Origin: Ignavibacteria bacterium
GTDB taxonomy: Bacteria; Bacteroidota; Ignavibacteria; UBA10030
Length of the DNA stretch: 64,000 nt
Direction of reading: 5' to 3'
NCBI GenBank assembly: GCA_016873805.1
Contig: VGVZ01000007.1
Coordinates: forward strand, 1-64,000
Translations under genes and position numbers: made by a program
Shown: piece by piece, positions 1 to 64,000 of the stretch
Numbering within the stretch: position 1 is the stretch's first letter
Layout: each line of letters begins with the position of its first letter
The notes under the pieces: model-generated
What the model was told of the DNA's origin: nothing
What the model saw: only the letters and a program-made list of their open reading frames with translations
Database searches by the model: none

Positions 1-6
1 CCCCAA

Positions 7-103
7 GTTTCAATCCACGCGCCCGCGTGGGGCGCGACTAACAGTAACCATCACTTAGCTCCTCACTATTTGTTTCAATCCACGCGCCCGCGTGGGGCGC
101 GAC
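7..103 (-). CRISPR. Type I-C CRISPR array (two repeats, cut by window edge)
   Basis: Two identical 32-bp repeats lie at 7-38 and 72-103, separated by a 33-bp spacer (39-71). On the minus strand the repeat begins GTCGCGCCCCAC and ends GGATTGAAAC, the classic type I-C form with a short internal palindrome. The array lies directly downstream of cas2 on the same strand, so the leader-proximal repeat is 72-103 and the array continues beyond the left edge. The newest spacer is therefore 39-71. Total spacer number cannot be seen. Confidence 0.96.
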
Positions 104-265
104 TGCGGCTACTACTTCAATCGACGAATCAATGCTTTCTCAAGTATCAAACGCTTGGCCATACCAGTAGGAGGATGCAATACTCGCATGTCGTCGATTT
201 CGCCTGTTTCACGTCATTCTTCGAACGCTAACCCCCCAGCATTTCCATGTATGCTCCAATTAGCG
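104..265 (-). promoter_or_regulatory. Putative CRISPR leader
   Basis: This 162-bp stretch separates the cas2 stop codon from the first repeat, and no convincing gene is seen in it. By position it should hold the leader with the pre-crRNA promoter and the sequences recognised during spacer integration. I cannot point to a confident promoter box, so the call rests on position and on the repeat orientation, not on a motif. Confidence 0.6.
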
Positions 266-556
266 CTAAAGGATCATCGGGGCCTCAATATCTCGAATGG
301 ATCCCTTTCCATGGTGCTCGACCCTTCTCTTCCAATTTGAGCCGAGAAAATAGAAGCGAAGACTGTCTTCCTCTCTGTTGTACATTGAAAGCAGCCGGTC
401 TTTCAGGATTTCCCACTGGGCCGGATCGACATTGCATTCGAAGACTGAATTCTGCACCCGCAGCCCGAAGTCGAGACAGATCTCCGATATTTTCCTCAAT
501 CGATTTACACCGCTGGGTGTTTTCGTCGAAACATCGTAGCTCACCAAAACCATCAT
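266..556 (-). CDS. cas2: CRISPR-associated endonuclease Cas2 (type I-C)
   Basis: A 96-residue protein with the Cas2 ferredoxin-like start MMVLVSYDVS; the conserved Asp is residue 8. The segment QNSVFEC on the next strand is typical of the family. Cas2 dimers bridge two Cas1 dimers in the spacer-integration complex. The frame is open upstream to 679, but that extension overlaps cas1 and translates a palindrome (578-625), so one of the tandem ATGs at 556 or 553 is the sensible start. The length matches the family. The gene is last in the cas operon, 67 bp after cas1 and just before the array. It lacks the usual tight coupling to cas1 because the palindrome occupies the junction. Confidence 0.93.
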   Translation of the reverse strand: MMVLVSYDVSTKTPSGVNRLRKISEICLDFGLRVQNSVFECNVDPAQWEILKDRLLSMYNREEDSLRFYFLGSNWKRRVEHHGKGSIRDIEAPMIL

Positions 557-577
557 GATGTCATACTCCGCATGGCT

Positions 578-625
578 GAAGGTTTCTTTCCGCGCGTTGC
601 AGTCTTGATGAAGGAAACCTTCATC
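578..625. repeat. Palindromic element in the cas1-cas2 junction
   Basis: The plus strand reads GAAGGTTTCTTTC at 578-590 and GATGAAGGAAACCTTCATC at 607-625, inverted copies around a 16-nt loop. The right arm is itself a palindrome. The same arms recur at 13100-13143 and 13254-13299, and the core recurs at 9411-9458 and 26613-26625. The element overlaps the cas1 stop codon (624-626) and fills most of the cas1-cas2 spacer, so the mRNA could fold a hairpin between the two coding regions. Confidence 0.75.
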
Positions 626-1652
626 ACTTGAGATAGAAGGGCGGATACACAGGAATATCTCCTCGAATATGCCGCGCAAGCAATTGCGACTGAATATGGG
701 GAAGCAATCCGATTGTCATCTTTTCTCCAAGAAACGGATGAGTAATCTCCTCCTGCTTCCGCTTCTGATATGCGGTGATGACCGTCTTGCGCGCATCATC
801 AGACATCCGCACCTCACCTGACTCGCGAATCTCGAAGTCCTTCCTTGCAACCTGCTTCAAGTTTATCAGATTAAGCATGATTCGATCACCCAGGTACGGT
901 CGAAATTCTTCCATCATGTCGAGAGCAAGACTCGGCCTGCCGGGTCTCAAACGATGAAGGAATCCTACCTGAGGATCCAGGCCCACAGCTTCCAGTGCCG
1001 ATCTAACGTCGTTTGTGAGCAGCGCGTAGAGAAACGACAAGAGGGCATTGGCAGGATCAAGAGGAGGTCGGCGAGTCCGTTTTGTGAAAGCAAAGTCCTC
1101 CTTTTGGGCCGTCATGAGCGATCCAAGAACCCCGAAGTACTCGCCTGCGCATTCTCCCTCGTGCCCTCGAAGTTCATCCAATCTCTGGGCACGTTCGATA
1201 TCGGTCAATCTGCTTCCCAGAATATCTGCTGTTGCGATCAAAGCATCCGTGCACTCATCTGGGTGATTTCTTTGATGGCGCAAGAGGAGGCCGCGGCAAT
1301 TTGCTACCTTTGCCGCAATGATAGGCCGTGCAATGGCGAGAGACTGAAGCTCATTGTCGGAGATTGCGTATTGCGCCTTTCGAAGGAGAACGTTTCCCTG
1401 TTGCGCACCCTGTACACGGGCCAGGAACCTGCCGTTCTCTGAAAAGTAGCTCACACCGACGTTATTCTCCGCGCAGAAGGCCATCAACTGCGGGGTCAGA
1501 GGCTTGAACCCGAAGCAGACGATGTTCTCGATGGAGTGAATCGGCGCCTGAAAAACCTTTGACCCGTTGACTTCTACGACGAAGGTTTCGCGTTCTTTGC
1601 GGACGTAGGCATCGTCCGAGGTGATGTAGAGGGTGTTCAGGTGCTTTTTCAT
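624..1652 (-). CDS. cas1: CRISPR-associated endonuclease Cas1 (type I-C)
   Basis: A 342-residue protein, the normal length for I-C Cas1. It is the metal-dependent integrase that inserts protospacers at the leader-repeat junction together with Cas2. The sequence shows the N-terminal beta domain (about 1-85, starting KKHLNTLYITSDDAYV) and the helical catalytic domain with LRGHEGECAGEYFGVL (likely catalytic Glu165), GFLHRLRPGRPSLALD (His233, Asp245) and nearby acidic residues 248-249. Its ATG overlaps the cas4 stop by 4 bp (ATGA), so the two are translationally coupled. That fits the known Cas4-Cas1 cooperation in PAM-directed spacer processing. The 3' end is touched by a palindrome that also covers the stop codon. 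Confidence 0.96.
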   Translation of the reverse strand: MKKHLNTLYITSDDAYVRKERETFVVEVNGSKVFQAPIHSIENIVCFGFKPLTPQLMAFCAENNVGVSYFSENGRFLARVQGAQQGNVLLRKAQYAISDNELQSLAIARPIIAAKVANCRGLLLRHQRNHPDECTDALIATADILGSRLTDIERAQRLDELRGHEGECAGEYFGVLGSLMTAQKEDFAFTKRTRRPPLDPANALLSFLYALLTNDVRSALEAVGLDPQVGFLHRLRPGRPSLALDMMEEFRPYLGDRIMLNLINLKQVARKDFEIRESGEVRMSDDARKTVITAYQKRKQEEITHPFLGEKMTIGLLPHIQSQLLARHIRGDIPVYPPFYLK

Positions 1653-2332
1653 GTCAGATACAAGTCGTTCATGTACTGGTGCAGTCTGCGCTCGTTCATC
1701 CCTTTTGGTTGACAGACATCATAGAGCGAGCATCGCTTGCACTTCTGAAGGTATTGCGAAAAGGTGACTTTGTATTGTTGAATCAGTTCAGGGACCGCAG
1801 GAACGTGTTTCCTCGAAACCAGCGCGTGCACTGCGGCGATGATCGTTTCGGTTTGATTTCTCAGTTCTTCGTCCAATTCAACCCAGTGCCTCCGCCGGAT
1901 ACGGCCATAGAAAAATGCTCCTCGTGTTATCGTTGTGTTGAGCATTTCTTCCAAACAAAGTGCCTGCGCACAAAGCTGAACTTTGTCGCTGATGTCTTCT
2001 TTCGGCTGGCCGACTTTGAATTCTACGGGAACAATCCGAGGTGATTGTCCTCCCTCGTTCGGTTTGCAAAATTCAACCACATCACAACGGCCGACTATGC
2101 CGAGACGGTATGAGTGAATACGCAAGCCACGCACGCTCTTGACCGCGCCGCGCGTTTCGTAGGTGTCTGTTTCGACCTTCTCGTGAAGAATATCGCCGCG
2201 AACAGTGAAGAGATTTTCGCGCCACACATCCTCGACGTGGATCAGTGCGCACTGCCGCGGGCAAAAAACATAGTGCTGGAGGGCGCTCAGTTGGATAAAC
2301 TCTTCTTCAGAGTGCATAGGTGCTACTTTCAT
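1649..2332 (-). CDS. cas4: CRISPR-associated exonuclease Cas4
   Basis: A 227-residue RecB-family nuclease with an iron-sulfur cluster. Four cluster cysteines are visible: Cys24 (in CPRQC) and Cys198, Cys201 and Cys207 (CKRCSLYDVC). The nuclease core shows GRCDVVEF (Asp84) and VEFKVG (Glu104, Lys106). In type I-C systems Cas4 trims prespacers and selects the PAM end while bound to Cas1. The start at 2332 overlaps the stop of the upstream Bro-N gene in an ATGA arrangement, and the stop overlaps the cas1 start in the same way. An alternative ATG at 2317 would remove five residues. The coupling to a non-cas gene is unusual. Confidence 0.94.
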   Translation of the reverse strand: MKVAPMHSEEEFIQLSALQHYVFCPRQCALIHVEDVWRENLFTVRGDILHEKVETDTYETRGAVKSVRGLRIHSYRLGIVGRCDVVEFCKPNEGGQSPRIVPVEFKVGQPKEDISDKVQLCAQALCLEEMLNTTITRGAFFYGRIRRRHWVELDEELRNQTETIIAAVHALVSRKHVPAVPELIQQYKVTFSQYLQKCKRCSLYDVCQPKGMNERRLHQYMNDLYLT

Positions 2333-3162
2333 TTCCGAAGTTGTCGTACCTTTTTCTCCGTGAGGGCTTTGTAGTTCTGACTTGTTACGACCTTCCTGCC
2401 CGACTTTTTCTCAAGGTCCTTTCGTGCATTTCCCGCTACGGCGCCCCCGTCGATCGCCGCTCGCTCGTTTTCAGGAAAGCCCTGTGCATCTTTCTTCCGG
2501 GCGATTTCGGTCGTAGCCGCCTCACCCAGCATCGTGAAAATGAGCTCAAGGTCCGTCATATGGTCGCGGAGATTTTCCTGCGATTTTTTGAGGCCCTTGA
2601 GGTTCTTGTGTTCTGCCGGTGTGAGGTCGAAGGTTGCTTTGCTAATCTCCGCGGTAAGGATCGCATATTCTTTTCCTTGTTTGACGCCCCTTTTTTCCCA
2701 CTCATTTGTCAACTCGTCGCGGATGGCGATGCCGCGCATACGTTTCTCGATCCATTCATCGCTGTAGCCCTTGGCTTTGTAGATTTGGCGGATACGCGTT
2801 TGTGCAAGTTCAGGATTTTCAATTTCCTCAAGCCGCTCATTTCCGACTTGCGCCAGCCATCGTTTGAACGGTTCGGCTTTAGGAGAGGGGACAGATTGGA
2901 TGATTCTCAAGAGCCCCTGTGCATTGGCACAGCTCATCCTTTGTGTGCCTCCCGGCGTTTCTACTGCAAGGGTAGGTACAATTTGTACCCACCCTTTGGC
3001 GAGCTCCGGGTCGCGCTGTTTCATGCGTTTGACGTACTGCTTTGGATCGCTGCTATCCGTTAGAGCGGCAACGACATCCTCGACCACAAAGTATCGCTTC
3101 TGGTCCGCTTCGTTCCACACAGAGCGGATTTGCTTTTTCTCAAAGAGTTTGATGTTTGCCAC
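2329..3162 (-). CDS. Bro-N domain (phage antirepressor-like) protein inside the cas operon
   Basis: A 277-residue protein. Its N-terminal ~110 residues match the Bro-N fold: an opening segment with KKQIRSVWNEADQKRYFVVE, then DVVAALTDSSDPKQYVKRMK and the signature SPKAEPFKRWLAQVGNERL. The C-terminal half (RKELTDEW-type helices, then GLKKSQENLRDHMTDLEL) resembles the longer chromosomal Bro-N proteins of Bacteroidota. Bro-N is a DNA-binding domain known from phage antirepressors and baculovirus BRO proteins. Translation starts at a GTG at 3162 with a strong AAAGGAGT site just upstream. The gene lies between cas7 and cas4, with a 197-bp gap on the cas7 side and a 4-bp overlap with cas4. It is not a known Cas component. 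A regulatory role or a phage-derived insertion are both possible. Confidence 0.85.
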   Translation of the reverse strand: MANIKLFEKKQIRSVWNEADQKRYFVVEDVVAALTDSSDPKQYVKRMKQRDPELAKGWVQIVPTLAVETPGGTQRMSCANAQGLLRIIQSVPSPKAEPFKRWLAQVGNERLEEIENPELAQTRIRQIYKAKGYSDEWIEKRMRGIAIRDELTNEWEKRGVKQGKEYAILTAEISKATFDLTPAEHKNLKGLKKSQENLRDHMTDLELIFTMLGEAATTEIARKKDAQGFPENERAAIDGGAVAGNARKDLEKKSGRKVVTSQNYKALTEKKVRQLRK

Positions 3163-3291
3163 GGTTACTCCTTTTAAGCGTTTGTGTATTGGCGGAGTTC
3201 ATACCTGCAACAAGTGCTGCATACTCCCGGAGAGTGCTTTTCGCTATCGCTGCCATCGTTCGGTCATGTGCATTCCATTGTTTGGCGATAA

Positions 3292-3314
3292 TTCTCTAAC
3301 GACCTGTTAGAGAA
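3292..3314. promoter_or_regulatory. Perfect 9-bp palindrome between cas7 and the Bro-N gene
   Basis: TTCTCTAAC (3292-3300) and GTTAGAGAA (3306-3314) form a perfect inverted repeat around a 5-nt loop. It lies 130 bp upstream of the Bro-N GTG, in the 197-bp gap that follows cas7. A second small hairpin, CCGTCG-AGCA-CGACGG, lies at 3331-3346. Neither is followed by a T-run on the minus strand, so an operator is at least as likely as a terminator. The role is inferred from position only. Confidence 0.4.
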
Positions 3315-3359
3315 ATAACCACGTTACTCGCCGTCGAGCACGACGGGGTGTTTTGACCA

Positions 3360-4310
3360 TCAAAGTTTCTCTATTACCGTGACTCCTTTTGGCATACTTG
3401 ATTGCGCAGGAACGGTGACTTCGTAATCACTCCAAGCTCGAGGAGGGTGATTCTCACCCTTTTCCTCATTCTTTCTTCTCTCCACTTTCACCCTTTCAAA
3501 CAATTCTCCAGCCCGTGCGTTACCAAGATGGCTATCGTGCTTAAACACGATGAGTTTGCGTGGATTCATTTCGCCTCGTGCAGCCGAGCGATCGTGTTCA
3601 AAGGCATTGACCAACGCTTCCCAGAGCAAGTTTAGATCATCTTCTGAGAAACGAGTCTTGGCAGCATCGACCGCAGAGATAAACCCGTGCATTTGATAGA
3701 GACCGTAAGGGACAGTTGATTTGCGGCCGAATGTCGACGGAAACTCCATCTTCTCTTTAAGATCCTCAAATTTTTTCTCATCAGTTATTACACAACGGGT
3801 AATCTGATGATCGGCTTGATAAATCCTGTCGATTGAACGACCGAAGGTAAACTGAACAGGACCACGTACCGTTCCAGCTCCTTTCGTCTTCTTAGTTTTA
3901 GCTTTACCAGCCTTCTTTTCTCCCTCACCTTCTTCTCCACCTTCGGCAGCAGTTTCTGTTCCTGTGGAGAGAACAGCACCAAAAGTGCGAATGTCATAGT
4001 ACTTCTCTAAGAGGTTTTTCTTCTTTTCCTGTAGCGAATCCCCAGACTTCTCTATCTCCTTGTTGAGGTATGGGTACTCTTCGTCGACGCTGCGTTGACG
4101 AATGAATACACCGTACCCTGAGACATCTTTCTTCACGGCTTGCACGTAGTTTCTGATCTTCCGCTTGATGCAAACGTCGGTGACCAGTCCCTGTTGACTT
4201 TCCGCATCAACACGTGGGAGGTTATCCTGATCGGGATCGCCGTTGGGGTTTCCGTCTTTCACGTCAAACAAGAAGACGAAATCGTATCGATTTTTGATTG
4301 AATTAGGCAT
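3360..4310 (-). CDS. cas7: Type I-C Cascade backbone protein Cas7 (Csd2)
   Basis: A 316-residue Csd2/Csh2 family RAMP protein. The opening segment YDFVFLFDVKDGNPNGDPD is the hallmark N-terminus of the family; Cas7 polymerises along the crRNA spacer to form the Cascade backbone. GPVQFTFGRSIDRI in the middle and the C-terminal ending are also typical. A Lys/Glu/Gly-rich low-complexity loop precedes that central motif (about residues 130-150 of this start). The frame is open to 4382, but the ATG at 4310 has an AAAGGAGTAAT site immediately upstream, which fixes the start. It begins 25 nt after the cas8c/cas11c stop. Confidence 0.95.
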   Translation of the reverse strand: MPNSIKNRYDFVFLFDVKDGNPNGDPDQDNLPRVDAESQQGLVTDVCIKRKIRNYVQAVKKDVSGYGVFIRQRSVDEEYPYLNKEIEKSGDSLQEKKKNLLEKYYDIRTFGAVLSTGTETAAEGGEEGEGEKKAGKAKTKKTKGAGTVRGPVQFTFGRSIDRIYQADHQITRCVITDEKKFEDLKEKMEFPSTFGRKSTVPYGLYQMHGFISAVDAAKTRFSEDDLNLLWEALVNAFEHDRSAARGEMNPRKLIVFKHDSHLGNARAGELFERVKVERRKNEEKGENHPPRAWSDYEVTVPAQSSMPKGVTVIEKL

Positions 4311-4335
4311 ACGTATTACTCCTTTCTGTTTTGAG

Positions 4336-4701
4336 TTATTTGCTGAATTCTTTTTGTCGTTGATGATAATAACCAATGGCAAAACTGGCCTGATCTTCCA
4401 ATGTGAAGACAGCAGGAAATCTCGTGCCTCCGACTTTAGCCATCAGTTCTTGCAAACTTTTGTCGAGATTGACAAAGAGACCGTAGTTTTCGCCCCTTAT
4501 CTTCGACAAATGGTGTTGTGCAAGCTTACACAATCTCGCAAATGCTGTCGAGGGTGTAGTCGAAGCTGATGAGAAGAAACGTTGTCGGATGGGTGCGTTT
4601 ATATTGCTTCCCATAGCGAAGTACTGGATTGACTCCAGCACAGCAAAGATTTGCCCACAGACGTAGGCAACGTTTTGATCTGAACCATTTTGGTCAGGCA
4701 T
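4336..4701 (-). CDS. cas11c: Cas11c small subunit from an internal start within cas8c
   Basis: An in-frame ATG at 4701 inside cas8c is preceded by AAGAAAGGAGT with ideal spacing, as strong as the sites of the cas7 and Bro-N genes. The product would be 121 residues (starting MPDQNGSDQN) and shares its stop with cas8c. In type I-C systems Cas11c is known to be translated from an internal site in cas8c, giving small-subunit copies that stabilise the Cascade belly. The position, frame and strength of this site match that arrangement closely. The helical C-terminal sequence, with LARLCKLAQHHLSKI-like segments, also fits a small subunit. Direct proof would need protein data. Confidence 0.82.
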   Translation of the reverse strand: MPDQNGSDQNVAYVCGQIFAVLESIQYFAMGSNINAPIRQRFFSSASTTPSTAFARLCKLAQHHLSKIRGENYGLFVNLDKSLQELMAKVGGTRFPAVFTLEDQASFAIGYYHQRQKEFSK

Positions 4702-6150
4702 AGATTGACTCCTTTCTTGAAAGTTATTTTTACGTTTGAGATACAATTGTAAAAGAGCAATTCGTTCTGGAAGTTTTACTTCCCAAGGCGATCTTTTCTT
4801 ACCTTCTTCAGGCTTTGCAGATTGTTCCGCGCGAATGCGATTTAGTACCGCGTGGATCATCCAGAGTGGTGGTGAATACCCCATAACAGCACATTTCCAT
4901 AGGACGGCTCCAATCCTCCCGTACTGAACTTCATTCGTGCTTTTGCTCTTCACGGAACGGACCAATTCCCAAAAACGTGGATAATGCTTCACCAGCTTTT
5001 CCTGATCTGAATCGTACCGCATAATTTCGATGTCAGTGAACCATTGCGCCAAATTAGCCCGAAGGTTTTCGAGACTGGTCTCGATCCAATCCCGCACGGC
5101 GATACGGGCAGCGGCGCCACTGAGTGTAATTGAGTAGAACTTCTCCGATTTAAGTTTCTGTGCTCGTGAAGCTTCTCCAGAATAGACAGAATCAAACAGT
5201 TTCTTAATCGCCTCTTCGTTGGGTTGATCCAAGAGAGCAAGATCGGAGGGGTCAAGTTTTTCTTGCAACCAGAAAACAAACTGAGTATCATCCGAAATAT
5301 CTTTCCTATTCTTATAATCTGGTTTCATCTTTCCTTTCTTCCCAGTTGGAGCCCAAGAACGGGGAGCCAACAGCCAATTCATTGCATCTACGTATGCCTT
5401 CGCACAATGAGTACAGATGAGTGAATTATCGTTCCCTTCCAAGCCGTACGAAGAGAAAGCCTTTCCTTCATAGGAGACGAGGTAGTTGCCAAGGGGATTT
5501 CGTGGAAGAATTCCGCTGATTGTTCCGTGAGTCGACAAGTTGCGAACTCGATAATCAGACCTTCCGCAAACAGAACACGACTCGCTTGAGTCGCCCTTTA
5601 GTTTCTTTTCGCTTTCTTCATATCGCTTCTTGATCTCTTTTATCAACTCTGGTGATGAATGAACCACTGTATCCTTACCGCCTTTTTGGCGAATGAGAAA
5701 AGAAAAGTTAGTTCCTGCCTTTAACTGTTTTGATTGAACTTTCGACTCAAATGCCTTGCGTGCTGCGTTCAATCCCTTCTCTTTGTTTTTCTCATAAAAG
5801 CTTATGACTTCTTTGATTCCTGGCACGTTATCGTACTCTTTTAGCTTCGTCAGATATGCATCCAAACATTTGTTTGAACGCTTGCCTCTCGGTAGACCAA
5901 GAACATATTTCGCATTGTCCAAGATCAGGCGAGCCAACACGTTACTCGTCCTTCCCTTGTTCTCCGTTCTTACCAAGTCTTCTGCTACAGCTCCTTTTTT
6001 CTCTGTGGGAATAATCTCAAGAAACCGACCGTCGGGAGCGATGCAAATGAAGGCATCCAGCCTTTCCTCGCACAGAGCGTCGTCGACAAGTGACTGGTCT
6101 TTTTTGTCTCTACGCACCTTCTGCGCAAGCGCAACAAGTTCCTGAATCAT
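4336..6150 (-). CDS. cas8c: Type I-C Cascade large subunit Cas8c (Csd1)
   Basis: A 604-residue Csd1-family protein of normal length. It recognises the PAM and anchors the crRNA 5' handle with Cas5. A zinc-ribbon-like pair of CxxC motifs is visible at about Cys192/Cys195 (CSVC) and Cys246/Cys249 (CTHC). The ATG at 6150 follows GGAGGAG at good spacing and overlaps the cas5 stop as ATGA. A GTG two codons upstream (6156) is also open but less well placed. The last 121 codons are also expected to be translated separately as Cas11c. The cas7 start follows after 25 nt. Confidence 0.94.
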   Translation of the reverse strand: MIQELVALAQKVRRDKKDQSLVDDALCEERLDAFICIAPDGRFLEIIPTEKKGAVAEDLVRTENKGRTSNVLARLILDNAKYVLGLPRGKRSNKCLDAYLTKLKEYDNVPGIKEVISFYEKNKEKGLNAARKAFESKVQSKQLKAGTNFSFLIRQKGGKDTVVHSSPELIKEIKKRYEESEKKLKGDSSESCSVCGRSDYRVRNLSTHGTISGILPRNPLGNYLVSYEGKAFSSYGLEGNDNSLICTHCAKAYVDAMNWLLAPRSWAPTGKKGKMKPDYKNRKDISDDTQFVFWLQEKLDPSDLALLDQPNEEAIKKLFDSVYSGEASRAQKLKSEKFYSITLSGAAARIAVRDWIETSLENLRANLAQWFTDIEIMRYDSDQEKLVKHYPRFWELVRSVKSKSTNEVQYGRIGAVLWKCAVMGYSPPLWMIHAVLNRIRAEQSAKPEEGKKRSPWEVKLPERIALLQLYLKRKNNFQERSQSMPDQNGSDQNVAYVCGQIFAVLESIQYFAMGSNINAPIRQRFFSSASTTPSTAFARLCKLAQHHLSKIRGENYGLFVNLDKSLQELMAKVGGTRFPAVFTLEDQASFAIGYYHQRQKEFSK

Positions 6151-6884
6151 TGGCACTCCTCCTCCGACGCTTCCTCGGCAAGATTGAATTCGTTAATGAG
6201 TTGCTTTGGATATTCGGCTATATGTCCTGGTAGATGATTGCTGGAAAGTATTTGCTCGTACTCTTTGGCACATTCCAACACACCTTGACGTACCGAGACA
6301 TCATAGAAGAACTTTGGCATCGGAACGCCTTCCTCATCGTACCACATATCGAGAAACATACTGCCAATGGGAATATCCTCGGCGATCGGCTCTTCGTACC
6401 CATCTGGCAAGGAAAACTCAGCGGCGAATTCCCTCGTCCCTAAATATGGTCTCCGCCAGCACTGACCAGAGCGTGCCCGTCGATTAAACATCTCTACATA
6501 TTTTCTTGTCGGATTTTTTACTGGTGATTTTGCTCCATGCACTGCCGCTTCAATGATGTAGGCAACATCTTTGAGGACAATGCTATTCCGCTGTGCACGA
6601 TACTTTGGTTTTCCTCGCACGTCTACTTCATCAACGAAGATAGGGTCGTCTCCTTGTTTTGAGTTTATCTCGTTACGCTTGAGAGAATAGAACTTCACGG
6701 GCTTTAGCACGAGAATGCGCTGCACGTGCCAAGTGAATTCTGGTTTCCAGAGAATGCAGTCTAAAGCGCCTCGTGCAGCAGAAGGCGTCATACAGGGATA
6801 CGTCATCCGCTCCACTTTTAAGTCAGGACGGGTGAAGCATGCAAACTCTCCCCACACTTTGAGTTGAACGGTGTTGTTATTCAT
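6147..6884 (-). CDS. cas5: Cas5c (Cas5d), crRNA-processing RAMP protein of type I-C
   Basis: A 245-residue protein with the Cas5d start (VQLKVWGEFACFTRPDLKVE, then TYPCMTPSAARGAL) and the C-terminal region MFNRRARSGQCWRRPYLGTREF. Type I-C lacks Cas6, and Cas5c cuts the pre-crRNA and caps the 5' handle. The ATG at 6884 follows AAAGGAAAAATT, and the gene begins 21 nt after cas3. By memory of the Bacillus halodurans enzyme (Tyr46, Lys116, His117), the equivalents here look like Leu45 (ILW in place of IYW) and Lys128-Tyr129 (RKYVEMF in place of KH). The catalytic set may therefore differ, but this alignment is by eye. Confidence 0.94.
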   Translation of the reverse strand: MNNNTVQLKVWGEFACFTRPDLKVERMTYPCMTPSAARGALDCILWKPEFTWHVQRILVLKPVKFYSLKRNEINSKQGDDPIFVDEVDVRGKPKYRAQRNSIVLKDVAYIIEAAVHGAKSPVKNPTRKYVEMFNRRARSGQCWRRPYLGTREFAAEFSLPDGYEEPIAEDIPIGSMFLDMWYDEEGVPMPKFFYDVSVRQGVLECAKEYEQILSSNHLPGHIAEYPKQLINEFNLAEEASEEECQ

Positions 6885-6905
6885 AATTTTTCCTTTCATT
6901 GATGG

Positions 6906-9065
6906 TTAGAAAACTGTCTCGATATCTTCAGGTGAAAGACCCAAGTGGGAATCATATCCGCCATACCAAATCCTTAATCCGCTCTTATCCATCGTCATCT
7001 GGTGTTCATCTAAGAACCTCTGGTACACTGGCACGCTGTATTGTTGGAGTTTCCTGTATTGTTCTCTCAAAATAAAACCTGTTTGATCGAAGAATTCCAA
7101 AGTTTCTTCTAACAAGGCTCTGCTTTCTTCAGAGTAATTCGCAATGACAATTGGCCAGGTTTTTCCCTTCTCAATGATTTGGTAATTATCAGCAACTCTT
7201 TTGAAATTGAACTCTTTCCGTTCGGGGGTGATTTTGTATTTGTCAGCATCGACAAGGAGACTTGTCACTTGCTTGTAGTAGTTCTCGAACGAATCTGTAC
7301 GATGCAAGAAATCCATATCATCCTTGATGGTAATTTCAGTTAGTGCGGCGCACGCTTCATAAGTCTTGTCTGGATATTTTTGGTTCTCTAACTTGAAAAG
7401 AACAACTCTTCCTTTGCCATTGTCAGGATCGCCATTTCTGTTACATCTTCCCGCCGACTGAATGACGGCATCGAGTGGGGCAATCGCTCGATAAACGCAG
7501 GGAAAATCAAAATCCACACCAGCTTCCACCAATTGTGTTGAGATTACAGCGATGCGCCGTTTGGCTTTCAGGTCTTTACTGATATTTGCAATGACCCTCT
7601 TACGGTGATGAGGGCACATTGCCGTAGACAGGTGATAGTACTGATCGTGTCTGTCGAATTTAGAAATTCTCTTATATAAATCTTTTGCTACTGATTTTGT
7701 GTTGACGATGGCGAGGCACGATTGTTTCTCCTTTGAAAGCTGTTCCTCTACCGTATCCATAGTGGCTGGTCTGAGTTTGTTAAGCATCTTGTATTGCACT
7801 CGTCGAGTAGCATCAAAGTATGTTTTCGGGTTCTTAATAAGCGGCCTTATGGTTTCGATGCCATCAAAACCCTCACGCTTTGCAAACGCAGGCAAAGTAG
7901 CCGTGCAGAACAAGAATGATGTTTTCGCAAGTGCTGCGATATTTTTTAGCATCACAATGGTTGGTTCTGCAAGGTGTTTCGGCAATGTTTGTATCTCATC
8001 GAAGATGACGACGGATTCAGCGATGTTGTGATTCTTCCGACATTTGAACGGCTTGTTGCTGAAAAGCGACTCGAAGAACTGCACAGATGTCGTCACGATA
8101 ATCGGGGCATCCCAATTTTCACACGCAAGTCGTTTCACTGATTCGGCAGTTTTATCGAATCTCTCCTTCTCGTATTCTTCGTCATCGTCAATTATCCCAG
8201 AATGGTGTTCGAGCACGCTATCTTCGCCGAAGAGATCTTTCAAGATGGAAGCAGTCTGATCAATGATGTTGATATACGGCAGAACAATGATAATACGTTT
8301 CAAGTTATGATGTCGGGCGTGCAGGAGAGCCCAGTACACTGAAGTCAAAGTTTTTCCTAAACCAGTAGGAAGTTGCAGTGAAAAAAATCCTGGCGGCTCT
8401 GCAAAATGTTTTGCAGCTTCGTTCCGAGCTTTCGTGCGGAGTTGGTTGATTTTACCATCCGTGGGTAATTCGGCAAAATGTTTTTCAAGGGCATTGAGTA
8501 AGCTGTTACATTTCAGCGTTGCGGATTCACGGGCATTGAATCTTTCGGGAGAGAAGTGACGTTCCGTATCAAGCCAATCTGCATCGGTCAGTGCGCTGAA
8601 TAAGAACCTCGTCAGCGATTCCGTCAATAGCATATCGTTAGGCAAGTCGGCCACTTTCTGCACACCAATGGCTGAGGAGAACAGTTCATCGAACCTTGTT
8701 TTCACAATTGAGACGAGTTTTTGGTCTTCACTGTAATCTTCGTTGTTTTCTCTACGATCCTGATTGTCGGGCAGTCCAGCGTGATGTCCTTGTATTACAA
8801 ATTGCAACGGCAACAATTGTTTTCCCAATGTACTTGCAATGTATGCTCCGATACCTGCGTGTGGAGTTCTTGGCTTACCTTTTTCCAAGTATTCCTGAAA
8901 ATCATCCTGAAATTTTCCAACATCGTGTAGCAATCCTGCCAAATAGAACAGCCTTTTCATCATTTCTGCAGGAGCAAATGATTCAGCTCGTTGTGCAGTT
9001 TCAAGCAGGTGCTTTTGTAGTTCGTGCTTTGCTCCGCGCGGATTTTCTGAGTGGGCGTAGTACAC
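6906..9065 (-). CDS. cas3: CRISPR-associated helicase-nuclease Cas3 (HD plus SF2)
   Basis: A 719-residue fusion of an HD nuclease and a superfamily 2 helicase, recruited by Cascade to unwind and degrade target DNA. The HD pair is in GLLHDVGKF (His47, Asp48). The helicase shows Walker A PTGLGKT (about 233-239), DEIQ (about 356-359, in place of the usual DEAH/DECH), the CTATLP motif, and QSAGRCNRNG (about 536-545). The start is a GTG at 9065 with AGGAGCAAATA upstream. It is the first cas gene of the operon and lies immediately after a short ORF that resembles a second Cas3 N-terminus. Confidence 0.95.
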   Translation of the reverse strand: MYYAHSENPRGAKHELQKHLLETAQRAESFAPAEMMKRLFYLAGLLHDVGKFQDDFQEYLEKGKPRTPHAGIGAYIASTLGKQLLPLQFVIQGHHAGLPDNQDRRENNEDYSEDQKLVSIVKTRFDELFSSAIGVQKVADLPNDMLLTESLTRFLFSALTDADWLDTERHFSPERFNARESATLKCNSLLNALEKHFAELPTDGKINQLRTKARNEAAKHFAEPPGFFSLQLPTGLGKTLTSVYWALLHARHHNLKRIIIVLPYINIIDQTASILKDLFGEDSVLEHHSGIIDDDEEYEKERFDKTAESVKRLACENWDAPIIVTTSVQFFESLFSNKPFKCRKNHNIAESVVIFDEIQTLPKHLAEPTIVMLKNIAALAKTSFLFCTATLPAFAKREGFDGIETIRPLIKNPKTYFDATRRVQYKMLNKLRPATMDTVEEQLSKEKQSCLAIVNTKSVAKDLYKRISKFDRHDQYYHLSTAMCPHHRKRVIANISKDLKAKRRIAVISTQLVEAGVDFDFPCVYRAIAPLDAVIQSAGRCNRNGDPDNGKGRVVLFKLENQKYPDKTYEACAALTEITIKDDMDFLHRTDSFENYYKQVTSLLVDADKYKITPERKEFNFKRVADNYQIIEKGKTWPIVIANYSEESRALLEETLEFFDQTGFILREQYRKLQQYSVPVYQRFLDEHQMTMDKSGLRIWYGGYDSHLGLSPEDIETVF

Positions 9066-9074
9066 TATTTGCTC

Positions 9075-9194
9075 CTATACGATTGGGTTGGCAAACTTCC
9101 CCATCATCTCCGCCACTTCTTCCAGATGCGTCCAGAGCGGTTGCGGCTCTTTATCTTTCTTTCGCAGGTGTGCGATCAGGTTGGCGTTCACCAC
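9075..9194 (-). CDS. 39-codon ORF resembling a truncated Cas3 HD N-terminus
   Basis: This short ORF starts at GTG 9194, overlapping the ImmA stop by 7 bp, and ends at TAG 9077-9075, 10 nt before the cas3 GTG. Its product includes NLIAHLRKKDKEPQPLW and HLEEVAEMMGKFAN. The spacing of AH, LW, HLEEVAE and FA is what one sees at the start of Cas3 HD domains, and the true Cas3 downstream opens with a parallel series (YAHSENP, HLLETAQRAESFA). It may be the stump of an older cas3 or cas3'' gene, left when the neighbouring genes were exchanged. The resemblance is by eye over about 30 residues. Confidence 0.45.
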   Translation of the reverse strand: MVNANLIAHLRKKDKEPQPLWTHLEEVAEMMGKFANPIV

Positions 9195-9937
9195 AGCCCC
9201 TCCTCCACCATTCCCAATCTCAACTCCTCGACCCGTATCGCCGCCGCCGAACGGCTCACACCGAATCGCCGTATCAACGCAAGCGTAAGCTCCTCTTGAC
9301 TTGCGCCCTGGTTCTCATGCTCAATCCGCCTGCATTCCTCCATCGGCATCAGCAACTCGGCCGCAAAGCCGTTTGCTTTGATCTCTCTGAATTTCTCTTT
9401 GTGCCAAGTGAGAAGGTTACCTTCATCCCTGCTTAACCTCTGCCGAAGGTAACCTTCTGCTCCGAAGATGTCACTCTTCGTGCACCGAGCAGAGACCACC
9501 TTGTCGGACTCTTCCTGCGAAAAGAGAGGGATCGTTCTCGTGTTCTCGTACTTCAGGTAGACCGGTCGGTAATAGTCGTTGATGAAATGACCAAGCTCAT
9601 GGGCAAGTGAGAACTTCTGCCGCTCTTCCGTGTCGGTTTCTTCGATGAAGATAATCCCGCCGCCGCGAGAGGCGTAGAGGAATCCTGCGACATCGGAATA
9701 GCGGTCGAGCGCAGATTGCTCAAAGGGCAGATTGAGCCGCTGTAACACTTTTGCAACCTTTTCCGTGGTGAGGTTCGCGATGGGTTGCATGGCGATGCTG
9801 AATGTTTCGCCAATCATCTTGCTTAATGTGAAGTGCGAAATCGGATACGCGACCTGATTGTAGCCGTTCAGACGGGCATGATTGAAAAACCATCTCACAA
9901 CGTCCTCAGTGATGCGATGCTTTCGCTCGTGCTTCAT
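9188..9937 (-). CDS. ImmA/IrrE family metallopeptidase with an in-frame palindrome
   Basis: A 249-residue protein. FSLAHELGHFIN supplies the HExxH zinc site (His113, Glu114, His117), and NGFAAELLMP (about 190-198) supplies the downstream Glu, the standard ImmA/IrrE layout. Family members cleave repressors (ImmA of ICEBs1, IrrE/PprI cleaving DdrO) to release stress or mobile-element genes. Residues 161-175 (EGYLRQRLSRDEGNL) are encoded by a DNA palindrome and fall in the linker between the two motifs, so the insertion probably leaves the fold intact. The start overlaps the upstream gene's stop by 4 bp, making a sigma factor - HTH-like - peptidase operon that runs toward cas3. Confidence 0.88.
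   Translation of the reverse strand: MKHERKHRITEDVVRWFFNHARLNGYNQVAYPISHFTLSKMIGETFSIAMQPIANLTTEKVAKVLQRLNLPFEQSALDRYSDVAGFLYASRGGGIIFIEETDTEERQKFSLAHELGHFINDYYRPVYLKYENTRTIPLFSQEESDKVVSARCTKSDIFGAEGYLRQRLSRDEGNLLTWHKEKFREIKANGFAAELLMPMEECRRIEHENQGASQEELTLALIRRFGVSRSAAAIRVEELRLGMVEEGLW
9411..9458. repeat. In-frame palindromic element inside the ImmA/IrrE gene
   Basis: GAAGGTTACCTTC (9412-9424) and GAAGGTAACCTTC (9445-9457) are inverted copies of each other, and each is also self-complementary. Together they encode EGYLRQRLSRDEGNL on the minus strand, closely parallel to EGFLHPRTSQDEANL encoded by the two elements in the transposase gene. The conservation of both nucleotide arms and reading frame indicates one element family that has entered coding sequence more than once. 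Confidence 0.72.
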
Positions 9938-10560
9938 TTCTTCTTCTTTCCCGCTTGCCCGCCTGCCTGACCGGAGCGGCGAGCTGCCGCGCGCATGGAC
10001 CCCGATTGGCCAGGGCTATTCTGTAATTCCCAGAAGTGCAGTCCGTTGAACAACCACTGAGTTAGTACCTGCAGTGCATGGCCGGAGAGATCATACTTCT
10101 TGCCGAGAGCTTCCGACATTTCACGAACGGCTTTGCTTGTGAGTTGTTCGGTTTCGGTCAAAAGGGAATGGATAACCGACTCTGATACTCCAAGCTTTTC
10201 CCCAGCTTGCTTCTCGTTCCATGCGTTGACGAGCAAGACTTCACCCATCGCATTACCGACGGTGGGCATCGTACGATACAGAGCGGGCGTTTCCATCACC
10301 GTTTGCCTCGCCAGGGGGTCGCTTTGGTGAAGGGGAGACAGCTCTTGTCCGGCGTCCTTTTCGTTTGGGCGAGCTGCGGTTTTCCTCTCACGGATTGCAC
10401 GAAGGAGAATCCCCTCTATTTCAGTTGTCAGATTCTTGGACGGCTGTATCAGCTCGGAGTGAGCGAGCAAGTATTCGATGTCTTCGTTAGAAAGCTCGAA
10501 ATCTAACTCACCCTCAAGAACTGCCTTCTTGAGAATGGCCTGTAGTTGGTTCAGATTCAT
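9934..10560 (-). CDS. Unrecognised protein with an HTH-like central segment
   Basis: A 208-residue protein of no family I recognise. A central segment, NEKQAGEKLGVSESVIHSLL (about 115-134), has the pattern of a helix-turn-helix, so DNA binding or protein-protein recruitment is possible. The ends are likely disordered: the C-terminus is Gly/Ala/Gln-rich and finishes in four lysines, and its codons include a TGCCTGCC-type repeat also present near 21.5 kb. The gene overlaps both neighbours by 4 bp (sigma factor upstream, ImmA/IrrE peptidase downstream), so the three proteins are probably made together. By analogy with other ImmA pairs it is a candidate substrate of the peptidase, perhaps an anti-sigma or repressor. 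That function is inference only. Confidence 0.7.
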   Translation of the reverse strand: MNLNQLQAILKKAVLEGELDFELSNEDIEYLLAHSELIQPSKNLTTEIEGILLRAIRERKTAARPNEKDAGQELSPLHQSDPLARQTVMETPALYRTMPTVGNAMGEVLLVNAWNEKQAGEKLGVSESVIHSLLTETEQLTSKAVREMSEALGKKYDLSGHALQVLTQWLFNGLHFWELQNSPGQSGSMRAAARRSGQAGGQAGKKKK

Positions 10561-11141
10561 CGTTTGTCACCCAAAGGAAATTCTTTTCCATACATCATTT
10601 TCAGTCTCCTATAGGCCCTGGATTTTCTTTGCCTATAGGCTTGTTCACCGATACCGAAGAGCTCCATGTATGATTCTTTTGAAACCCCTTGAATGTCGAG
10701 TTGGATGAGAATCCGATCTTCTTGTGAAAGTAACGGGAAGATCGTTCTAACACGTTTCACAAATTCCGAGTCTTCAGGAGGATCATCTATGACAGATGCA
10801 TCCTCGAAAACGTGAACTGGCGTGTCGCTGCCAAGCGATTGCATTTGCGCGGGTTGTAGCAGTCCGCGCCGATACCTGTCGATACGAATGTTGAGGGCAA
10901 TTCCTGTCACAAACGTTATGAACTTTGCTCTGCCGGGCTCATACGCTCGGGCCGCTTTATCGAGCGCTTCCTTGGCAATATCCTCGCCCGTAACCTCATC
11001 CACTCCGAATTTCTTCAGCACACCGATCACTCGCGGGATAAAGTCGTCGTTGAGTACCCGGGCAATCCTTTTGATCTCCTGCGGGTCCTGCAAATAACCC
11101 GACAGTAGCGCCCAGATCCTTTGATTGTGGTCTTCTATCAT
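10557..11141 (-). CDS. ECF-type RNA polymerase sigma factor
   Basis: A 194-residue protein with the two-domain layout of ECF sigma factors. Region 2 is seen in RAKFITFVTGIALNIRIDRY (about 72-91, -10 recognition), and region 4 in the C-terminal HTH SYMELFGIGEQAYRQRKSRA (about 157-176). No sigma 1.1 or region 3 is present. The ATG at 11141 has no Shine-Dalgarno of its own and lies 1 nt after a 17-codon leader ORF that does have one, so translation may depend on re-initiation. The gene overlaps the HTH-like gene downstream by 4 bp. A target promoter set cannot be named. The downstream cas operon is an obvious candidate, but no matching promoter motif was identified. Confidence 0.8.
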   Translation of the reverse strand: MIEDHNQRIWALLSGYLQDPQEIKRIARVLNDDFIPRVIGVLKKFGVDEVTGEDIAKEALDKAARAYEPGRAKFITFVTGIALNIRIDRYRRGLLQPAQMQSLGSDTPVHVFEDASVIDDPPEDSEFVKRVRTIFPLLSQEDRILIQLDIQGVSKESYMELFGIGEQAYRQRKSRAYRRLKMMYGKEFPLGDKR

Positions 11142-11142
11142 G

Positions 11143-11196
11143 TTATACGCAGGGGTGTGACAGCGTCTGAATTTCGTTCTCTTTTATGCTGTCCAC
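11143..11196 (-). CDS. Putative 17-residue leader peptide ahead of the sigma factor
   Basis: A GTG at 11196 follows GGGAGGAGGTGGATCA, the strongest ribosome-binding site in this stretch, and opens an ORF of 17 codons (MDSIKENEIQTLSHPCV) that stops at TAA 11145-11143, one nucleotide before the sigma-factor ATG. The sigma ATG has no purine-rich site of its own. The arrangement suggests that ribosomes finishing the leader re-initiate on the sigma gene. No similarity to a known leader peptide is apparent. Confidence 0.45.
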   Translation of the reverse strand: MDSIKENEIQTLSHPCV

Positions 11197-11272
11197 TGAT
11201 CCACCTCCTCCCAGCGGGGGCTCCGGTTGAAGCTTCACCTCCTCTGAGATCACGCTAAGGAGAAGGGAATCT

Positions 11273-13054
11273 TCACCCCACACCCTTCTCCAGCATCTTC
11301 ATGAAGTTCCGTTTCCGTTTGTGGGTGGTCTTGAGAGACTCAAGATAGCGATCCCATTCTTCCATCCGTCCCAATCGCTTCATGAGGAGGCGCACTTTCT
11401 TGATCAACGAAACACCTTCACGATATGCCTCGTTATGTTTTTGCTCGACGGTCGGCTTCACGAAGGTTTGATACACGGCGAGGGCATCTTGGGGGAAATC
11501 CTCTTCTCGTAAATGGGCAAGCTTCAACCACAGGTCCTTCGCGCATCCCCCTTGTTGCGCTTCCTGCCATGCCTGCGCAATATCTTGTTCCCACAGAAAG
11601 ATTCGAACCAGCTCCGAACAATCGATCGCGTGTGCAAACCACTTGCTCTTTGCCTTGGTCTTCTGCCCTGTGATATCCTTCCGGATGCACGCGAGAGCTT
11701 TTTCTCTCCACTCCCGCCACGCATCCGCGCCGCCGGCCCGATTGGCATGACTCTTCAACAATTTGTAGGATTCCAATTGAGGGTCTTGAAGAAAGATCTT
11801 CCAGACGAGGTCCATTGCATCGTCAAACCGTTTACGTTGTTGATATTCTTGAGCAAGAAATTCGTGGAGCCGCGTGTCATCGTGCTCTGGAAATGCCTTC
11901 ACTCCTTTCTCAGCCCACTCCAACGTTTCTTCCTCCTTCCTTGCCTTCTTGTAGATTTGTGCAATTTCAAGATAATGGTATGGAAGTGAGAGGTTCTTGG
12001 ATTTTATTGCAACGAGCTGTTCGACATCACGGCTCTGCGTAGCGAGGGTTTCCATGATATGTGTTATCCGGAATCGGGTTCCCTTGTATTCTTCCATCTC
12101 TTTTCCGGGACCGAGAACCGGGACGCGTGCCCATTCTTTCTCCGCGAGCGAACGATATAGCTCCATTCCGTTCGTTCCGAAGATACGTGCGTATCTTTGA
12201 GCGGCTCCTGCGAATACGCCCCACTCACTATTCACCTCCCAATGAAACAACTTTTTCACCAGTGCCTCCGGATCAGGCTGAGCTTTTGTGCACGCCTGAA
12301 AATGAAGTTCCTGAACTTTCTTCAAAATCCCACTCATCAGCCCATCAGAATCGTCCACCATTTCCATCTGCTTCTCAAGCCGGCGAAGGAAGTATTCCAC
12401 CAGCCCGATCACAGCCTCAGCCTGTCCGGATTTCAAGAGATCGTACAGGGAGGCGATCACGTCGTCGATTCCTGATGCATATTCGTGCATCGACTTGTAG
12501 TCGACGAACCCATCCCAACTCACCGCCTCATCAATCGAATGCTCGAATGATGCTTTGTCTCTCCTCGCATCGGCTCCTGCCGCTTTCATCCGGAGCTTCT
12601 CGAGCAACCGGTTGTCAGACTTGACATGATCCATCAATAGAGCAACGAGCGGATCCTTGTTCTGTGTCAACAGGAACCTCTCAATATCGCTTGAGTTCAA
12701 AACGCGCTGTTTCAATCTCGTGTGCTTGCCTGACATGCCTGATCCTTCCAGCTCATCGCAGGCCGCAAGAGATGCCGCGACGCAGTGCTTGCAGAAAGCT
12801 TCCTCTTGCTCGAAGAACGGGCAGGTGCAGGAAAAAGCAAGATTACTATTATCCTCCCACAGCTCAACGTGGTAGATCTGCGACCCATGTACCCTGGCAC
12901 GGATATGGTCAGCTTCAATTACGAGGTTTTTGACCCGACCTTCTTCGAAGTAATCTTCACCCCGTGCGTACGACAGCTGACCTGCATGTCGCAGGATTCG
13001 CTGGTGGGAGAGAAGTCTTGCGATGTCTTTGGTCTTCTTTTTAGTCATTGTCAT
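11273..13054 (-). CDS. SWIM zinc-finger protein
   Basis: A 593-residue protein with a SWIM domain near the N-terminus: FSCTCPFFEQ followed by EAFCKHCVA (about residues 73-93) gives the CxC...CxH zinc ligands. The remainder is a long, mostly helical, TPR-like region with no enzyme motif. SWIM domains bind DNA or proteins and occur in bacterial genes near helicases and in accessory islands. The ATG at 13054 overlaps the transposase stop by 4 bp (ATGA), with AAGGACC upstream; a second ATG follows two codons later. A 131-bp gap separates its stop from the sigma-factor start. Its substrate or pathway is unknown. Confidence 0.82.
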   Translation of the reverse strand: MTMTKKKTKDIARLLSHQRILRHAGQLSYARGEDYFEEGRVKNLVIEADHIRARVHGSQIYHVELWEDNSNLAFSCTCPFFEQEEAFCKHCVAASLAACDELEGSGMSGKHTRLKQRVLNSSDIERFLLTQNKDPLVALLMDHVKSDNRLLEKLRMKAAGADARRDKASFEHSIDEAVSWDGFVDYKSMHEYASGIDDVIASLYDLLKSGQAEAVIGLVEYFLRRLEKQMEMVDDSDGLMSGILKKVQELHFQACTKAQPDPEALVKKLFHWEVNSEWGVFAGAAQRYARIFGTNGMELYRSLAEKEWARVPVLGPGKEMEEYKGTRFRITHIMETLATQSRDVEQLVAIKSKNLSLPYHYLEIAQIYKKARKEEETLEWAEKGVKAFPEHDDTRLHEFLAQEYQQRKRFDDAMDLVWKIFLQDPQLESYKLLKSHANRAGGADAWREWREKALACIRKDITGQKTKAKSKWFAHAIDCSELVRIFLWEQDIAQAWQEAQQGGCAKDLWLKLAHLREEDFPQDALAVYQTFVKPTVEQKHNEAYREGVSLIKKVRLLMKRLGRMEEWDRYLESLKTTHKRKRNFMKMLEKGVG

Positions 13055-13731
13055 CGGTCCTTCCGGTTAGCTGCCACCGGAGGAGCAGCCGGCATAGATA
13101 GGTTTGCTTCATCTTGGCTTGTTCGCGGATGAAGGAAACCTTCTGACGGGAGGAATCCCTCCGCATGGGACGTTAATATTTTTCGAAGCTCCCTTTGCAT
13201 CTGTTCGTTCTTTATAACATCACGCACATATTGCACGTAACCGTTCCATAGCTGAAGGTTTGCTTCATCTTGGCTTGTTCGTGGATGAAGGAAACCTTCT
13301 GCAACTTCTGCGAAGTTTGAATATCTCCAATCCTCAGGCATTGTCACCAATCCTGCGTGGACCGGGTTGAGATGGACATAGCATGTCACGTACCACAAGG
13401 TCCCTTCGCTTACGGGTTTGTATCGGAATGGCCCCTGAAAGAGATGGCCCACCCGTTTGTACTTGAGGTTATGTCGTTTTGCTGTAGATGTCGCCAGCGC
13501 ACCCATCATTCTTGACACGCTGCCATCCGCATGCTGTCTGACGACCAAATGATAGTGGTTTGGCATGAGTGTGTATGCGGCTACCTCAACAAGGTAACGT
13601 TTCGCGAGGACCTTCATTTTCTCCACAAACGTTTTGTAGTCAGAGGCATCGCCGAAGATTCGTCTCCGATCGTTCCCTCGGTTGTAGACGTGGTAGTAAA
13701 GATCATCATCGATGCGTACGTGGCGGTTCAT
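13051..13731 (-). CDS. REP-associated tyrosine transposase (RAYT, IS200-like) with two in-frame palindromes
   Basis: A 226-residue Y1 transposase of the TnpA_REP type: YYHVYNRGNDRRRIF at the N-terminus, the HUH motif in MPNHYHLVV (His59, His61), GHLFQGPFRYKPV, and the catalytic-Tyr region YVTCYVHLNPVHAGL (Tyr118 likely). RAYTs cut and move short palindromic REP sequences. Two copies of EGFLHPRTSQDEANL (residues 145-159 and 197-211) are encoded by palindromes. ATG 13731 follows AGGGGCACC; the frame is open to 14022, but that extension runs through the broken DUF1186-like gene and is not coding. The stop overlaps the SWIM gene start by 4 bp. Confidence 0.85.
   Translation of the reverse strand: MNRHVRIDDDLYYHVYNRGNDRRRIFGDASDYKTFVEKMKVLAKRYLVEVAAYTLMPNHYHLVVRQHADGSVSRMMGALATSTAKRHNLKYKRVGHLFQGPFRYKPVSEGTLWYVTCYVHLNPVHAGLVTMPEDWRYSNFAEVAEGFLHPRTSQDEANLQLWNGYVQYVRDVIKNEQMQRELRKILTSHAEGFLPSEGFLHPRTSQDEANLSMPAAPPVAANRKDR
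13100..13143. repeat. REP-like palindrome, copy near the 3' end of the RAYT gene
   Basis: AGGTTTGCTTCATC (13100-13113) pairs with GATGAAGGAAACCT (13128-13141) with one mismatch, around the loop TTGGCTTGTTCGCG. The sequence differs from the copy at 13254-13299 at only one loop position within the shared core, and it encodes EGFLHPRTSQDEANL in the RAYT frame. Confidence 0.75.
13254..13299. repeat. REP-like palindrome, internal copy in the RAYT gene
   Basis: GAAGGTTTGCTTCATC (13254-13269) and GATGAAGGAAACCTTC (13284-13299) form a 16-bp stem with one mismatch and a 14-nt loop. It lies 154 bp from the nearly identical copy at 13100-13143. Both are in the same orientation and reading frame, so this looks like element duplication by insertion rather than divergence of a domain repeat. 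Confidence 0.78.
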
Positions 13732-13740
13732 GGTGCCCCT

Positions 13741-13814
13741 GAGAAAGATCACTTGTTCTGAGCTATCGCTTTGCTGAATGTGGCCGTCTCTGAGAAAGGT
13801 CACCTTCTTCTGAA
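13741..13814. repeat. Paired imperfect repeats upstream of the RAYT start
   Basis: CTGAGAAAGATCACTTGTTCTGA (about 13739-13761) and CTGAGAAAGGTCACCTTCTTCTGA (about 13790-13813) are imperfect direct repeats. The second contains the near-palindrome AGAAAGGTCACCTTCT, whose core resembles the GAAGGTTACCTTC core of the other elements. They flank the 5' side of the RAYT gene as the palindromes flank its 3' side, the usual RAYT/REP geometry. Confidence 0.5.
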
Positions 13815-13837
13815 TATGCGACTGCCGCGGGACGGGA

Positions 13838-14269
13838 TTTTGGGTGAAGGAGGTGCATGGCCACAATTCCGGCAACGCCCGCATGGCGAGCATACAGATC
13901 CATGGAGGTGTTCGTGACGAATTCCCAGAATTTTTCCAAATAGTTGTTGCCCACCCTCGCGAAAGGGATCTACAAGTGTTCCGTAAGCGAATCCGAGTCC
14001 AGTCGCCACGGGTCGTCCTCACCCATACTCAGACACTTTATTAGGTCAGGCACTATCGAAGAATCTCCAATTTCGGTCAACAGAAACGCTGCCTCGCAGT
14101 CGGTGCCATCGACAGGCTGTTCTGGAACACCGCCGAGCTTCACCTTTTGTGACACAGCCTTCCTGTGGTAGGGTTGAAAGAACTCCCGATCCGCAAGAAC
14201 AGCATCGATCTCCTTGTCGGTGAGATACCATCGTGATCGCAACGCTTCGCAGAGTTGTTCTCTGTTCAA
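13838..14269 (-). pseudogene. Frameshifted DUF1186/HEAT-like gene
   Basis: The 5' part reads NREQLCEALRSRWYLTDKE through AAFLLTEIGDSSIVPDLIKC and LSMGEDDPWRLDSDSLTEHL, then stops at TAG about 13970. The continuation in another frame is GNNYLEKFWEFVTNTSMDLY followed by ARHAGVAGIVAMHLLHPK. Joined, the two give the DUF1186-like pattern of an acidic helical-repeat protein, so a frameshift near 13965 has broken the gene. Similarity ends at about 13838, where the repeats upstream of the RAYT begin, suggesting that the 3' end was lost with that insertion. The likely start is TTG 14269, which follows AAGGAGGTAGT at good spacing; an ATG at 14311 would overlap the upstream gene. The family call is by eye. 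Confidence 0.6.
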
Positions 14270-14282
14270 TGTGACTACCTCC

Positions 14283-14786
14283 TTATTGTTCGTTGTTTTC
14301 GACAAACGCATCCAGCACGATCTTCAGGTGCAAGAAAGCCTGCCCGAGGCTTTCCTCTCGCATGGGCGGATTGTCCGGATCACCTTCTTCGTCCTCCATG
14401 AGCGCTTCCGTGATGTATCGAAGCACTTCCGGTTCAGCATAGTTGTCCACAAGAGACTCTGACGCGCTCAAGAAATCACCGGCGGAATCCGCCGCAAGCT
14501 TTACCAAAAGATCCTCGTTCGCGCGTTGAGCTTTGTTGAGACCTTCTTCCGTAACTCTACGGAGATCCTTGAACCCTCGCTCCATGATCTGCCAAACAAC
14601 GACGCCGATATAGAGAACCAGCTGCCCCTCATCCTCATCGAACAACTCGTCCTCACTGCTTGCGAGCAAGTACGCCAGGATGATGGGTTGTTCTATGCTC
14701 ATCTGATTTATCAATTGCGTTGCCTCGTCATCGCAATAGGCAGAAATCTCTTGCCACGTTTGGGCAACGGTTTCAACGGAAATCAT
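14283..14786 (-). CDS. Hypothetical acidic helical protein
   Basis: A 167-residue acidic protein that I do not recognise. It reads as all-helical, with hydrophobic segments such as PIILAYLLASSEDELFDEDE and QLVLYIGVVVWQIMERGFKD and an Asp/Glu-rich C-terminal third. There is no signal peptide and no obvious catalytic motif. It lies 41 bp downstream of the pRiA4b ORF-3 family gene, and its stop is 13 bp upstream of the TTG start proposed for the broken DUF1186-like gene. Small helical proteins of this kind often sit beside DUF1186, SWIM and pRiA4b genes in environmental genomes, but no function follows from that. Confidence 0.65.
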   Translation of the reverse strand: MISVETVAQTWQEISAYCDDEATQLINQMSIEQPIILAYLLASSEDELFDEDEGQLVLYIGVVVWQIMERGFKDLRRVTEEGLNKAQRANEDLLVKLAADSAGDFLSASESLVDNYAEPEVLRYITEALMEDEEGDPDNPPMREESLGQAFLHLKIVLDAFVENNEQ

Positions 14787-14827
14787 GTTTGTTCATCTCG
14801 TTTGATATGGGAGAGTTTTCCTTCTTC

Positions 14828-16435
14828 TCACTTCATCCTTCTCAGTCGCTTGTTCACAGCTTCAAGGTCAAACCACTCAGGGTCGAAGTCGGCGGCCCAT
14901 TCCAGAAGCCCGCGCTGTTCAATTGTGGCAGGATTTTGGATCGCTTCGAGCAACTCGGTATATCCCCAGATGCCGCCGCAATCCTCGGGCGGACAGGCAC
15001 GCATACCCTCGATACATCGGGGGTTGCGCTCTCCCTCCTGCACATCAAGAATCTTCTCCACCTTCAGATCGTGCCGCCAGTCGTCGCCAAAGTCGTAGAT
15101 GTACATGAACTTGCTTCCACGCTTGGGCGCGACTTGCTTCAGCGTTACCTTCTTGTCGCTTATGATCTCGCTTCCGAATTCGGGGTCGGGGCGGCCGAAG
15201 GACTGACCCGCAACGTTGAACTCGTGCAGATGGACCTCCTCCCACCCCATGACCGCTTGCAGAACACGATGGAGCTTCGCAAGCGTGTAATCCGCCGGCA
15301 CAAGAAAACGGCGCCAGATCTGCGGATCTGAACCGCGAAGCGTTACCTTCATTTGATAGATTGTAGACCCAGCCGGAACGGCACGCGTCTTTCGAGGAGT
15401 TGCTTCTTCCTGCAATAGCTGCCCGAGCAACCCCGCTTTGAGGGATTCTATTGTTTGGAGATGTTCCCGGTGCAGGATCTTGATCCCAAGTGCCTTTCCA
15501 AGAGACATGAGCGAAGTCGCTGTTTCCTTCTCCATCACAAAGAGGGTCTCAGGCAGGAAACCATGCCTTTCTACTGAAGCACAGATTGTGTCTGCCAATG
15601 CCTGTGCGATGGAAGTCTCCGGTGGCATAAGATCGAATGCGAATGCGAAACCGGAAACCTGCTGGCAGACGCATGCTATCCGCGTAAAATAAGGCCGATC
15701 CCGGTCGTGAATCGTTGAAGGTAAAAAGAACACGCCCGCTTCCCACGGAGAATCGGGCTTTGGCTTGTTCGCGAGCATCCCGTTGATCCGCGCAAGGTCG
15801 AGCACGGGCAGACGAAATCTGGGGGGCAAAGGTTGCGGCCACGGTTCCCAGCGTGAAGTGAACGACGAGTGCGCGTCCGTCGCGGGTGAATACACAAGGC
15901 ATTGGTTCTCTCGGGACGACTCGTCAATCTCCCTCCGCACAACCTTTTCGAAGTGATGACAGATCGCTTCGAGAGCGAGCTTCAGGAACGTTGCCTCGGC
16001 TTCGGTCAGAAACCACGGAGCAAAGCCGGGGCTCAAGCTGCGGAACTGCGGCCACGCATGGCGTCCCTTGAAACTGAGTCCCAATTGACGAATAACATCG
16101 AGGTCCTCGGGGTGCAGATTCCTTCTCGAGTCTAGCTCCAATTTCAAGCAGTTCTGGGTGGCGTAGAATTCGTCGGCCTGAAAATCAGGCTCCTCGTCGA
16201 CCAGCTTCCGGTATGTCTCGAATCCCTCTACGCCCCGGTACAAACAAAGACCGAAAAGTGTTCCTCCACTCCCCATCACGACGCCGTATCCGGTTTCGCC
16301 GGTTGAGGGATCCCGCACACCGATGATATTGAGGTCATCCAGCATTTCCCACGGCCTAAGTCGCCGGAATTTGAGAGTGGCAGAATAAAGATCGCTCCAA
16401 ACAGGAAGAGGGACTGCAGGTATGGTTGGTTTCAT
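14828..16435 (-). CDS. pRiA4b ORF-3 family protein with a DUF7309-like N-terminal domain
   Basis: A 535-residue two-domain protein. The C-terminal ~180 residues match the plasmid pRiA4b ORF-3 family: IYQMKVTLRGSDPQIWRRFL, LHRVLQAVMGWEEVHLHEF, then FMYIYDFGDDWRHDLKVEKI, and CPPEDCGGIWGYTELLEAI. The N-terminal ~330 residues (PVWSDLYSATLKFRRLRPWE, GYGVVMGSGGTLFGLCLYRG) resemble the DUF6930/DUF7309 domains that precede it in longer homologues. The biochemical role of the family is unknown; it is frequent on plasmids and islands. The ATG at 16435 is preferred because the upstream extension to 16570 looks non-coding. It is the first gene of the minus-strand island. Confidence 0.82.
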   Translation of the reverse strand: MKPTIPAVPLPVWSDLYSATLKFRRLRPWEMLDDLNIIGVRDPSTGETGYGVVMGSGGTLFGLCLYRGVEGFETYRKLVDEEPDFQADEFYATQNCLKLELDSRRNLHPEDLDVIRQLGLSFKGRHAWPQFRSLSPGFAPWFLTEAEATFLKLALEAICHHFEKVVRREIDESSRENQCLVYSPATDAHSSFTSRWEPWPQPLPPRFRLPVLDLARINGMLANKPKPDSPWEAGVFFLPSTIHDRDRPYFTRIACVCQQVSGFAFAFDLMPPETSIAQALADTICASVERHGFLPETLFVMEKETATSLMSLGKALGIKILHREHLQTIESLKAGLLGQLLQEEATPRKTRAVPAGSTIYQMKVTLRGSDPQIWRRFLVPADYTLAKLHRVLQAVMGWEEVHLHEFNVAGQSFGRPDPEFGSEIISDKKVTLKQVAPKRGSKFMYIYDFGDDWRHDLKVEKILDVQEGERNPRCIEGMRACPPEDCGGIWGYTELLEAIQNPATIEQRGLLEWAADFDPEWFDLEAVNKRLRRMK

Positions 16436-17554
16436 TGTGGTAGAGAAGTATGTTGGAAGTTGAGGGTGATGTTTGTTTCTGCTCCCTCGTGCCGGTCTAT
16501 TGGATCGCTTATGGCAAGCAGTGCTGGAACTCGAATCGGAAGGCTCCGCTCTCTGAACCGGCGCAACCAAGTGGTACAGAGGGCCGCCTCAGAAGTGACC
16601 GCCAGCCGCGTCGAACCAAAATATCACCGGATACGAACTGAATCAACAGTAATCGCAAGGGGCTGCGTTTTGGAGGGCAAGAACCCGCCGCTGGTCCCGG
16701 CCTCAGGAGAGAAGGGTGTTGCCGCCCTGCTCACGATGAGGGAGATCGATGCTGACAATCGCTGTGCATCAAATGCCGTTCAAGCCAAGGAATGGAGATG
16801 TTTCTCGGTCTTCACTTGCCCGCTGGCTGGTTGTCCATCTGTACGAGTTGCTTGTTTCCAAGCGCAATTGCGCCAGTCTTAGATCGGGTGAATCGGGCAA
16901 TCTCTCTGATGACAGCACTTTGCAGGAAATCCTCGGCGCCGCTGCTCATTGTACCATCAAATTCCTCATCGCGTATCGCTCAGGAAGTTATGCCTATGCA
17001 AGAACTCATGGGTCGAACTGGCGACGGACGGTTGCAGCAGCGAGGTGGCGGTTCACACAGAGGCACCACCGTGCCGGAGCTCCGTTCGGCTCAATGCAAT
17101 ACTCGATGTCCATGATGAGGATGCAGGAGCTGAAGGTTCGATCCACGTGAGAGGTTGTGCCACATGCAAAGGGGGGATAACGAACACAAGGGAGGTGCCT
17201 CTCTCTTGTTCGTCCGTGTGAAATGATTTGCAGATGAAGCGCTGGCGCACGTCTGTCAAGCTGCACGTCTGGCGCGAACACGTCCTGCACATACCCTCCC
17301 CTTGTTCACCAACAGTCTGTGGGCTGGCAAGCGCCGGCCTCACACCACTGCTTTTCCCACGACTTCAAAGTTATTATCGGTCGTTTGCCAAGTCAGGACT
17401 AATCGTCGGTCACAACATTAAAATTGTGAGGCCAATCGCTTCGTACGATGATTTGAGTCGGAAAGACGTGGTTTATTTCGTCGTTGTGAGTGTCTCTTGC
17501 AGGATGGGGAAGCGTGCAACCGGTCGCCGTAGGGGCGCGGGGATGTGCAAGCTT
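16436..17554. other. 1.1-kb stretch without a recognisable gene
   Basis: All six frames have only short or compositionally odd ORFs, none with a recognisable motif, and no tRNA, repeat array or strong hairpin was seen. It lies between the accessory island and an exported hydrolase, where the tail of the hydrolase transcript meets the island's upstream promoter region. Decayed coding sequence is possible: short open segments occur on the minus strand near 16.7-17.3 kb, but no family could be assigned. Confidence 0.55.
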
Positions 17555-18946
17555 CTACTTCTGTCTCATTATCCACTCCCCAATCTCCTTCAACGCGATC
17601 GGCGAGAACGTTTCTTCAATCGTTGCATATTCTCCCGTGCCGCCGGTTTCGGCTGTCTGGAAAAGGTGATTCAGACCAGGGAGTTCTTTCACTACGAAAT
17701 TCTTGTTGCCGCCTTTCCGCAGTGCCGCGTCAATCTCCTTCAGGTTTTCTTTCGCCGGCAACTGCAAATCCTTTTCACCGATGAGAGCAAGCACAGGACA
17801 AGTCACTTTGCTCAGCGCCGGACGCGGATCATAGGTGAGAAAGAATCGGAACCAGGGAGAGGTCAGACTTCTGAGCTGAGCCTGAATCACCGCATCCGAC
17901 AGTTGGTTTGGATCGTTCTTGAGTATCTGGAGGAGAGAATTGTGGAGTGTCGCTGAATCCTTCTCCTGCTTCACGACGGCGAAGAGTTTCTTCTGGAGCA
18001 TGAGATTCTGTGATGCCGCCGCATCGGTTGCGCTGGCCGCTTTCGCGAGAAGTACTCCCTGGCGATAAAGAATCTCTTCACCGGGAAGTCCGGGTCCGGC
18101 GAGCAAAACGATGAACGCGACATCGCGCGACTCTAAGGCGACAAGCGGCGCGATCAACCCACCTTCGCTGTGACCGATAATCCCAATCTTCTTTGGATCG
18201 ATTTCCTTTCTCGACTTCAAAAACTCAACGCCGGCCACCGCATCGGTGACGAAATCGAGTGTCGTGGCGGCAGCATGGGATCCGCTTGATTTTCCGACAC
18301 CACGATCGTCGAATCGCAGCACCGCGATGCCCTGACGAGTCAAATAGTCGGCAAGGACGAGAAACGGGCGATGTCCGAACACCGTCTCGTCTCGATCCTG
18401 TGGACCCGATCCCGAGACAAGTATCACCGCTGGAGCAGGGGTGGCCCTCCGCGGGAGTGTCATGGTTCCTGCGAGTGAGATGTCCGCGCGAGTGTTCGGA
18501 TACACTACCTCTTCCTCGTCGTACGGATATGGTTTGGCAGGCTCTTGAGGCCGGCGCACAACTATCTCGGAAATGCTTCGCTTCAGTACGATCGGAAGTG
18601 ACATTCCGCCCTGATTCCAAACTCCGGTGAGGGTCGTGTCGGCGCTGACGAATTGTCCTTCGAATGAGGCACGAAGCCGATTGAGCGTTAGTCGCACGGA
18701 GTCCCCTTTGACGATGACGGTATCGATGCCGATGTCCGTTGCACCCTGATCGGGGCTGTCCATGGTTGCCCGCAGGGTGCCGAGCGAATCTTCTCGAATG
18801 TGGAACACGAGTCGAATGCCGGCGGATCCGATCTTCAGAGTTCCCGCCCATTGATGCGGAAGGAGATTCTGGACTTGTGACTCAAGTCGGGCGGGGATGA
18901 TCAAAGCGGTCAGTGCGAGAACGAAAAAGAGACGTGATCTCATCAT
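17555..18946 (-). CDS. Exported alpha/beta hydrolase (esterase/peptidase-like)
   Basis: A 463-residue protein with an N-terminal signal peptide (basic MMRSR, hydrophobic core LFFVLALTALIIPA). A beta-rich domain of about 120 residues, like the DUF3887-type or lipocalin-like domains attached to such enzymes, is followed by an alpha/beta hydrolase fold: VILVSGSGPQDRDET oxyanion region, RFDDRGVGKS, nucleophile elbow GHSEGG, acid in LIGEKDLQLP and histidine in ELPGLNHLFQ. It probably acts on esters or peptides in the periplasm; the substrate cannot be told from sequence. No operon partner is seen. Confidence 0.88.
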   Translation of the reverse strand: MMRSRLFFVLALTALIIPARLESQVQNLLPHQWAGTLKIGSAGIRLVFHIREDSLGTLRATMDSPDQGATDIGIDTVIVKGDSVRLTLNRLRASFEGQFVSADTTLTGVWNQGGMSLPIVLKRSISEIVVRRPQEPAKPYPYDEEEVVYPNTRADISLAGTMTLPRRATPAPAVILVSGSGPQDRDETVFGHRPFLVLADYLTRQGIAVLRFDDRGVGKSSGSHAAATTLDFVTDAVAGVEFLKSRKEIDPKKIGIIGHSEGGLIAPLVALESRDVAFIVLLAGPGLPGEEILYRQGVLLAKAASATDAAASQNLMLQKKLFAVVKQEKDSATLHNSLLQILKNDPNQLSDAVIQAQLRSLTSPWFRFFLTYDPRPALSKVTCPVLALIGEKDLQLPAKENLKEIDAALRKGGNKNFVVKELPGLNHLFQTAETGGTGEYATIEETFSPIALKEIGEWIMRQK

Positions 18947-19121
18947 CTACCTCATAGGGGGTGACGTGAAAAAGATACGGATTGATTTCCTTATCGGCCA
19001 TAGATCGTGCCGATTTCACGCGAGGGAAGGGGGAGCCCGAGACGCTCGTTCTCATTCATGAGGGTATGACTAAATGGTCGGTTGCACATCTGAGGCAGAT
19101 GTTTGTATCTTGGACGAAATC

Positions 19122-21383
19122 ATGTCGATCAAATCTTCAGAGAATCGCGCAATCATCGTGATGTGTTTGTTCTGCCGCAAATCCACAACAGTACTGTTCG
19201 TCTTGCTGTCAACCGCCGCCACGCTTGTTGCTCAAGAAATTGTGTCACTTCAGAAGCTCACCGGCGAGATTACCCTCGATGGTTGGAGCAACGAGCCGGG
19301 GTGGCAATCGGTGGCTCCGTTCACGATGACGATGAGTTCGCCGACGTACGGCTCTCCTCCGAGCGAAGCGACTGAGATCCGCGTTGCGTACAATCGGGAG
19401 GCATTGTACGTCTCGGGGCGTTTTTTGGACAGCGACGTGAAGAATCTTCGCGCCAGCACACTCGTTCGTGATGCAATCGGACCGCAAGATGATCTCTTTT
19501 GTATCATTCTCGACACCTTCAACGACAACGAGAATGCGCTGGGATTTCTCACGAGTCCGGCCGGCATTCGATCCGATTTCGCCGTCTTCAATGATGCCGA
19601 GACCGCAGGTCCGCCGCCGTTCAACCAAAGCTGGAATACGTTTTGAGATGTTGCTGTTGCCAGTGATGAACGGGGCTGGTATGCGGAGATGCGAATTCCC
19701 TTCTCGAGCCTGCGCTTTCAGAATCTCGGTGACGAAGTCCGGATGGGAATGATTGTGTGGAGGTATTATCCCAGGAAGAACGAGACGGTGACGTTCCCGA
19801 TCATTCCACCCACATCAGCGTGGGGAATCTTGAAGCCTTCCTATGCGCAGAAGATTTCGTTCAGCGGTGTGCGAGAATCGAATCCCGCATATCTGACTCC
19901 GTACATACTTGCCGGGGGAAGTTTTGCTCACACACTCAACGATGAAGAAACGGCGTACATCAGATCCGAGAGCCGTCCGCGCGAGCTTGGCCTCGATTTC
20001 AAGTACAGTCTCTCGAGCAACCTCACCCTGGATGTCACGCTGAACACTGACTTTGCACAGGTTGAAGCGGACGATCAGCAGGTCAACCTCACCCGATTTT
20101 CTCTTTTCTTTCCGGAAAAGCGGCTCTTCTTTCAGGAGCGATCGAGCATTTTCGATTTCAGTACGGGGGGACCGAACCGCACGTTCTACAGTCGACAAAT
20201 TGGAATCTCGGAAGAAGGCCCCGTACGAATTCTGGGCGGAGCGAGACTCGTCGGTCGGGTTGGAGCGTGGGATCTTGGATTCCTGAACATGCAGACCGAC
20301 AGGAGCGAGGAGCTCCCCTCGGAGAATTTCGGCGTTCTCCGGCTGCGCCGCCAGGTCGTGAATGAGAACTCCTATGCCGGGGGAATCATCACCACGCGCT
20401 ACGGGAAAAACGGGCGGTACAACCTCGTGTACGGGCTGGATGGAATCATCCGTGTTGTGGGAGACCATTATCTGGTTGCGAACTGGATTCAATCCTTCGA
20501 CGATACGTTGTTGACGCAAAAGAAAATTGATGGATTCAATTCCATTCGGGCGCGCCTGCAAATGGAGCGCCGCAACGTCCTCGGGTTCGGGTACGATCTG
20601 GGAATAAGCACGACGACGGAATACTTCAATCCCGCGATCGGATTTGTTCCTCGCACAAACTATACACGAATCGGGGATCGGATCTCGTACGGCTGGTACC
20701 TTTCCGATCATCCGTGGCTCCACAACCATACGCTTGCGCTCCTCGCATCGGTTTTTGTGCGGAACGATGATGGCGTTGTCGAATCGGCAGAAGTTGGACC
20801 GGCGTGGAACTTCAACACGAAAGCCGGCGGCTGGGGATCGATTGGATTTTCCGCCTATCACGAAAACACTCCTGAAGAATTCGAGCTCGCCGACGATGCC
20901 GTCGTGCCAATCGGAAAATACTGGTTCGTCGCGGCTAAGGGGACGTACCAAACACCGTTCGGATCTCTTCTGAGGACGGCAATAGCCGGCGACATCGGTA
21001 CCTTCTACGACGGCTGGAAAGGAACCATCGGGATCAGTCCGGCCTGGACGATCTCGCGACATCTCGAGTTGAGCGGCGACTATCAAGTAAACGTCATCCG
21101 CTTCACCGACCGGAACCAGAAGTTTGATGCCCACATCGGAAGAATTCGAATGCGTTTCACGCTGAACACCGAGATTTCTCTGAGCACGTTCACGCAATAC
21201 AACAGCGCGACCGGCTCGGTTGGATTGAATCTCCGACTCAGGTACAATCCGCGTGAAGGGAATGATCTCTACATCGTGTATGATGAGGGAGTGAACGTCG
21301 ATCCGTTGCGCACGCTTCCCCGTAAGCCGAGGAACGAAAGCCGTGCAGTCGTTCTGAAGTACAGCCACACGTTCGTGTTGTGA
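19122..21383 (+). pseudogene. DUF5916 family outer-membrane protein gene with an in-frame TGA
   Basis: The reading frame is continuous from a signal peptide (STTVLFVLLSTAATLVAQ) through a CBM9-like N-terminal domain (LDGWSNEPGWQ, EIRVAYNREALYVSGRFLDS) to a C-terminal beta-barrel ending in YSHTFVL, the DUF5916 layout of about 750 residues. One TGA at 19644-19646 interrupts it, just after NQSWNTF and before DVAVASDERGWYAEMRIPFS, where homologues usually have Trp (WNTFWD). A single TGG-to-TGA change explains it. Both sides are otherwise intact. It could be a recent nonsense mutation, a sequencing error or readthrough. The start is uncertain (ATG 19074, 19122 or 19161; no clear ribosome-binding site). 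Confidence 0.75.
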
Positions 21384-21390
21384 GTTCTTC

Positions 21391-21565
21391 CTCTGTGTAC
21401 CTTAGCGCACTCCGCGGTTGTCGTTTTAAAGGAACCGTAGAGGACGCGCCTGCCCGCCGCCCGCCTGCCCTGACTGCCGTCAGGCAGGCGCAGGCATGGC
21501 AGGCAGGGAAGCGCGCAGGTCAATATCCGTTTTTCTCCGCGCACCCCAGCGTACTCCGCGGTTAG
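21391..21565. repeat. Direct repeat pair with GC-rich TGCCTGCC block
   Basis: Two ~30-bp direct repeats, each ending GCGYACTCCGCGGTT, lie at 21391-21420 and 21533-21565. Between them, 21446-21507 is a low-complexity block of CCTGCC and GGCAGG units with inverted symmetry able to form a hairpin. Such CTCTGCGTACTCTGCGGTT and TGCCTGCC sequences are dispersed intergenic repeats in many FCB genomes. They sit between the DUF5916 gene and the PLP enzyme. Confidence 0.55.
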
Positions 21566-21624
21566 TCTTTACACAGCACGGTGCACCGTGCATTGGTCTT
21601 ATCCAAGCCAAGAGGAGCACGATC

Positions 21625-22848
21625 ATGGCTAACAAGAATGCACAACGCGACATCAGTCTCGCGACAAAAGCAATTCACGGCTCAAAGCTGTATGCCTATC
21701 AGGGACCTGTGTCGTTTCCAATATTTCAAACCTCCACATTCCGGTTTGAGAATTCCGAAGGTCCGATGAAATTCGCGAAAGGCGATCCGTCGGTGTACGT
21801 CTATACGCGGTATCACAACCCGACTGTTCATGACGTCGAAGAAAAGCTGGCGCTGATGGAAGGTGCCGAAGCGGCGGCGCTCTTTTCCAGCGGCATGGCG
21901 GCAATCTCAACAGCACTTCTTGCCGTGACTCGCGCAGGAGAAGAGATCGTCTCGACTCCTGCGCTCTATGGGGGAACATACCGCTTCTTCCGGGACGAAC
22001 TCCCGAAGCTCGATATTCACACGAAGTACATCAATCCCGACCGTCCGGAGACGCTGGACAACGCCGTGACGGAAAGAACGAGTGTCCTTTATCTGGAATC
22101 ACCGACAAATCCGACACTCGATGTCGTTGACATTGCGGAGCTGGTGAAGCGCACACGCGCAATGGAAAAATGGCTCGGCAAGAAAATCACCGTCATGATC
22201 GACAATACATTTGCCACAATCCTGAATCAGAATCCGTTTCGACTCGGCGTCGATGTGATTGTGGAGAGTGCCACAAAATATCTCGGGGGACACAGCGATG
22301 TGATGGCGGGAGCGGTTCTCGGATCGAAGGAGATGATCAGCAGGGTGAAGACCTCGGCCAAGTACTACGGAGGTTGTGCCGATCCCTTTGCGGCATATCT
22401 TCTCCACCGGAGTCTGAAGACGTTCCAGCTCCGCGTCGAGCGTCAGAACGAAAATGCGATGGCCCTTGCGCGTGCGCTGGAGAAGCATAAGCGAGTGAGG
22501 AGAGTGATCTATCCCGGCCTCTCGTCGCACCCGAAACATAAGCTCGCGAAGAAACAAATGACGGGATTCGGCGGCATGGTAACGTTTGAAGTGAAACCGT
22601 CGAAAGGACTTGCACCGCTGGAGGCCGCGACGGCCGTTTGTGATCATCTCCATGTGGCTGTCAATGCGTCGTCTCTCGGCGGGGTTGAGACGCTGGTGAG
22701 CATTCCCGTCTACACCTCCCACGTCTTTATGAGTGATGAGGAACTGGCCCAACATGGCGTCGCAAAGGGGATGATCAGAGTTTCTGTGGGGGTTGAAGGA
22801 ATTGAAGACCTGATTGCCGATTTCAGCCAGGCGCTTTCGATTATCTGA
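21625..22848 (+). CDS. Trans-sulfuration PLP enzyme (cystathionine gamma-synthase / methionine gamma-lyase family)
   Basis: A 407-residue Cys/Met metabolism PLP enzyme, the family's standard length. Visible motifs are YTRYHNPT (about 60-67), SSGMAAISTALLA, TPALYGGTYR (Tyr115 stacks on PLP), MIDNTFAT (Asp193) and VESATKYLGGHSDVMAG with the Schiff-base Lys218. Members catalyse gamma-replacement, beta- or gamma-elimination on homoserine esters, cystathionine or methionine; sequence alone does not separate these here. AAGAGGAGCAC upstream supports ATG 21625; the frame is open to 21496 through repeat DNA. No met or cys genes adjoin it. Confidence 0.9.
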   Translation: MANKNAQRDISLATKAIHGSKLYAYQGPVSFPIFQTSTFRFENSEGPMKFAKGDPSVYVYTRYHNPTVHDVEEKLALMEGAEAAALFSSGMAAISTALLAVTRAGEEIVSTPALYGGTYRFFRDELPKLDIHTKYINPDRPETLDNAVTERTSVLYLESPTNPTLDVVDIAELVKRTRAMEKWLGKKITVMIDNTFATILNQNPFRLGVDVIVESATKYLGGHSDVMAGAVLGSKEMISRVKTSAKYYGGCADPFAAYLLHRSLKTFQLRVERQNENAMALARALEKHKRVRRVIYPGLSSHPKHKLAKKQMTGFGGMVTFEVKPSKGLAPLEAATAVCDHLHVAVNASSLGGVETLVSIPVYTSHVFMSDEELAQHGVAKGMIRVSVGVEGIEDLIADFSQALSII

Positions 22849-22946
22849 TCAACGAGTTTTTCAGAGAACTTTTCCACGGGTGGTTCGTTCACTATGACAT
22901 TAGTTCGAACCGAGGGAATCATTAATCATAGAATGGAGGCAAAGCA

Positions 22947-24602
22947 ATGCAGACGTTTCGATGGAGTGTCATTCTGTTGATTGCTCTTGCGGTGCAGGGG
23001 AGCGTCGCCCAAACCGTCGTTGAGAAAATCGATACGGCGGCAATCGCGCGAATCAAGAGCGAGGGACTCAACCGCTCGCAGGTCATGGCGTTGATCAGCA
23101 CCATGACCGACGTGCATGGTCCACGACTGACCGGTTCCCCCGAATACAAGCGCGCAGCCGATTGGGCCAAAAAGACGATGGAGTCGTGGGGATTGTCAAA
23201 CGTGCATTTTGAGAAATCTGCGCCAGTTGCTCGCGGATGGACGCTCAAACGATTCGCGATCCACATGACTGAGCCCACAACATCCCCGCTCATCGGTTTT
23301 CCGAAAGCATGGTCCCCCGGAACGAAAGGAGCAGTGAAAAGCAACGTCGTCTACTTCGATGCAAAGACCGAATCCGATCTCGAGAAGTACAAAGGAAAGC
23401 TCAAGGGGGCGTTCGTACTTCTGAATGAGGAACGTGAACTGCTGGCACATTTCTCGCCGGAAGGAGAGCGACTGAGTGATTCGGAGTTGCTCCGACTGGC
23501 AAATGCGGATCTCCCGACCGGTCAACAGCGGAGAGGGATGTTTGGAGATACCGCGGCCATTGCGCGCTTCATGCAAGCGGCGCGCTTCACATCAAAGAAA
23601 ATGGAATTCATCATCAACGAAGGAGCAGCCGCATCACTGGAGATTGCCTCGAAGGGAGATGGAGGAAACATCTTCGTCGCAGGGGCGAGCGTTCCCCAGG
23701 TTGGTGACACGCCGTTCCAACAGCGCATCAATGCCTACGATGCAAATGCACCGAAGATCATTCCGCAAGTCGTTATGGCCCCCGAACACTATAATCGACT
23801 CGTTCGCATGGTGAAGCAAAACGTCAACGTACGGCTCGAGATGGATCTCGGTGTCGCGTTCACAAAAGCAGACTCGTGCTACAACGTCATTGCGGAAATC
23901 CCGGGGACCGATTTGAAGGATGAAATTGTCATGGTCGGCGCGCACTTCGATTCATGGCATGGAGGAACCGGTGCCACGGACAACGCCACCGGTTCGGCTG
24001 TCTGTATGGAAGCCATGCGCATCATCAAGGCCCTGGATCTCAAGCCACGCCGGACAATCCGAATCGGATTGTGGACCGGCGAAGAGCAGGGATTGCACGG
24101 CTCGCGCACACACGTCGCAAAACATTATGCCGAGCGCGAAGCTGCGGGTATGGCACTGTTCACCGGCGGAGGAACAGTGAAGACGAAGCCGGGGCACGAA
24201 AAGTTTTCGGTCTACTTCAACAATGACAATGGAACCGGAAAAGTGCGGGGAATCTACATGCAGGGGAACGAAGCCGCTCGTCCGATCTTCCGCGCATGGC
24301 TTGCACCATTTGCCGAGCTCGGTGCAACGACCGTCACCGCCTCGAATACCAGCGGCACAGACCACATCGCATTCGATGCCGTCGGTTTGCCCGGATTCCA
24401 GTTCATTCAGGATCCGATTGAGTACAGCCCCCGCACACACCATTCGATCATGGATGTCTATGATCGTGTACAGCCGGATGATGTGAAGCAGGCAGCCACT
24501 ATCATGGCGGCGTTCGCATACAACGCGGCGATGAGAGACGGAATATTTCCGCGTAAACCCCTCGCATCACCGAGACCCGCGGCCCCCCCAGCGGGGAGAT
24601 GA
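22947..24602 (+). CDS. Exported M28-family zinc aminopeptidase
   Basis: A 551-residue secreted peptidase. The signal peptide is clear (SVILLIALAVQGSVAQ). A PA-like insert domain lies in the middle, followed by the M28 core: GAHFDSWHGGTGATDNATG (His and Asp zinc ligands), WTGEEQGLHGS (catalytic Glu plus ligand), and a late His in RTHHSIMDVYDRV. M28 enzymes remove N-terminal amino acids from peptides outside the inner membrane. The C-terminal tail is Pro/Ala-rich. ATG 22947 follows ATGGAGGCAAAGCA. It stands alone between the PLP enzyme and a membrane protein gene. Confidence 0.93.
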   Translation: MQTFRWSVILLIALAVQGSVAQTVVEKIDTAAIARIKSEGLNRSQVMALISTMTDVHGPRLTGSPEYKRAADWAKKTMESWGLSNVHFEKSAPVARGWTLKRFAIHMTEPTTSPLIGFPKAWSPGTKGAVKSNVVYFDAKTESDLEKYKGKLKGAFVLLNEERELLAHFSPEGERLSDSELLRLANADLPTGQQRRGMFGDTAAIARFMQAARFTSKKMEFIINEGAAASLEIASKGDGGNIFVAGASVPQVGDTPFQQRINAYDANAPKIIPQVVMAPEHYNRLVRMVKQNVNVRLEMDLGVAFTKADSCYNVIAEIPGTDLKDEIVMVGAHFDSWHGGTGATDNATGSAVCMEAMRIIKALDLKPRRTIRIGLWTGEEQGLHGSRTHVAKHYAEREAAGMALFTGGGTVKTKPGHEKFSVYFNNDNGTGKVRGIYMQGNEAARPIFRAWLAPFAELGATTVTASNTSGTDHIAFDAVGLPGFQFIQDPIEYSPRTHHSIMDVYDRVQPDDVKQAATIMAAFAYNAAMRDGIFPRKPLASPRPAAPPAGR

Positions 24603-24734
24603 GTTCCAGCATCCCGGTTGATCATCAGTCGGGGAATCCCCGCTTCGACAGCCGTTGGGGCGGGGATTTGTGTTTTGATCGGCGTGGTGCTTGCCGATCA
24701 ACCGGATTCTTCGGATTATTCGAAGAGGTCGGTG

Positions 24735-25388
24735 ATGAACAACTCCGTCAAACGGTCAGCAATCTGGATTTCACTCTTCGCGATTGCCTTCGCGTTCATT
24801 GAAGCGGTTGTTGTAGTCTACATCCGCGGAATCTACTACCCTGAGGGCTTCGTCTTTCCCCTGAAGCCGATTGCCGTTCATCATCTCAGCACAGAACTCC
24901 TCCGCGAATTCTCAACACTTCTCGTAATTCTCACGGTCGCTCTCCTTGCCGGGACGACGCGCTGGCAGCGATTTGCGTTCTTCATCATCGTCTTTGGTCT
25001 CTGGGATATCTTCTACTATGTATGGCTCAAGGTCCTGCTCGACTGGCCCGCGGCCGTCCTCGAGTTTGATGTCCTCTTTTTGATCCCTCTGCCATGGATT
25101 GCTCCGGTGCTTGCCCCGATCCTCATCTCAATCCTCCTTATTATCAGCGGGTGCCTCATTATCCGGAAAGAAGTGCGGGAAGGATACTTCAAGCCGGGTC
25201 GACTACCGTGGATACTCTCCATCATAGGTTCGCTCGTGATACTCTATTCGTTCATGCACGATCTTGATGCGACACTCAGATTCCGCATGCCGGGTGAGTA
25301 CGCTTGGACCGTTTTTGCAGTGGGCGTTCTTTTCCTCATCGCCGCAATGGCCAGGGCATTCGTTCCGGCGAAATCACCTCTCACCTAG
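24735..25388 (+). CDS. Conserved hypothetical multi-pass membrane protein
   Basis: About 217 residues with six or so predicted membrane segments: ISLFAIAFAFIEAVVVVYI, LLVILTVALLAGTT, FAFFIIVFGLWDIFYYVWL, PLPWIAPVLAPILISILLII, ILSIIGSLVILYSF and WTVFAVGVLFLIAAMA. Conserved-looking polar residues sit in the loops (Glu in the first helix, WDIFYY in the third), but no transporter or enzyme motif is recognised. ATG 24735 is preferred, with GAGGTCGGTG before it; the frame is open to 24618, which would add 39 poorly coding residues. It starts 132 bp after the M28 peptidase and could be cotranscribed with it. Confidence 0.72.
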   Translation: MNNSVKRSAIWISLFAIAFAFIEAVVVVYIRGIYYPEGFVFPLKPIAVHHLSTELLREFSTLLVILTVALLAGTTRWQRFAFFIIVFGLWDIFYYVWLKVLLDWPAAVLEFDVLFLIPLPWIAPVLAPILISILLIISGCLIIRKEVREGYFKPGRLPWILSIIGSLVILYSFMHDLDATLRFRMPGEYAWTVFAVGVLFLIAAMARAFVPAKSPLT

Positions 25389-25530
25389 TTCCTCGGCGTT
25401 AGAACCTCACCAGTCCCGCCGTTGTTCTCCGAGCCGATGCTCGCCGACTCGCGTGGCAGTAGATCCCTATCGTCTTTCCCCATGAGAGGAACAATGCTGC
25501 CGTCGAGAATGTTGAGGAACACGATCAACA

Positions 25531-26040
25531 ATGCAATCACACGGTGAATACAAAATCCCGAAGAACACGCGCATCGGACACGTGCATCTGAAAGTGGCAG
25601 ACCTTAAGCGTTCGCTCGATTTCTACTGCGGACTACTTGGATTTGAATTGATTGCGACCTATGGTGCCGACGCGGCCTTCATTTCGACTGGCGGGTACCA
25701 TCATCACATCGGATTGAATACGTGGTTCAGCAAGAATGCCCCGGCCGCACCGCAGAACGCGGCGGGATTGTACCATACGGCCATTCTCTATCCCACAAAG
25801 AAAGATCTCGCGATCGTTCTTGAACGGCTCGCGGATGCACGTTACCCGTTGACGGGTGCGTCGGATCACGGAGTCTCGTTAGCCCTTTACCTTGACGATC
25901 CCGACAAGAATGGAGTCGAACTCTATTGGGACAGTCCCGAAGACCAATGGCCTGGAAACCCGGACCGTTCTCTGGCTATGTTTACCGCGCCACTTGATAT
26001 CGACGATTTGATGAAAGAGATCAGGTCAGCAAAAAGCTGA
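25531..26040 (+). CDS. VOC family (glyoxalase / extradiol dioxygenase fold) protein
   Basis: A 169-residue protein with a VOC domain: RIGHVHLKVADLKRSLDFYC at the start (first metal His in the GHVHL region), HHHIGLNTW in the middle, a second half beginning GLYHTAILYPTKKDL, and the terminal ligand Glu in NGVELYWD. This is the ring-cleavage-dioxygenase-like subgroup, similar to CatE-type proteins. The metal and substrate cannot be predicted; glyoxalase, dioxygenase or resistance roles are all known in the fold. It is followed 57 bp later by a YCII-like gene. Confidence 0.85.
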   Translation: MQSHGEYKIPKNTRIGHVHLKVADLKRSLDFYCGLLGFELIATYGADAAFISTGGYHHHIGLNTWFSKNAPAAPQNAAGLYHTAILYPTKKDLAIVLERLADARYPLTGASDHGVSLALYLDDPDKNGVELYWDSPEDQWPGNPDRSLAMFTAPLDIDDLMKEIRSAKS

Positions 26041-26097
26041 TGATCATGCGAGCGGCGGAATTGCAGCACATCCAATTACCGTACAGGAGGATAGACA

Positions 26098-26412
26098 ATG
26101 CCTAACTATATACTTGCATACGATGGTGGAAGAAACGCGAATCCTGAAGAGGGTGCGAAGGGGAAGGAGAAATTTCGAGATTGGCTTATCGGTCTCGGTG
26201 ATGCGGTGGTGAATCCCGGTACCCCGCTCGGAATGTTCAAGACCGTTAGCTCTTCAGGCGTGACGGAGAGCAGCAGCGCAAATCCCCTCACTGGATTCTC
26301 GATCGTGAAGGCAGATACCATGGAAGCGGCTCTTGACATGGCAAGAAAATGTCCGTTTCTGGAGATGGGCACCGTTGAATTTGAACAGCTCACATCACAT
26401 AAAGCAGCATGA
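26098..26412 (+). CDS. YCII-related domain protein
   Basis: A 104-residue protein with the YCII-like ferredoxin fold pattern: MPNYILAYDGG start, KFRDWLIGLGDAVVNPGTPL, TGFSIVKADTMEAALDMARK and CPFLEMGTVEFEQL. Homologues are small and mostly of unknown function, sometimes fused to ECF sigma factors. A strong AGGAGGATAGACA site precedes ATG 26098. It follows the VOC gene closely and is probably cotranscribed. The gene is followed by 468 bp of palindrome-rich intergenic DNA. Confidence 0.82.
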   Translation: MPNYILAYDGGRNANPEEGAKGKEKFRDWLIGLGDAVVNPGTPLGMFKTVSSSGVTESSSANPLTGFSIVKADTMEAALDMARKCPFLEMGTVEFEQLTSHKAA

Positions 26413-26466
26413 AACATACTCAACCAAAACAACTCAAAAACTGTCTTCACTTTCGGGGTTCAGTAC

Positions 26467-26591
26467 ATTCCGGACTTGATCCGGAATCTGACACATGAGA
26501 ATCCCGGAGTCGATCGCGGCTTCGGGATTGTTGTTCCGTGGAGGAGCGCGTTTGTGCTGGGACATGCAGGTGCCGGATCAGGTCCGGCACC
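26467..26591. repeat. Cluster of intergenic CCGGA palindromes
   Basis: ATTCCGGA (26467-26474) pairs with TCCGGAAT (26480-26487), and GGTGCCGGA (26569-26577) pairs with TCCGGCACC (26583-26591). The motif ATTCCGGACTTGATCCGGAA is a widespread REP-like sequence in bacterial intergenic DNA. The 468-bp gap between the YCII gene and the convergent YfhO gene (26413-26880) contains these, a half copy of the GAAGGTTACCTTC family and a long hairpin, but no gene. Confidence 0.6.
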
Positions 26592-26612
26592 ACGAAAAAG
26601 TAGACAGGACCT

Positions 26613-26625
26613 GAAGGTTACCTTC
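26613..26625. repeat. Half copy of the GAAGGTTACCTTC palindrome family
   Basis: The 13-bp palindrome GAAGGTTACCTTC is identical to the left arm of the element inside the ImmA gene (9412-9424). Here it stands alone in the intergenic palindrome cluster. One 13-mer could be coincidence, so membership of the family is tentative. Confidence 0.35.
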
Positions 26626-26661
26626 TGCGGGCCAGATGCATTTCACACCACAGACAGATTT

Positions 26662-26688
26662 CTACTTTCTTTTTGGAAAAGAAAGTAG
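26662..26688. terminator. Bidirectional terminator-like hairpin
   Basis: CTACTTTCTTTT (26662-26673) and AAAAGAAAGTAG (26677-26688) form a perfect 12-bp stem with a 3-nt loop, between the plus-strand YCII gene and the minus-strand YfhO gene that converge here. The stem is A/T-rich and lacks a long T-tract after it, so it may instead be one of the dispersed CTTTCTTTTTGGAAAAGAAAG repeats common in Bacteroidota. Confidence 0.45.
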
Positions 26689-26880
26689 CAAAGAAAACGT
26701 GCCGAAATCGAAACACACAGGAAGACCCTCCAGCCCGCGTCAGGAGGAGACCAATGCTGGCCGAAATTCCGGCACGTGAACATGAGATCAGGCTTGATGA
26801 CAAGTGCGATCTGTGCCGGAATTAAACGCACAGGTGAGAGCGACCCACCGCACCCGCCTCGATTTCGGCATCATCTAATG

Positions 26881-29400
26881 CTACTCTGGCTTTCTGCGTC
26901 TCCGCGCGTACTGCACTCCCGCAAAAACAAATCCTCCGAGGAGCACGATGTTGGTTATGATGCTCAGCGTCTGCCCGAGTCGGAAACTCGTCGATTGGAA
27001 TTTCATCTCCAGGATGTGTTTACCCGGAGGGATACGGATGGCGCGGAAGAGATAGTTCGCGCGATAGACTGGAATTTCATTCCCATCAAGATATGCCTTC
27101 CATCCTTCAGGATAAAACGTCTCGCTCAGGAATAGTAGGTTGTTGCCCGTCGCAATTGCCTCCATCGTCAGATGCTGGATCCCGTAGTCGAGAAATTTGA
27201 CATCCGCTGCCGGGGCCGGCGGTTCGATGTCGATATTCGGATCTTCCAGGAAGTACGTCACATCTCGCGGATCGAAGGCCAGCTCCGCCATGCTCTGAAG
27301 AATCTCGCGTCCTGTCTTCACTTCATACCGATTCACAAAAAAGGCGCGTGGAAGTGCCGAATGAAACAGATAGACTTTTCGCCTCGGTGCATCCATCACC
27401 AAACCCAGAGCAGGATGCGTCATCTCGCGATCGCTCAGGATGTACCGTACGTTCATCAACTGCCACAACAGCGGGTTGTTCACTCCAACCACATCGATCA
27501 TATCCTGATACCATCGCATCTTTGCTCCCTGGTACCCAAACGCACTCTGGATCCTCCAGTAGGCGAGCATATTGCTGTAGGGGGGCTGGCCGTTTTCAAA
27601 TTCGAGCGTCCGGAAGAGCGTTGTGTCTTTTTGGAGGAACCTCACATAGTCGGGGGCCGCGAAGGCTTGCTCCTGCTCCAACCGGCTGTGCGTTTCAACC
27701 GGCTTCATATTAATGCGCCACAAATCCGCGACGACGACGGCAAGAACGATCATGCCGGCGACGAGGAGCGATATGCGCTTGCGCCAGTACAGCAACAGTG
27801 CGCCGACGATAATCAAGAGAAAGAGCGCGGCGAAGAGGATATCCGTGGCAACCGCGCCGGAGACAAATTTTGCCAGCTCCGTCCCTACCTGCGGATTGCC
27901 GTATTTACCGCCAAGAATCTTTGCCGTCTCCTGCAACGGGAGAAACATCTCATAGATCGAAGAGAGAACACTTCGCCCGATAATGCTAAGGAGCAGCACC
28001 ACGCCGAGTCCGAACAGAGCATATTTCCAGCGATTCATCCGCTTCGGTGGAATCGTCGATCTGGCGTCGGCCAGGACCGACGCGAGACCGTACGCCGCGA
28101 GGAGCGGTACGAAAAACTGTACAAGCACCAGGATCATCGATGGAACGCGAAACTTGTTGAAGTACGGAAAGTAGTCGAACATCAGGTTGTAGATCAGCGG
28201 AAATTCTTTTCCAAACGCAATCAGCAGCGAGATGACAATTACGATCCCCGATAGTTGGACAAACGGATCTTTCCGATTCCTCACAAATCCAATAACCGCA
28301 AGAAACAGGATAACAACACCCATGTACTGTGGAGCATCGGTAAACGGTTGCGGACCGAAGTACGTATTCACGCGAATCGGCTGCTGATTCGTGAGTGTGC
28401 CCTGATAGGTGTGCCAGCCGAATCCGTACCACGATGGCACAACAAATGTCATCATCTCTCCCGGAGCGTACGACCAGTTTGTGGCATAGTCGTAATCCAA
28501 TCCCCCCTGCGGAGTTGCCGACTCCTTCCCGGGAGACGCGGGGACAATCGGTCCCGATCCGCGTATCGAATAGGGATTGTATTCCAGAACCGACAAATAC
28601 TTGTCCGAAATCATCGCGAAGGCGAGCCCGGTCGCGACAACAAGGATCCCCGCCGCCCGCAGAGTCCCTTTCCACGTGGTCTGCTTCGTGATAAGGTCGC
28701 GGATCAGGAAGTACACGAGGTACAGTCCAACAGCGAAATAGATATAGAAAATCATCTGAATGTGACTGCCGATGAAGGCAATATGAATCGTCAGCACCAG
28801 CGCAAGGGAGTCGAGAAGATTCCAACGCTCACGAAGGCGTTCAACGAAGAGGAACACATACGGAAAGAATGCCATCACAATCAGCTTTGTGCCGTGGCCG
28901 GCGCTCAGCCAGATGATGATGTACATGGAGAAGACTGCCGCCACGGAAGCAACGACGGAGGGAATCCATTCGCCTGTCTTCCTCAGCGCAAGGAGATACA
29001 CCCCGATGCCCATGATGATGTAGTACACGATCCCCCATCCAACCTGAGTGTCAAACAGACGGCCAAGAATCTCGATTGTCTTCTCAATCGAAAAGCCGAT
29101 GAGGTCAAACACACGTTCCCCCGAAGTGGTGAGACTTCCATAGGAGGGCATTCCACAGAAAATGTAGGGATTCCAGAGAACAAAGATCCCCTGCTCTTTG
29201 GCGTCCTCGAGGAGAGTCGAAAAACTTCGCGGACCGACGTGATCGGGCGAGAGATACACCTTGTCTCCGAAAACGACTTCGCGGAAATAGAAGAGAATCG
29301 AAATGACAAGAATGAATGTCGCAATGAAATGACGGTAGCGGCGAATGAAAGCGGGGAGATCCTGCTTCACGCCGCTCGTGGGGGTTCCTTTGGACTGCAT
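26881..29400 (-). CDS. YfhO family membrane protein
   Basis: An 839-residue multi-pass protein of the YfhO (PF09586) type: an N-terminal GT-C-like region with about ten membrane helices and loops such as VLWNPYIFCGMPSYG, AYGLASVLADAR further on, then a long periplasmic segment and a last helix near the C-terminus (IITNIVLLGGFVFAGVQYAR). The C-terminal segment FYPEGWKAYLDGNEIPVYRA with FRAIRIPPGKHILEM is a YfhO signature. Members are implicated in glycosylation or lipoteichoic-acid modification using polyprenol-linked sugars. It lies at the 3' end of the polysaccharide cluster, 98 bp after the last glycosyltransferase, which suits a role in surface-glycan modification. Confidence 0.88.
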   Translation of the reverse strand: MQSKGTPTSGVKQDLPAFIRRYRHFIATFILVISILFYFREVVFGDKVYLSPDHVGPRSFSTLLEDAKEQGIFVLWNPYIFCGMPSYGSLTTSGERVFDLIGFSIEKTIEILGRLFDTQVGWGIVYYIIMGIGVYLLALRKTGEWIPSVVASVAAVFSMYIIIWLSAGHGTKLIVMAFFPYVFLFVERLRERWNLLDSLALVLTIHIAFIGSHIQMIFYIYFAVGLYLVYFLIRDLITKQTTWKGTLRAAGILVVATGLAFAMISDKYLSVLEYNPYSIRGSGPIVPASPGKESATPQGGLDYDYATNWSYAPGEMMTFVVPSWYGFGWHTYQGTLTNQQPIRVNTYFGPQPFTDAPQYMGVVILFLAVIGFVRNRKDPFVQLSGIVIVISLLIAFGKEFPLIYNLMFDYFPYFNKFRVPSMILVLVQFFVPLLAAYGLASVLADARSTIPPKRMNRWKYALFGLGVVLLLSIIGRSVLSSIYEMFLPLQETAKILGGKYGNPQVGTELAKFVSGAVATDILFAALFLLIIVGALLLYWRKRISLLVAGMIVLAVVVADLWRINMKPVETHSRLEQEQAFAAPDYVRFLQKDTTLFRTLEFENGQPPYSNMLAYWRIQSAFGYQGAKMRWYQDMIDVVGVNNPLLWQLMNVRYILSDREMTHPALGLVMDAPRRKVYLFHSALPRAFFVNRYEVKTGREILQSMAELAFDPRDVTYFLEDPNIDIEPPAPAADVKFLDYGIQHLTMEAIATGNNLLFLSETFYPEGWKAYLDGNEIPVYRANYLFRAIRIPPGKHILEMKFQSTSFRLGQTLSIITNIVLLGGFVFAGVQYARRRRKPE

Positions 29401-29498
29401 GCGCGGTTATCCAGATAGTTGGTGTGTGATGCACTCGATCGTGGTGCCAGATAGAGCTTCACGAGAATATACAAAAAGGTCTTGTGAAAGATCCCCTT

Positions 29499-30647
29499 CT
29501 ATGATCGGGATTTCCGGATCAGGGAGTCGAGCAATGAAAACTTTGCATCCCAATCGTGAGAGCGGGCGAATGCGACCAACCGATGGCGATGCATCGTGTC
29601 GAGTGGATGTTGAAGGAGGTTCTCGAGGTGTTTGACAAATTCGTCATCGTCGCGCGCAACAAAGATAAGATCGTTCAGCGACAGAAGCTCGTCAGAGAAG
29701 AGCGTCGTAATGGTCGGAATGCCGGCGGCCGAGTACTCATAGAGCTTCACCGGATTCACGGATTCGGTGAGGATGGTGCGTTGAAACGGGATGATGGCGA
29801 CATCGAAGTGCTTCATGTACTGCGGGAGCTGCTCGTACTTCCGGAATCCGAGGAACGAGAAGTTTAGTCTTTGTTCCAGTCGGCTCACTTGCCCGGCAAT
29901 CTGAGGATGGGCTCTTCCGATGAATACGAACCGAACATGAGGGACACACGCACATAGGAAATCGACGAGATCGAAATCGATCCAGCTGTACACGGAACCG
30001 ACATATCCGACAATCGGGGAACCTTCGGGCAAATCCCTCGGCCGATCGGCGGCCTCCGGTGAGGCGAATTTGTTGAACTCCACCCCATTGCTTACGAGGT
30101 GAATCTCAGCGTCGCGATGCCGCCGGACCTCTGCTTCGAGCGATCTCGAAGTCACCGTCACGGCATCGGCCCTTCTCACGGCAGAGGCGAATTCTTCCCC
30201 ACAGTGATCCGGCAAATCGACAAATCCAAACGCGTTATCAATATAGTCGAACAGGACGTAAGCAGGGTTGTGGGATGACACGAGATGGGCGAAATGGAAA
30301 TTCTGAATCACGAAGACGGTGTTCGACGAATCTATGCCGAGGGCTCTCAGTGCCCTCCGCAATATCGCATTCTGTAGAAATCGGACAAACCGTCGAAACG
30401 ATGCGATATGACTGAGTGCGTGGGACAGGAATCGGATCCATTTATTGCGCGCGTTGTAGGGAATAACGGGAAGGCTCAGTTGAACGACATTCCGATCGAT
30501 GGACCTTGGTTTCAAGGATGGCCATTGACCGAGGACGATCGGCTCGATCCACAGGACCGTTCCGTTCCGGGCGAAGCGAGACGCGAAGTGGTGCGGCCGC
30601 TGCCACAGATTGTTCCAGGAAATATCCGAGAAGAAAAGAAATGTCAT
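29499..30647 (-). CDS. Glycosyltransferase (TuaH-like, GT-B fold)
   Basis: A 382-residue GT-B enzyme. The opening ISWNNLWQRPHHFASRFA is typical of the TuaH-like group that also contains YpjH-type transferases; the C-terminal domain shows VGYVGSVYSWIDFDLVDFL, VRFVFIGRAHPQIAG and the donor-binding region NPVKLYEYSAAGIPTITT. It probably adds one sugar to the glycan built by this cluster, on the cytoplasmic face. Its start overlaps the stop of the upstream glycosyltransferase by 4 bp. Donor and acceptor sugars cannot be told. Confidence 0.86.
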   Translation of the reverse strand: MTFLFFSDISWNNLWQRPHHFASRFARNGTVLWIEPIVLGQWPSLKPRSIDRNVVQLSLPVIPYNARNKWIRFLSHALSHIASFRRFVRFLQNAILRRALRALGIDSSNTVFVIQNFHFAHLVSSHNPAYVLFDYIDNAFGFVDLPDHCGEEFASAVRRADAVTVTSRSLEAEVRRHRDAEIHLVSNGVEFNKFASPEAADRPRDLPEGSPIVGYVGSVYSWIDFDLVDFLCACVPHVRFVFIGRAHPQIAGQVSRLEQRLNFSFLGFRKYEQLPQYMKHFDVAIIPFQRTILTESVNPVKLYEYSAAGIPTITTLFSDELLSLNDLIFVARDDDEFVKHLENLLQHPLDTMHRHRLVAFARSHDWDAKFSLLDSLIRKSRS

Positions 30648-31765
30648 GCCAGGATCTCTTGATACAGTTCGATCGACTTGCGAATCATGATCCGGTCTGC
30701 AAACTGTTGTTCGACGGTCGTCCGAGCATTGCTGCTCATGCGCATCCGCAGGTCGGGGTTATCGGTCAATGTCACAATGCGTTCTGTCAGCGCGGCGACA
30801 TCTCCCGCATCGATGAGGAATCCATTCTCTCCGTGCGTCACCGCTTCCGGCACGCCGCTGACGCGGGAGGCAATAACCGGGAGGCCGGACGCGAGGGCTT
30901 CGAGAATTCCGATGGGAAATCCCTCGAGGGCGGAGGGGAGAACATACATATCGAAGGCAGAGAGAAACTGAGGAATCTCGGTTGATCGGCCAACCAGATG
31001 GACGTTGTGGAGCCCATGCTCGTTTTTCTGAGCTTCCAGTTGATCGCGCATCGGCCCATCACCGACGACAACAAATTGGATATCCGGGCGCTGCGGGAGG
31101 AGCCGGCGTGCGCATTCAAGCAGCAAGTGAACGCCCTTCTCCTTTGCCAATCGTCCCACGAATCCCACGATCGTCTTTTCCCCATCAACGCTATACCGCT
31201 TTAGAAAACGTGTCCGATCGTGTTTCCTTGTGAACTGTGCAATGTCAATGCCGGAGTGAATGGTTACAAACTTGCGCGCATTCATGAAGGGGAAGTGATC
31301 GATCGTGTATTGCTCGACGAAGCGGGAACAGGCGACAATCCGGTGCGCCAGCATACAATAGAATCCGTAGAGGATCTTTTCGTGGAAGCGGAACCAGTTG
31401 TACATGTTATGAACGGTTTCGACGCATTTTGCTCCGGTGAGCCGACCGACGAGCAATCCGTACCAACACGCATGGTTGTGTACGATGCGCGGCCGCGTCG
31501 TGCGGGCAACTCTCAAGAAGTGAAGGAATCGCAGAAGAGGAATCTTGGATTGTACATGGATCACCCCGACATCGTCAAGGGCGGCGATTTCGTTCGCAAT
31601 CTGTCCCGGATTCAGGCACGCAACCGTGACGCGGTGTCCGGCCCGACTCAGATGCTTCGCATACGTCAGGATGACTTGTTCGACGCCCCCGAAATGGAGG
31701 TTGTTCGTGGTGAGAAGAAAGCTCGATGACGGCAGGGAATGCTTGTTTGTTTCTTCAATCTTCAT
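30644..31765 (-). CDS. Glycosyltransferase family 4 protein
   Basis: A 373-residue GT4 enzyme: LHFGGVEQVILTYAKHLSRA at the N-terminus, VHNMYNWFRFHEKILYG, VGFVGRLAKEKGVHLLLECA at the start of the donor domain and the EX7E region SALEGFPIGILEALASGLPV. It should transfer a sugar from a nucleotide donor during repeat-unit assembly. ATG 31765 is chosen because it leaves an 11-bp overlap with the upstream methyltransferase; the frame is open to 31882, which would overlap by 128 bp. No clear ribosome-binding site decides between them. Confidence 0.88.
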   Translation of the reverse strand: MKIEETNKHSLPSSSFLLTTNNLHFGGVEQVILTYAKHLSRAGHRVTVACLNPGQIANEIAALDDVGVIHVQSKIPLLRFLHFLRVARTTRPRIVHNHACWYGLLVGRLTGAKCVETVHNMYNWFRFHEKILYGFYCMLAHRIVACSRFVEQYTIDHFPFMNARKFVTIHSGIDIAQFTRKHDRTRFLKRYSVDGEKTIVGFVGRLAKEKGVHLLLECARRLLPQRPDIQFVVVGDGPMRDQLEAQKNEHGLHNVHLVGRSTEIPQFLSAFDMYVLPSALEGFPIGILEALASGLPVIASRVSGVPEAVTHGENGFLIDAGDVAALTERIVTLTDNPDLRMRMSSNARTTVEQQFADRIMIRKSIELYQEILA

Positions 31766-32606
31766 TTCGGCAAACGGCGACGATCGTGTACGGTTCGGTG
31801 TTTTCAATCCACGAGCGCACATCACAGCGATGTTCAATGAGGGATCGCGGGAGCCCTGCATCACGATGATTCCCGGAGACATCGTGTTGCTTCTCGGTCT
31901 TCCTCCGTATTCTCCGATACGTCTGAATCATTCGCGCGAAGGCGGGATTCATCAACACCTTGTAATATCGAAATTCGATCCAGTTCGTGCGAAACGCATT
32001 CAGGATGTTCGGCGCGAGAAACTCCTGCCCTCCCCAAAACTCAATCCGGGAATAGTATTGTTCCAGAAGCCGGCGAAACCGCTCGGGGGTGTGCTCACGC
32101 ACATGGTAGGGGTTCCAGGGAATCCTCCGACCGAAGGAATGAAACCGTTTGTTCGGTGTGGAGATGACTAATGATCCGCCCCGCTTCATGACGCGGCGAA
32201 GTTCCTGAAGGAAGAAACGTTCATCGAAAACATGCTCGATCGTTTCAAAGGAAACGACCGTATCGAACGTATGATCGGAAAATGGAAGGACCTTTCCATC
32301 GAGAAGATGGAACCGGAGAGCAGGATGCCGGTATGTTTGCTCTGCCTGCGAGATCGCGTCGCGTGAGACATCGATGCCTGTTGCCGCACGAGCGCCTCCG
32401 CCGCGGGCGATCATATGCGTTCCATATCCGATCCCGCACGCGATATCGAGAACGTTCTTCTCCGCCGTATACGCAAGAGCGAACCGATACCGTCCGAGAT
32501 GAATCAGATCTACGATATCGACGCCTGATTGACCGGCGATGCGGCCGGAGGCAAGATTCTGGTGCAAATCGATGAGCGCTCGCTCTTTGCGTGTCTTCTC
32601 ATCCAT
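31755..32606 (-). CDS. Class I SAM-dependent methyltransferase
   Basis: A 283-residue methyltransferase: motif I VLDIACGIGYGTHMIA, motif II TGIDVSRDAISQA, and FDTVVSFETIEHVFDERFFL with LRRVMKRGGSLVISTPN for motifs III-IV. It belongs to the Methyltransf_11/25 group common in polysaccharide clusters, which methylate sugars or repeat-unit termini. It overlaps the upstream methyltransferase by 8 bp. The C-terminal ~80 residues are Arg/His-rich and not conserved in the fold. Confidence 0.87.
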   Translation of the reverse strand: MDEKTRKERALIDLHQNLASGRIAGQSGVDIVDLIHLGRYRFALAYTAEKNVLDIACGIGYGTHMIARGGGARAATGIDVSRDAISQAEQTYRHPALRFHLLDGKVLPFSDHTFDTVVSFETIEHVFDERFFLQELRRVMKRGGSLVISTPNKRFHSFGRRIPWNPYHVREHTPERFRRLLEQYYSRIEFWGGQEFLAPNILNAFRTNWIEFRYYKVLMNPAFARMIQTYRRIRRKTEKQHDVSGNHRDAGLPRSLIEHRCDVRSWIENTEPYTIVAVCRNED

Positions 32607-33324
32607 GGCGTTTCTGCGCGACCACCATGTAGTTCAATGTCTCATGAGTATTCATATTCAACGTGTCCAGCAGAGCACACGACAAATTCGTACAAAGGGC
32701 CCAGACAAGGAACATCACCTTCGAAAGAACCGGAATTCTCTTTCCGAATGCTTTATGATTCAGGAACGACTGACCCACGACCCTCCATGCACCGCCCGCG
32801 TTCGAGAAATTCGCGACGTTCAGCCCATTCCTCTCCAACAGGTACTCCAGTCCGTGAACGGTGAACCGATAGTAATCGTAAGGCACCTCATGGAGCATGT
32901 ACGAACCGGGGCATGTCAAAATGAGATACCCCCCGGGCTTAAGAACTCGAGCCGCTTCCCGAAGGTACTCATCAGGAAGGCGAGTGTGTTCCAGGACCTG
33001 TGTCGAGAGGACGGTATCGCACGTGCCGGATGCCAGGGGGAGCGCCGCATCGCTTCCGATAATGAAGTCCACCGTTCCCTCGTCGTTTTGCATGACATCG
33101 GCCGAAAGATATTGCTGCACGTGGCGACGGAGGAGTTCATAGTACGGCCTGTTTCCACAGCCATAATCGAGCATCGTTCCAGAGCAATATCTCACCGCAA
33201 CATCGCGCATCCATGCCAGAAGGGGCTGCATGACCAGGTAGTCCCGGCTGAGAATACTGGTCGAAGCCTCTTTCCGCCGGGAGAAGCGAGGATCCCTGTC
33301 GATGGAGATGGGAGAAGTGCTCAT
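32599..33324 (-). CDS. Class I SAM-dependent methyltransferase
   Basis: A 241-residue methyltransferase with MLDYGCGNRPYYELLRRHV as motif I, LSADVMQ as motif II, DTVLSTQVLEHTRLPDEYLR and EAARVLKPGGYLILTCPG. The next segment, HEVPYDYYRFTVHGLEYLLE, is typical of methyltransferases in surface-glycan loci. ATG 33324 overlaps the flippase stop as ATGA; the frame is open to 33525, but that part lies inside the flippase gene. Substrate unknown. Confidence 0.87.
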   Translation of the reverse strand: MSTSPISIDRDPRFSRRKEASTSILSRDYLVMQPLLAWMRDVAVRYCSGTMLDYGCGNRPYYELLRRHVQQYLSADVMQNDEGTVDFIIGSDAALPLASGTCDTVLSTQVLEHTRLPDEYLREAARVLKPGGYLILTCPGSYMLHEVPYDYYRFTVHGLEYLLERNGLNVANFSNAGGAWRVVGQSFLNHKAFGKRIPVLSKVMFLVWALCTNLSCALLDTLNMNTHETLNYMVVAQKRHG

Positions 33325-34643
33325 GCGCCGTTCCGCATCCTCTTTCGAATAAACGTTGTAAGATCGCGTGTTCGCGCAAGGATTGACATGACACGTACAG
33401 GCAAAATGCGGTTGACGGCGATCGATGCACCCACCGTCAGGACGGTCATCGCTCCCACGTTCGCGAGCGCAGCGCCGGTTGGTCCAAACCGCGGAACCAG
33501 GAGCCATTGCAGAATGAACGAACATGCGAGAAAGATCCAGGTGAGGATCATCCCGGTTTTCACTCTCCCCAATCCCACGAGGATACTTGAGAGGACCGAT
33601 GACGCAGGGACGACCGCGGCAAGGAAGGCGAAAATGCGCAACGGAATATTCGCGTCAGCATACCGGTCGGCGTAGAAGAGCTCAAGGATAAACTCGGCTC
33701 CGAACGCAAAAATCAAAAAGACCGGCAGAAGAAAAAGAGTCGAGAAGCAAATGGATTTCTCCATCATTGACTGAAGCGACGAATGATCTCCTTTTGAGAA
33801 GAAGCGGGAGGAGGCCGGCACCACAAAAAGCTGGATGACCTGATTCATGACGTCGAAGATCCGAACAAAAATCTTGGCAGCGCTGAACACAGCCACCTGC
33901 ACAGATCCGCCAAATGCGGAGAGAAAGAAGACATCGAGCTGGGCCTGTACTGCCACACTGGCGGATGAGACGAGCGAGTACTTGCCGAATCCCCAAATCC
34001 TCGACATATCATCCCGTGTGATCCGTCGATAGTGCTTCAAAAGATCGAACGCAATCACAATTGCAGACACCGACGAAGCGATCAGCGCAAAGAATGTAAT
34101 CACGATGAGATCATACGCAGTCGTGAGCATGGATGATTCATGGGCCACGAAGAGCAAGAGGAGGCTCCCGAGAAAGAAGATCGCATCCACAGCGAAGATC
34201 TCGCGTATGCGAAACCGTGTTTGCAGCAGGGCAATCGCCACATTTCTCACGAAAGCCGCGATCAGCAACGCGGGAAGATACATGAGCAACTCCGCGAGGT
34301 GCTGACTGTACGAAGGAGCGACGAATCCCGCAATCCAGGGCGCTCCGAGAGAGACGATGAACGACGAAAGGAGAAGAAACGCAGCGTACAGGAAAAGGCC
34401 GGGTGCAAGGATCGATCCGAGGTCGTCCGATTCGGATCCGAATTTCACCAGAGGCTGCAGGGCGAAACTTCCCGCGAATGCAACGATGAGGTTAAAGATC
34501 GCCTGGATCATGACGAAGGCGCCGTACTCTTCTTCGGGGAGTACCCTCAGGACAAGGAATATAAATCCCAGTCCGTAGACGACGACCAGAGACTTGTCGG
34601 CGAATCCCCAAAAACCCTTCCCGATATGTTTTCCAAATTCCAT
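33321..34643 (-). CDS. Oligosaccharide flippase (Wzx/MATE-like)
   Basis: A 440-residue protein with about twelve membrane helices and the polysaccharide-synthase layout: GKGFWGFADKSLVVVYGLGF at the N-terminus, EYGAFVMIQAIFNLIVAFAG, WGFGKYSLVSSASVAVQAQL before helix 7, and GPTGAALANVGAMTVLT near the end. It should flip lipid-linked repeat units across the inner membrane. ATG 34643 starts 2 bp after the upstream methyltransferase. No Wzy polymerase or ABC exporter is visible in the window, so polymerisation and export genes must lie elsewhere or be absent. Confidence 0.88.
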   Translation of the reverse strand: MEFGKHIGKGFWGFADKSLVVVYGLGFIFLVLRVLPEEEYGAFVMIQAIFNLIVAFAGSFALQPLVKFGSESDDLGSILAPGLFLYAAFLLLSSFIVSLGAPWIAGFVAPSYSQHLAELLMYLPALLIAAFVRNVAIALLQTRFRIREIFAVDAIFFLGSLLLLFVAHESSMLTTAYDLIVITFFALIASSVSAIVIAFDLLKHYRRITRDDMSRIWGFGKYSLVSSASVAVQAQLDVFFLSAFGGSVQVAVFSAAKIFVRIFDVMNQVIQLFVVPASSRFFSKGDHSSLQSMMEKSICFSTLFLLPVFLIFAFGAEFILELFYADRYADANIPLRIFAFLAAVVPASSVLSSILVGLGRVKTGMILTWIFLACSFILQWLLVPRFGPTGAALANVGAMTVLTVGASIAVNRILPVRVMSILARTRDLTTFIRKRMRNGA

Positions 34644-34645
34644 AG

Positions 34646-35500
34646 TTACGACTCGTCGTTCTGCCTTGTTCGCTTCCGGCAAACGAAAATGGCTCCCGAA
34701 CTGGCGATCCAAGGTGAGAGGATGTTCAACAATCGTTGAAGCACTCTGCCGGCGGCATTCAACTCCCATCTCCGTTCCGGCGAACGCAGCATCGGCAGGT
34801 CGACGTACAACCCCATGTTGAAAGGAGGATAGAAATCATCGGGGTCGGTTCTCTCGACGACGAATCCGGCGCTGGCGAGCAGCGTTTCCATTTGCCCGCG
34901 CGTGAAACGATACTCCTCGAAGCCGTACCGTACGCCACGCCATTGCTGAAGCACACGCTTGAACGTCTTCAGTCTGTTGATCAAGAGTCGACGCAGGATG
35001 TTCTGGACTGGAATCGTGAGGATGAGGATGCCGTCATCGGAAAGAATGCGCCGGAGTTCTTTCAAAACCTTCTGTGGTCCTTCCTCAAAATGTTCCACAA
35101 CCCCCAATGACATCACCGCATCAAACGTTTCGCTCTCGAACTCAAGTCGGCAGACGTCGCCATGAACAAGCGGAGCAGACGGGTCATATGCTTTAGCGAT
35201 CTCGAGTGCTTCCTGTGCGAGGTCGACACCAACGATGTCATACCCTTTCTTCAAAAGGTAGAATACCCAACGCCCTGTTCCGCATCCGGCTTCGAGAACC
35301 TTTCCATGCGGGGGGAGGAACTCCAGCAGGAGGCGCTCGAGCATCTGGTGACGACACAGATCGATGGCCTCTTCGATGTCTTGACCTTTCCAGCTTTGGC
35401 CGTGAGTTTCTCCGCGTGCGATCTCTTGCACGGGGTGATACATTCGGTACGGCCGGAACGGCATGGCGTCATCGGGAGTATGCGCGAACAAGGCGTTCAT
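34646..35500 (-). CDS. Class I SAM-dependent methyltransferase
   Basis: A 284-residue methyltransferase: motif I VLEAGCGTGRWVFYLLKKGY, motif II IVGVDLAQEALEIA, and FDAVMSLGVVEHFEEGPQKV followed by LRRILSDDGILILTIPV. The C-terminal domain includes YGFEEYRFTRGQMETLLASA. It resembles methyltransferases that act on nucleotide sugars or glycan ends. It lies 2 bp upstream of the flippase gene and 51 bp downstream of the epimerase. Confidence 0.87.
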   Translation of the reverse strand: MNALFAHTPDDAMPFRPYRMYHPVQEIARGETHGQSWKGQDIEEAIDLCRHQMLERLLLEFLPPHGKVLEAGCGTGRWVFYLLKKGYDIVGVDLAQEALEIAKAYDPSAPLVHGDVCRLEFESETFDAVMSLGVVEHFEEGPQKVLKELRRILSDDGILILTIPVQNILRRLLINRLKTFKRVLQQWRGVRYGFEEYRFTRGQMETLLASAGFVVERTDPDDFYPPFNMGLYVDLPMLRSPERRWELNAAGRVLQRLLNILSPWIASSGAIFVCRKRTRQNDES

Positions 35501-35551
35501 CTCCCCGCGTCATGTACGAGTCTGTACTGAATCGGTCCGACACTCATCGCA

Positions 35552-36679
35552 TCATTTCGATTTGAACGAAGAACCTGAAAGAGCCGAGAGAACAATGTCG
35601 ACGATTTGTTTTCCCGAAGTCCCGTCGCCGTACGGATTGATCTGTGTGATCATCTCCCCATACGCCTTGCGATCTTGGAGGAGTTGCGTCGCGGCGCTTA
35701 CGATCGAAGCCGTTGACGTGCCGACCAGTTTTGCCGTGCCGGCCTCAATGGCTTCCGGCCGTTCGGTCGTCTCCCGCAGCACCAGTACCGGCTTGCGGAG
35801 ACTTGGGGCCTCCTCCTGAATTCCGCCGGAGTCCGTCAGAATCAAGTACGATTGCTTCATGAGATGCACGAATGCACGGTAGTCAAGCGGCTCGATGAGG
35901 TGGACCCGGGGAGTTCCGGAGAGCATGTGGGATGCCATCGTCTTTACCTGAGGATTCGGATGGACGGGATAGATCAGTTCCACCGACTGATCCGATTCGA
36001 CCAGTTCGCGGCACGCCTGGAAAATTCTCTTCATCGGTTCCCCGAAACTTTCTCTCCGATGGACGGTCATCACGACGACTTTGCGGGTCGCATAGTCCAT
36101 CGTGTTCAGCAATGCATTCTCGAAGCGGTATTCTTCGGCTGCAATGTCAAGCAGCGCGTCGATCACCGGATTTCCCGTGACATGAATCTCCTCAGCAGAG
36201 ACTCCTTCGCGGAGCAGATTTGCACGCGCCCATGTTGTCGGCGCAAAGTGAAGCGAGGCAAGGCGCGTCGTGAGCTGCCGATTGAGTTCTTCAGGATAAG
36301 GATTGTTCCTGTTCCATGTGCGCAATCCCGCTTCCACATGACCGATCGGAATCTGCAGATAGAAAGCGGCCAGGCTTGCCGCGAAGGTTGTTGTCGTGTC
36401 TCCCTGAACGAGCAGCAGATCGGGAGCTTCCTGCGCGAGCACCGGTTTGATTCGTTGAAGAACCAACGAGGTAGTTTGAAAGAGGTCCTGATCGATCTGC
36501 ATCACATCAAGATCGTGGTGGGGTTTAATCCCGAAAAGATCAAGTTTCTGATCAAGAAGTTCACGGTGCTGGCCCGTCACGATGATTGAAAAGTCTACTC
36601 CGCGACGCGTCAACTCCTTAACGATCGGAGCCATCTTAATTGCCTCGGGACGAGTTCCAAATGCGACTGCAATCTTCAT
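35552..36679 (-). CDS. wecB: UDP-N-acetylglucosamine 2-epimerase (non-hydrolysing)
   Basis: A 375-residue enzyme with hallmark motifs: FGTRPEAIKMAPIVKEL, VTGQHRELLDQ, VQGDTTTTFAASLAAFY, HVEAGLRTWN with NPYPEELNRQL, HRRESFGEP, and the C-terminal LTDSGGIQEEAPSLRKPVLV. It interconverts UDP-GlcNAc and UDP-ManNAc, supplying ManNAc-derived sugars to the glycan of this cluster. ATG 36679 begins MKIAVAFG, the normal start; the frame is open upstream to 36778 but overlaps nothing coding. Length matches the family. Confidence 0.94.
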   Translation of the reverse strand: MKIAVAFGTRPEAIKMAPIVKELTRRGVDFSIIVTGQHRELLDQKLDLFGIKPHHDLDVMQIDQDLFQTTSLVLQRIKPVLAQEAPDLLLVQGDTTTTFAASLAAFYLQIPIGHVEAGLRTWNRNNPYPEELNRQLTTRLASLHFAPTTWARANLLREGVSAEEIHVTGNPVIDALLDIAAEEYRFENALLNTMDYATRKVVVMTVHRRESFGEPMKRIFQACRELVESDQSVELIYPVHPNPQVKTMASHMLSGTPRVHLIEPLDYRAFVHLMKQSYLILTDSGGIQEEAPSLRKPVLVLRETTERPEAIEAGTAKLVGTSTASIVSAATQLLQDRKAYGEMITQINPYGDGTSGKQIVDIVLSALSGSSFKSK

Positions 36680-36743
36680 CGATTTCACCTGTTGCATCGT
36701 GAACGTTCTGACAGCGCCGGAAACGCTGGACAAGGATTGAGTC

Positions 36744-37625
36744 TCAATCCCATCGTCTGCTCCGCACATACGCCACAATAGCCAGCACGGGAAACGATGC
36801 CAGGGCGCTCACCCACTGGACCGGATTCGCATACCGTGACATCAGACGCACGAGTCCCTTCAACTTGTTCCAATTCTTGAACCAGGAAAAGTGGCCGCCG
36901 CTGCTTACCGATACCTTGTGCCAGACGCGGGCAGTCGGAACGTAGCGAACGGAAAAACCTGCCCGGCGCGCGCGGAGACACCAATCCACATCCTCACCGT
37001 ACATCGCAAACCGTTCGTCGAGCACCCCGATTGTTTCCACTGCGGAGCGGCGCACAAGAAGACAGCATCCGGTGATGTAATCGACCGGCGCAGGGGCATC
37101 GTACTGTCCGCGATCGATTTCTCGAATGCCGCGGTGCGAAATCCATCCCTTCCACCATTCGATAACGCCGCCGGCATACCAGATGCGATCGGGTTGCGCG
37201 TAGTACAGAATCTTCGGCGCCACCATGCCGACCGATCGATCATTGGCGTACGCTGAAACAAGCTCTGAGAGAAAATGCGTATCGACCGTCGTGTCGTTGT
37301 TCAGCAGAAGGATGGCGTCCGCTCCCTCACGAATGGCATAGCGGATCCCGACGTTGTTTCCTCCGGCAAATTGCAGGTTTGATCCATTTTCGATCACCTG
37401 GACCGTGGGAAACTGAGCCCTGATTGCAAGGACTGATCCATCGGTGGAAGCGTTGTCGATCACGACCACTCGCGCGTTGGAATAGTCGATCGCACTGAGC
37501 GATCGAAGACACTCCAAGGTATCTTCCATCCCGTTCCAGTTCAGGATGAGGACAAAAACGAGAGGTTGCGGATCCGATCCGGTTGGCACACGTTTGCCTT
37601 CGCTATGGTTTTTTCGCAACGACAA
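36744..37625 (-). CDS. Glycosyltransferase family 2 protein (rhamnosyltransferase-like)
   Basis: A 293-residue GT-A enzyme: VLILNWNGMEDTLECLRSL at the N-terminus, VVVIDNASTDGSV, the donor-site DxD equivalent in LLLNNDTTVD, then ITGCCLLVRRSAVETIGVLD and ERFAMYGEDVDWCLRARRAG, the typical pattern of WbbL-like rhamnosyltransferases. A hydrophobic stretch at the C-terminus (VSALASFPVLAIVAYV) may anchor it in the membrane. It overlaps the upstream methyltransferase by 23 bp. Donor sugar is a guess from family only. Confidence 0.88.
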   Translation of the reverse strand: MSLRKNHSEGKRVPTGSDPQPLVFVLILNWNGMEDTLECLRSLSAIDYSNARVVVIDNASTDGSVLAIRAQFPTVQVIENGSNLQFAGGNNVGIRYAIREGADAILLLNNDTTVDTHFLSELVSAYANDRSVGMVAPKILYYAQPDRIWYAGGVIEWWKGWISHRGIREIDRGQYDAPAPVDYITGCCLLVRRSAVETIGVLDERFAMYGEDVDWCLRARRAGFSVRYVPTARVWHKVSVSSGGHFSWFKNWNKLKGLVRLMSRYANPVQWVSALASFPVLAIVAYVRSRRWD

Positions 37626-38403
37626 GGAGGCCGCCGCCGAAACGATTTTCCATTAGGTAATCACAAAGCATGAAGATCCACGAAATGGGGAGCGCGATCA
37701 CATAGTAGAACGGCAACAGAACAAAGAACATTCTGCTGATGCCGAGAAGCTGCATCGGAATCTTGATGCCTGCGGTCCACGCAATCGCACCGTACGGTCC
37801 ATAGGTGAACTGAATCCGCTCCACGTGAAATCCGGCCGATGAAAGTTTTTCCCTGATTTCTTTGGGCGAGTATCCAACTCTCACATGTTCGTCGATGAAA
37901 CTCCCCGCGACCGATTCTTCCGAATGCTCCGGTGCCGACGGAGTATTGACAACGAGATATCCGTTCGATTTCAGGGCCGCATGGAGGTTTCGGAATACAG
38001 CGACATCGTCCGGAATGTGTTCCATGACGTCGACCGAAAGCGCAAGGTCAAACTCCTCCCGGTGAACCGGCTGGGTCAGATCTTCGACGGCAAAAACCAC
38101 GTTGCCGAGACGTGCCTTCTTGAAGAATCGCCGGCAATCGAGAATCTGTTCTTCCTTGACATCGACGGCGTACACACCGACCTGAGGATATCGTTTGGCG
38201 ATGTAGTATGAGTACTGACCGAAGCCGCTCCCTGCGTCGTACACCCGGCTAATCGGATGTTCCCGAAAGAGCTTTCGCAGTACTCTCTTGACATGCCACT
38301 CCCTGAGAAAGAGGGCGCCGAGGGCGCCGTAAAAAAGGGGGCGGAGGATGCGGTGTTCTCGAACGAAATTGCCGAGGCTCTTCTTGATACGGTCGTAATG
38401 CAT
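37603..38403 (-). CDS. SAM-dependent methyltransferase with C-terminal membrane segment
   Basis: A 266-residue methyltransferase: motif I RVYDAGSGFGQYSYYIAKRY, VGVYAVDVKEEQILDC, and FDLALSVDVMEHIPDDVAVF with HAALKSNGYLVVNTPS. The segment MFFVLLPFYYVIALPISWIF near the C-terminus is long and hydrophobic enough to anchor it to the inner membrane, which would place it near lipid-linked intermediates. It is the fourth methyltransferase of the cluster. The 3' end overlaps the GT2 gene by 23 bp. Confidence 0.86.
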   Translation of the reverse strand: MHYDRIKKSLGNFVREHRILRPLFYGALGALFLREWHVKRVLRKLFREHPISRVYDAGSGFGQYSYYIAKRYPQVGVYAVDVKEEQILDCRRFFKKARLGNVVFAVEDLTQPVHREEFDLALSVDVMEHIPDDVAVFRNLHAALKSNGYLVVNTPSAPEHSEESVAGSFIDEHVRVGYSPKEIREKLSSAGFHVERIQFTYGPYGAIAWTAGIKIPMQLLGISRMFFVLLPFYYVIALPISWIFMLCDYLMENRFGGGLLVVAKKP

Positions 38404-38409
38404 AGAATA

Positions 38410-39567
38410 TCAGGATACCGCTTCGGACGAGGGGGGGGGTGGAGTTGATGAGAGTACGATTTCCTCGATCCCTCGCACAAAATGATCCCAGCGATACTTT
38501 TCTCTTTCCGGTCCGATGTTCCTCACGAACTCCTCCTCGCGGTGTTCTTCGTAGAATCGAATCACTGCGCTGGCAAGTGCACTCGGATTGTCGGGCGGAA
38601 CCACGAAACCGGTTTGATTATCCAAGACGATCTCCGAAAGCCCCCCCACATCGGTTACGATCGCCGGTTTCGAAAATTGATACGCGATCTGCACAATGCC
38701 GCTCTGGGTTGCCGATCGATAGGGAAGCACCACGCAATCCGCAGCGGAAAAGTACAAGCGAACATCCTCGGCAGGGACATACTGCTGGACCAACGTGACC
38801 GCCGATTCGTAATTCCCCTCGCGGATCAATTGCCGGTAGGAAGTGATGTCTTCATACGATTCCCCCACGACAAGGCAATGGAGATCGATGCGCTTGCGAA
38901 TGTCGGGCATTGCACGGAGAAGCGTCTCGAGTCCTTTGTATGGACGAATGAATCCAAAAAAGAGAATGATCTTGGAATGATCAAGCCGCAATCGTGCGCG
39001 GGCCTCATCCTTGGGAACCGCGTTTCCAAAAATCTCGTAGATCGGATGCGGCAACATGCGATACCGTGCCGACGGGAGGATCGAGAGTAGATCGCGTTCA
39101 ACTTCACGCGACTGAACAATGAAAGTATCGGCATGGCGGAATGCGCGTCGCGTGAGAAGACGGTCGCCGATTCGTTTCTCATGCGGGATGATATTGTGGC
39201 AGAGGAACAGCACCCGCGCCCCGCTTCCTCGTTTGACGCGGGAAGCAATCGATGCATAGGCGGGAGCAAAGAAGGGGAGCCAATACATGAAGATCACCAG
39301 GTCGGGAGATTCCCGCGCGATGTGTCGACCCGTGCGTACCCATGTCAGCGGATTGATCGAATCAATCATTCGCTTCGTTGGAATCGCGAGACCTTCACCA
39401 TCGGTTTCGCGCTGAGTCTGGCCCGGGAAAAGGATCGATGGATACTGACGGGAAAAGGTCACGACCTCGACGCTGTGGTTCCTCGACAAGTAGCGGTACA
39501 GAAGCCCGGTGAAGTGGGCGATGCCGCCGCGAAACGGATAGGCCGGGCCGATCAGGGTAATCTTCAT
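38410..39567 (-). CDS. Glycosyltransferase family 4 protein
   Basis: A 385-residue GT4 enzyme: ITLIGPAYPFRGGIAHFTGL at the N-terminus, FLCHNIIPHEKRIGDRLLTR, IILFFGFIRPYKGLETLLRA at the start of the donor domain, and VVLPYRSATQSGIVQIAYQF with ATQSG in the donor site. It should transfer a sugar to the growing repeat unit. ATG 39567 is used; a TTG two codons upstream is the only earlier option. The short gap to the next methyltransferase (6 bp) suggests one transcript. Confidence 0.88.
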   Translation of the reverse strand: MKITLIGPAYPFRGGIAHFTGLLYRYLSRNHSVEVVTFSRQYPSILFPGQTQRETDGEGLAIPTKRMIDSINPLTWVRTGRHIARESPDLVIFMYWLPFFAPAYASIASRVKRGSGARVLFLCHNIIPHEKRIGDRLLTRRAFRHADTFIVQSREVERDLLSILPSARYRMLPHPIYEIFGNAVPKDEARARLRLDHSKIILFFGFIRPYKGLETLLRAMPDIRKRIDLHCLVVGESYEDITSYRQLIREGNYESAVTLVQQYVPAEDVRLYFSAADCVVLPYRSATQSGIVQIAYQFSKPAIVTDVGGLSEIVLDNQTGFVVPPDNPSALASAVIRFYEEHREEEFVRNIGPEREKYRWDHFVRGIEEIVLSSTPPPPSSEAVS

Positions 39568-39707
39568 GGACAATCGTTGTCTGGACTCAATGGTTGCGAA
39601 ACATACGATTCTTTTCGGTGCAAATCATCCTGATGCAGGCGGGAGAGAAAGAAATACGTGCTTGGAAAACAAGGACGGGAGGGGCAGGAGAGACATGAAG
39701 CGTTTTG

Positions 39708-40691
39708 CTATCCGATGGTATCTCGTATGGAATAGGTTTGATCTCGTGGTTCCTGCCGCGTAATCATCTCACCGAGGAGGCCGATCGAAATGAATTGAAT
39801 GCCGATGATGATGAAGAGGAATCCGACAAGAAAGAGAGGGCGATTCGTCAGTGCCGTTCTTCCCAAGAACCACTCGATCGAAAGATAGCCATCGATGAGC
39901 ACCCCGACGACGAAGGATACGATTCCCCAAACGCCGAACAGGTGCAACGGACGGCGGATGTACCGGGTTGTGAAGAGCACCGTCAGCAAATCAAGAAATC
40001 CCGTGAAAAAACGGCTTAGCCCGAATTTGGTGTGGCCGTACTTGCGCGGGTGATGCTGGACAACGATTTCTCCCACCCGATATCCGGCCCAGTGAGCCAG
40101 CACGGGTATGTATCGGTGGAGCTCGCCGTAGATCTGCACCTCTTTTGTGACCTCCCGCCGATAGGCCTTCAATCCGCAGTTGAAATCATGAATCGGAATA
40201 CCGGTCATTTTTGCGGTGACAAAATTGAAAAACCGCGAGGGGATGGTTTTCGAAATCGGATCATGTCTCTTCTGCTTCCATCCGGAGACAAGATCGACAT
40301 CGGGCTGAAGGGCGGCCACAAGGTTGGGAATCTCGCGAGGATCATCCTGGAGATCGGCATCCATCGTGACGACGAACTCGCCGCGCGCTTCTTTAAAACC
40401 GACGGCAAGAGCGGCGGATTTTCCAAAGTTCCGCCTGAACCGAATGGCACGGACGTGCCGATCAATGCGATGCAAATCCTCAAGCACCTTGAACGAGTGA
40501 TCAGTGCTCCCATCGTCGATGAACAGAATTTCGTACGGCCGCTTCACCGTCTTCATCACCGATGTGATCTCGGCGTGAAGCTCGACAAGCGATTCCTCTT
40601 CGTTGAAGAGCGGGATGAGAATGGAGAGGTAAACGTTCGGGGAGTCCGATGGAGACGCGGTGTTCGATCTTGTTCTGGTCGTTCTCGACAT
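39708..40691 (-). CDS. GT2 polyprenyl-phosphate sugar transferase (DPM/GtrB-like)
   Basis: A 327-residue enzyme: LSILIPLFNEEESLVELHAE and ILFIDDGSTDHSFKVLEDL, VVTMDADLQDDPREIPNLVA with the DxD, and FNCGLKAYRREVTKEVQIYG. Two membrane helices near the C-terminus (IRRPLHLFGVWGIVSFVVGV and PLFLVGFLFIIIGIQFISIG) match GtrB/ArnC-type enzymes that load a sugar onto undecaprenyl phosphate. The product could feed the YfhO-like protein or a glucosylation step. It is the first gene of the minus-strand cluster, divergent from rsmA across 201 bp (40692-40892). Confidence 0.9.
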   Translation of the reverse strand: MSRTTRTRSNTASPSDSPNVYLSILIPLFNEEESLVELHAEITSVMKTVKRPYEILFIDDGSTDHSFKVLEDLHRIDRHVRAIRFRRNFGKSAALAVGFKEARGEFVVTMDADLQDDPREIPNLVAALQPDVDLVSGWKQKRHDPISKTIPSRFFNFVTAKMTGIPIHDFNCGLKAYRREVTKEVQIYGELHRYIPVLAHWAGYRVGEIVVQHHPRKYGHTKFGLSRFFTGFLDLLTVLFTTRYIRRPLHLFGVWGIVSFVVGVLIDGYLSIEWFLGRTALTNRPLFLVGFLFIIIGIQFISIGLLGEMITRQEPRDQTYSIRDTIG

Positions 40692-40892
40692 GAGGTTCGC
40701 GGTGATGGATGATCGGAGCGGGAGAACGGCGTTGAGTTTGTCGCCAAAGTAAACGAAAAAGGTTCGAAATGCAAGGTAAGAACGGAACGCGCAGAGCGAG
40801 ATCCATGCACGAGGTAGTGAACCGAGGAAGGGTGTGTCGTTGATATTCCATAGGGTGATGATTATATTGAAGCGAACTTTTTGTCAATCTGC

Positions 40893-41699
40893 ATGGTCGC
40901 GCCGAAGAAATCGCTGGGTCAGAATTTCCTGCGGGATGAAAATATTGCCCGGAAGATTGTCGAGCATCTTGGTCTTCAACGCGACGATATCGTTGTTGAA
41001 ATCGGCCCCGGACAGGGAGCATTGACGAAGCATCTCATCGCGACAGGGGCGGAAGCGATCGCCGTCGAGATCGATGAGCGAGCAGTTGCAATGCTCAAAG
41101 AGACCTTCGGCTCAACGATCGCGATCATTTCCTCAGATGTGCTCGTGGTGGATCTTGGGGAGCTCAGAGAGAAATATGGACGACCGCTGCACGTTGTCGG
41201 GAACATTCCCTACTACATCACGAGCGATATCCTGTTCTGGTTATTCGAGCATCGTCGAAACGTGACGGATGCAACGATCATGGTTCAGCTCGAAGTGGCC
41301 CGCCGCCTGACAGCGTCTCCGGGGACGAAGGACTATGGAATCCTTTCGGTGTTCTGCCAGTTCTATGCGAAGCCGAAATTCCTGTTCCGGGTCTCTTCAA
41401 ACTGTTTCTATCCGAAACCAAGCGTGGAATCAGCCGTCGTACGGCTTGATTTTCCTCGAGAAATTCCCCCGATTGATGACCGTCTCTTCCGAACGGTCGT
41501 GAGGGGAACATTTGGCAAGCGCCGGAAAACGCTTTTCAACGGCCTCCGGTTTCTGGGATTCGAGGAGCAGGATTTGAAGAAGGTGGAGTATGACCTTGCA
41601 AAGCGCCCGGAAGAGCTTTCCCTCCACGACTTTCTTGCACTGGTGCGTCGGCTGGAACCCTATACAAACGAAAAAGTCCTCTCCACGTTTTCAACATAG
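40893..41699 (+). CDS. rsmA: 16S rRNA (adenine1518/1519-N6)-dimethyltransferase
   Basis: A 268-residue KsgA/RsmA enzyme: KKSLGQNFLRDENIARKIVE, SAM motif VVEIGPGQGALTKHL, VEIDERAVAMLKE, the catalytic GNIPYYITSDILFWL, and the conserved C-terminal KRRKTLFNGLR. It dimethylates the two adjacent adenines near the 3' end of 16S rRNA late in small-subunit assembly. ATG 40893 gives MVAPKKSLGQN; a TTG at 40881 is open but unneeded. It is followed 9 bp later by mgtE and is likely cotranscribed. Confidence 0.95.
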   Translation: MVAPKKSLGQNFLRDENIARKIVEHLGLQRDDIVVEIGPGQGALTKHLIATGAEAIAVEIDERAVAMLKETFGSTIAIISSDVLVVDLGELREKYGRPLHVVGNIPYYITSDILFWLFEHRRNVTDATIMVQLEVARRLTASPGTKDYGILSVFCQFYAKPKFLFRVSSNCFYPKPSVESAVVRLDFPREIPPIDDRLFRTVVRGTFGKRRKTLFNGLRFLGFEEQDLKKVEYDLAKRPEELSLHDFLALVRRLEPYTNEKVLSTFST

Positions 41700-41708
41700 G
41701 GACAGACA

Positions 41709-43100
41709 ATGCCGGAACTGAAAGAAAAACTCCCCCAAAGCCCAAAGGAGCTGATCGAGATCGATGACGAGCTGATGGCCGATATCAAAGATCTTGTCGA
41801 ATCGCGCTCCGACTTTCTGCTTCTGAACATCCTGCGCGATCTGTATCCCGCCGACATCGCTCACATCATGAATTGGCTCGATACGGAGCAGGCGGAGTAC
41901 GTCTTCGGACTCCTTCCCAGTGAGGATGCCAGTGAGGTCATCCTGGAGCTTGACGATGTCCATCGCGAACATCTCCTGGAAATTCTTCCGCAGCCGCGCA
42001 TCACCGAGCTTGTTGATAAAATGGATTCCGACGATGCCGCCGACATCGTTGGCAAGCTTTCCGATGAACGCGCCGAAGAAGTGTTGGAGACAATGGACAC
42101 CGAGGACTCCTCGCATGTCGAAGAACTTCTCCAGTACGATGAATCTACGGCCGGCGGCATCATGGCGAAGGAGCTTGCGAGCGTCGCCCCTCATGACACC
42201 GTCAAAAAGGCGATTCGAGCAGTTCGAAAACTCGCCAAAGAGCACAAGAATATCTATCAAGTATATGTCGTTGACGAAAGAGGAATTCTACTGGGTGTTG
42301 TACCGATCCAGGAACTGCTTCTCAATGCACCGAATAGGCGAATGAGTAAACTGATGATTGGCGATTTCGTGAGCGTGATGACGAGTGTCGATCAGGAAGA
42401 AGTGGCTCAGATCTTCAAGCGCTATGATATTGTCTCGCTACCGGTGACCGATACGGCCGGGAAGCTTCTCGGTCGGATCACGATCGACGATATCGTCGAC
42501 GTATTGGAAGAGGAGCATGAAGAGGATGTGGCGCGGCTCATCGGTTCGGATGTGGAGGAAATGGAACGCCGATCGCCGGTTCAAATCGCAATGCTTCGAC
42601 TTCCGTGGATCCTCATCACGCTCCTTATCCAGCTGATGGCAGGATTTGTTGTCCACAAGTTCGATGCAACGCTGACCAAGGTGATTTTACTCGCATCGTT
42701 CATGCCGGTGATTTCCGCGCTGTCGGGTAACACCGGGCTTCAGGCCGCCGCCGTCGTCGTACGGGGGCTCGCCACCGGCCATGTGGATCCGAACCGGTGG
42801 CAGGATCCGGTGAAACGTCAACTCCAGACAACACTCATTCTCGGCCTTGCCTGCGGTGTCATCCTGGGATTGATCGCCGGTCTCTGGCACGGTACACCGC
42901 TGTTTGGCCTTGTCGTCGGGACGTCGATGTTTTTCTCCATCAACATCTCAGGAGTCATCGGCTCTGCAACGCCCCTCCTTTCCAAGCGCCTTGGATTCGA
43001 TCCGGCCGTCACCGCCGGCCCGTTTGAGACGGCGTTTCAGGATGTCATCGGTATCACGATCTTTCTTTCTCTGGCAACCCTGATGTTGCAGTGGCTGTAG
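41709..43100 (+). CDS. mgtE: Magnesium transporter MgtE
   Basis: A 463-residue MgtE protein: an acidic N domain of helical repeats (ADIAHIMNWLDTEQAEYVFG and further LLPSEDASEV-type units), two CBS domains (YQVYVVDERGILLGVVPIQE and DIVSLPVTDTAGKLLGRITI), and a five-helix pore domain at about 290-463 with SALSGNTGLQAAAVVVRGLA, the selectivity-filter region. The N and CBS domains sense cytosolic Mg2+ and close the channel in the family. It lies 9 bp after rsmA and 29 bp before the PAP2 gene. Confidence 0.95.
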   Translation: MPELKEKLPQSPKELIEIDDELMADIKDLVESRSDFLLLNILRDLYPADIAHIMNWLDTEQAEYVFGLLPSEDASEVILELDDVHREHLLEILPQPRITELVDKMDSDDAADIVGKLSDERAEEVLETMDTEDSSHVEELLQYDESTAGGIMAKELASVAPHDTVKKAIRAVRKLAKEHKNIYQVYVVDERGILLGVVPIQELLLNAPNRRMSKLMIGDFVSVMTSVDQEEVAQIFKRYDIVSLPVTDTAGKLLGRITIDDIVDVLEEEHEEDVARLIGSDVEEMERRSPVQIAMLRLPWILITLLIQLMAGFVVHKFDATLTKVILLASFMPVISALSGNTGLQAAAVVVRGLATGHVDPNRWQDPVKRQLQTTLILGLACGVILGLIAGLWHGTPLFGLVVGTSMFFSINISGVIGSATPLLSKRLGFDPAVTAGPFETAFQDVIGITIFLSLATLMLQWL

Positions 43101-43129
43101 GACCGAGACGTAACCTCGACAAGGAATCC

Positions 43130-44101
43130 ATGAACGTTCGCAGAATCCTTTCTCATCTCTCTCCGGCAGATCTCGTCACGATATCGTTTCTGCTCTTCCT
43201 CTCTCTTCTGAATCTGATATTCGCCGCACGCGTGGAGGTATGGTACATCCTCGTGACGATCAACGTGGTCATGAGTATGCTGATTGTCATTCTGGCTGTG
43301 AACGCGGAAACCAGAAGGACGAAGTTGTTGATCGGAATGCACCGATGGTATCTGTATCCGATGGTGATCGGGGTCTTCAAGGAACTGTACTTCATGATCA
43401 AGCCGATCCATCCGATCGATTATGACCAGCTTCTGATCCAAATCGACTACTGGATGTTTGGGGTGAATCCGACGGAATGGCTGGCGCAAATTTCCCATCC
43501 CGTGCTCACAGAGGTTCTCCAGGTTGCCTATTCTTCGTACTACCTGCTCTTCATTGCCCTCGGAGTTCAGATCTATCGTCGGTATCCCCTGCGGGATTTT
43601 GACCGCGCGGGATTTCTGCTCGTCTATGGTTTCTTCCTCTCGTATCTCGGATACTTCTTGCTCCCGGCCGTGGGTCCCCGATTCACACTTCACAATTTTC
43701 ATCTGCTGAACGAAGAACTCCCGGGTCTGCTCTTCACCAATGCGCTTCGTGACTTTGTGAATTTTGGCGAGTCGATCCCAAAGGGGATTCCCAATCCCGT
43801 CGATGTTGTGCAGCGGGATGTTTTCCCGAGCGGACATACGCAGCTGTCGCTTGTGGTTGTTTACCTCGCGTTTCAACACCGCACATCGCTCCGATGGGTG
43901 CTCGGAATTACTGTGACGCTCCTCATCATCGGTACCGTGTACTTGAGATATCACTATGTGATTGATATTCTCGCGGGCGGCGCGTTCTTCTTCTTCAACG
44001 TGTGGAGCGGACATCACATTGAGTCGTGGTGGAATCGCGTGAGGAACAGGCTCTCACATGCAATTCTCGTCCCGGATCAACCGCCTGAACCACCGGCTTG
44101 A
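43130..44101 (+). CDS. PAP2 family membrane phosphatase
   Basis: A 323-residue multi-pass protein of the PAP2 superfamily. The conserved phosphatase motifs are present: VFPSGHTQLSLVVVY (motif 2, SGH) and LRYHYVIDILAG (motif 3, RxHYxxD). About six or seven membrane helices flank them. It resembles the inositol-phosphotransferase/Aur1-like group and may remove phosphate from lipid or isoprenoid pyrophosphates. ATG 43130 follows AAGGAATCC; the frame is open to 43091, overlapping mgtE. The C-terminus is proline-rich. Confidence 0.87.
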   Translation: MNVRRILSHLSPADLVTISFLLFLSLLNLIFAARVEVWYILVTINVVMSMLIVILAVNAETRRTKLLIGMHRWYLYPMVIGVFKELYFMIKPIHPIDYDQLLIQIDYWMFGVNPTEWLAQISHPVLTEVLQVAYSSYYLLFIALGVQIYRRYPLRDFDRAGFLLVYGFFLSYLGYFLLPAVGPRFTLHNFHLLNEELPGLLFTNALRDFVNFGESIPKGIPNPVDVVQRDVFPSGHTQLSLVVVYLAFQHRTSLRWVLGITVTLLIIGTVYLRYHYVIDILAGGAFFFFNVWSGHHIESWWNRVRNRLSHAILVPDQPPEPPA

Positions 44102-44183
44102 TAGTGAATCCAAAATGAAATAAGTTGATCAAACGCGATGCCGAAGCAGGGATTGAGACGCGGACGTGACGAGGTACAGTGCG

Positions 44184-44450
44184 ATGACGTATGAACAGAC
44201 GCAGAAGGAACTTGAACAGCTTGCTTCGAAGAGCGGAATCGCCGTTCGGTATGAAAAAGGGGACTTCGAAGGAGGATACTGCGTGTTGAAGGAGGAGCGA
44301 CTCATCGTTGTGAACAAGAAACTGGCGCCCCAGCGCAAATCAACAATCCTCGCTCACGGCATTGCCGAAATCGGGATCGTCGAGGAGCATCTCAAGCCGG
44401 AAATCCGCCAATTCATCGAAGACGAACTGGCCCGGTCCGAGAAGGGATAA
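44184..44450 (+). CDS. Conserved hypothetical small protein
   Basis: An 88-residue protein starting at ATG 44184 with GAGGTACAG upstream; an ATG at 44166 would add six residues. The N-terminal YEQTQKELEQLASKSGIAV is followed by YEKGDFEGGYCVLKEERLIV and VVNKKLAPQRKSTILAHGI, giving an alpha-beta-alpha outline with an acidic C-terminus. No signal peptide or membrane helix. I do not recognise a named family, though similar small proteins occur next to stress-signalling genes in Chlorobi-like genomes. It lies 27 bp before the RsbU-like phosphatase gene. Confidence 0.65.
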   Translation: MTYEQTQKELEQLASKSGIAVRYEKGDFEGGYCVLKEERLIVVNKKLAPQRKSTILAHGIAEIGIVEEHLKPEIRQFIEDELARSEKG

Positions 44451-44477
44451 TCGATCACCTGAACGCCGCATACCACT

Positions 44478-46976
44478 ATGGAAACTCCACACCGTACACT
44501 TCAACTGCTGATCTGGTGTCCAATGATCGCCGTCTCGCTTTCGTTGATCGCTGTGCTGTATCCTTCCACGCACGTTCTCGGATCGCTTCATCTTCCCCTT
44601 GATGCCCATCGGATTGTGGAACGCGCACAACAGCTGGCGGCGGAGATGGATATCAACATCAGCGACTTCGGTCACCGGGTGCGGTTGAAAACCAATCGGG
44701 TCCTCGTGCGGATCGTGCAACAGGAGCATGGGTTTGTACGCGCGAATGAAACGTTGCGTGATCGCATCGTCGGTTCGTATTGGGAGGTTCAGTGGTCGAG
44801 ACAGAAACCGATGCGAATCTTCAGTTCGGCTTCAGAAGAACGACCCGAAGAATCGAGGCAAAGAGCGGAACGCCGGCTTTATGGTGATGTTCTCCTTCGC
44901 GTCGATGCGAAGGGGAATTTCTTCGGACTGCGCCGAGAAATCGGGGACACCGTCGCCCTCCCGTCGCTGCAACCGGCGGAAGCCCATCAGCTTGCGGAAC
45001 AATTTCTTTCACGGTACCTGCCGCAGTGGTTTGCACGTGAAAGTGGAGGGTTCCTCGCGGTCGGAAGCGATACGGCGCGTGAAGATTCGGCCGTTGGGAG
45101 TCGGATGCTCATGCGAACCGGCGAGAAGAAAATCGACCTCCCGCATCGGGCTGACTATGAATTCTCGTACAGCATCCCCGACACGGTGGCGCAGAGAGAT
45201 CTGGAATTTCGAATCGGAGTGGCCGGATCGGTGGTCTCCAGCGTCGACATCCAGTACAAGATGCCTGCGAAAGCAGACACCGTGGACGTCGCTTCGTACT
45301 ACTCTTTCTTCGAATTTCTTCTCTACGCAGCGCTCGCGATCACCCTCATGGTGGTGGGGATACGGAGATTTCGCGCGTACGAAATGGGGTTTAAGAATGC
45401 ACTGGTGCTTGGGATCGTCGGTGCCGCTGCCTCGGTCGTCAGTTCCTATTTCATGCTCGTCAGTCAAGGCGACTGGGAAATCCTCATCCCCATCGCATTC
45501 ATCATGCTCTTCTTCGGCGGAGGAACGATGATTACTTGGTCCGTCGCCGAGGTGGTAGGGCGGGAAACATGGAGAGACAAGTTCGTCTCGTTCGATCTTC
45601 TCCTCAAAGGATACGCACTCCATTCTCGCGTCGGCGAGAGTGTCTTGCGAGGTATGGCCTTCGGCTTCATCAGTCTCCTCGGATGGCTGGGAATCGCGTT
45701 TCTGATGCATCAGCTCTTCCCCACATGGAGCAAAGTCCCCGAGGACACACTCATTCGGTCATTCGAAACGATGAGTCCGGCGACTCATATCATCACAAGC
45801 AACCTGTCGGAAGGGCTGTTGATCGCCGGTTTCTCGTACTTATTCGTCCTGTCGTTTGCCCGGCAGAAGCTTGCATCCATCTGGTGGGTAATCATCGTGG
45901 GATCAATTGTTGCTGGACTGCTCAATACGGGGAGTATTCAACCGATTTATGCGGGCATTGGAATTGAAACCGTTGCGGGATTTCTCATCATTCTCGCCTT
46001 CGTGCGCCACGATGTACTCGCAGGAACGATTGCGGTCCTGACCCACCTCACCGTGACGGATGGATTGTCTCTCTTTGTTGTCGGTGCTCCGGAGTTTGTT
46101 GAGTCGGGCTATCTCCTTGTCGCGGTGATGACAGGTGTCGTCCTCTGGTCGTTTGTTTCGATCGTGACACGCGACCGCGTGCACGATTTCGATTCAATTA
46201 CGCCGGCGTTTGCAAGAAATATCACGGAACGTCAGCGGCTGCAGCAGGAGCTTGAAATCGCCCGGACTGTACAGATGAGTTTTCTGCCGAAGGAAAGCCC
46301 GCGCATCAAAGGACTTGATATCGCTTCACGCTGTGTGCCGGCGAAGGAGGTGGGAGGGGACTACTTCGACTTCGTCGAGCTCACACCGCGGCGCATTTGC
46401 GTGGCGGTTGGCGATGTCTCCGGCAAGGGAACACAGGCGGCGTTCTACATGACGCTTGCCAAAGGGTTTTTGAGGGCCCTCTCGGGCAAAACGAAATCCG
46501 CTCGGGACGTGCTGAACGAAATCAACAAGCTCTTCTACCAGAATGTCGAGCGTGGCGCGTTTGTGAGTATGGTGTATGGGATCTTTGACCTCGGGAAGAA
46601 GAGACTCAGCGTTGCGCGGGCCGGTCATACTCCAGTGCTTGTCAAGCGAGCACGAGGAAATGGAATCGAAGTGATTCAGCCGGAAGGGCTGGCACTTGGT
46701 TTGGAGGAGGGACAGAAGTTCTCCCGGACGCTCGAGGAGGTCGAGATGCCGCTTCGGAAGGGAGATATTTTTGTGTTCTACACCGATGGATTCACGGAAG
46801 CGATGAATCCGCGCAAGGAAGAATTTGGCGACGGTCGACTGGTCAAAACACTTACCGACAGCACGACGACCACTGCACAAGAAGTACTCGATGAGGTGTT
46901 TGGTGCAGTTCGGAAGTTTGCCGGGAGGGCAAAACAGCACGACGATATGACGATTGTCGTGGTGCGCGTGGTGTAG
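44478..46976 (+). CDS. Membrane-anchored PP2C-type phosphatase (RsbU/SpoIIE-like)
   Basis: An 832-residue protein. It has an N-terminal membrane anchor, a ~200-residue periplasmic-like region, and some eight membrane helices from about 275 to 570 (LLYAALAITLMVVGIRRF through LLVAVMTGVVLWSFVSIVTR). A short coiled region, RQRLQQELEIARTVQMSFLP, precedes the phosphatase domain with VGGDYFDFVEL, AVGDVSGKG, FYTDGFTEAMN and HDDMTIVVVRV, the metal-binding set of SpoIIE/RsbU enzymes. Such enzymes dephosphorylate STAS anti-anti-sigma proteins; one is encoded at 60995-61327. The sensed signal is unknown. Confidence 0.9.
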   Translation: METPHRTLQLLIWCPMIAVSLSLIAVLYPSTHVLGSLHLPLDAHRIVERAQQLAAEMDINISDFGHRVRLKTNRVLVRIVQQEHGFVRANETLRDRIVGSYWEVQWSRQKPMRIFSSASEERPEESRQRAERRLYGDVLLRVDAKGNFFGLRREIGDTVALPSLQPAEAHQLAEQFLSRYLPQWFARESGGFLAVGSDTAREDSAVGSRMLMRTGEKKIDLPHRADYEFSYSIPDTVAQRDLEFRIGVAGSVVSSVDIQYKMPAKADTVDVASYYSFFEFLLYAALAITLMVVGIRRFRAYEMGFKNALVLGIVGAAASVVSSYFMLVSQGDWEILIPIAFIMLFFGGGTMITWSVAEVVGRETWRDKFVSFDLLLKGYALHSRVGESVLRGMAFGFISLLGWLGIAFLMHQLFPTWSKVPEDTLIRSFETMSPATHIITSNLSEGLLIAGFSYLFVLSFARQKLASIWWVIIVGSIVAGLLNTGSIQPIYAGIGIETVAGFLIILAFVRHDVLAGTIAVLTHLTVTDGLSLFVVGAPEFVESGYLLVAVMTGVVLWSFVSIVTRDRVHDFDSITPAFARNITERQRLQQELEIARTVQMSFLPKESPRIKGLDIASRCVPAKEVGGDYFDFVELTPRRICVAVGDVSGKGTQAAFYMTLAKGFLRALSGKTKSARDVLNEINKLFYQNVERGAFVSMVYGIFDLGKKRLSVARAGHTPVLVKRARGNGIEVIQPEGLALGLEEGQKFSRTLEEVEMPLRKGDIFVFYTDGFTEAMNPRKEEFGDGRLVKTLTDSTTTTAQEVLDEVFGAVRKFAGRAKQHDDMTIVVVRVV

Positions 46977-47056
46977 GGTGCGGTCAGCAACTACCTCCCG
47001 AAGTTGTCTGAGCGGATACCGCAAACTGGAGAGAACATCGATTCACGGAGCATATC

Positions 47057-47479
47057 ATGCAAATCCTCATCATCAACGGCCCCAACTTGAATCTCCTGGG
47101 AAAGCGCGAACCGGAGATCTACGGAAGAGAAACGCTCAAGGATCTTCAGGTTCGGCTCCGAAAGAGATTCCCGAAGATTGGATTTGAGTTCTTCCAATCG
47201 AACATCGAAGGAGAACTCGTCAACGCGCTCCATCGTGCCTTTGAGGGAACGTTCGGGGGCGTGATCATCAATCCCGGAGCATTCACGCACTACTCGTATG
47301 CATTGCGTGATGCGGTGGCGGCGCTGAAAGTCCCGGTAGTGGAGGTGCATCTCAGCAACATCTATGGTCGCGAAGAGTTCCCCCGCGTCTCGGTCATCGC
47401 TCCGGTATGCAAAGGAGTGATCACGGGATTCGGGTTGAAGGGGTACGAACTTGCCGTGCGCGTCCTGAGTCAGGAGTAG
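47057..47479 (+). CDS. aroQ: Type II 3-dehydroquinate dehydratase
   Basis: A 140-residue protein with AroQ motifs: ILIINGPNLNLLGKREPEIY (catalytic Tyr22, Arg17), NPGAFTHYSYALRDA and VEVHLSNIYGREEFP (His98). It converts 3-dehydroquinate to 3-dehydroshikimate in the shikimate pathway as a dodecamer in the cytoplasm. Length is normal. No ribosome-binding site stands out. It is followed 3 bp later by a HAD hydrolase and acpS, so the three look like one transcript. Confidence 0.95.
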   Translation: MQILIINGPNLNLLGKREPEIYGRETLKDLQVRLRKRFPKIGFEFFQSNIEGELVNALHRAFEGTFGGVIINPGAFTHYSYALRDAVAALKVPVVEVHLSNIYGREEFPRVSVIAPVCKGVITGFGLKGYELAVRVLSQE

Positions 47480-47482
47480 TGT

Positions 47483-48184
47483 ATGATTAGTGCAGTGGTC
47501 TTTGATCTCGACAACACGCTCGTGGATTTCATGGCGATGAAGAAGCAGGCGATCGATGCGGCGATTCACGCGATGCGCGATGCGGGACTGCGCTTGTCCG
47601 TCGACGAGATTCAGAAACGGATCGATCGCATCTATAAAGAGAAAGGAATCGAGTTCCAGAATGTCTTCGATGAGCTCCTGTTCGAAGAGTTCAGCAAGAT
47701 CGACTATAAGATTCTCTCCGCCGGAGTGATCGCGTACAGGCGCGCGCGCGAGGCGGCACTTGTTCCTTACCCGCATGTCTATCTGACGCTCATTGAGCTC
47801 ACAAAGATGCACATGAAGCTCGGTGTTGTTTCCGATGCTCCTGCGCGGGAAGCGTGGCTGCGCCTCTGCTATCTTAACCTGCATCACATTTTCGATGCCG
47901 TGGTGACCTTCGATGACAGCGGCAAACGGAAACCGCACCCGACGCCGTTCAAAAAGATTCTTGAGAAGCTGCAGGTCAATCCGCATGAATCACTCATGGT
48001 TGGTGACTGGGCGGAGCGCGATGTGGTCGGTGCCGCGCAGGTTGGGATGAAGACGGTTTTCGCGCGTTATGGCGATACATTCGGGACCCAGATCTCGAAC
48101 GCGGACTATGAAATCAATGACATTGTCGAAGTCCTGCAGATCGTGCGAAAGGAAAACAGTTCTCAAGGGAGAAGCAAATCGTGA
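47483..48184 (+). CDS. HAD family hydrolase
   Basis: A 233-residue HAD phosphatase: motif I VVFDLDNTLVDF (Asp8, Asp10), a helical cap of about 80 residues, motif II GVVSDAPAREAW, motif III Lys in GKRKPHPTPFKKI and motif IV VGDWAERDVVGA. It resembles the YjjG/TIGR02253 group that hydrolyses small phosphates. It is 3 bp downstream of aroQ, and its stop overlaps the acpS GTG by 4 bp. The physiological substrate cannot be told. Confidence 0.9.
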   Translation: MISAVVFDLDNTLVDFMAMKKQAIDAAIHAMRDAGLRLSVDEIQKRIDRIYKEKGIEFQNVFDELLFEEFSKIDYKILSAGVIAYRRAREAALVPYPHVYLTLIELTKMHMKLGVVSDAPAREAWLRLCYLNLHHIFDAVVTFDDSGKRKPHPTPFKKILEKLQVNPHESLMVGDWAERDVVGAAQVGMKTVFARYGDTFGTQISNADYEINDIVEVLQIVRKENSSQGRSKS

Positions 48185-48552
48185 TTCGCGGAATCGGAGT
48201 TGATGTTGTCGATGTGCGTCGCATGAAGGAAATGCTCGAAGAGAAGGGGGATCCGTTCATCGGCAAAGTGTTTACCGAAAGCGAGATCGCGTACTGTCGC
48301 GGAAGAAAGCAGCCGCACGAACACTTCGCTGCCCGGTTCGCGGCGAAGGAAGCGGTAAGCAAAGCGATCCAGACCGGCTGGTCAGGAACGTTCCGGTGGA
48401 AGGATGTGGAGGTGTATAACGAACCCTCGGGCGCCCCGCGGATCAAGTTGTTCAACGAAACCGCTGTCACGCTGGAAGGATGCACCCTTCATCTCTCTCT
48501 TTCCCATACCGAAAACACCGTTGTGGCGTTTGTTGTGATTGAGCACAAATAA
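48181..48552 (+). CDS. acpS: Holo-[acyl-carrier-protein] synthase
   Basis: A 123-residue AcpS: RGIGVDVVDVRRMKEML (magnesium ligand Asp8), FTESEIAYCRGR, then HFAARFAAKEAVSKAI (Glu57) and HLSLSHTENTVVAFVVIE. It transfers 4'-phosphopantetheine from CoA to acyl-carrier protein. The start is GTG 48181, overlapping the HAD stop as GTGA. Length and motifs are normal. Confidence 0.94.
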   Translation: MIRGIGVDVVDVRRMKEMLEEKGDPFIGKVFTESEIAYCRGRKQPHEHFAARFAAKEAVSKAIQTGWSGTFRWKDVEVYNEPSGAPRIKLFNETAVTLEGCTLHLSLSHTENTVVAFVVIEHK

Positions 48553-48652
48553 CCCGCTCTGTTTCTTCCCCCAGCCGATTCTTTTGCAACTCACTCCCGA
48601 TTTTTGTAATTTGATTTCAAATTCCTCCTCACACCTCGCATGGTGAATCGCG

Positions 48653-49033
48653 ATGAAACACATCGGCATCAAAAAGCTCTACTACTCGATCAGTGAAGTG
48701 AGCAAAATCACCGGCCTGGAACAGTACGTTCTCCGGTACTGGGAATCGGAGTTTCCTCAGCTCAAACCGCAAAAGAACAGGGCGGGGAACCGCATTTACA
48801 CCAACAAGGACATCAAGTTGATTTTCCAGATCAAGAAACTGCTCCGCGATGAGATGTACACCATCGAGGGAGCGAAAAAAGTTCTGGAAGATTATGTCCC
48901 GGAAAATGAGGCAGGTGAACAACTCGAGCTGCTCTCCGTCCCTCCAAAGAAGAAGATTCAGGACGAGGAAATTCGGGCGGAAATCACCGAGGTGAAAGAA
49001 TTTCTGGAAGGAATTTTGGAGAAGTTGAAGTAA
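48653..49033 (+). CDS. MerR family transcriptional regulator
   Basis: A 126-residue protein with the MerR winged helix: YYSISEVSKITGLEQYVLRY, WESEFPQLKPQKNRAGNRIY and IKLIFQIKKLLRDEMYTIEG. A long C-terminal helix (EEIRAEITEVKEFLEGILEK) should form the dimer coiled coil; no cysteine or drug-binding effector domain is present, so it is the short single-domain form common in Bacteroidota. It precedes the tRNA-Pro locus. Confidence 0.92.
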   Translation: MKHIGIKKLYYSISEVSKITGLEQYVLRYWESEFPQLKPQKNRAGNRIYTNKDIKLIFQIKKLLRDEMYTIEGAKKVLEDYVPENEAGEQLELLSVPPKKKIQDEEIRAEITEVKEFLEGILEKLK

Positions 49034-49144
49034 GGAAGGTGGGGTGAGGGGTGAAAGGGGAGAAGTGAAATGCGTTTACCCGCCGAAGACCTGATGATTT
49101 TTGTCGGGACGCAGGCGGGAGATGTGAGAAGTGAAACCTACTTC

Positions 49145-49173
49145 TTGCACTGAGGGCATTAGTTATGTATTAT
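49145..49173 (+). promoter_or_regulatory. Sigma70-like promoter ahead of the tRNA-Pro locus
   Basis: TTGCAC (49145-49150) and TATTAT (49168-49173) are separated by 17 bp. The box ends 41 bp upstream of the broken tRNA-Pro 5' end at 49215. It is probably the original tRNA-Pro promoter, now separated from the intact tRNA at 49941 by two inserted 363-bp units. Confidence 0.55.
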
Positions 49174-49213
49174 CGTAATGCGCGGGATGGTAGGGGAAAG
49201 ATACTTCATCCGC

Positions 49214-49939
49214 TCGGAACGTGGTCCCGCCGTCATCCTTTGACTTCGCTCAGGATGCGGCGGGATAAACTCCGCCCTGAATGAGACCTGGTAGCGCACT
49301 TGTTCCAAAGGAATCCCGTTGGGACTTGGGGTGCAAGAGAAGAAATACTATGTGTATGTCATCCAGAGTAAGACCAACGGCAGATACTACGTTGATCAGA
49401 CTAAAGATCTAGAGCTGAGACTGAGGAAGCACAATTCGGGGGAATCGAGATCAACGAAGTTTGGCAGACCATGGGATGTGATTCATAAGGAGGAGTTTGA
49501 AACGAGGGGTGAGGCCGTTCGAAGGGAGCGGTTTCTGAAATCTCCCGACGGATGGAACACTCTGAAAAGAATCAAATCGGAACGTGGTCCCGCCGTCATC
49601 CTTTGACTTCGCTCAGGATGCGGCGGGATAAACTCCGCCCTGAATGAGACCTGGTAGCGCACTTGTTCCAAAGGAATCCCGTTGGGACTTGGGGTGCAAG
49701 AGAAGAAATACTATGTGTATGTCATCCAGAGTAAGACCAACGGCAGATACTACGTTGGTCAGACTAAAGATCTAGAGCTGAGACTGAGGAAGCACAATTC
49801 GGGGGAATCGAGATCAACGAAGTTTGGCAGACCATGGAATGTGATTCATAAGGAGGAGTTTGAAACGAGGGGTGAGGCCGTTCGAAGGGAGCGGTTTCTG
49901 AAATCTCCCGACGGATGGAACACTCTGAAAAGAATCAAA
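49214..49939 (+). repeat. Two 363-bp tandem units carrying tRNA-Pro fragments and GIY-YIG ORFs
   Basis: Unit 1 is 49214-49576 and unit 2 is 49577-49939; they differ at only two positions that I could find. Each unit starts with tRNA-Pro 5' sequence (CGGAACGTGG, then GGTAGCGCACTTG, then TTGGGGTGCAAG), interrupted twice: first by about 62 nt containing the hairpin CATCCTTTGACTTCGCTCAG / GATG, a very common FCB repeat, and then by 23 nt. The tRNA similarity then gives way to a GIY-YIG ORF that runs to the end of the unit. The intact tRNA-Pro begins one base after unit 2, exactly where a third unit would begin. Confidence 0.88.
49319..49606 (+). CDS. GIY-YIG nuclease-like protein, copy 1 (motif altered)
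   Basis: A 95-residue single-domain GIY-YIG protein: YYVYVIQSKTNGRYYV, LELRLRKHNSGESRSTKFGR, then EEFETRGEAVRRERFLKSPD. The usual Gly of the second motif is Asp here (YYVDQT against YYVGQT in copy 2), which should damage the active site. There is no ATG; the frame opens at TTG/GTG codons that belong to the broken tRNA (about 49319-49331). The stop lies in the hairpin that begins unit 2. Related small proteins (UvrC-like, YhbQ-like) cluster with mobile elements in FCB genomes. Confidence 0.8.
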   Translation: MGLGVQEKKYYVYVIQSKTNGRYYVDQTKDLELRLRKHNSGESRSTKFGRPWDVIHKEEFETRGEAVRRERFLKSPDGWNTLKRIKSERGPAVIL

Positions 49940-49963
49940 TCGGAACGTGGCGCAGCCCGGTAG
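49682..49963 (+). CDS. GIY-YIG nuclease-like protein, copy 2 (intact motif)
   Basis: A 93-residue protein identical to copy 1 through most of its length, but with the intact motif YYVGQT and Asn in place of Asp in PWNVIHK. Arg26 and Glu residues of the fold (LELRLRKHN, GEAVRRERF) are present. Its 3' end runs into the intact tRNA-Pro: the last residues before the stop (SERGAAR) are translated from tRNA sequence, and the TAG lies in the tRNA D-arm region (49961-49963). This is the likely active copy. Start codon is non-ATG, as for copy 1. Confidence 0.82.
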   Translation: MGLGVQEKKYYVYVIQSKTNGRYYVGQTKDLELRLRKHNSGESRSTKFGRPWNVIHKEEFETRGEAVRRERFLKSPDGWNTLKRIKSERGAAR

Positions 49964-50014
49964 CGCACTTGCTTGGGGTGCAAGGGGTCGCGGGTTCAAA
50001 TCCCGCCGTTCCGA
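49941..50014 (+). tRNA. tRNA-Pro(GGG)
   Basis: A complete cloverleaf can be folded: acceptor CGGAACG with CGTTCCG (50007-50013), D arm GCGC-AGCCCGGTA-GCGC, anticodon arm CTTGC-TTGGGGT-GCAAG with anticodon GGG, and T arm GCGGG-TTCAAAT-CCCGC. The discriminator is A50014 and CCA is not encoded. The 5' end is identical to the fragments that start each 363-bp unit upstream. Confidence 0.95.
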
Positions 50015-50088
50015 CTCCCAATTCGACTGAACTTAACGTTTCTCAGTCAAGTTCACTGTCGAATTGCCCGAAGGGCCCCTTCGGGGAG

Positions 50089-50120
50089 GATCCCGTCCCG
50101 ATTCCGTTCGGGACGGGATC
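50089..50120. terminator. Strong hairpin downstream of tRNA-Pro
   Basis: GATCCCGTCCCGA (50089-50101) and TCGGGACGGGATC (50108-50120) form a perfect 13-bp GC-rich stem. A smaller hairpin, CCCGAAGG with CCTTCGGG, precedes it at about 50067-50085. No T-run follows, so termination is likely but not certain; dispersed-repeat origin is also possible. It separates the tRNA from the GroES-like gene. Confidence 0.5.
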
Positions 50121-50251
50121 AGTGACAGATGCAGCGGGTTTCCCGCACGTGGGGCGGTTGTCACGAGGAGATTGAACCGGAGTTCCTGAACTCCAAAGAG
50201 GAGTCTTTCCCCGCATTCCCAAATCCAGACTCCTCAATCAGCAATCCAGCA

Positions 50252-50638
50252 ATGGAAACAAGAATTCGAAGACGCATCGTCCTTGTCGGTGACAAGGTAC
50301 TAATCTCACCCGATCGTGAGCAGGATCGCACCGCCCACGGCCTGTACCTCCCCCCGGGCGTCAAAGAAAAGGAAAAGGTCCAAAGCGGAATCGTTGTCCA
50401 TGTCGGACCCGGCTATGCTGTCCCCAATCCTCACGCGATGGATCAGGAACCGTGGTCGACAACCCCCAAGGATCCCGTGAAGTATCTTCCGCTGCAAGCT
50501 GAAGAGGGAGATGTCGCGATCTTCCTCAGAGAATCGGCGGTGGAGATCGAATTTGAAGAAGAGCGGTACTTCATCGTCCCCCATTCATCGATACTGATGC
50601 TCGTGCGTAGACGCGACTTCGACGTCTTGGAGCAGTGA
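50252..50638 (+). CDS. GroES-like (Cpn10 family) protein
   Basis: A 128-residue Cpn10-family protein: VLVGDKVLISPDREQDRTAH, GLYLPPGVKEKEKVQSGIVV and HVGPGYAVPNPHAMDQEPW, then DVAIFLRESAVEIEFEEERY and FIVPHSSILMLVR. It is longer than GroES (about 97 residues) because of an extended segment in the middle, and belongs to the divergent Cpn10-like group of Bacteroidota. No groEL gene is adjacent, so whether it caps GroEL is unknown. ATG 50252 starts METRIRRRIV; the upstream open frame to 50129 crosses a hairpin. Confidence 0.85.
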   Translation: METRIRRRIVLVGDKVLISPDREQDRTAHGLYLPPGVKEKEKVQSGIVVHVGPGYAVPNPHAMDQEPWSTTPKDPVKYLPLQAEEGDVAIFLRESAVEIEFEEERYFIVPHSSILMLVRRRDFDVLEQ

Positions 50639-50648
50639 GGCCTGAGCA

Positions 50649-50918
50649 TTGCCTTCCGATCTCTTTCTCTACAGTTACGAAAACGTCCTTCGCCAGCTTG
50701 AATCCGCTGAATATCTCAACGGCTACTACGTTCTCGAATTCTACGCCGACGACGATGGCCGCCCCTCTCGAATCCCTGCATCCAAGCGCTCGAAGTTCTA
50801 CCTCTACCCCTCCGGAGGAACCCTCAGGGACGGCAATTTCCACCTGATATTCTACGACTCCCGCTTCGATACGTACCGCGGTTTCAAACCTCCACATCTG
50901 AAAAAGAATCCCCACTAG
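50649..50918 (+). CDS. Hypothetical protein
   Basis: An 89-residue protein that starts with TTG 50649, 10 bp after the GroES-like stop; no ATG is available at the 5' end. The sequence (LFLYSYENVLRQLESAEYL, FYADDDGRPSRIPASKRS, FYLYPSGGTLRDGNFHLIFY) is rich in Tyr and Phe and predicted mostly beta. No family recognised. The tight spacing suggests cotranscription with the GroES-like gene, although the start codon is weak. Confidence 0.5.
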   Translation: MPSDLFLYSYENVLRQLESAEYLNGYYVLEFYADDDGRPSRIPASKRSKFYLYPSGGTLRDGNFHLIFYDSRFDTYRGFKPPHLKKNPH

Positions 50919-50993
50919 TCGTCCGGAACATTTTCGATTCTCCTGCGGTTGAGGTGGTATCCAATCTTCCACCAGAGCAGACAGGAGAACACC

Positions 50994-51428
50994 ATGTACG
51001 ATGTCCTGATCCAGCGCATGAGGGATGAAGTCACTCAACTCGGTGCAACAGAACTTCGCACCGCGGCAGAGGTCGACGCATTCCTCCCGAACACAAAAGA
51101 AATCACGCTTGTCGTTGTAAACTCGATATGCGGATGTGCCGCAGGCGCGGCCCGACCCGGTCTCATGAAGGCGCTTCGCAACTCGACCAAACCGGATCAG
51201 ATCGCGACTGTCTTTGCAGGTCAGGATCGCGAAGCGACGGCTCGTGCACGTGAGTATTTTACCGATCAGCCTCCCTCGTCACCTTCCTTTGCCTTGTTCA
51301 AAGATGGTTCATTTGTCCAGATGGTTCACCGGCATGAAATTGAAGGAAGAAGCGCAGATGAAGTCGCCACGCGGCTTATGCAGTTGTTCGATGCATATTG
51401 TGGAAATCACACCGAGCTTTCCCAATAG
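50994..51428 (+). CDS. Bacilliredoxin (BrxA/BrxB family)
   Basis: A 144-residue YphP/YqiW-type protein with the CGC active site in VVNSICGCAAGAARPG (Cys46, Cys48) and the typical start MYDVLIQRMRDEVTQLGA. In Firmicutes these proteins remove bacillithiol from cytoplasmic proteins; FCB bacteria carry the same family. ATG 50994 follows CAGGAGAACACC. Length matches the family. It stands alone before an exported protein gene. Confidence 0.92.
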   Translation: MYDVLIQRMRDEVTQLGATELRTAAEVDAFLPNTKEITLVVVNSICGCAAGAARPGLMKALRNSTKPDQIATVFAGQDREATARAREYFTDQPPSSPSFALFKDGSFVQMVHRHEIEGRSADEVATRLMQLFDAYCGNHTELSQ

Positions 51429-51651
51429 AACCGATGTGCTGACCAGGCTTTCTCAGGTCGTGCTGAGGGGCTTGCGTGAGAGAGAGAACATCCGTCATGA
51501 ATCCAAATGGGATGGGCCGGTCAGACCATGACCTTCCGTTCACCAACGTGCTCACGGCTTTTCACCTTGGTTCGAAGTGCCGCTGCGCCCATTCGTTCTG
51601 AAAAACCAAACATTACATACGGCATCACTCACTTTAATGAGGAGGTTGTAC

Positions 51652-52269
51652 ATGAACACAATATTCCGCAGTGCGGTCTTCCTTTCGTTATTTGTTTGTG
51701 CTGCAGAAGCACAGGCAAACACTTCGATTGTTTCTCAACCGTGGTCAGAGTCACCAACCCCCGGTCAAAGCTACATGGTGAGACCATTGCTCGACTATCT
51801 TCCCGAGTACAAAGACAAACACACAATCCTCATGCGGGTTGTCAATGAATCCGGGCTTCCGTATGAAGAGAGAATTCGGCTGTATGAAGCCGAGATCAAC
51901 AAACTCAGGAACCAGTTTTCACAGGCGAGACGCGCGGAGTACGAGAGCAAGTCAGAAGAGCGATCGGTCGGCCACAGCTGTACGAGCAAATCATCAGGGG
52001 GCATAAAGGACTGCGGGTGGAAATTCGTGGTTGCCCCAACGGAGGGGATGTATACGGAAAGAGGATGGACAAGGGTGAGTGGAACGGACAAAGGTATTTC
52101 GATTTCGGAATCCGGCGAAAGAGCTGGTATACGGATGACAGTGGCGGGGAAAGGAAGAAACGCAGGCACTCTCCATGTGATTTTCAGATACAAAACTGAC
52201 TTTGTGAACACTGCAGTCGAAAAAGAGACATCTGAACTTTTCGGTCTCATCGTATCGAAAGCTCAATAG
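51652..52269 (+). CDS. Exported hypothetical protein
   Basis: A 205-residue protein with a clear signal peptide (FRSAVFLSLFVCAAEAQA) after ATG 51652, preceded by GAGGAGGTTGTAC. The mature part has a helical segment, EERIRLYEAEINKLRNQFSQ, and a C-terminal beta-rich region with two cysteines (HSCTSKSSGGIKDCGW) that could form a disulfide. No family recognised; a periplasmic or outer-membrane-associated role is inferred only from the signal. A terminator-like hairpin follows at 52334. Confidence 0.75.
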   Translation: MNTIFRSAVFLSLFVCAAEAQANTSIVSQPWSESPTPGQSYMVRPLLDYLPEYKDKHTILMRVVNESGLPYEERIRLYEAEINKLRNQFSQARRAEYESKSEERSVGHSCTSKSSGGIKDCGWKFVVAPTEGMYTERGWTRVSGTDKGISISESGERAGIRMTVAGKGRNAGTLHVIFRYKTDFVNTAVEKETSELFGLIVSKAQ

Positions 52270-52333
52270 GGAAATTCAGCTTTCGTCGAGTACCCGGCTG
52301 CGTCCAACAACTCGGCATGCAGAGGTGTGAAAA

Positions 52334-52359
52334 AGGCTTCAGCAACTCTGCTGAAGCCT
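52334..52359. terminator. Bidirectional intrinsic terminator
   Basis: AGGCTTCAGC (52334-52343) and GCTGAAGCCT (52350-52359) form a perfect 10-bp stem with a 6-nt loop, flanked by GAAAA on the left and CTATTGTTT on the right. It sits between convergent genes (exported protein on plus, lipoprotein on minus), where it can stop both transcripts. Confidence 0.75.
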
Positions 52360-52405
52360 CTATTGTTTCCGAAGCAGGTCCGGACTGTGAGGCCCTTCAA
52401 CAGGA

Positions 52406-53071
52406 TCAGTTATTTAATGCACCTTGAGTGATCCAGAGCGAAATGTTATCTATCTCTCCTGAACTGAGAAATGGTCCTCCCTGCGGCATTCGAGGAATTC
52501 CAACGGCTGTGCCGCGCAACACTCTCACCAACAAACTTCCTTCGCCGTTTCCGGGAGTCACAACCGGACCATTTCTGCTCGTTCCTGCCATCAGTCCCGC
52601 ATAGCTGTCGAGAAAGAGATTGTTTGTTCCCCCGTGACACCCAACACACGATGATTGAAAGCGGGGAAGAATTGTTGTCGAAAACGAGACTGCAGCGGGA
52701 GCTGCACTGATGATTCGCACGGGAATGGTGTTGCTTGCGCGTCCTCCAACCACGATCTCGACAGATCCCGTTGCGGCTCCCGAGGGAACACGTGCGCGTA
52801 TCTGTATGTTGGTCCATGAAATGAACTCGGTGACATTGGTACCGCCGATTCGGAGGGTGCTGGTGCCCCTCGAATCGCCGAAATTGTTCCCTTGAACTGT
52901 CAAGATGTCGCCCGATCGAGCCGAATCGGGAAAAATTGATGTAATTGCCGGGGCGGCGGCCTGAGCGGGCGGCGGGTCTTGCTGTGGATTCGTGCCGGAA
53001 TCGCTGCATGCTGCAAGAAGGGTGAGCACTGCGACGACGAGATGGACCGACAAATCTCGCTTCTTCACCAT
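52406..53071 (-). CDS. Lipoprotein with IPT/TIG and c-type haem-binding domains
   Basis: A 221-residue protein. The N-terminus is a lipoprotein signal ending LTLLAACS, so it should be lipid-anchored. Residues about 38-120 form an IPT/TIG domain (ITSIFPDSARSGDILTVQGN, then FGDSRGTSTLRIGGTNVTEF). The C-terminal part has one haem site, FQSSCVGCHGG, plus MPQGGPFLSSGEIDNISLWI typical of cytochrome-c-like domains in Bacteroidota lipoproteins. It may carry electrons or sense redox outside the cell. ATG 53071 precedes the lipobox; the frame is open to 53188. Confidence 0.85.
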   Translation of the reverse strand: MVKKRDLSVHLVVAVLTLLAACSDSGTNPQQDPPPAQAAAPAITSIFPDSARSGDILTVQGNNFGDSRGTSTLRIGGTNVTEFISWTNIQIRARVPSGAATGSVEIVVGGRASNTIPVRIISAAPAAVSFSTTILPRFQSSCVGCHGGTNNLFLDSYAGLMAGTSRNGPVVTPGNGEGSLLVRVLRGTAVGIPRMPQGGPFLSSGEIDNISLWITQGALNN

Positions 53072-53229
53072 CGTTGTTCTCTCCTTTCGATGTTGCGTGA
53101 TCTGGTATTGCATGTCAAACTTCCAGGCGGCGGAAGAAGTTCCGAAGAGCACAATAATACACCGGTTACGAGACTTTACTGAAGACAATTAGTTCAATAG
53201 ATTATCACACACGTCATCAGGGAGTGCCG

Positions 53230-53886
53230 ATGAAATCGCCGCTGCATCATATCTTTGGATCGTTTGATCGCAAACCGTCAACGTTGCATCCTGCCATCAT
53301 TCTCTTGCATGGGCGGGGAGCAGATGAAGAGGACTTACTGGGGCTTGTGCCGTATCTCGACAAACGACTCCTCGCGGTGGCCGTGCGCGCTCCCTATCGG
53401 TTTCCATTCGCCGGGTACACGTGGTACGATGTTCAGGAGGTAGGGGCACCGGATCCGGAAGAGTTTCAACATAGCTATGAAGCGCTTCTGGAATTCGTCG
53501 AGCATTTCAAGCGGAATCATCCCGTTGATCCGGAGCACCTCTTTCTCTTCGGATTCAGCATGGGTGCGGTGATGTCCTTTGCACTCTCCCTTTCGCATCC
53601 CGAGATGGTTCGGGGAACGATCGCCCACAGCGGATACATTCCCGAACAGAACAATCTTGAAATTCGGTGGGATGCCCTTGGCTCGCTCGGCGTGTTCGTT
53701 GCACACGGGATCCACGATCCTGTGATCAGCATCGATCATGCACGGCGGGCAAAAGAACGACTGTCTCGTACATCTGTGAGGCTGACGTACAGAGAATATC
53801 CGATGGCCCATCAGATCAGCGAAGCAAGTCTGGGAGACTTCACCCGGTGGTTGAGCGGAGAGCTTGACGGGACCTCCTCAGGGTAG
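53230..53886 (+). CDS. Carboxylesterase / phospholipase family hydrolase
   Basis: A 218-residue alpha/beta hydrolase of the YpfH/Abhydrolase_2 type: PAIILLHGRGADEEDLLGLV with the oxyanion region, LFLFGFSMGAVMSFALSLSH (nucleophile Ser110), VFVAHGIHDPVISIDHARRA (acid) and YPMAHQISEASLGDF (His). Family members hydrolyse short acyl esters or lysophospholipids in the cytoplasm. ATG 53230 follows GGAGTGCCG; a GTG at 53224 is also open. No signal peptide. It stands between the lipoprotein and the response regulator without obvious partners. Confidence 0.87.
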   Translation: MKSPLHHIFGSFDRKPSTLHPAIILLHGRGADEEDLLGLVPYLDKRLLAVAVRAPYRFPFAGYTWYDVQEVGAPDPEEFQHSYEALLEFVEHFKRNHPVDPEHLFLFGFSMGAVMSFALSLSHPEMVRGTIAHSGYIPEQNNLEIRWDALGSLGVFVAHGIHDPVISIDHARRAKERLSRTSVRLTYREYPMAHQISEASLGDFTRWLSGELDGTSSG

Positions 53887-54025
53887 TTCAACAACCGAAT
53901 GAAGATGGCCCCAGTGGAGTAGATTCAGCAAACAGAACGCCGATTCTGGCGTTTGCTTGCAAACGATTTCGGGAGTCTGTATCTTGATCAGGCATCCGTT
54001 GAACAACGCAGAGAGAGAGGAATCA

Positions 54026-54400
54026 TTGGTCTTGAGCAAGCACATACTGGTGGTGGATGATGAACCGGCATATCTGAGAACGATGAGTCAGATCCTCAAA
54101 GGGAAGGGTTACGATGTCCGGGAGGCGCTAAGCGGTAATGAAGCGCTAAAGACTCTTCAGAAATTTGAACCTGACCTCATTCTCCTTGATGTTCGGATGC
54201 CGGACATGAACGGATTCGACCTGCTTGATCGGATCAAACAGCTTCCCCACCTCGCAAGCAAGCCCGTTATCTTCGTTTCAGGGATGGACGATTTTCACGC
54301 GCGCAAGGTTGCGAAAGACCTTGGCGCGGTAGATTATCTCCTCAAACCGCTAGACGAACGAGAGGTCAATAGCGTAGTTGAAAAATATCTTCATGATTGA
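54026..54400 (+). CDS. Single-domain response regulator (CheY-like)
   Basis: A 124-residue receiver: HILVVDDEPAYLRTMSQIL (acidic pair Asp-Asp-Glu), phosphoacceptor Asp in DLILLDVRMPDMNGFDLLDR, Thr/Ser switch in VIFVSGMDD and Lys in DYLLKPLDEREVNSVV. There is no output domain, so it signals through partners. The start is TTG 54026 with GAGAGAGAGG just upstream; an in-frame ATG at 53957 lies before that site. It is followed 82 bp later by a hybrid histidine kinase and probably forms a signalling pair with it. Confidence 0.88.
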   Translation: MVLSKHILVVDDEPAYLRTMSQILKGKGYDVREALSGNEALKTLQKFEPDLILLDVRMPDMNGFDLLDRIKQLPHLASKPVIFVSGMDDFHARKVAKDLGAVDYLLKPLDEREVNSVVEKYLHD

Positions 54401-54482
54401 TCGACGATTTTCCTCGAAGAACCGGACGTCTGCGGAGCCATTCCCTCCTTCCCCGAGCAGTTGAACTCAAACGGTTACCCCC

Positions 54483-56714
54483 ATGAAGCATCGAATAGGC
54501 AAACGACGGCAACTCCTCAAAGCCCTGGGTCCTGTGGAGCAGGCGCAGATCGTGGCGTCGACTGCCGTTGTCGTCGCGATGGTGACCATTGTGATGGTTC
54601 GCGTGTTCAGCGACTACAAGATGAACTGGTACGACTTCGTGAGTGTGATCACGGTCGGAATCTTCGGCTTTCTCATCGTCTACTTCACTCTGAAGTACGG
54701 CCAGCTTCTCGAAGAACAGAAGCAGGAGCTGCTTGCTCTCAACAAGATTGCCGAAGCAGTCAATCGCGCAGTGGAAATCGATATCCTGTTGAAGAATGCG
54801 CTGCGCGAGGTCAAAGGGTTGCTGGACGCCGACTATGCGTGGATGTACCACACGGACGGGAACAATCTGGTGCTGAAGACCGCGTTGGGATCGGACGGGA
54901 TGGAGGAGACCGTCCTTCCCCCCTTGACCCCGATGGACAGCGAGAAATTCGAGTGGGTTGTCTTCCCGCGCATTCGAAAACGCCCGGGGCGCAGCAGAAT
55001 GAAAGAGCGCGATGAATGGCCGTGGAAGAAATTCAAGAGCTGGGCATCGGTGCCCATCATGATGAAGGACAACTTCTCCGGCGTGATGATTCTCGCGAGC
55101 AATCGCGCGGAAGCGTTCACGGAAAAGCAGCTCGAGCTGATGACCGCGTTCGCCAATCAGGTGGGAGTCGCGTTGGAAAACGCGACCCTCTTCGAACGGC
55201 TTCGTCGTTCGGAGGAACGCTACGCCGATCTCTTCGAAAACTCTCCCGATATGTACCACATCGTGAATCGGTCGGGAATCATTCTCAGCTGCAACAAGAC
55301 GGAGGCCACGCACCTGGGATACTCCAAGGAGGAACTCATTGGCCATTCGATTCTCAGACTCTATCCCGCATCGTATCACGAACAGGCGCACGAATCCTTG
55401 AGAGAGATGTTTGAGGAGGACTACGAGGCAAAAGGACTCGAGGAGGAAATGGTCACCAAAGAGGGAGACCTGATACAAGTCAGCGTCAATACGTCCATCA
55501 TCTACGACGAAGAGGGACGAGCAGCCCTGGTGCGATGGGTCGGACGCGATATCACCGAAAGAAAAAAACTGGAATCGAAGATCCTCCATGCGCAGCGAAT
55601 CGACAGCATCGGAAATCTTGCAGGAGGAGTGGCGCATGATTTCAACAACATCTTGACCTCTATCCTTGGTTCAACCGCAATCATGAAGCGCAAGATGAAA
55701 ACGAGCGATCAATGGTACCGCTTTGCCGATATCATCGAGAGTGCTGCCCGACGGGGGGCAAGTCTTACCCGCCAACTCCTGACGTTCGCTCGAAAAAGTC
55801 CGGTGCAATTCAAACCGCTTTTGCTCAACGACGTCGTCAGTGCAACGCTTCACCTGTTTGGGCGAAGCACGGATAAAACGATCGATCTGGAGACCAGCCT
55901 GGCGGCCGACGCAGGAGTGATCAATGGTGATGAAGGTCAGCTCCAGCAAGCATTGCTGAACCTCTTGATCAATGCGAGGGATGCGATGCCGGAGGGAGGG
56001 AAAATCGTGGTTGCCACGGATCGGACGACGGTCGATCGTGAACGGAAGACCGACATGGGAGAAATTCGAGCGGGCCGCTATGTTTCAATATCCGTGCGCG
56101 ACACGGGAATCGGGATGGATACAGAAACGCGCCAGCGAATCTTCGAGCCGTTCTTCACGACCAAAGAGCAGGGAAAAGGAACGGGACTCGGTCTCTCGGT
56201 TGTCTATGGAGTGGTGAATGCACACAATGGATTCATCTCTGTCCAGAGCGAGAGAGGAAGAGGAAGCGAGTTCCGTCTTTATCTTCCTCTCCTCGAGGTC
56301 AAAGAGACGATGTACCGAAAAGCAAAAACGGGTCAAGTGTTCACCGGCGATAAACGAATCCTCGTGGTGGACGACGAAGAACATGTGGGAGACGTCATTG
56401 CAGGAATGCTGAAGAACCTTGGGTACAAGGTCTCGATCGTGCGAAGCGGAGCGCAGGCTGTCGCACGAGTGAAGCGAGCGAAGAAGAAATTCGATGTTGT
56501 GATCCTCGACATGAACATGCCGCGCATGGGAGGAAAAGAAACTCTCGCCAAACTTCGGAAACTTGAGCCTGCCCTCCGCGTCATCGTCTCCACCGGTTAC
56601 AGCACCACAAGTCTCGAGTCGTCTCCCATCAGCGAAGCGATCTCCGGATTCCTGCAGAAGCCGTATCAGATCGAAGAACTCTCCAAAGCGATTCGGGAAG
56701 TTCTCGACCGGTGA
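54483..56714 (+). CDS. Hybrid sensor histidine kinase (GAF-PAS-HisKA-HATPase-REC)
   Basis: A 743-residue membrane sensor. Two helices near the N-terminus ([20 protein letters not shown] and [17 protein letters not shown]) are followed by a GAF domain (about 95-240) and a PAS domain (about 245-370). The kinase core shows the H box in [16 protein letters not shown] (His near 390), the N box [15 protein letters not shown]1 DTGIGMD and G2 [13 protein letters not shown]-terminal receiver begins [19 protein letters not shown] with acceptor Asp in [13 protein letters not shown]. The input signal is unknown. The PAS and GAF arrangement suggests a cytoplasmic or redox cue. Confidence 0.92.
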
Positions 56715-56839
56715 CCGTTGTCACCCCCTCCTATCGGAACGCCCAGTGACATCATGCTTCAGTTGCAAGTCGGGCAAATAATTGCTACCATGCCCGCAAA
56801 TCACACCACTGCAACGCCCCCTGACGTTCATTCAGATCG

Positions 56840-59676
<2,837 letters not shown>

Positions 59677-59714
59677 ATCTCATTGAACCAGAACAAATCG
59701 TGAAAGGTGTATTC

Positions 59715-60365
59715 ATGCGGAACAATCTGATGCGATTCATGGCGATCGGTCTGATGACCATCATCGGACTCTCTGTATCCGAAGCACAAGCGAGGGCCGG
59801 AAAACTGGGCGTGGGGGTCGACGGAGCGTACTATGTGTTCGACTCCGACTTCACCGGAACAAAGCCATCGACGGGAGCGAATCTCAACGTCAGCTACTCC
59901 CTCAGCGATTACATCAGTTTGCGCGGCTCAATGGGAGTGAGTCAACTTCAGGCGAAGGGATCGCCGTATTCAAGTCTTCTGACTACCTACGTCCATGGTT
60001 CGCTTGGCCTCGGAGTCAACTTCCTCCCCAACGAATCGGTGAATCCCTTTGTGTATGCCGCTGGAAGCGCGTTCTATTTTGATCCGCGAACCGGCGGGAG
60101 AATGGTTCTCCCCTCACCCCACAACGGTAGCGGCATCGGTGCCACACTTGTTGGAGGTGCCGGAGTCGAATTCCATCTGAGTGAGTTTGTCGCACTCTCC
60201 CTCGCCGCCGAGGGTTCTGTTCCGACGACGGATCGGCTTGATGCCGTGATCAACGGTTCAAAAGACATGTTCTACGGTGTTTCGGTGGGGATTCGGTACT
60301 ATGTGTTCGATTCAGGTTTTGTTAAGCGCATGCTGAAGGCCTACGAAGAACGTGCGACGAAGTAG
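59715..60365 (+). CDS. Outer-membrane beta-barrel protein
   Basis: A 216-residue protein with a signal peptide (MRFMAIGLMTIIGLSVSEAQ) followed by alternating hydrophobic beta strands: KLGVGVDGAYYVFDSD, ANLNVSYSLSDYISLRGSMG, VHGSLGLGVNFLPNESVNPF, VGGAGVEFHLSEFVALSLAA and FYGVSVGIRYYVFDSGFVKR. The pattern matches eight-stranded OmpA-like or OprF-like porins, ending in a terminal helix or tail. It probably has no enzymatic role. ATG 59715 is used; the frame is open to 59673, overlapping ligA. Confidence 0.83.
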   Translation: MRNNLMRFMAIGLMTIIGLSVSEAQARAGKLGVGVDGAYYVFDSDFTGTKPSTGANLNVSYSLSDYISLRGSMGVSQLQAKGSPYSSLLTTYVHGSLGLGVNFLPNESVNPFVYAAGSAFYFDPRTGGRMVLPSPHNGSGIGATLVGGAGVEFHLSEFVALSLAAEGSVPTTDRLDAVINGSKDMFYGVSVGIRYYVFDSGFVKRMLKAYEERATK

Positions 60366-60430
60366 AATGGGTGCCGCACGATGCTGCGCGCGTCGATGAG
60401 GGCAAATCTCAAGAAACGGTGAGCGGTTCT

Positions 60431-60970
60431 ATGTTCAATAATCTGCGAGCGGCAGTCGGACTCCTCTATGCCCGAATGGTATTTCGGAAGCAGAAGGACT
60501 CCGTCGTGCGCTTCACGAACGCGGTTTCGCGCTCCCAGAAAGCGCTCGTCGTTCTTCCGTCGACCGCGCGCGATACCTCGGCGGTTCAATGGGTGCTCCG
60601 ATATCTCGCCGATCGATTCCGAGATGGAAAACTCGTCGTTGTGGGACGTGAAGAAGTCGCCTCGACCCTCGAAGGTCCGGGGGCCAGCACCATGCTGATG
60701 TATAACGAAAAAGATCTGAATGCGTGGTTTGTTCCGACCGCGCATTTGCGTCAAAATCTGAAAAAAGCTACATTCGATGTGGCGATCGATCTGAATACGG
60801 AATTCGAACTCGCCGGAGCGTTTCTTTGCCGCGAGTCCAATGCGCCACTTCGGGTGAGTTTCGCCAAAGATCACGCAGACGAGTTCTTCAATTTTCAAGT
60901 CCAGACGAAATCTGCCGCAAGCATGGCTCTAGCGTATCGAAACTTGATACGGTGTCTGGAAATGTTTTAG
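60431..60970 (+). CDS. DUF6913-like / GT9-like hypothetical protein
   Basis: A 179-residue protein. The outline of a Rossmann-like domain is visible: KALVVLPSTARDTSAVQWVL, KLVVVGREEVASTL, FDVAIDLNTEFELAGAFLCR and ESNAPLRVSFAKDHADEFFN. It resembles DUF6913 proteins of Bacteroidota, which look like the N-terminal half of heptosyltransferases (GT9). The C-terminal donor domain of GT9 is missing, so catalysis as a transferase is unlikely. It is 24 bp upstream of the STAS gene. Confidence 0.6.
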   Translation: MFNNLRAAVGLLYARMVFRKQKDSVVRFTNAVSRSQKALVVLPSTARDTSAVQWVLRYLADRFRDGKLVVVGREEVASTLEGPGASTMLMYNEKDLNAWFVPTAHLRQNLKKATFDVAIDLNTEFELAGAFLCRESNAPLRVSFAKDHADEFFNFQVQTKSAASMALAYRNLIRCLEMF

Positions 60971-60994
60971 GATTGATGCCGGAGGGAGGTTCCT

Positions 60995-61327
60995 ATGGAA
61001 TTCGAAGTCAAGAAAAACGGATCGGCAACTATCTTCAAACTGCTGGATCGAAAACTTGATTCGAGTATTTCCCCCGAGCTGAAGGGAGAATTCTTGATCC
61101 TCTGCCGACCGGATACCCAGCAGCTGATTATCGATCTCTCCGAGGTAGAGTTTTGTGACAGCAGTGGATTGAGCGCACTCCTCATTGCCGAGCGCAAGAT
61201 GCGCGAGTACGGCGGCGAAGTCCGACTGGCTGGTCTTCACAAGAAAGTCCTCTCCCTGATCAAGATATCCCACCTCGATCGTGCGTTCGGGATCTACGAG
61301 AGCGTTGCGAAAGCGCTGAAGTCCTAG
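60995..61327 (+). CDS. STAS domain anti-anti-sigma factor
   Basis: A 110-residue SpoIIAA-like protein: MEFEVKKNGSATIFKLLDRK, LIIDLSEVEFCDSSGLSALL (phosphorylatable Ser56) and VRLAGLHKKVLSLIKISHLD. In the partner-switching system a kinase-type anti-sigma factor phosphorylates the serine, and an RsbU-like phosphatase such as the one at 44478-46976 reverses it. No RsbW-type kinase is seen in the window, so the third partner lies elsewhere. GGAGGTTCCT precedes ATG 60995. Confidence 0.93.
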   Translation: MEFEVKKNGSATIFKLLDRKLDSSISPELKGEFLILCRPDTQQLIIDLSEVEFCDSSGLSALLIAERKMREYGGEVRLAGLHKKVLSLIKISHLDRAFGIYESVAKALKS

Positions 61328-61400
61328 TTCTTCACCTCACACGGCGCCGATATCCCAAACCGCATCCGTGAACCCTGCCATCTCATAAGGATATCCTCGC

Positions 61401-62864
61401 ATGGGTTTCTCCACTGTCGACTACCTGATCGTCCTTATCTACCTGGCAGCGGTTGCTGCATTCGGGATTCTCCAGGGTGGGAAACAGCGGTCTGTGAAAG
61501 ACTACTTTCTTGGCAAGGAGACGATTCCCTGGTGGATTGTCTGCTTTTCGATTGTTGCAGCGGAGACGAGCACGCTGACCTTCATCAGCATTCCGGGGCT
61601 TGCCTATCTCACCAACCTCACGTTTCTCCAGGTGGCCGTTGGATATCTCATCGGGAGGATTGCGGTGAGCGTTCTCTTCCTTCCGGCGTATTACAAGGGT
61701 GAGCTCTCAACGGCGTACGCATTCCTCGAAACGCGTTTCGGCGTGAAGACCCGTCGATTTGCCTCGGTTGTGTTTCTTTTCACACGGCTTGCCGCAGACG
61801 GTGTTCGGCTATTCGCCACCGCGATTCCTCTGAAACTTATCCTTGACATCGATTATCCAGTGGCAATTCTCATTCTGGCTGCTGTGGCGTTCATCTATAC
61901 CTTCGCCGGGGGAGTGCGGGGAGTCATCTGGGTCGATGCTGTGCAGATGTTTATCTACCTGGGGGGTGCGTTGGTTGCTGCCCTGGTTCTCGTACTTTCC
62001 GCCGATGGTGGTCTCAGCGGTCTGTTCCAAACGGTCAGTTCGGCCGGAAAACTGAAGCTATTTGATGTCGAGTTCGGGACGGGCCTGCTCCAAAAGCCAT
62101 ACTCGATCATATCGGGAATACTCGGCGGAGCATTCCTCTCGATGGCTTCTCATGGAACGGATCAATTGATCGTTCAGAGGGTTCTCACCACGAAATCCCT
62201 TCAGGCCAGCCGGAAAGCGCTCATTGGAAGCGGGATCATCATCATCTTCCAGTTTGCGATTTTCCTCGTGGTTGGGGTTCTCCTGTATGCGCACTACGGT
62301 GGAGTGTCTGTGGGAGATCTCGGACTTCAGCGGGCGGATGAGATTTTTCCGCTCTTCATTATTCAAGGACTTCCGCAGGGGATCTCGGGGTTGATCATCG
62401 CGGGGTTGATGGCGGCCGCTCTCTCCACGCTTGCCGGCTCGATGAGTTCCATTGCTTCTTCTGTTGTTCTCGATCTCTGGAGTCCGATGGCGGGGGTGGA
62501 AGCAGACGAGCCGCGGGTGCTTCTGATATCACGGATGGCAACGCTCGTCGCGGCCATTGTCCTCGTGGGCGCGGCGGTGTTCTTCATGACGACGTCGCAG
62601 ACGGTGGTGGAACTTGCGCTGAGCATCGCGTCCTTCACATACGGCGGCTTGCTCGGGACGTTCCTCCTGGGCGTACTTTTCAAACGGCCGGTGCAGGAAG
62701 ACGCTCTTGCGGCTTTCGTGGCGGGAATTCTCGTGATGGTGACCGTGATCTCGCTGAAACTTGTTGCGTGGACCTGGTTCACGTTGATCGGCGTGATCGT
62801 CACGCTTTCGGTGGGAACACTTCTGAGTCGGCTCGCGAGGAACTCTTCCGCCCGCGATTCCTGA
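61401..62864 (+). CDS. Sodium:solute symporter (SSS family)
   Basis: A 487-residue transporter with about thirteen membrane helices. Family features are AAETSTLTFISIPGLAYLTN in helices 2-3, FLPAYYKGELSTAYAFLETR in the loop after helix 3, SHGTDQLIVQRVLTTKSLQA near helix 7 and GLIIAGLMAAALSTLAGSMS near helix 9. It imports a solute with Na+; the subgroup is near SGLT/PutP-like Bacteroidota transporters, but the solute cannot be predicted. AAGGATATCCTCGC precedes ATG 61401. Confidence 0.92.
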   Translation: MGFSTVDYLIVLIYLAAVAAFGILQGGKQRSVKDYFLGKETIPWWIVCFSIVAAETSTLTFISIPGLAYLTNLTFLQVAVGYLIGRIAVSVLFLPAYYKGELSTAYAFLETRFGVKTRRFASVVFLFTRLAADGVRLFATAIPLKLILDIDYPVAILILAAVAFIYTFAGGVRGVIWVDAVQMFIYLGGALVAALVLVLSADGGLSGLFQTVSSAGKLKLFDVEFGTGLLQKPYSIISGILGGAFLSMASHGTDQLIVQRVLTTKSLQASRKALIGSGIIIIFQFAIFLVVGVLLYAHYGGVSVGDLGLQRADEIFPLFIIQGLPQGISGLIIAGLMAAALSTLAGSMSSIASSVVLDLWSPMAGVEADEPRVLLISRMATLVAAIVLVGAAVFFMTTSQTVVELALSIASFTYGGLLGTFLLGVLFKRPVQEDALAAFVAGILVMVTVISLKLVAWTWFTLIGVIVTLSVGTLLSRLARNSSARDS

Positions 62865-62889
62865 AGGCAACACAACATCCTTGTTCGTC

Positions 62890-63834
62890 ATGGGTCGAAG
62901 ACAGCACAGCAGAGACAGACACGTTGATGGGGCGACGACAGAAATCGCGCGACAGCTAAAGGAATACTGCGACTATCTTCTGCTCGAAAAAGGCGTTTCA
63001 CAGAACACGTACGAATCCTACCGGTTCGACCTCACGAAGTATTCTCGCTTTCTCGAAGACCGCGCGATTCGGGAAAGCACTCAGATACGCAACGACGACG
63101 TCAGGCAATTTCTCCGCGCTCTTCACCGCACGGGATTATCGGCCAGGAGTATCCATAGAATCCTCTCGGCGGTGCGCGGATTCCACAAGTTCCTTGTCGT
63201 CGAAGAAAAGGTGACGGAAGATCCGACAGAGGATCTTGAACCGCCCAAGCGAGAACGCGCGCTCCCAAGCGTTCTCACTCTTCCCGAAATCGAGCGGATA
63301 CTCACCCAACCCGACTGTGTGACGGCGCTCGGGATTCGTGATCGCGCAATCCTCGAGACTCTCTATGCCACAGGGGTGCGAGTAACCGAACTGCTCGATT
63401 TGAACCAGTCCAATGTGATGACGGACGAAGGACTTGTGTTGGTCTACGGAAAAGGGTCGAAAGAGCGGCTTGTCCCGATCGGGAGATCCGCGTTGGATTG
63501 GATAGCGCGGTACGCCACAGAAGTTCGCCCGCGTCTGTCGCGGAAAGGGACGTCGCGTGACGTTCTTTTTCTGAATGCCCGCGGAGGGCGCTTATCGCGC
63601 ACGGCAATCTGGAACATCACCGTGAAATATGCAGAATCGGCAGGCATCAAGAAACAGATTCACCCCCACATCTTCCGGCATTCCTTTGCCACGCATCTGC
63701 TGGAAGGGGGAGCAGACTTGCGGGCGGTACAGGAAATGCTGGGTCATGTGAATATCGAGACAACCCAGATCTATACGCATGTCGATCGGGAGTACCTCAA
63801 AGAGGTTCACCGATCGTTCCATCCGCGGCCGTAG
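62890..63834 (+). CDS. Tyrosine recombinase XerC/XerD-like
   Basis: A 314-residue site-specific recombinase. The SAM-like N-terminal domain (EYCDYLLLEKGVSQNTYESY, GLSARSIHRILSAVRGFHKF) is followed by the catalytic domain with ATGVRVTELLDLNQSNVM (Arg), GKGSKERLVP (Lys), HPHIFRHSFATHLLEGGADL (His-x-x-Arg) and LGHVNIETTQIYTHV (final Tyr). This is the chromosome-dimer-resolution XerD type by length and motifs. The start is uncertain: ATG 62890 lies 25 bp after the symporter, and the first ~20 residues are poorly conserved. No integron or phage neighbours are seen. Confidence 0.9.
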   Translation: MGRRQHSRDRHVDGATTEIARQLKEYCDYLLLEKGVSQNTYESYRFDLTKYSRFLEDRAIRESTQIRNDDVRQFLRALHRTGLSARSIHRILSAVRGFHKFLVVEEKVTEDPTEDLEPPKRERALPSVLTLPEIERILTQPDCVTALGIRDRAILETLYATGVRVTELLDLNQSNVMTDEGLVLVYGKGSKERLVPIGRSALDWIARYATEVRPRLSRKGTSRDVLFLNARGGRLSRTAIWNITVKYAESAGIKKQIHPHIFRHSFATHLLEGGADLRAVQEMLGHVNIETTQIYTHVDREYLKEVHRSFHPRP

Positions 63835-63850
63835 AAGCCGGCAGTCTTCT

Positions 63851-64000
63851 TCACCGTCTGAAATTCTTTCTGGCGAGCACGTCGGTACACATCCCGCAGA
63901 GTCGTTCCCCCTTCAGATCGATATCCTCAACGGCCGTGGAGGAGTGCATAACGCATTCGTATTCGTGGCAATGCAGAAGCCCGAATGTATGTCCGAGCTC
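63851..64000 (-). CDS. Archaemetzincin (partial, cut by right edge)
   Basis: The last 49 codons of a minus-strand gene. The sequence ELGHTFGLLHCHEYECVM, followed after 17 residues by CGMC, fits the archaemetzincin consensus HExxHxxGxxxCxxxxCxM(17)CxxC; the leading His of HExxH lies just beyond the window edge. These zinc metalloproteases are found in archaea, vertebrates and some FCB bacteria, with unknown natural substrates. The gene converges with xerD, with 16 bp between the stops. Only the C-terminal part can be judged. Confidence 0.82.
   Translation of the reverse strand, partial: ELGHTFGLLHCHEYECVMHSSTAVEDIDLKGERLCGMCTDVLARKNFRR

Follow-up and report, generated by a model that had tools for sequence, protein, structure and literature searches.

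A sigma factor, HTH protein and ImmA/IrrE peptidase gene trio at the head of type I cas operons in Ignavibacteria

The gene trio and the cas operon of the window

The window, i.e. the whole analysed stretch of 64,000 nucleotides from contig VGVZ01000007.1 of an Ignavibacteria bacterium, contains a complete type I-C cas operon at the contig edge, toward which a trio of minus-strand genes heads (Table 1). The genes of the sigma factor, the HTH protein and the peptidase are chained by 4-nt ATGA overlaps; coordinates, strand and overlaps agree with an earlier note on this DNA. That note had placed the trio directly upstream of cas3. The trio does precede the cas operon, but the 122-nt gap to cas3 is filled by a Cas3 N-terminal stub, whose start overlaps the stop codon of the peptidase gene as GTGA. 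REP-like elements and an IS200-type transposase are found near the trio.

Table 1. Coordinates of the trio, the cas operon and associated features, listed by descending position
Feature	Position	Strand	Basis or remark
Element directly before the sigma start	11143-11163	-	Also before the L012 sigma gene
Sigma-70-family (ECF-like) factor gene, first of the trio, 194 aa	10557-11141	-	Sigma70_r2
Middle protein gene, XRE-type HTH, 208 aa	9934-10560	-	Homologues and model
ImmA/IrrE (Peptidase_M78) zinc peptidase gene, CapP-like, 249 aa	9188-9937	-	Pfam, PADLOC, PDB
Cas3 N-terminal stub, 38 codons	9075-9191	-	PADLOC Cas3c 1e-5
cas3, intact, 719 aa	6906-9065	-	TIGR01587 8e-41, TIGR01596 2.3e-26
cas5c	6147-6899	-	TIGR01876 9.5e-34
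cas8c/csd1	4336-6156	-	TIGR01863 3.8e-92
cas7/csd2	3360-4382	-	TIGR02589 6.8e-86
Bro-N domain protein gene, between cas7 and cas4	2329-3162	-	PF02498 2.1e-12
cas4	1649-2332	-	PF01930 1.3e-20
cas1	624-1652	-	PF01867 2.4e-102
cas2, listed start codon uncertain	266-679	-	PF09827 1.8e-23
Two CRISPR repeats; array continues past the contig start	7-104

The third gene encodes an ImmA/IrrE metallopeptidase, as had been proposed. The protein matches Pfam Peptidase_M78 (1.3e-18) as well as the PADLOC capP model (1.5e-21) and carries the motif HELGH at residues 113-117, which is present in all four aligned copies; the closest solved structure, as determined with a family profile, is CapP (PDB code 7t5t, 2.8e-5). 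The designation of the first gene product as an ECF-like sigma factor holds for region 2: Sigma70_r2 (PF04542) is matched with E = 3.2e-7 and 30.5 bits, above the curated cut-off of 24, and the region 2 (sigma2) that is demanded of an ECF sigma factor is present. A PHROG sigma factor is matched with 5.8e-8. In contrast, the NCBIfam model sigma70-ECF (TIGR02937), which spans residues 36-181 with 4.9e-8, remains at 32.8 bits below its cut-off of 42.9, and no region-4 family is recognised by Pfam. The predicted structure of the sigma protein is poor (pLDDT 46.5) and unfit for a structure search.

The middle protein is predicted to consist of a helical N-terminus, a low-confidence linker (residues 59-96), an HTH at residues ~97-182, and a basic, Lys-rich tail. 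It ends in AAR plus a basic tail, as do the middle proteins of two distant plasmid-borne trios (Candidatus Chlorohelix, Aulosira) described below. The HTH-like segment and the Lys-rich tail had been noticed before; for the window copy the support is weak, since no Pfam match lies above cut-off (best: HTH_3, E = 0.089), and Foldseek gave nothing at E ≤ 0.001. Two homologues match HTH_3 (P0012, 5.7e-4) and HTH_19 (P0008, 7.2e-4), both under the Pfam cut-offs, and in the AlphaFold model residues ~97-182 have pLDDT values of about 80-90. Taken together, homologues and model support the prediction that the middle protein carries an XRE-type HTH. A comparison of the modelled HTH with known structures gave exclusively weak matches, namely P22 c2 (Z 5.1), the N-domain of CapH (7t5u, Z 4.3) and ImmR (7t8i, Z 4.2). 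The 208 residues include no cysteine, and the HxxxCxxC motif of zinc-binding anti-sigma factors is absent.

The trio reads toward cas3 with no obvious terminator in between, as the earlier note had stated: on the minus strand from 9188 to 9065 there is no terminator-like site, and RNA folding between peptidase and cas3 gave nothing beyond chance (z -0.29). The element directly before the sigma start, which recurs before the sigma gene of L012, may serve the trio as promoter or operator. The window contains no further copy of this element, hence none before cas3, and therefore no shared promoter is demonstrable. On the minus strand between 8800 and 11400, one sigma70-like site was found versus 1.9 expected, and the Bacteroidota-type promoter TTTG...TANNTTTG is absent from the window.

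Recurrence at cas operons of three subtypes

Recurrence of the trio, which the earlier note had left to be checked, was searched for by means of profile and protein searches in 98 genomes of the order, and the close trio was found at type I-C, I-B and I-E cas operons. The trio-type peptidase subfamily occurs in four of the 98 genomes: the window genome (G000), an Ignavibacteria MAG (G402, locus L011), a UBA10030 genome (G406, L008/L012), and G247 (L009). Among the 391 class and 395 phylum genomes sampled, there were no further close copies. Middle-protein homologues are encoded in L009, L011 and L012, and sigma homologues occupy the equivalent place in L011 (8926-9474) and L009 (946-1479). The window, L009 and L011 agree in gene order and 4-nt overlaps. 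All four close copies retain the sigma gene as part of the overlapping operon, one of them with its frame broken at an N. The reading of this latter gene (G406/L012) as a pseudogene was dropped, because the frame break falls on the assembly's unresolved N. The window peptidase is 62% identical to the L011 copy and 49% identical to the L009 copy; middle and sigma proteins are with 23-43% identity across copies well under these values, and the sigma proteins of the window and L011 share only 23%.

The L009 trio has a Cas6 gene on one side and, on the other, a second Cas6, which is followed by Cas3b, Cas8b and Cas7b, and further on by Cas4, Cas1b and Cas2; Cas6b was called, and the subtype is I-B. 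In L011, Cas3e and Cas8e follow the trio, which is type I-E. The L008/L012 contig ends within the peptidase. In all three readable copies, which are three loci of one order, cas genes of a different subtype (I-C, I-B, I-E) adjoin the trio, the trio and the cas genes share the strand, and the next full cas gene is ~70-180 nt away.

A Cas3 core over cut-off is present in 17 of the 98 genomes (20 genes). Three of these 17 genomes possess the trio, each time directly ahead of cas, as opposed to one of the remaining 81 (Fisher p = 0.016, small numbers); the trio genome without Cas3 over cut-off is G406, which is 69% complete and whose contig stops in the peptidase. The majority of the order's Cas3 loci are without the trio. 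As a control, 20 other Cas3-type neighbourhoods (17 Cas3 genes over cut-off plus 3 below) were inspected, 15 of which reach at least 2 kb upstream of cas3, while 5 are shortened by contig ends; none of the 20 contains a trio member.

These counts bear on a rival view of the HTH/ImmA pair as a selfish maintenance element or something akin to a toxin-antitoxin system, which would hitch-hike in defence islands and adjoin cas genes only due to clustering. ImmA/HTH pairs are described as toxin-antitoxin systems in the accessible part of PMC10538038, and both the patchy distribution in 4/98 genomes and the nearby REP-like elements and IS200-type transposase would suit such an element. A hitch-hiker would, however, have to be consistently oriented with the cas genes and spaced by ~70-180 nt from the next full one (3/3), would have to be missing from the loose vicinity of the 20 other Cas3-type loci, and would carry a sigma factor that is superfluous to a toxin-antitoxin pair. 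We consider this explanation improbable.

The Cas3 stub gives a further view of how the trio and cas3 are associated. The window stub can be aligned gap-free with residues 1-37 of a full-length type I-C Cas3 (L072), and its score of 78 was reached by none of 200 shuffles (none above 39). Its identity to the complete Cas3 genes of two genomes within the order is 47-50%; the intact cas3 downstream is clearly different in sequence. In L011, a 40-codon ORF resembling the Cas3 N-terminus is located between peptidase and cas3; its local score of 43 with the N-terminus of Cas3e was likewise reached by 0/200 shuffles, and it has no PADLOC match. The two loci have different Cas3 lineages, and each stub is most similar to the Cas3 subtype to which the intact gene downstream belongs. 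L009 has no stub. In the simplest reading, earlier trio-coupled cas operons would have been exchanged for diverged ones, and the position of the stubs right after the peptidase gene in two loci suggests that an earlier cas3 had stood behind the trio before.

Alternatively, the stub could function, as a leader ORF or as a separate mini-Cas3 peptide, in tuning Cas3 or the translation of the cas genes, with its own translation coupled to that of the trio. In favour of such a function, stubs of 38 and 40 codons, both of which stop before the HD motif, occur in two loci of differing sequence. However, the stub is missing from L009 and has no relatives for a selection test; moreover, each stub resembles the N-terminus of Cas3, so that a remnant of operon exchange suffices as explanation. 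We therefore regard a function of the stub as very improbable and retain operon exchange as the simplest reading.

Known controllers and distant relatives

In the ImmA/ImmR switch, a metallopeptidase cuts an XRE-type repressor. ImmA/ImmR and PprI/DdrO serve mobile element control or a global radiation response, and their modules are not known to include a sigma gene. The window module has in common with PprI(IrrE)/DdrO and ImmA/ImmR the combination of a metallopeptidase with an XRE-type protein, and it differs from them by its sigma gene. According to the accessible parts of PMC10904395 and PMC7907104, the PprI metallopeptidase cuts the XRE-type repressor DdrO and genes are turned on. The CapH+CapP pair (Lau et al. 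2022, as cited in PMC13373217) controls, in the accessible part of the citing paper, the neighbouring immune operons BREX, Pycsar, CBASS, DISARM and Bub, and CapP and PprI reportedly sense single-stranded DNA and cut the repressors CapH and DdrO, respectively (PMC13373217, PMC10904395, as far as accessible). The window trio resembles this pair in that an M78 peptidase of the CapP group and a partner with an XRE-type HTH are encoded directly upstream of an immune operon. In contrast to the two-gene module CapH+CapP, it adds a leading sigma gene, and its target is a type I CRISPR-Cas system and none of the five operon types named in the consulted part of that literature. Moreover, the HTH of CapH is N-terminal (7t5u), whereas in the window protein it comprises residues ~97-182 of 208 and the N-terminal part is helical.

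This comparison raises the question whether the HTH protein is a plain CapH-type repressor, such that the peptidase would lift repression from a housekeeping promoter and the sigma factor would merely be a repressed gene or a spare activator. The XRE fold predicted for residues ~97-182, with its weak structural matches to CapH, ImmR and P22 c2, is compatible with this proposal, and sigma-less HTH+ImmA pairs do occur, e.g. in L096, where the pair is located ahead of a methylase-like gene (family assigned by eye) and others. A spare sigma gene would, however, hardly be kept in four close copies and in three distant trios, and the HTH in the C-terminal half does not match the N-terminal one of CapH. 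On balance, a plain repressor appears rather unlikely.

A second system to be compared is Csx29/Csx30/CASP-sigma of type III-E CRISPR, where cleavage of Csx30 relieves the inhibition of CASP-sigma (PMC10028731, accessible part). Common to both is a CRISPR locus that encodes a protease together with a small partner protein and an ECF-like sigma factor. The window differs in possessing an M78 metallopeptidase instead of a CHAT protease, a type I-C operon without Cas7-11 effector, and a protease without visible link to crRNA-guided recognition. In the accessible portion of the open-licence PMC literature we found no account of type I cas operons with a sigma-HTH-ImmA trio, and the main text of the review PMC10013973 mentions neither IrrE nor ImmA. 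The trio unites parts of the two systems, namely a CapP-like peptidase and a CapH-like partner with a sigma factor. What is new, as measured against these sources, is that a CapH-CapP-type controller carries a sigma factor in addition and is attached to several type I CRISPR-Cas subtypes.

A sigma profile that recovered 7/7 known members, each left out in turn, detected no matching sigma gene at 37 ImmA loci of viral contigs, and its sole match outside trios (L010) is about 7 kb away from the peptidase. In the window genome, two further ImmA genes are each accompanied by an XRE-like partner (by eye) but not by a sigma gene. When plasmids and phages were searched with the peptidase, distant relatives alone emerged; with the middle protein, no homologue was found in plasmids, and 46 pattern stretches in genome contigs gave no confirmed case. 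A fifth peptidase match within the order, G461, is distant (60.7 bits) and precedes a Bil-like operon (BilC 1e-13, BilD 1.2e-7; two neighbours without assigned family).

Distant trios of a sigma factor, a small protein and an M78 peptidase are carried by one plasmid each of Candidatus Chlorohelix and Aulosira, where SbcD/SMC and HerA-like genes follow; another distant trio, in G371 (Bacteroidota), precedes a HerA-like gene and a NurA-like gene. The latter was assigned by eye, and the NurA reading is weak (PF09376 0.012, under cut-off, one copy only). These sigma-X-ImmA trios (L050, L052 and L095), whose sigma protein is of the region-2/4 type, resemble the window trio with respect to the sigma protein, the small protein, the M78 peptidase, their order, and the position at the operon head. 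They differ in that the operon behind is of the HerA/NurA type and not CRISPR, and the L050/L052 middle protein has no demonstrable kinship to that of the window (hhalign probability 1.3). Homology of the window middle protein to those of Chlorohelix and Aulosira is accordingly unsupported (hhalign probability 0.4 and 1.3).

Since HerA/NurA-type operons of three phyla are headed by distant trios, the module is probably not specific to CRISPR. The earlier note had named wide occurrence away from CRISPR loci as evidence against its reading; occurrence of this kind is found for the distant trios and not for the close peptidase subfamily, which was seen solely beside cas genes or at a contig end. 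Accordingly, the idea of a CRISPR-linked switch stands as far as the recurrence at or within the heads of cas operons and the CapP-like peptidase are concerned, but the type of module is not exclusive to CRISPR.

A possible protease-gated switch

The trio is probably a regulator of the cas operon. As it is found before three quite different CRISPR operons, it is probably a portable switch that times CRISPR defence. Whether it is, more specifically, a cassette dedicated to controlling the operon that follows and operates as a protease-gated sigma switch is in our opinion an evenly balanced matter. By analogy with the systems compared above, we infer its off-state partner, cleavage, trigger and promoter as follows. 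The sigma factor would be made together with the HTH protein, which would keep the system off by acting as an anti-sigma factor or by repressing the promoter of the cassette itself. Under stress, probably signalled by single-stranded DNA from damage or phage replication, the CapP/PprI-like peptidase would become active and cut the HTH protein, perhaps within the flexible stretch that links the helical N-terminus to the HTH domain. The freed sigma factor would then drive transcription that begins at the cassette head and continues across the peptidase gene into cas, thereby giving rise to positive feedback. Some Bro-N proteins, e.g. DinD, are damage-inducible; the Bro-N gene in the cas operon fits a damage trigger but proves nothing.

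More tentatively, and with the doubts prevailing, protease-gated sigma cassettes may constitute a separate class of portable immune-operon controllers, which would serve at least three type I subtypes and, in diverged form, HerA/NurA-type systems of Bacteroidota, Chloroflexota and Cyanobacteriota.

As to the timing of type I CRISPR-Cas expression, quorum sensing and host regulators are the answers named in the accessible literature. If the proposed class exists, it would couple a DNA-damage signal to the transcription of adaptive immunity: a controller that travels with the cas operon, is linked to a DNA-damage-type protease and brings a sigma factor along would connect damage sensing of an innate kind with adaptive immunity. 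The trio would then be a compact and transferable module, which can be tested with reporters. The controller would stay put during exchanges of the cas operons that follow it; this is suggested by the Cas3 stubs, which may be a record of past cas operon exchanges behind a fixed controller.

Palindromic elements and a Bro-N gene

The palindromic element GAAGGWNNCCTTC gave 12 strand-matches in the window, corresponding to 6 sites, versus an expectation of 0.08. An IS200-type transposase is a neighbour of these elements, and one GAAGGWNNCCTTC pair lies, in frame, within the peptidase gene of the trio. Similar insert-like peptides (EGFL/EGNL) were seen in cas genes of L009, where the trio stands at a type I-B operon. 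The cas operon of the window additionally contains a Bro-N domain gene.

Features of the window and of related loci
Feature	Location	Strand	Remark
GAAGGWNNCCTTC elements	window 9412-9457, 13131-13143, 13287-13299, 610-622, 26613-26625
IS200-type transposase	window 13051-14022	(-)	Y1_Tnp
PRiA4_ORF3/DUF6930 protein	window 14828-16570		few kb upstream of trio
Bro-N domain gene	window 2329-3162	(-)	between cas7 and cas4
SWIM zinc-finger/DUF6880 protein	window 11273-13054	(-)	PADLOC candidate PDC-S62, 4.3e-59
SWIM zinc-finger/DUF6880 protein	L008 1972-3573	(-)	upstream of trio
Peptidase and Bil-like operon	L057 5393-8918
Gene upstream of Cas3	L072 3601-4134
Sigma-peptidase locus	L095 3306-9434
Nostoc plasmid sigma loci	L064, L065 5364-7023

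Peptidase and sigma-factor genes at other loci

In genome G461, a peptidase of the trio group is followed by a Bil-like operon with matches to BilC and BilD (L057); two genes lie upstream, one of them with a weak match to a CARF model. The Cas3 with the best match to the window's Cas3 stub is encoded at L072 of the same genome; the gene upstream of it looks, by eye, related to the PRiA4_ORF3/DUF6930 protein of the window. At the G371 locus (L095), HerA-like genes are preceded by genes for a methylase, a sigma-like protein, a product of 145 aa and an M78 peptidase. The two Nostoc plasmids carry, with no peptidase among the listed genes, a sigma gene and an unannotated gene whose product is homologous to the middle protein of Aulosira (the small protein of a distant plasmid trio); a second gene is annotated as sigma factor.

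The SWIM/DUF6880 protein upstream of the trio

Because a SWIM zinc-finger/DUF6880 protein is encoded upstream of the trio both in the window and in L008 (G406), these loci look orthologous. The protein is missing ahead of the trio in L011 (type I-E operon).

Follow-up and report, generated by a model that had tools for sequence, protein, structure and literature searches.

T-even phages encode the free-standing GIY-YIG homing endonuclease SegB (PMC13096335). Its gene lies beside tRNA genes, the enzyme is thought to cut tRNA-containing sequence, a tRNA-segB segment is amplified in tandem through its action, and the tRNA 5' end shares microhomology with the segB 3' end (PMC13096335). Mobile ORFs with duplicated gene ends are also known from fungal mitochondria, namely in atp6 of Allomyces and in atp6, atp9, cox2 and nad3 of Glomus (PMC3630166). 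In these cases, the element, an endonuclease ORF inserted in a gene, supplies a new end for that gene, and the original end has been pushed to the other side of the element.

Here, we describe two tandem GIY-YIG units beside a tRNA-Pro gene in the window (i.e., the whole 64-kb stretch of DNA that was analysed). We consider it likely that the units are minimal mobile elements whose sole gene encodes a tRNA-gene-specific, single-domain GIY-YIG endonuclease, with cleavage and homing being inferred. By analogy, SegB and the fungal mitochondrial ORFs would be the nearest precedents for this inferred homing (PMC13096335; PMC3630166). However, SegB is phage-borne whereas the window's elements are chromosomal, and neither displaced tRNA halves nor double hairpins are described in the available part of that source (PMC13096335). 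The fungal ORFs occupy protein-coding mitochondrial genes, are larger and are of the LAGLIDADG type with one GIY-YIG case (PMC3630166), whereas the bacterial elements occupy tRNA genes in ~360-bp units and duplicate either half of the gene. Searches of an open-access literature library turned up no account of GIY-YIG elements embedded in chromosomal tRNA genes, and our claim of novelty extends no further than that.

Tandem units beside tRNA-Pro(GGG)

The array spanned positions 49214-49939 with a period of 363 and 99% matches, in agreement with the original prediction of two 363-bp units with only two base differences. By eye, these differences were A at 49395 versus G at 49758, and G at 49475 versus A at 49838. 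As had also been predicted, the intact tRNA-Pro(GGG) started where a third unit would start (Table 1). Each unit opened with three pieces of the tRNA-Pro 5' sequence and then ran into the GIY-YIG ORF, and in both units the pieces were separated first by a 41-nt hairpin with a spacer and then by a second insert. The broken tRNA was thus as expected, except that the second insert measured 22 nt instead of 23 nt. A sigma-70-like promoter proposed upstream of unit 1 was not confirmed, as none passed the promoter scan.

Table 1. Positions in the window of the array, its parts and the neighbouring genes.
Feature	Position	Strand
Upstream flanking ORF, presumably MerR-like; used to find orthologous sites	48653-49033	+
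Unit 1: displaced tRNA-Pro 5' pieces and GIY-YIG ORF	49214-49576	+
Unit 2: displaced tRNA-Pro 5' pieces and GIY-YIG ORF	49577-49939	+
Displaced tRNA-Pro nt 1-10	49215-49224 (unit 1); 49578-49587 (unit 2)	+
41-nt palindrome in D-arm of displaced tRNA	49225-49265 (unit 1); 49588-49628 (unit 2)	+
Displaced tRNA-Pro nt 16-31	49287-49302 (unit 1); 49650-49665 (unit 2)	+
Double hairpin of 22 nt, TTCCAAAGGAATCCCGTTGGGA, separating tRNA nt 31 from nt 32	49303-49324 (unit 1); 49666-49687 (unit 2)	+
Displaced tRNA-Pro nt 32-44, with in-frame GTG	49325-49337 (unit 1); 49688-49700 (unit 2)	+
GIY-YIG ORF of unit 1, Gly26->Asp in YxG motif	49319-49606	+
GIY-YIG ORF of unit 2, all catalytic residues kept, stop in intact tRNA	49682-49963	+
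Intact tRNA-Pro(GGG)	49941-50015	+
Downstream flanking ORF, which we take to be co-chaperonin GroES-like; probable start 50252	50129-50638	+

Both ORFs matched the Pfam GIY-YIG family (E = 6.6e-19 and 4e-16), and a PF01541 score of 68.4 bits against a cut-off of 22.6 placed the protein in the GIY-YIG superfamily. The conserved Tyr, Arg and Glu of this superfamily were present, with Y24, G26, R34 and E70 invariant in 15 relatives. The A at 49395 replaces Gly by Asp at the invariant YxG column in unit 1, whereas G26 is kept in unit 2; the nuclease of unit 1 is probably inactive through this predicted substitution. The start codons and stop had been claimed to lie in tRNA sequence. This was correct for the stop of unit 2 (TAG at 49961-49963, within the D-loop of the intact tRNA) and for the in-frame GTG (49331, 49694), but only partly right overall because the TTG further upstream (49319, 49682) is part of the double-hairpin insert.

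In the three closest cross-genome nuclease pairs, dN/dS was 0.06, 0.24 and 0.27, and in these pairs the ORF is, by inference, under purifying selection. tRNA genes are common attachment sites, and tRNA pieces occur as direct repeats on either side of the ORF, as could be expected if the tRNA were the attachment site of an integrative element with the GIY-YIG gene as cargo or remnant. Yet the tandem units are only about 320-370 bp long, in many cases it is the 5' half that is repeated, and the units contain no integrase gene but only the GIY-YIG ORF, with its signature of selection in the closest pairs. We find such an origin hardly plausible. A phage or plasmid origin was rejected, as matches were only weak (<60% identical). 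A self-splicing intron in the tRNA was rejected in view of the intact tRNA beside the ORF, an assessment made without Rfam intron models on the window.

Related ORFs, displaced tRNA pieces and empty sites

The source genome contained 11 related ORFs and 45 tRNAs in 3.2 Mb, a tRNA density at which about 3% of ORFs would be expected within 1 kb of a tRNA by chance. Among the 93 related ORFs from 32 family genomes, 75 had a tRNA no more than 1 kb away, and for 58 the distance was at most 100 bp. Hence, other GIY-YIG ORFs adjoin tRNAs, as the original prediction suggested should be checked, and its refuting case of relatives at unrelated sites without tRNA sequence did not hold, since most relatives sit in tRNA sequence. 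Of the family ORFs without a called tRNA that were inspected, most lay where a tRNA is cut off by a contig end or an N-gap. A phylum-wide search covered 148 genomes, of which 74 had a match; the resulting sample of loci also takes in family members. Here, 95 of 112 ORFs were within 1 kb of a tRNA, and all 95 were on the strand of that tRNA. The fraction is descriptive only, because the sample was picked by nuclease score, some loci were sampled as arrays and a few stretches were double-counted. Finally, a scan of named genomes yielded 10 relatives, nine of them with a tRNA within about 100 bp, from Patescibacteria, Omnitrophota, Bacteroidota (Cyclobacterium), Chlorobiota, Acidobacteria and an unclassified bacterium. 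The design seen in the window also occurred in Patescibacteria and Omnitrophota.

Among these inspected family ORFs, non-tRNA targets were rejected as a general rule, the exceptions being a UPF0213-like clade, a clade with CCCCGTGAGATA repeats, and locus L063. The UPF0213-like clade (L008, L010, L127 and L130) has no tRNA link; L008 and L010 are paralogues in the same genome as the window's ORFs, which they do not resemble in this respect. The clade of L058, L094 and L112 is flanked by CCCCGTGAGATA-type inverted repeats, not by tRNA pieces. By eye, related GIY-YIG ORFs at L194 (1043-1246) and L172 (1501-1704) apparently lie in the P3 hairpin loop of RNase P RNA, with the stem halves on either side of the ORF and without duplication. 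Tandem GIY-YIG units ~390 bp apart were observed downstream of the tmRNA gene at L192 (900-2250), where no tmRNA fragment was seen by eye. The ORF at L205 (1098-1313) apparently lies, also by eye, within a transposase-like coding sequence.

In 84% of 67 loci, a piece of the adjoining tRNA was also present at the opposite end of the ORF, compared with 1.9% for tRNAs of other isotypes and 0.4% for shuffles. The window's form (5' piece, ORF, tRNA; the 3p class) accounted for 30 of the 67 loci. The mirror form (tRNA, ORF, 3' piece; the 5p class), which goes beyond the original prediction, accounted for 37; its logic is that of the fungal mitochondrial ORFs (PMC3630166). Displaced 3' pieces often began around tRNA positions 43-47; of the displaced 5' pieces, several ended close to the anticodon. 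Some displaced copies were nearly complete tRNAs, so that simple half-duplication is not the only possible history.

Related genomes were also compared for empty tRNA-Pro sites, and these were found at two positions. Between miaA and der, genome G028 has an uninterrupted tRNA-Pro(CGG) followed by its native flank. G026 belongs to the same genus, and there a flank with 63 of 70 bases identical to that of G028 follows the displaced 3' half, which implies that the element entered the tRNA and displaced the native 3' half. G007 and G030 are occupied at this site in the same order as G026, with more diverged flanks, and in many further genomes of the family ARAGORN called a tRNA-Pro shortly before der. 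This patchy occupancy, combined with empty orthologous targets, is what a homing element should display. Occupancy was likewise patchy at the window's own site, where G057 (L039) was empty and G019 (L019) had the window's arrangement. Insertion into a tRNA gene with duplication of half of the gene is shown by this comparison, which rests on sequence data alone.

In G005 (L027, 1418-1492), a tRNA-Pro without ORF lies inverted between the same flanking genes, and because of this inversion it does not represent a clean empty site.

The comparison also shows that half of the tRNA is present twice, with one complete copy flanking the ORF and the other half displaced to the far side of the ORF; the tRNA stays functional because of this duplication. 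We propose that the nuclease would cut a tRNA gene without insert, within or close to its anticodon arm, after which repair against an element-bearing copy would install the ORF together with an extra tRNA half. By inference, the unit in the window was then duplicated when the displaced tRNA 5' end recombined with the intact one, with which it shares 11 bp (TCGGAACGTGG), as in other arrays. The order of events, insertion followed by tandem duplication, is inferred. Two points count against homing: no cleavage, homing or transfer has been observed, and it is unexplained why the intact tRNA persists uncut beside the nuclease gene.

Tandem arrays recurred in other assemblies, including three copies in a single-contig genome of 3.67 Mb. 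The window's assembly has 60 contigs, which leaves some room for the tandem copy to be an assembly artefact. However, the two copies differ at two bases and, given the arrays elsewhere, we attach almost no credence to an artefact, so that the second refuting case of the original prediction does not hold either. With the empty site, the displaced pieces and the recurring arrays, the predicted model of insertion in the anticodon-arm region of the tRNA, half-duplication that spares an intact copy, and tandem duplication holds and can be generalised.

At L182 (989-3752), eight GIY-YIG ORFs formed an array with a period of about 365 bp; tRNA 3' pieces and hairpins lay between those copies that were inspected, and no intact tRNA was called in that stretch.

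Nuclease tree, fold and target

The family's nuclease tree required 20 changes of tRNA amino acid versus 53 with shuffled labels, and 69 changes of genome versus 68 with shuffled labels. It follows that within the family the nuclease tree appears to track tRNA identity and not the host genome. In a tree of the larger set, tRNA amino acid changed 30 times versus 90 in shuffles, and host family 51 times versus 63 (38 versus 44 outside the window's family), which means that host family carries some signal as well. The trees are based on short alignments with many forks left open. Nuclease lineages are specific to their target gene in this respect, although this is partly confounded with orthologous loci: the agreement between tree and tRNA is in part inheritance at such loci.

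An enzyme acting on RNA, either a tRNA-cleaving toxin or a tRNA-processing enzyme kept by its cognate tRNA, would also track tRNA identity and be co-oriented with its tRNA. We regard it as very unlikely, for it leaves the duplicated halves, mirror-image classes, empty sites and tandem arrays unexplained.

The predicted structure (pLDDT 87.9) consisted of a single GIY-YIG domain, and its nearest PDB sequences and folds were GIY-YIG domain proteins of the UPF0213 and SLX1 types, with weaker similarity to I-TevI. Enzymes of the I-TevI type combine a GIY-YIG domain with a separate DNA-binding region. In contrast, the structure model and Pfam indicate one catalytic domain in the 93-aa window protein, without a recognisable separate DNA-binding domain. 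Lacking such a domain and being closer in fold to UPF0213 and SLX1, the protein leaves its sequence specificity unexplained, which also counts against homing.

The same arrangement at many tRNA genes across distant phyla suggests widespread, little-described minimal selfish elements. If our reading of the units as homing elements is true, bacterial chromosomes of several phyla carry selfish genes of less than 400 bp that live in tRNA genes, and the host survives since the element duplicates half of its target tRNA. Such elements would offer clean, cheap tests of how a nuclease of 90 residues finds one tRNA gene, and they may account for many annotations of a 'GIY-YIG nuclease family protein' beside tRNAs.

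Palindromes and double hairpins

The core of the 41-nt hairpin had nine imperfect copies elsewhere in the genome and its reversed control had none, which identifies it as an interspersed repeat. From displaced tRNA copies we collected 56 inserts, of which 82% folded at z below -2 relative to mononucleotide shuffles. The inserts were often located in tRNA loops, and many were double hairpins (T-stem-loop-stem-A, twice). The displaced half had been thought to decay; it is indeed interrupted, but by palindromes inserted at recurring loop positions rather than by random decay.

The frequency of palindromes in tRNA loops, the nearest solved folds and the rare relatives at RNase P RNA and tmRNA genes would all suit a structure-specific, SLX1/UPF0213-like nuclease that recognises the hairpins or cruciforms which structured RNA genes can form, and not a sequence, with insertion, palindromes and tandem copies as by-products of repair. 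A purely structure-specific enzyme, however, has no need for a tree that closely tracks tRNA identity, and we judge this alternative unlikely.

Under a strict definition, fixed after the inserts had been seen, the only double hairpins in the window were the two in the units. Across the 67 loci, the displaced zone contained 0.79 of them per kb and shuffled sequence 0.005; the figure for the remaining sequence was 0.07, due for the most part to further copies within the same arrays. A loose double-hairpin scan gave only chance levels. Strict double hairpins in or next to a displaced tRNA piece also occurred in other phyla (L070, L071 and L075). One 30-nt type was counted in 32 genomes, each with 0-6 copies, most of which lay at other sites and some apparently within coding sequence; double hairpins are therefore not exclusive to GIY-YIG elements.

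The double-hairpin elements of Allomyces mtDNA are likewise small, thought to be mobile and without flanking duplications (Paquin 2000, cited in PMC2800124). Those reported here are bacterial and concentrated in displaced tRNA copies, and the likeness comes without evidence of homology. The role of double hairpins in the GIY-YIG elements is unexplained. They may shield the displaced copy from cutting or from recombinational deletion, or they may themselves be moved by the nuclease. That double hairpins are a working part of cross-phylum minimal selfish elements, which colonise structured RNA genes by means of a one-domain GIY-YIG nuclease, is a doubtful extension of our reading. If they were, bacterial double-hairpin elements would gain a dedicated enzyme; the loci provide an entry point to the unsolved mobility of double-hairpin elements.

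At L137, L144 and L146, 30-nt double hairpins lay in apparent coding sequences in a Pro-Asn-Pro-Phe context, in frame by their length. At L004 (1740-2190), furthermore, hairpin units built on a GACTACGTCCCGA / TCGGGACTTCGTCG core recurred in the open frame upstream of a GIY-YIG domain.
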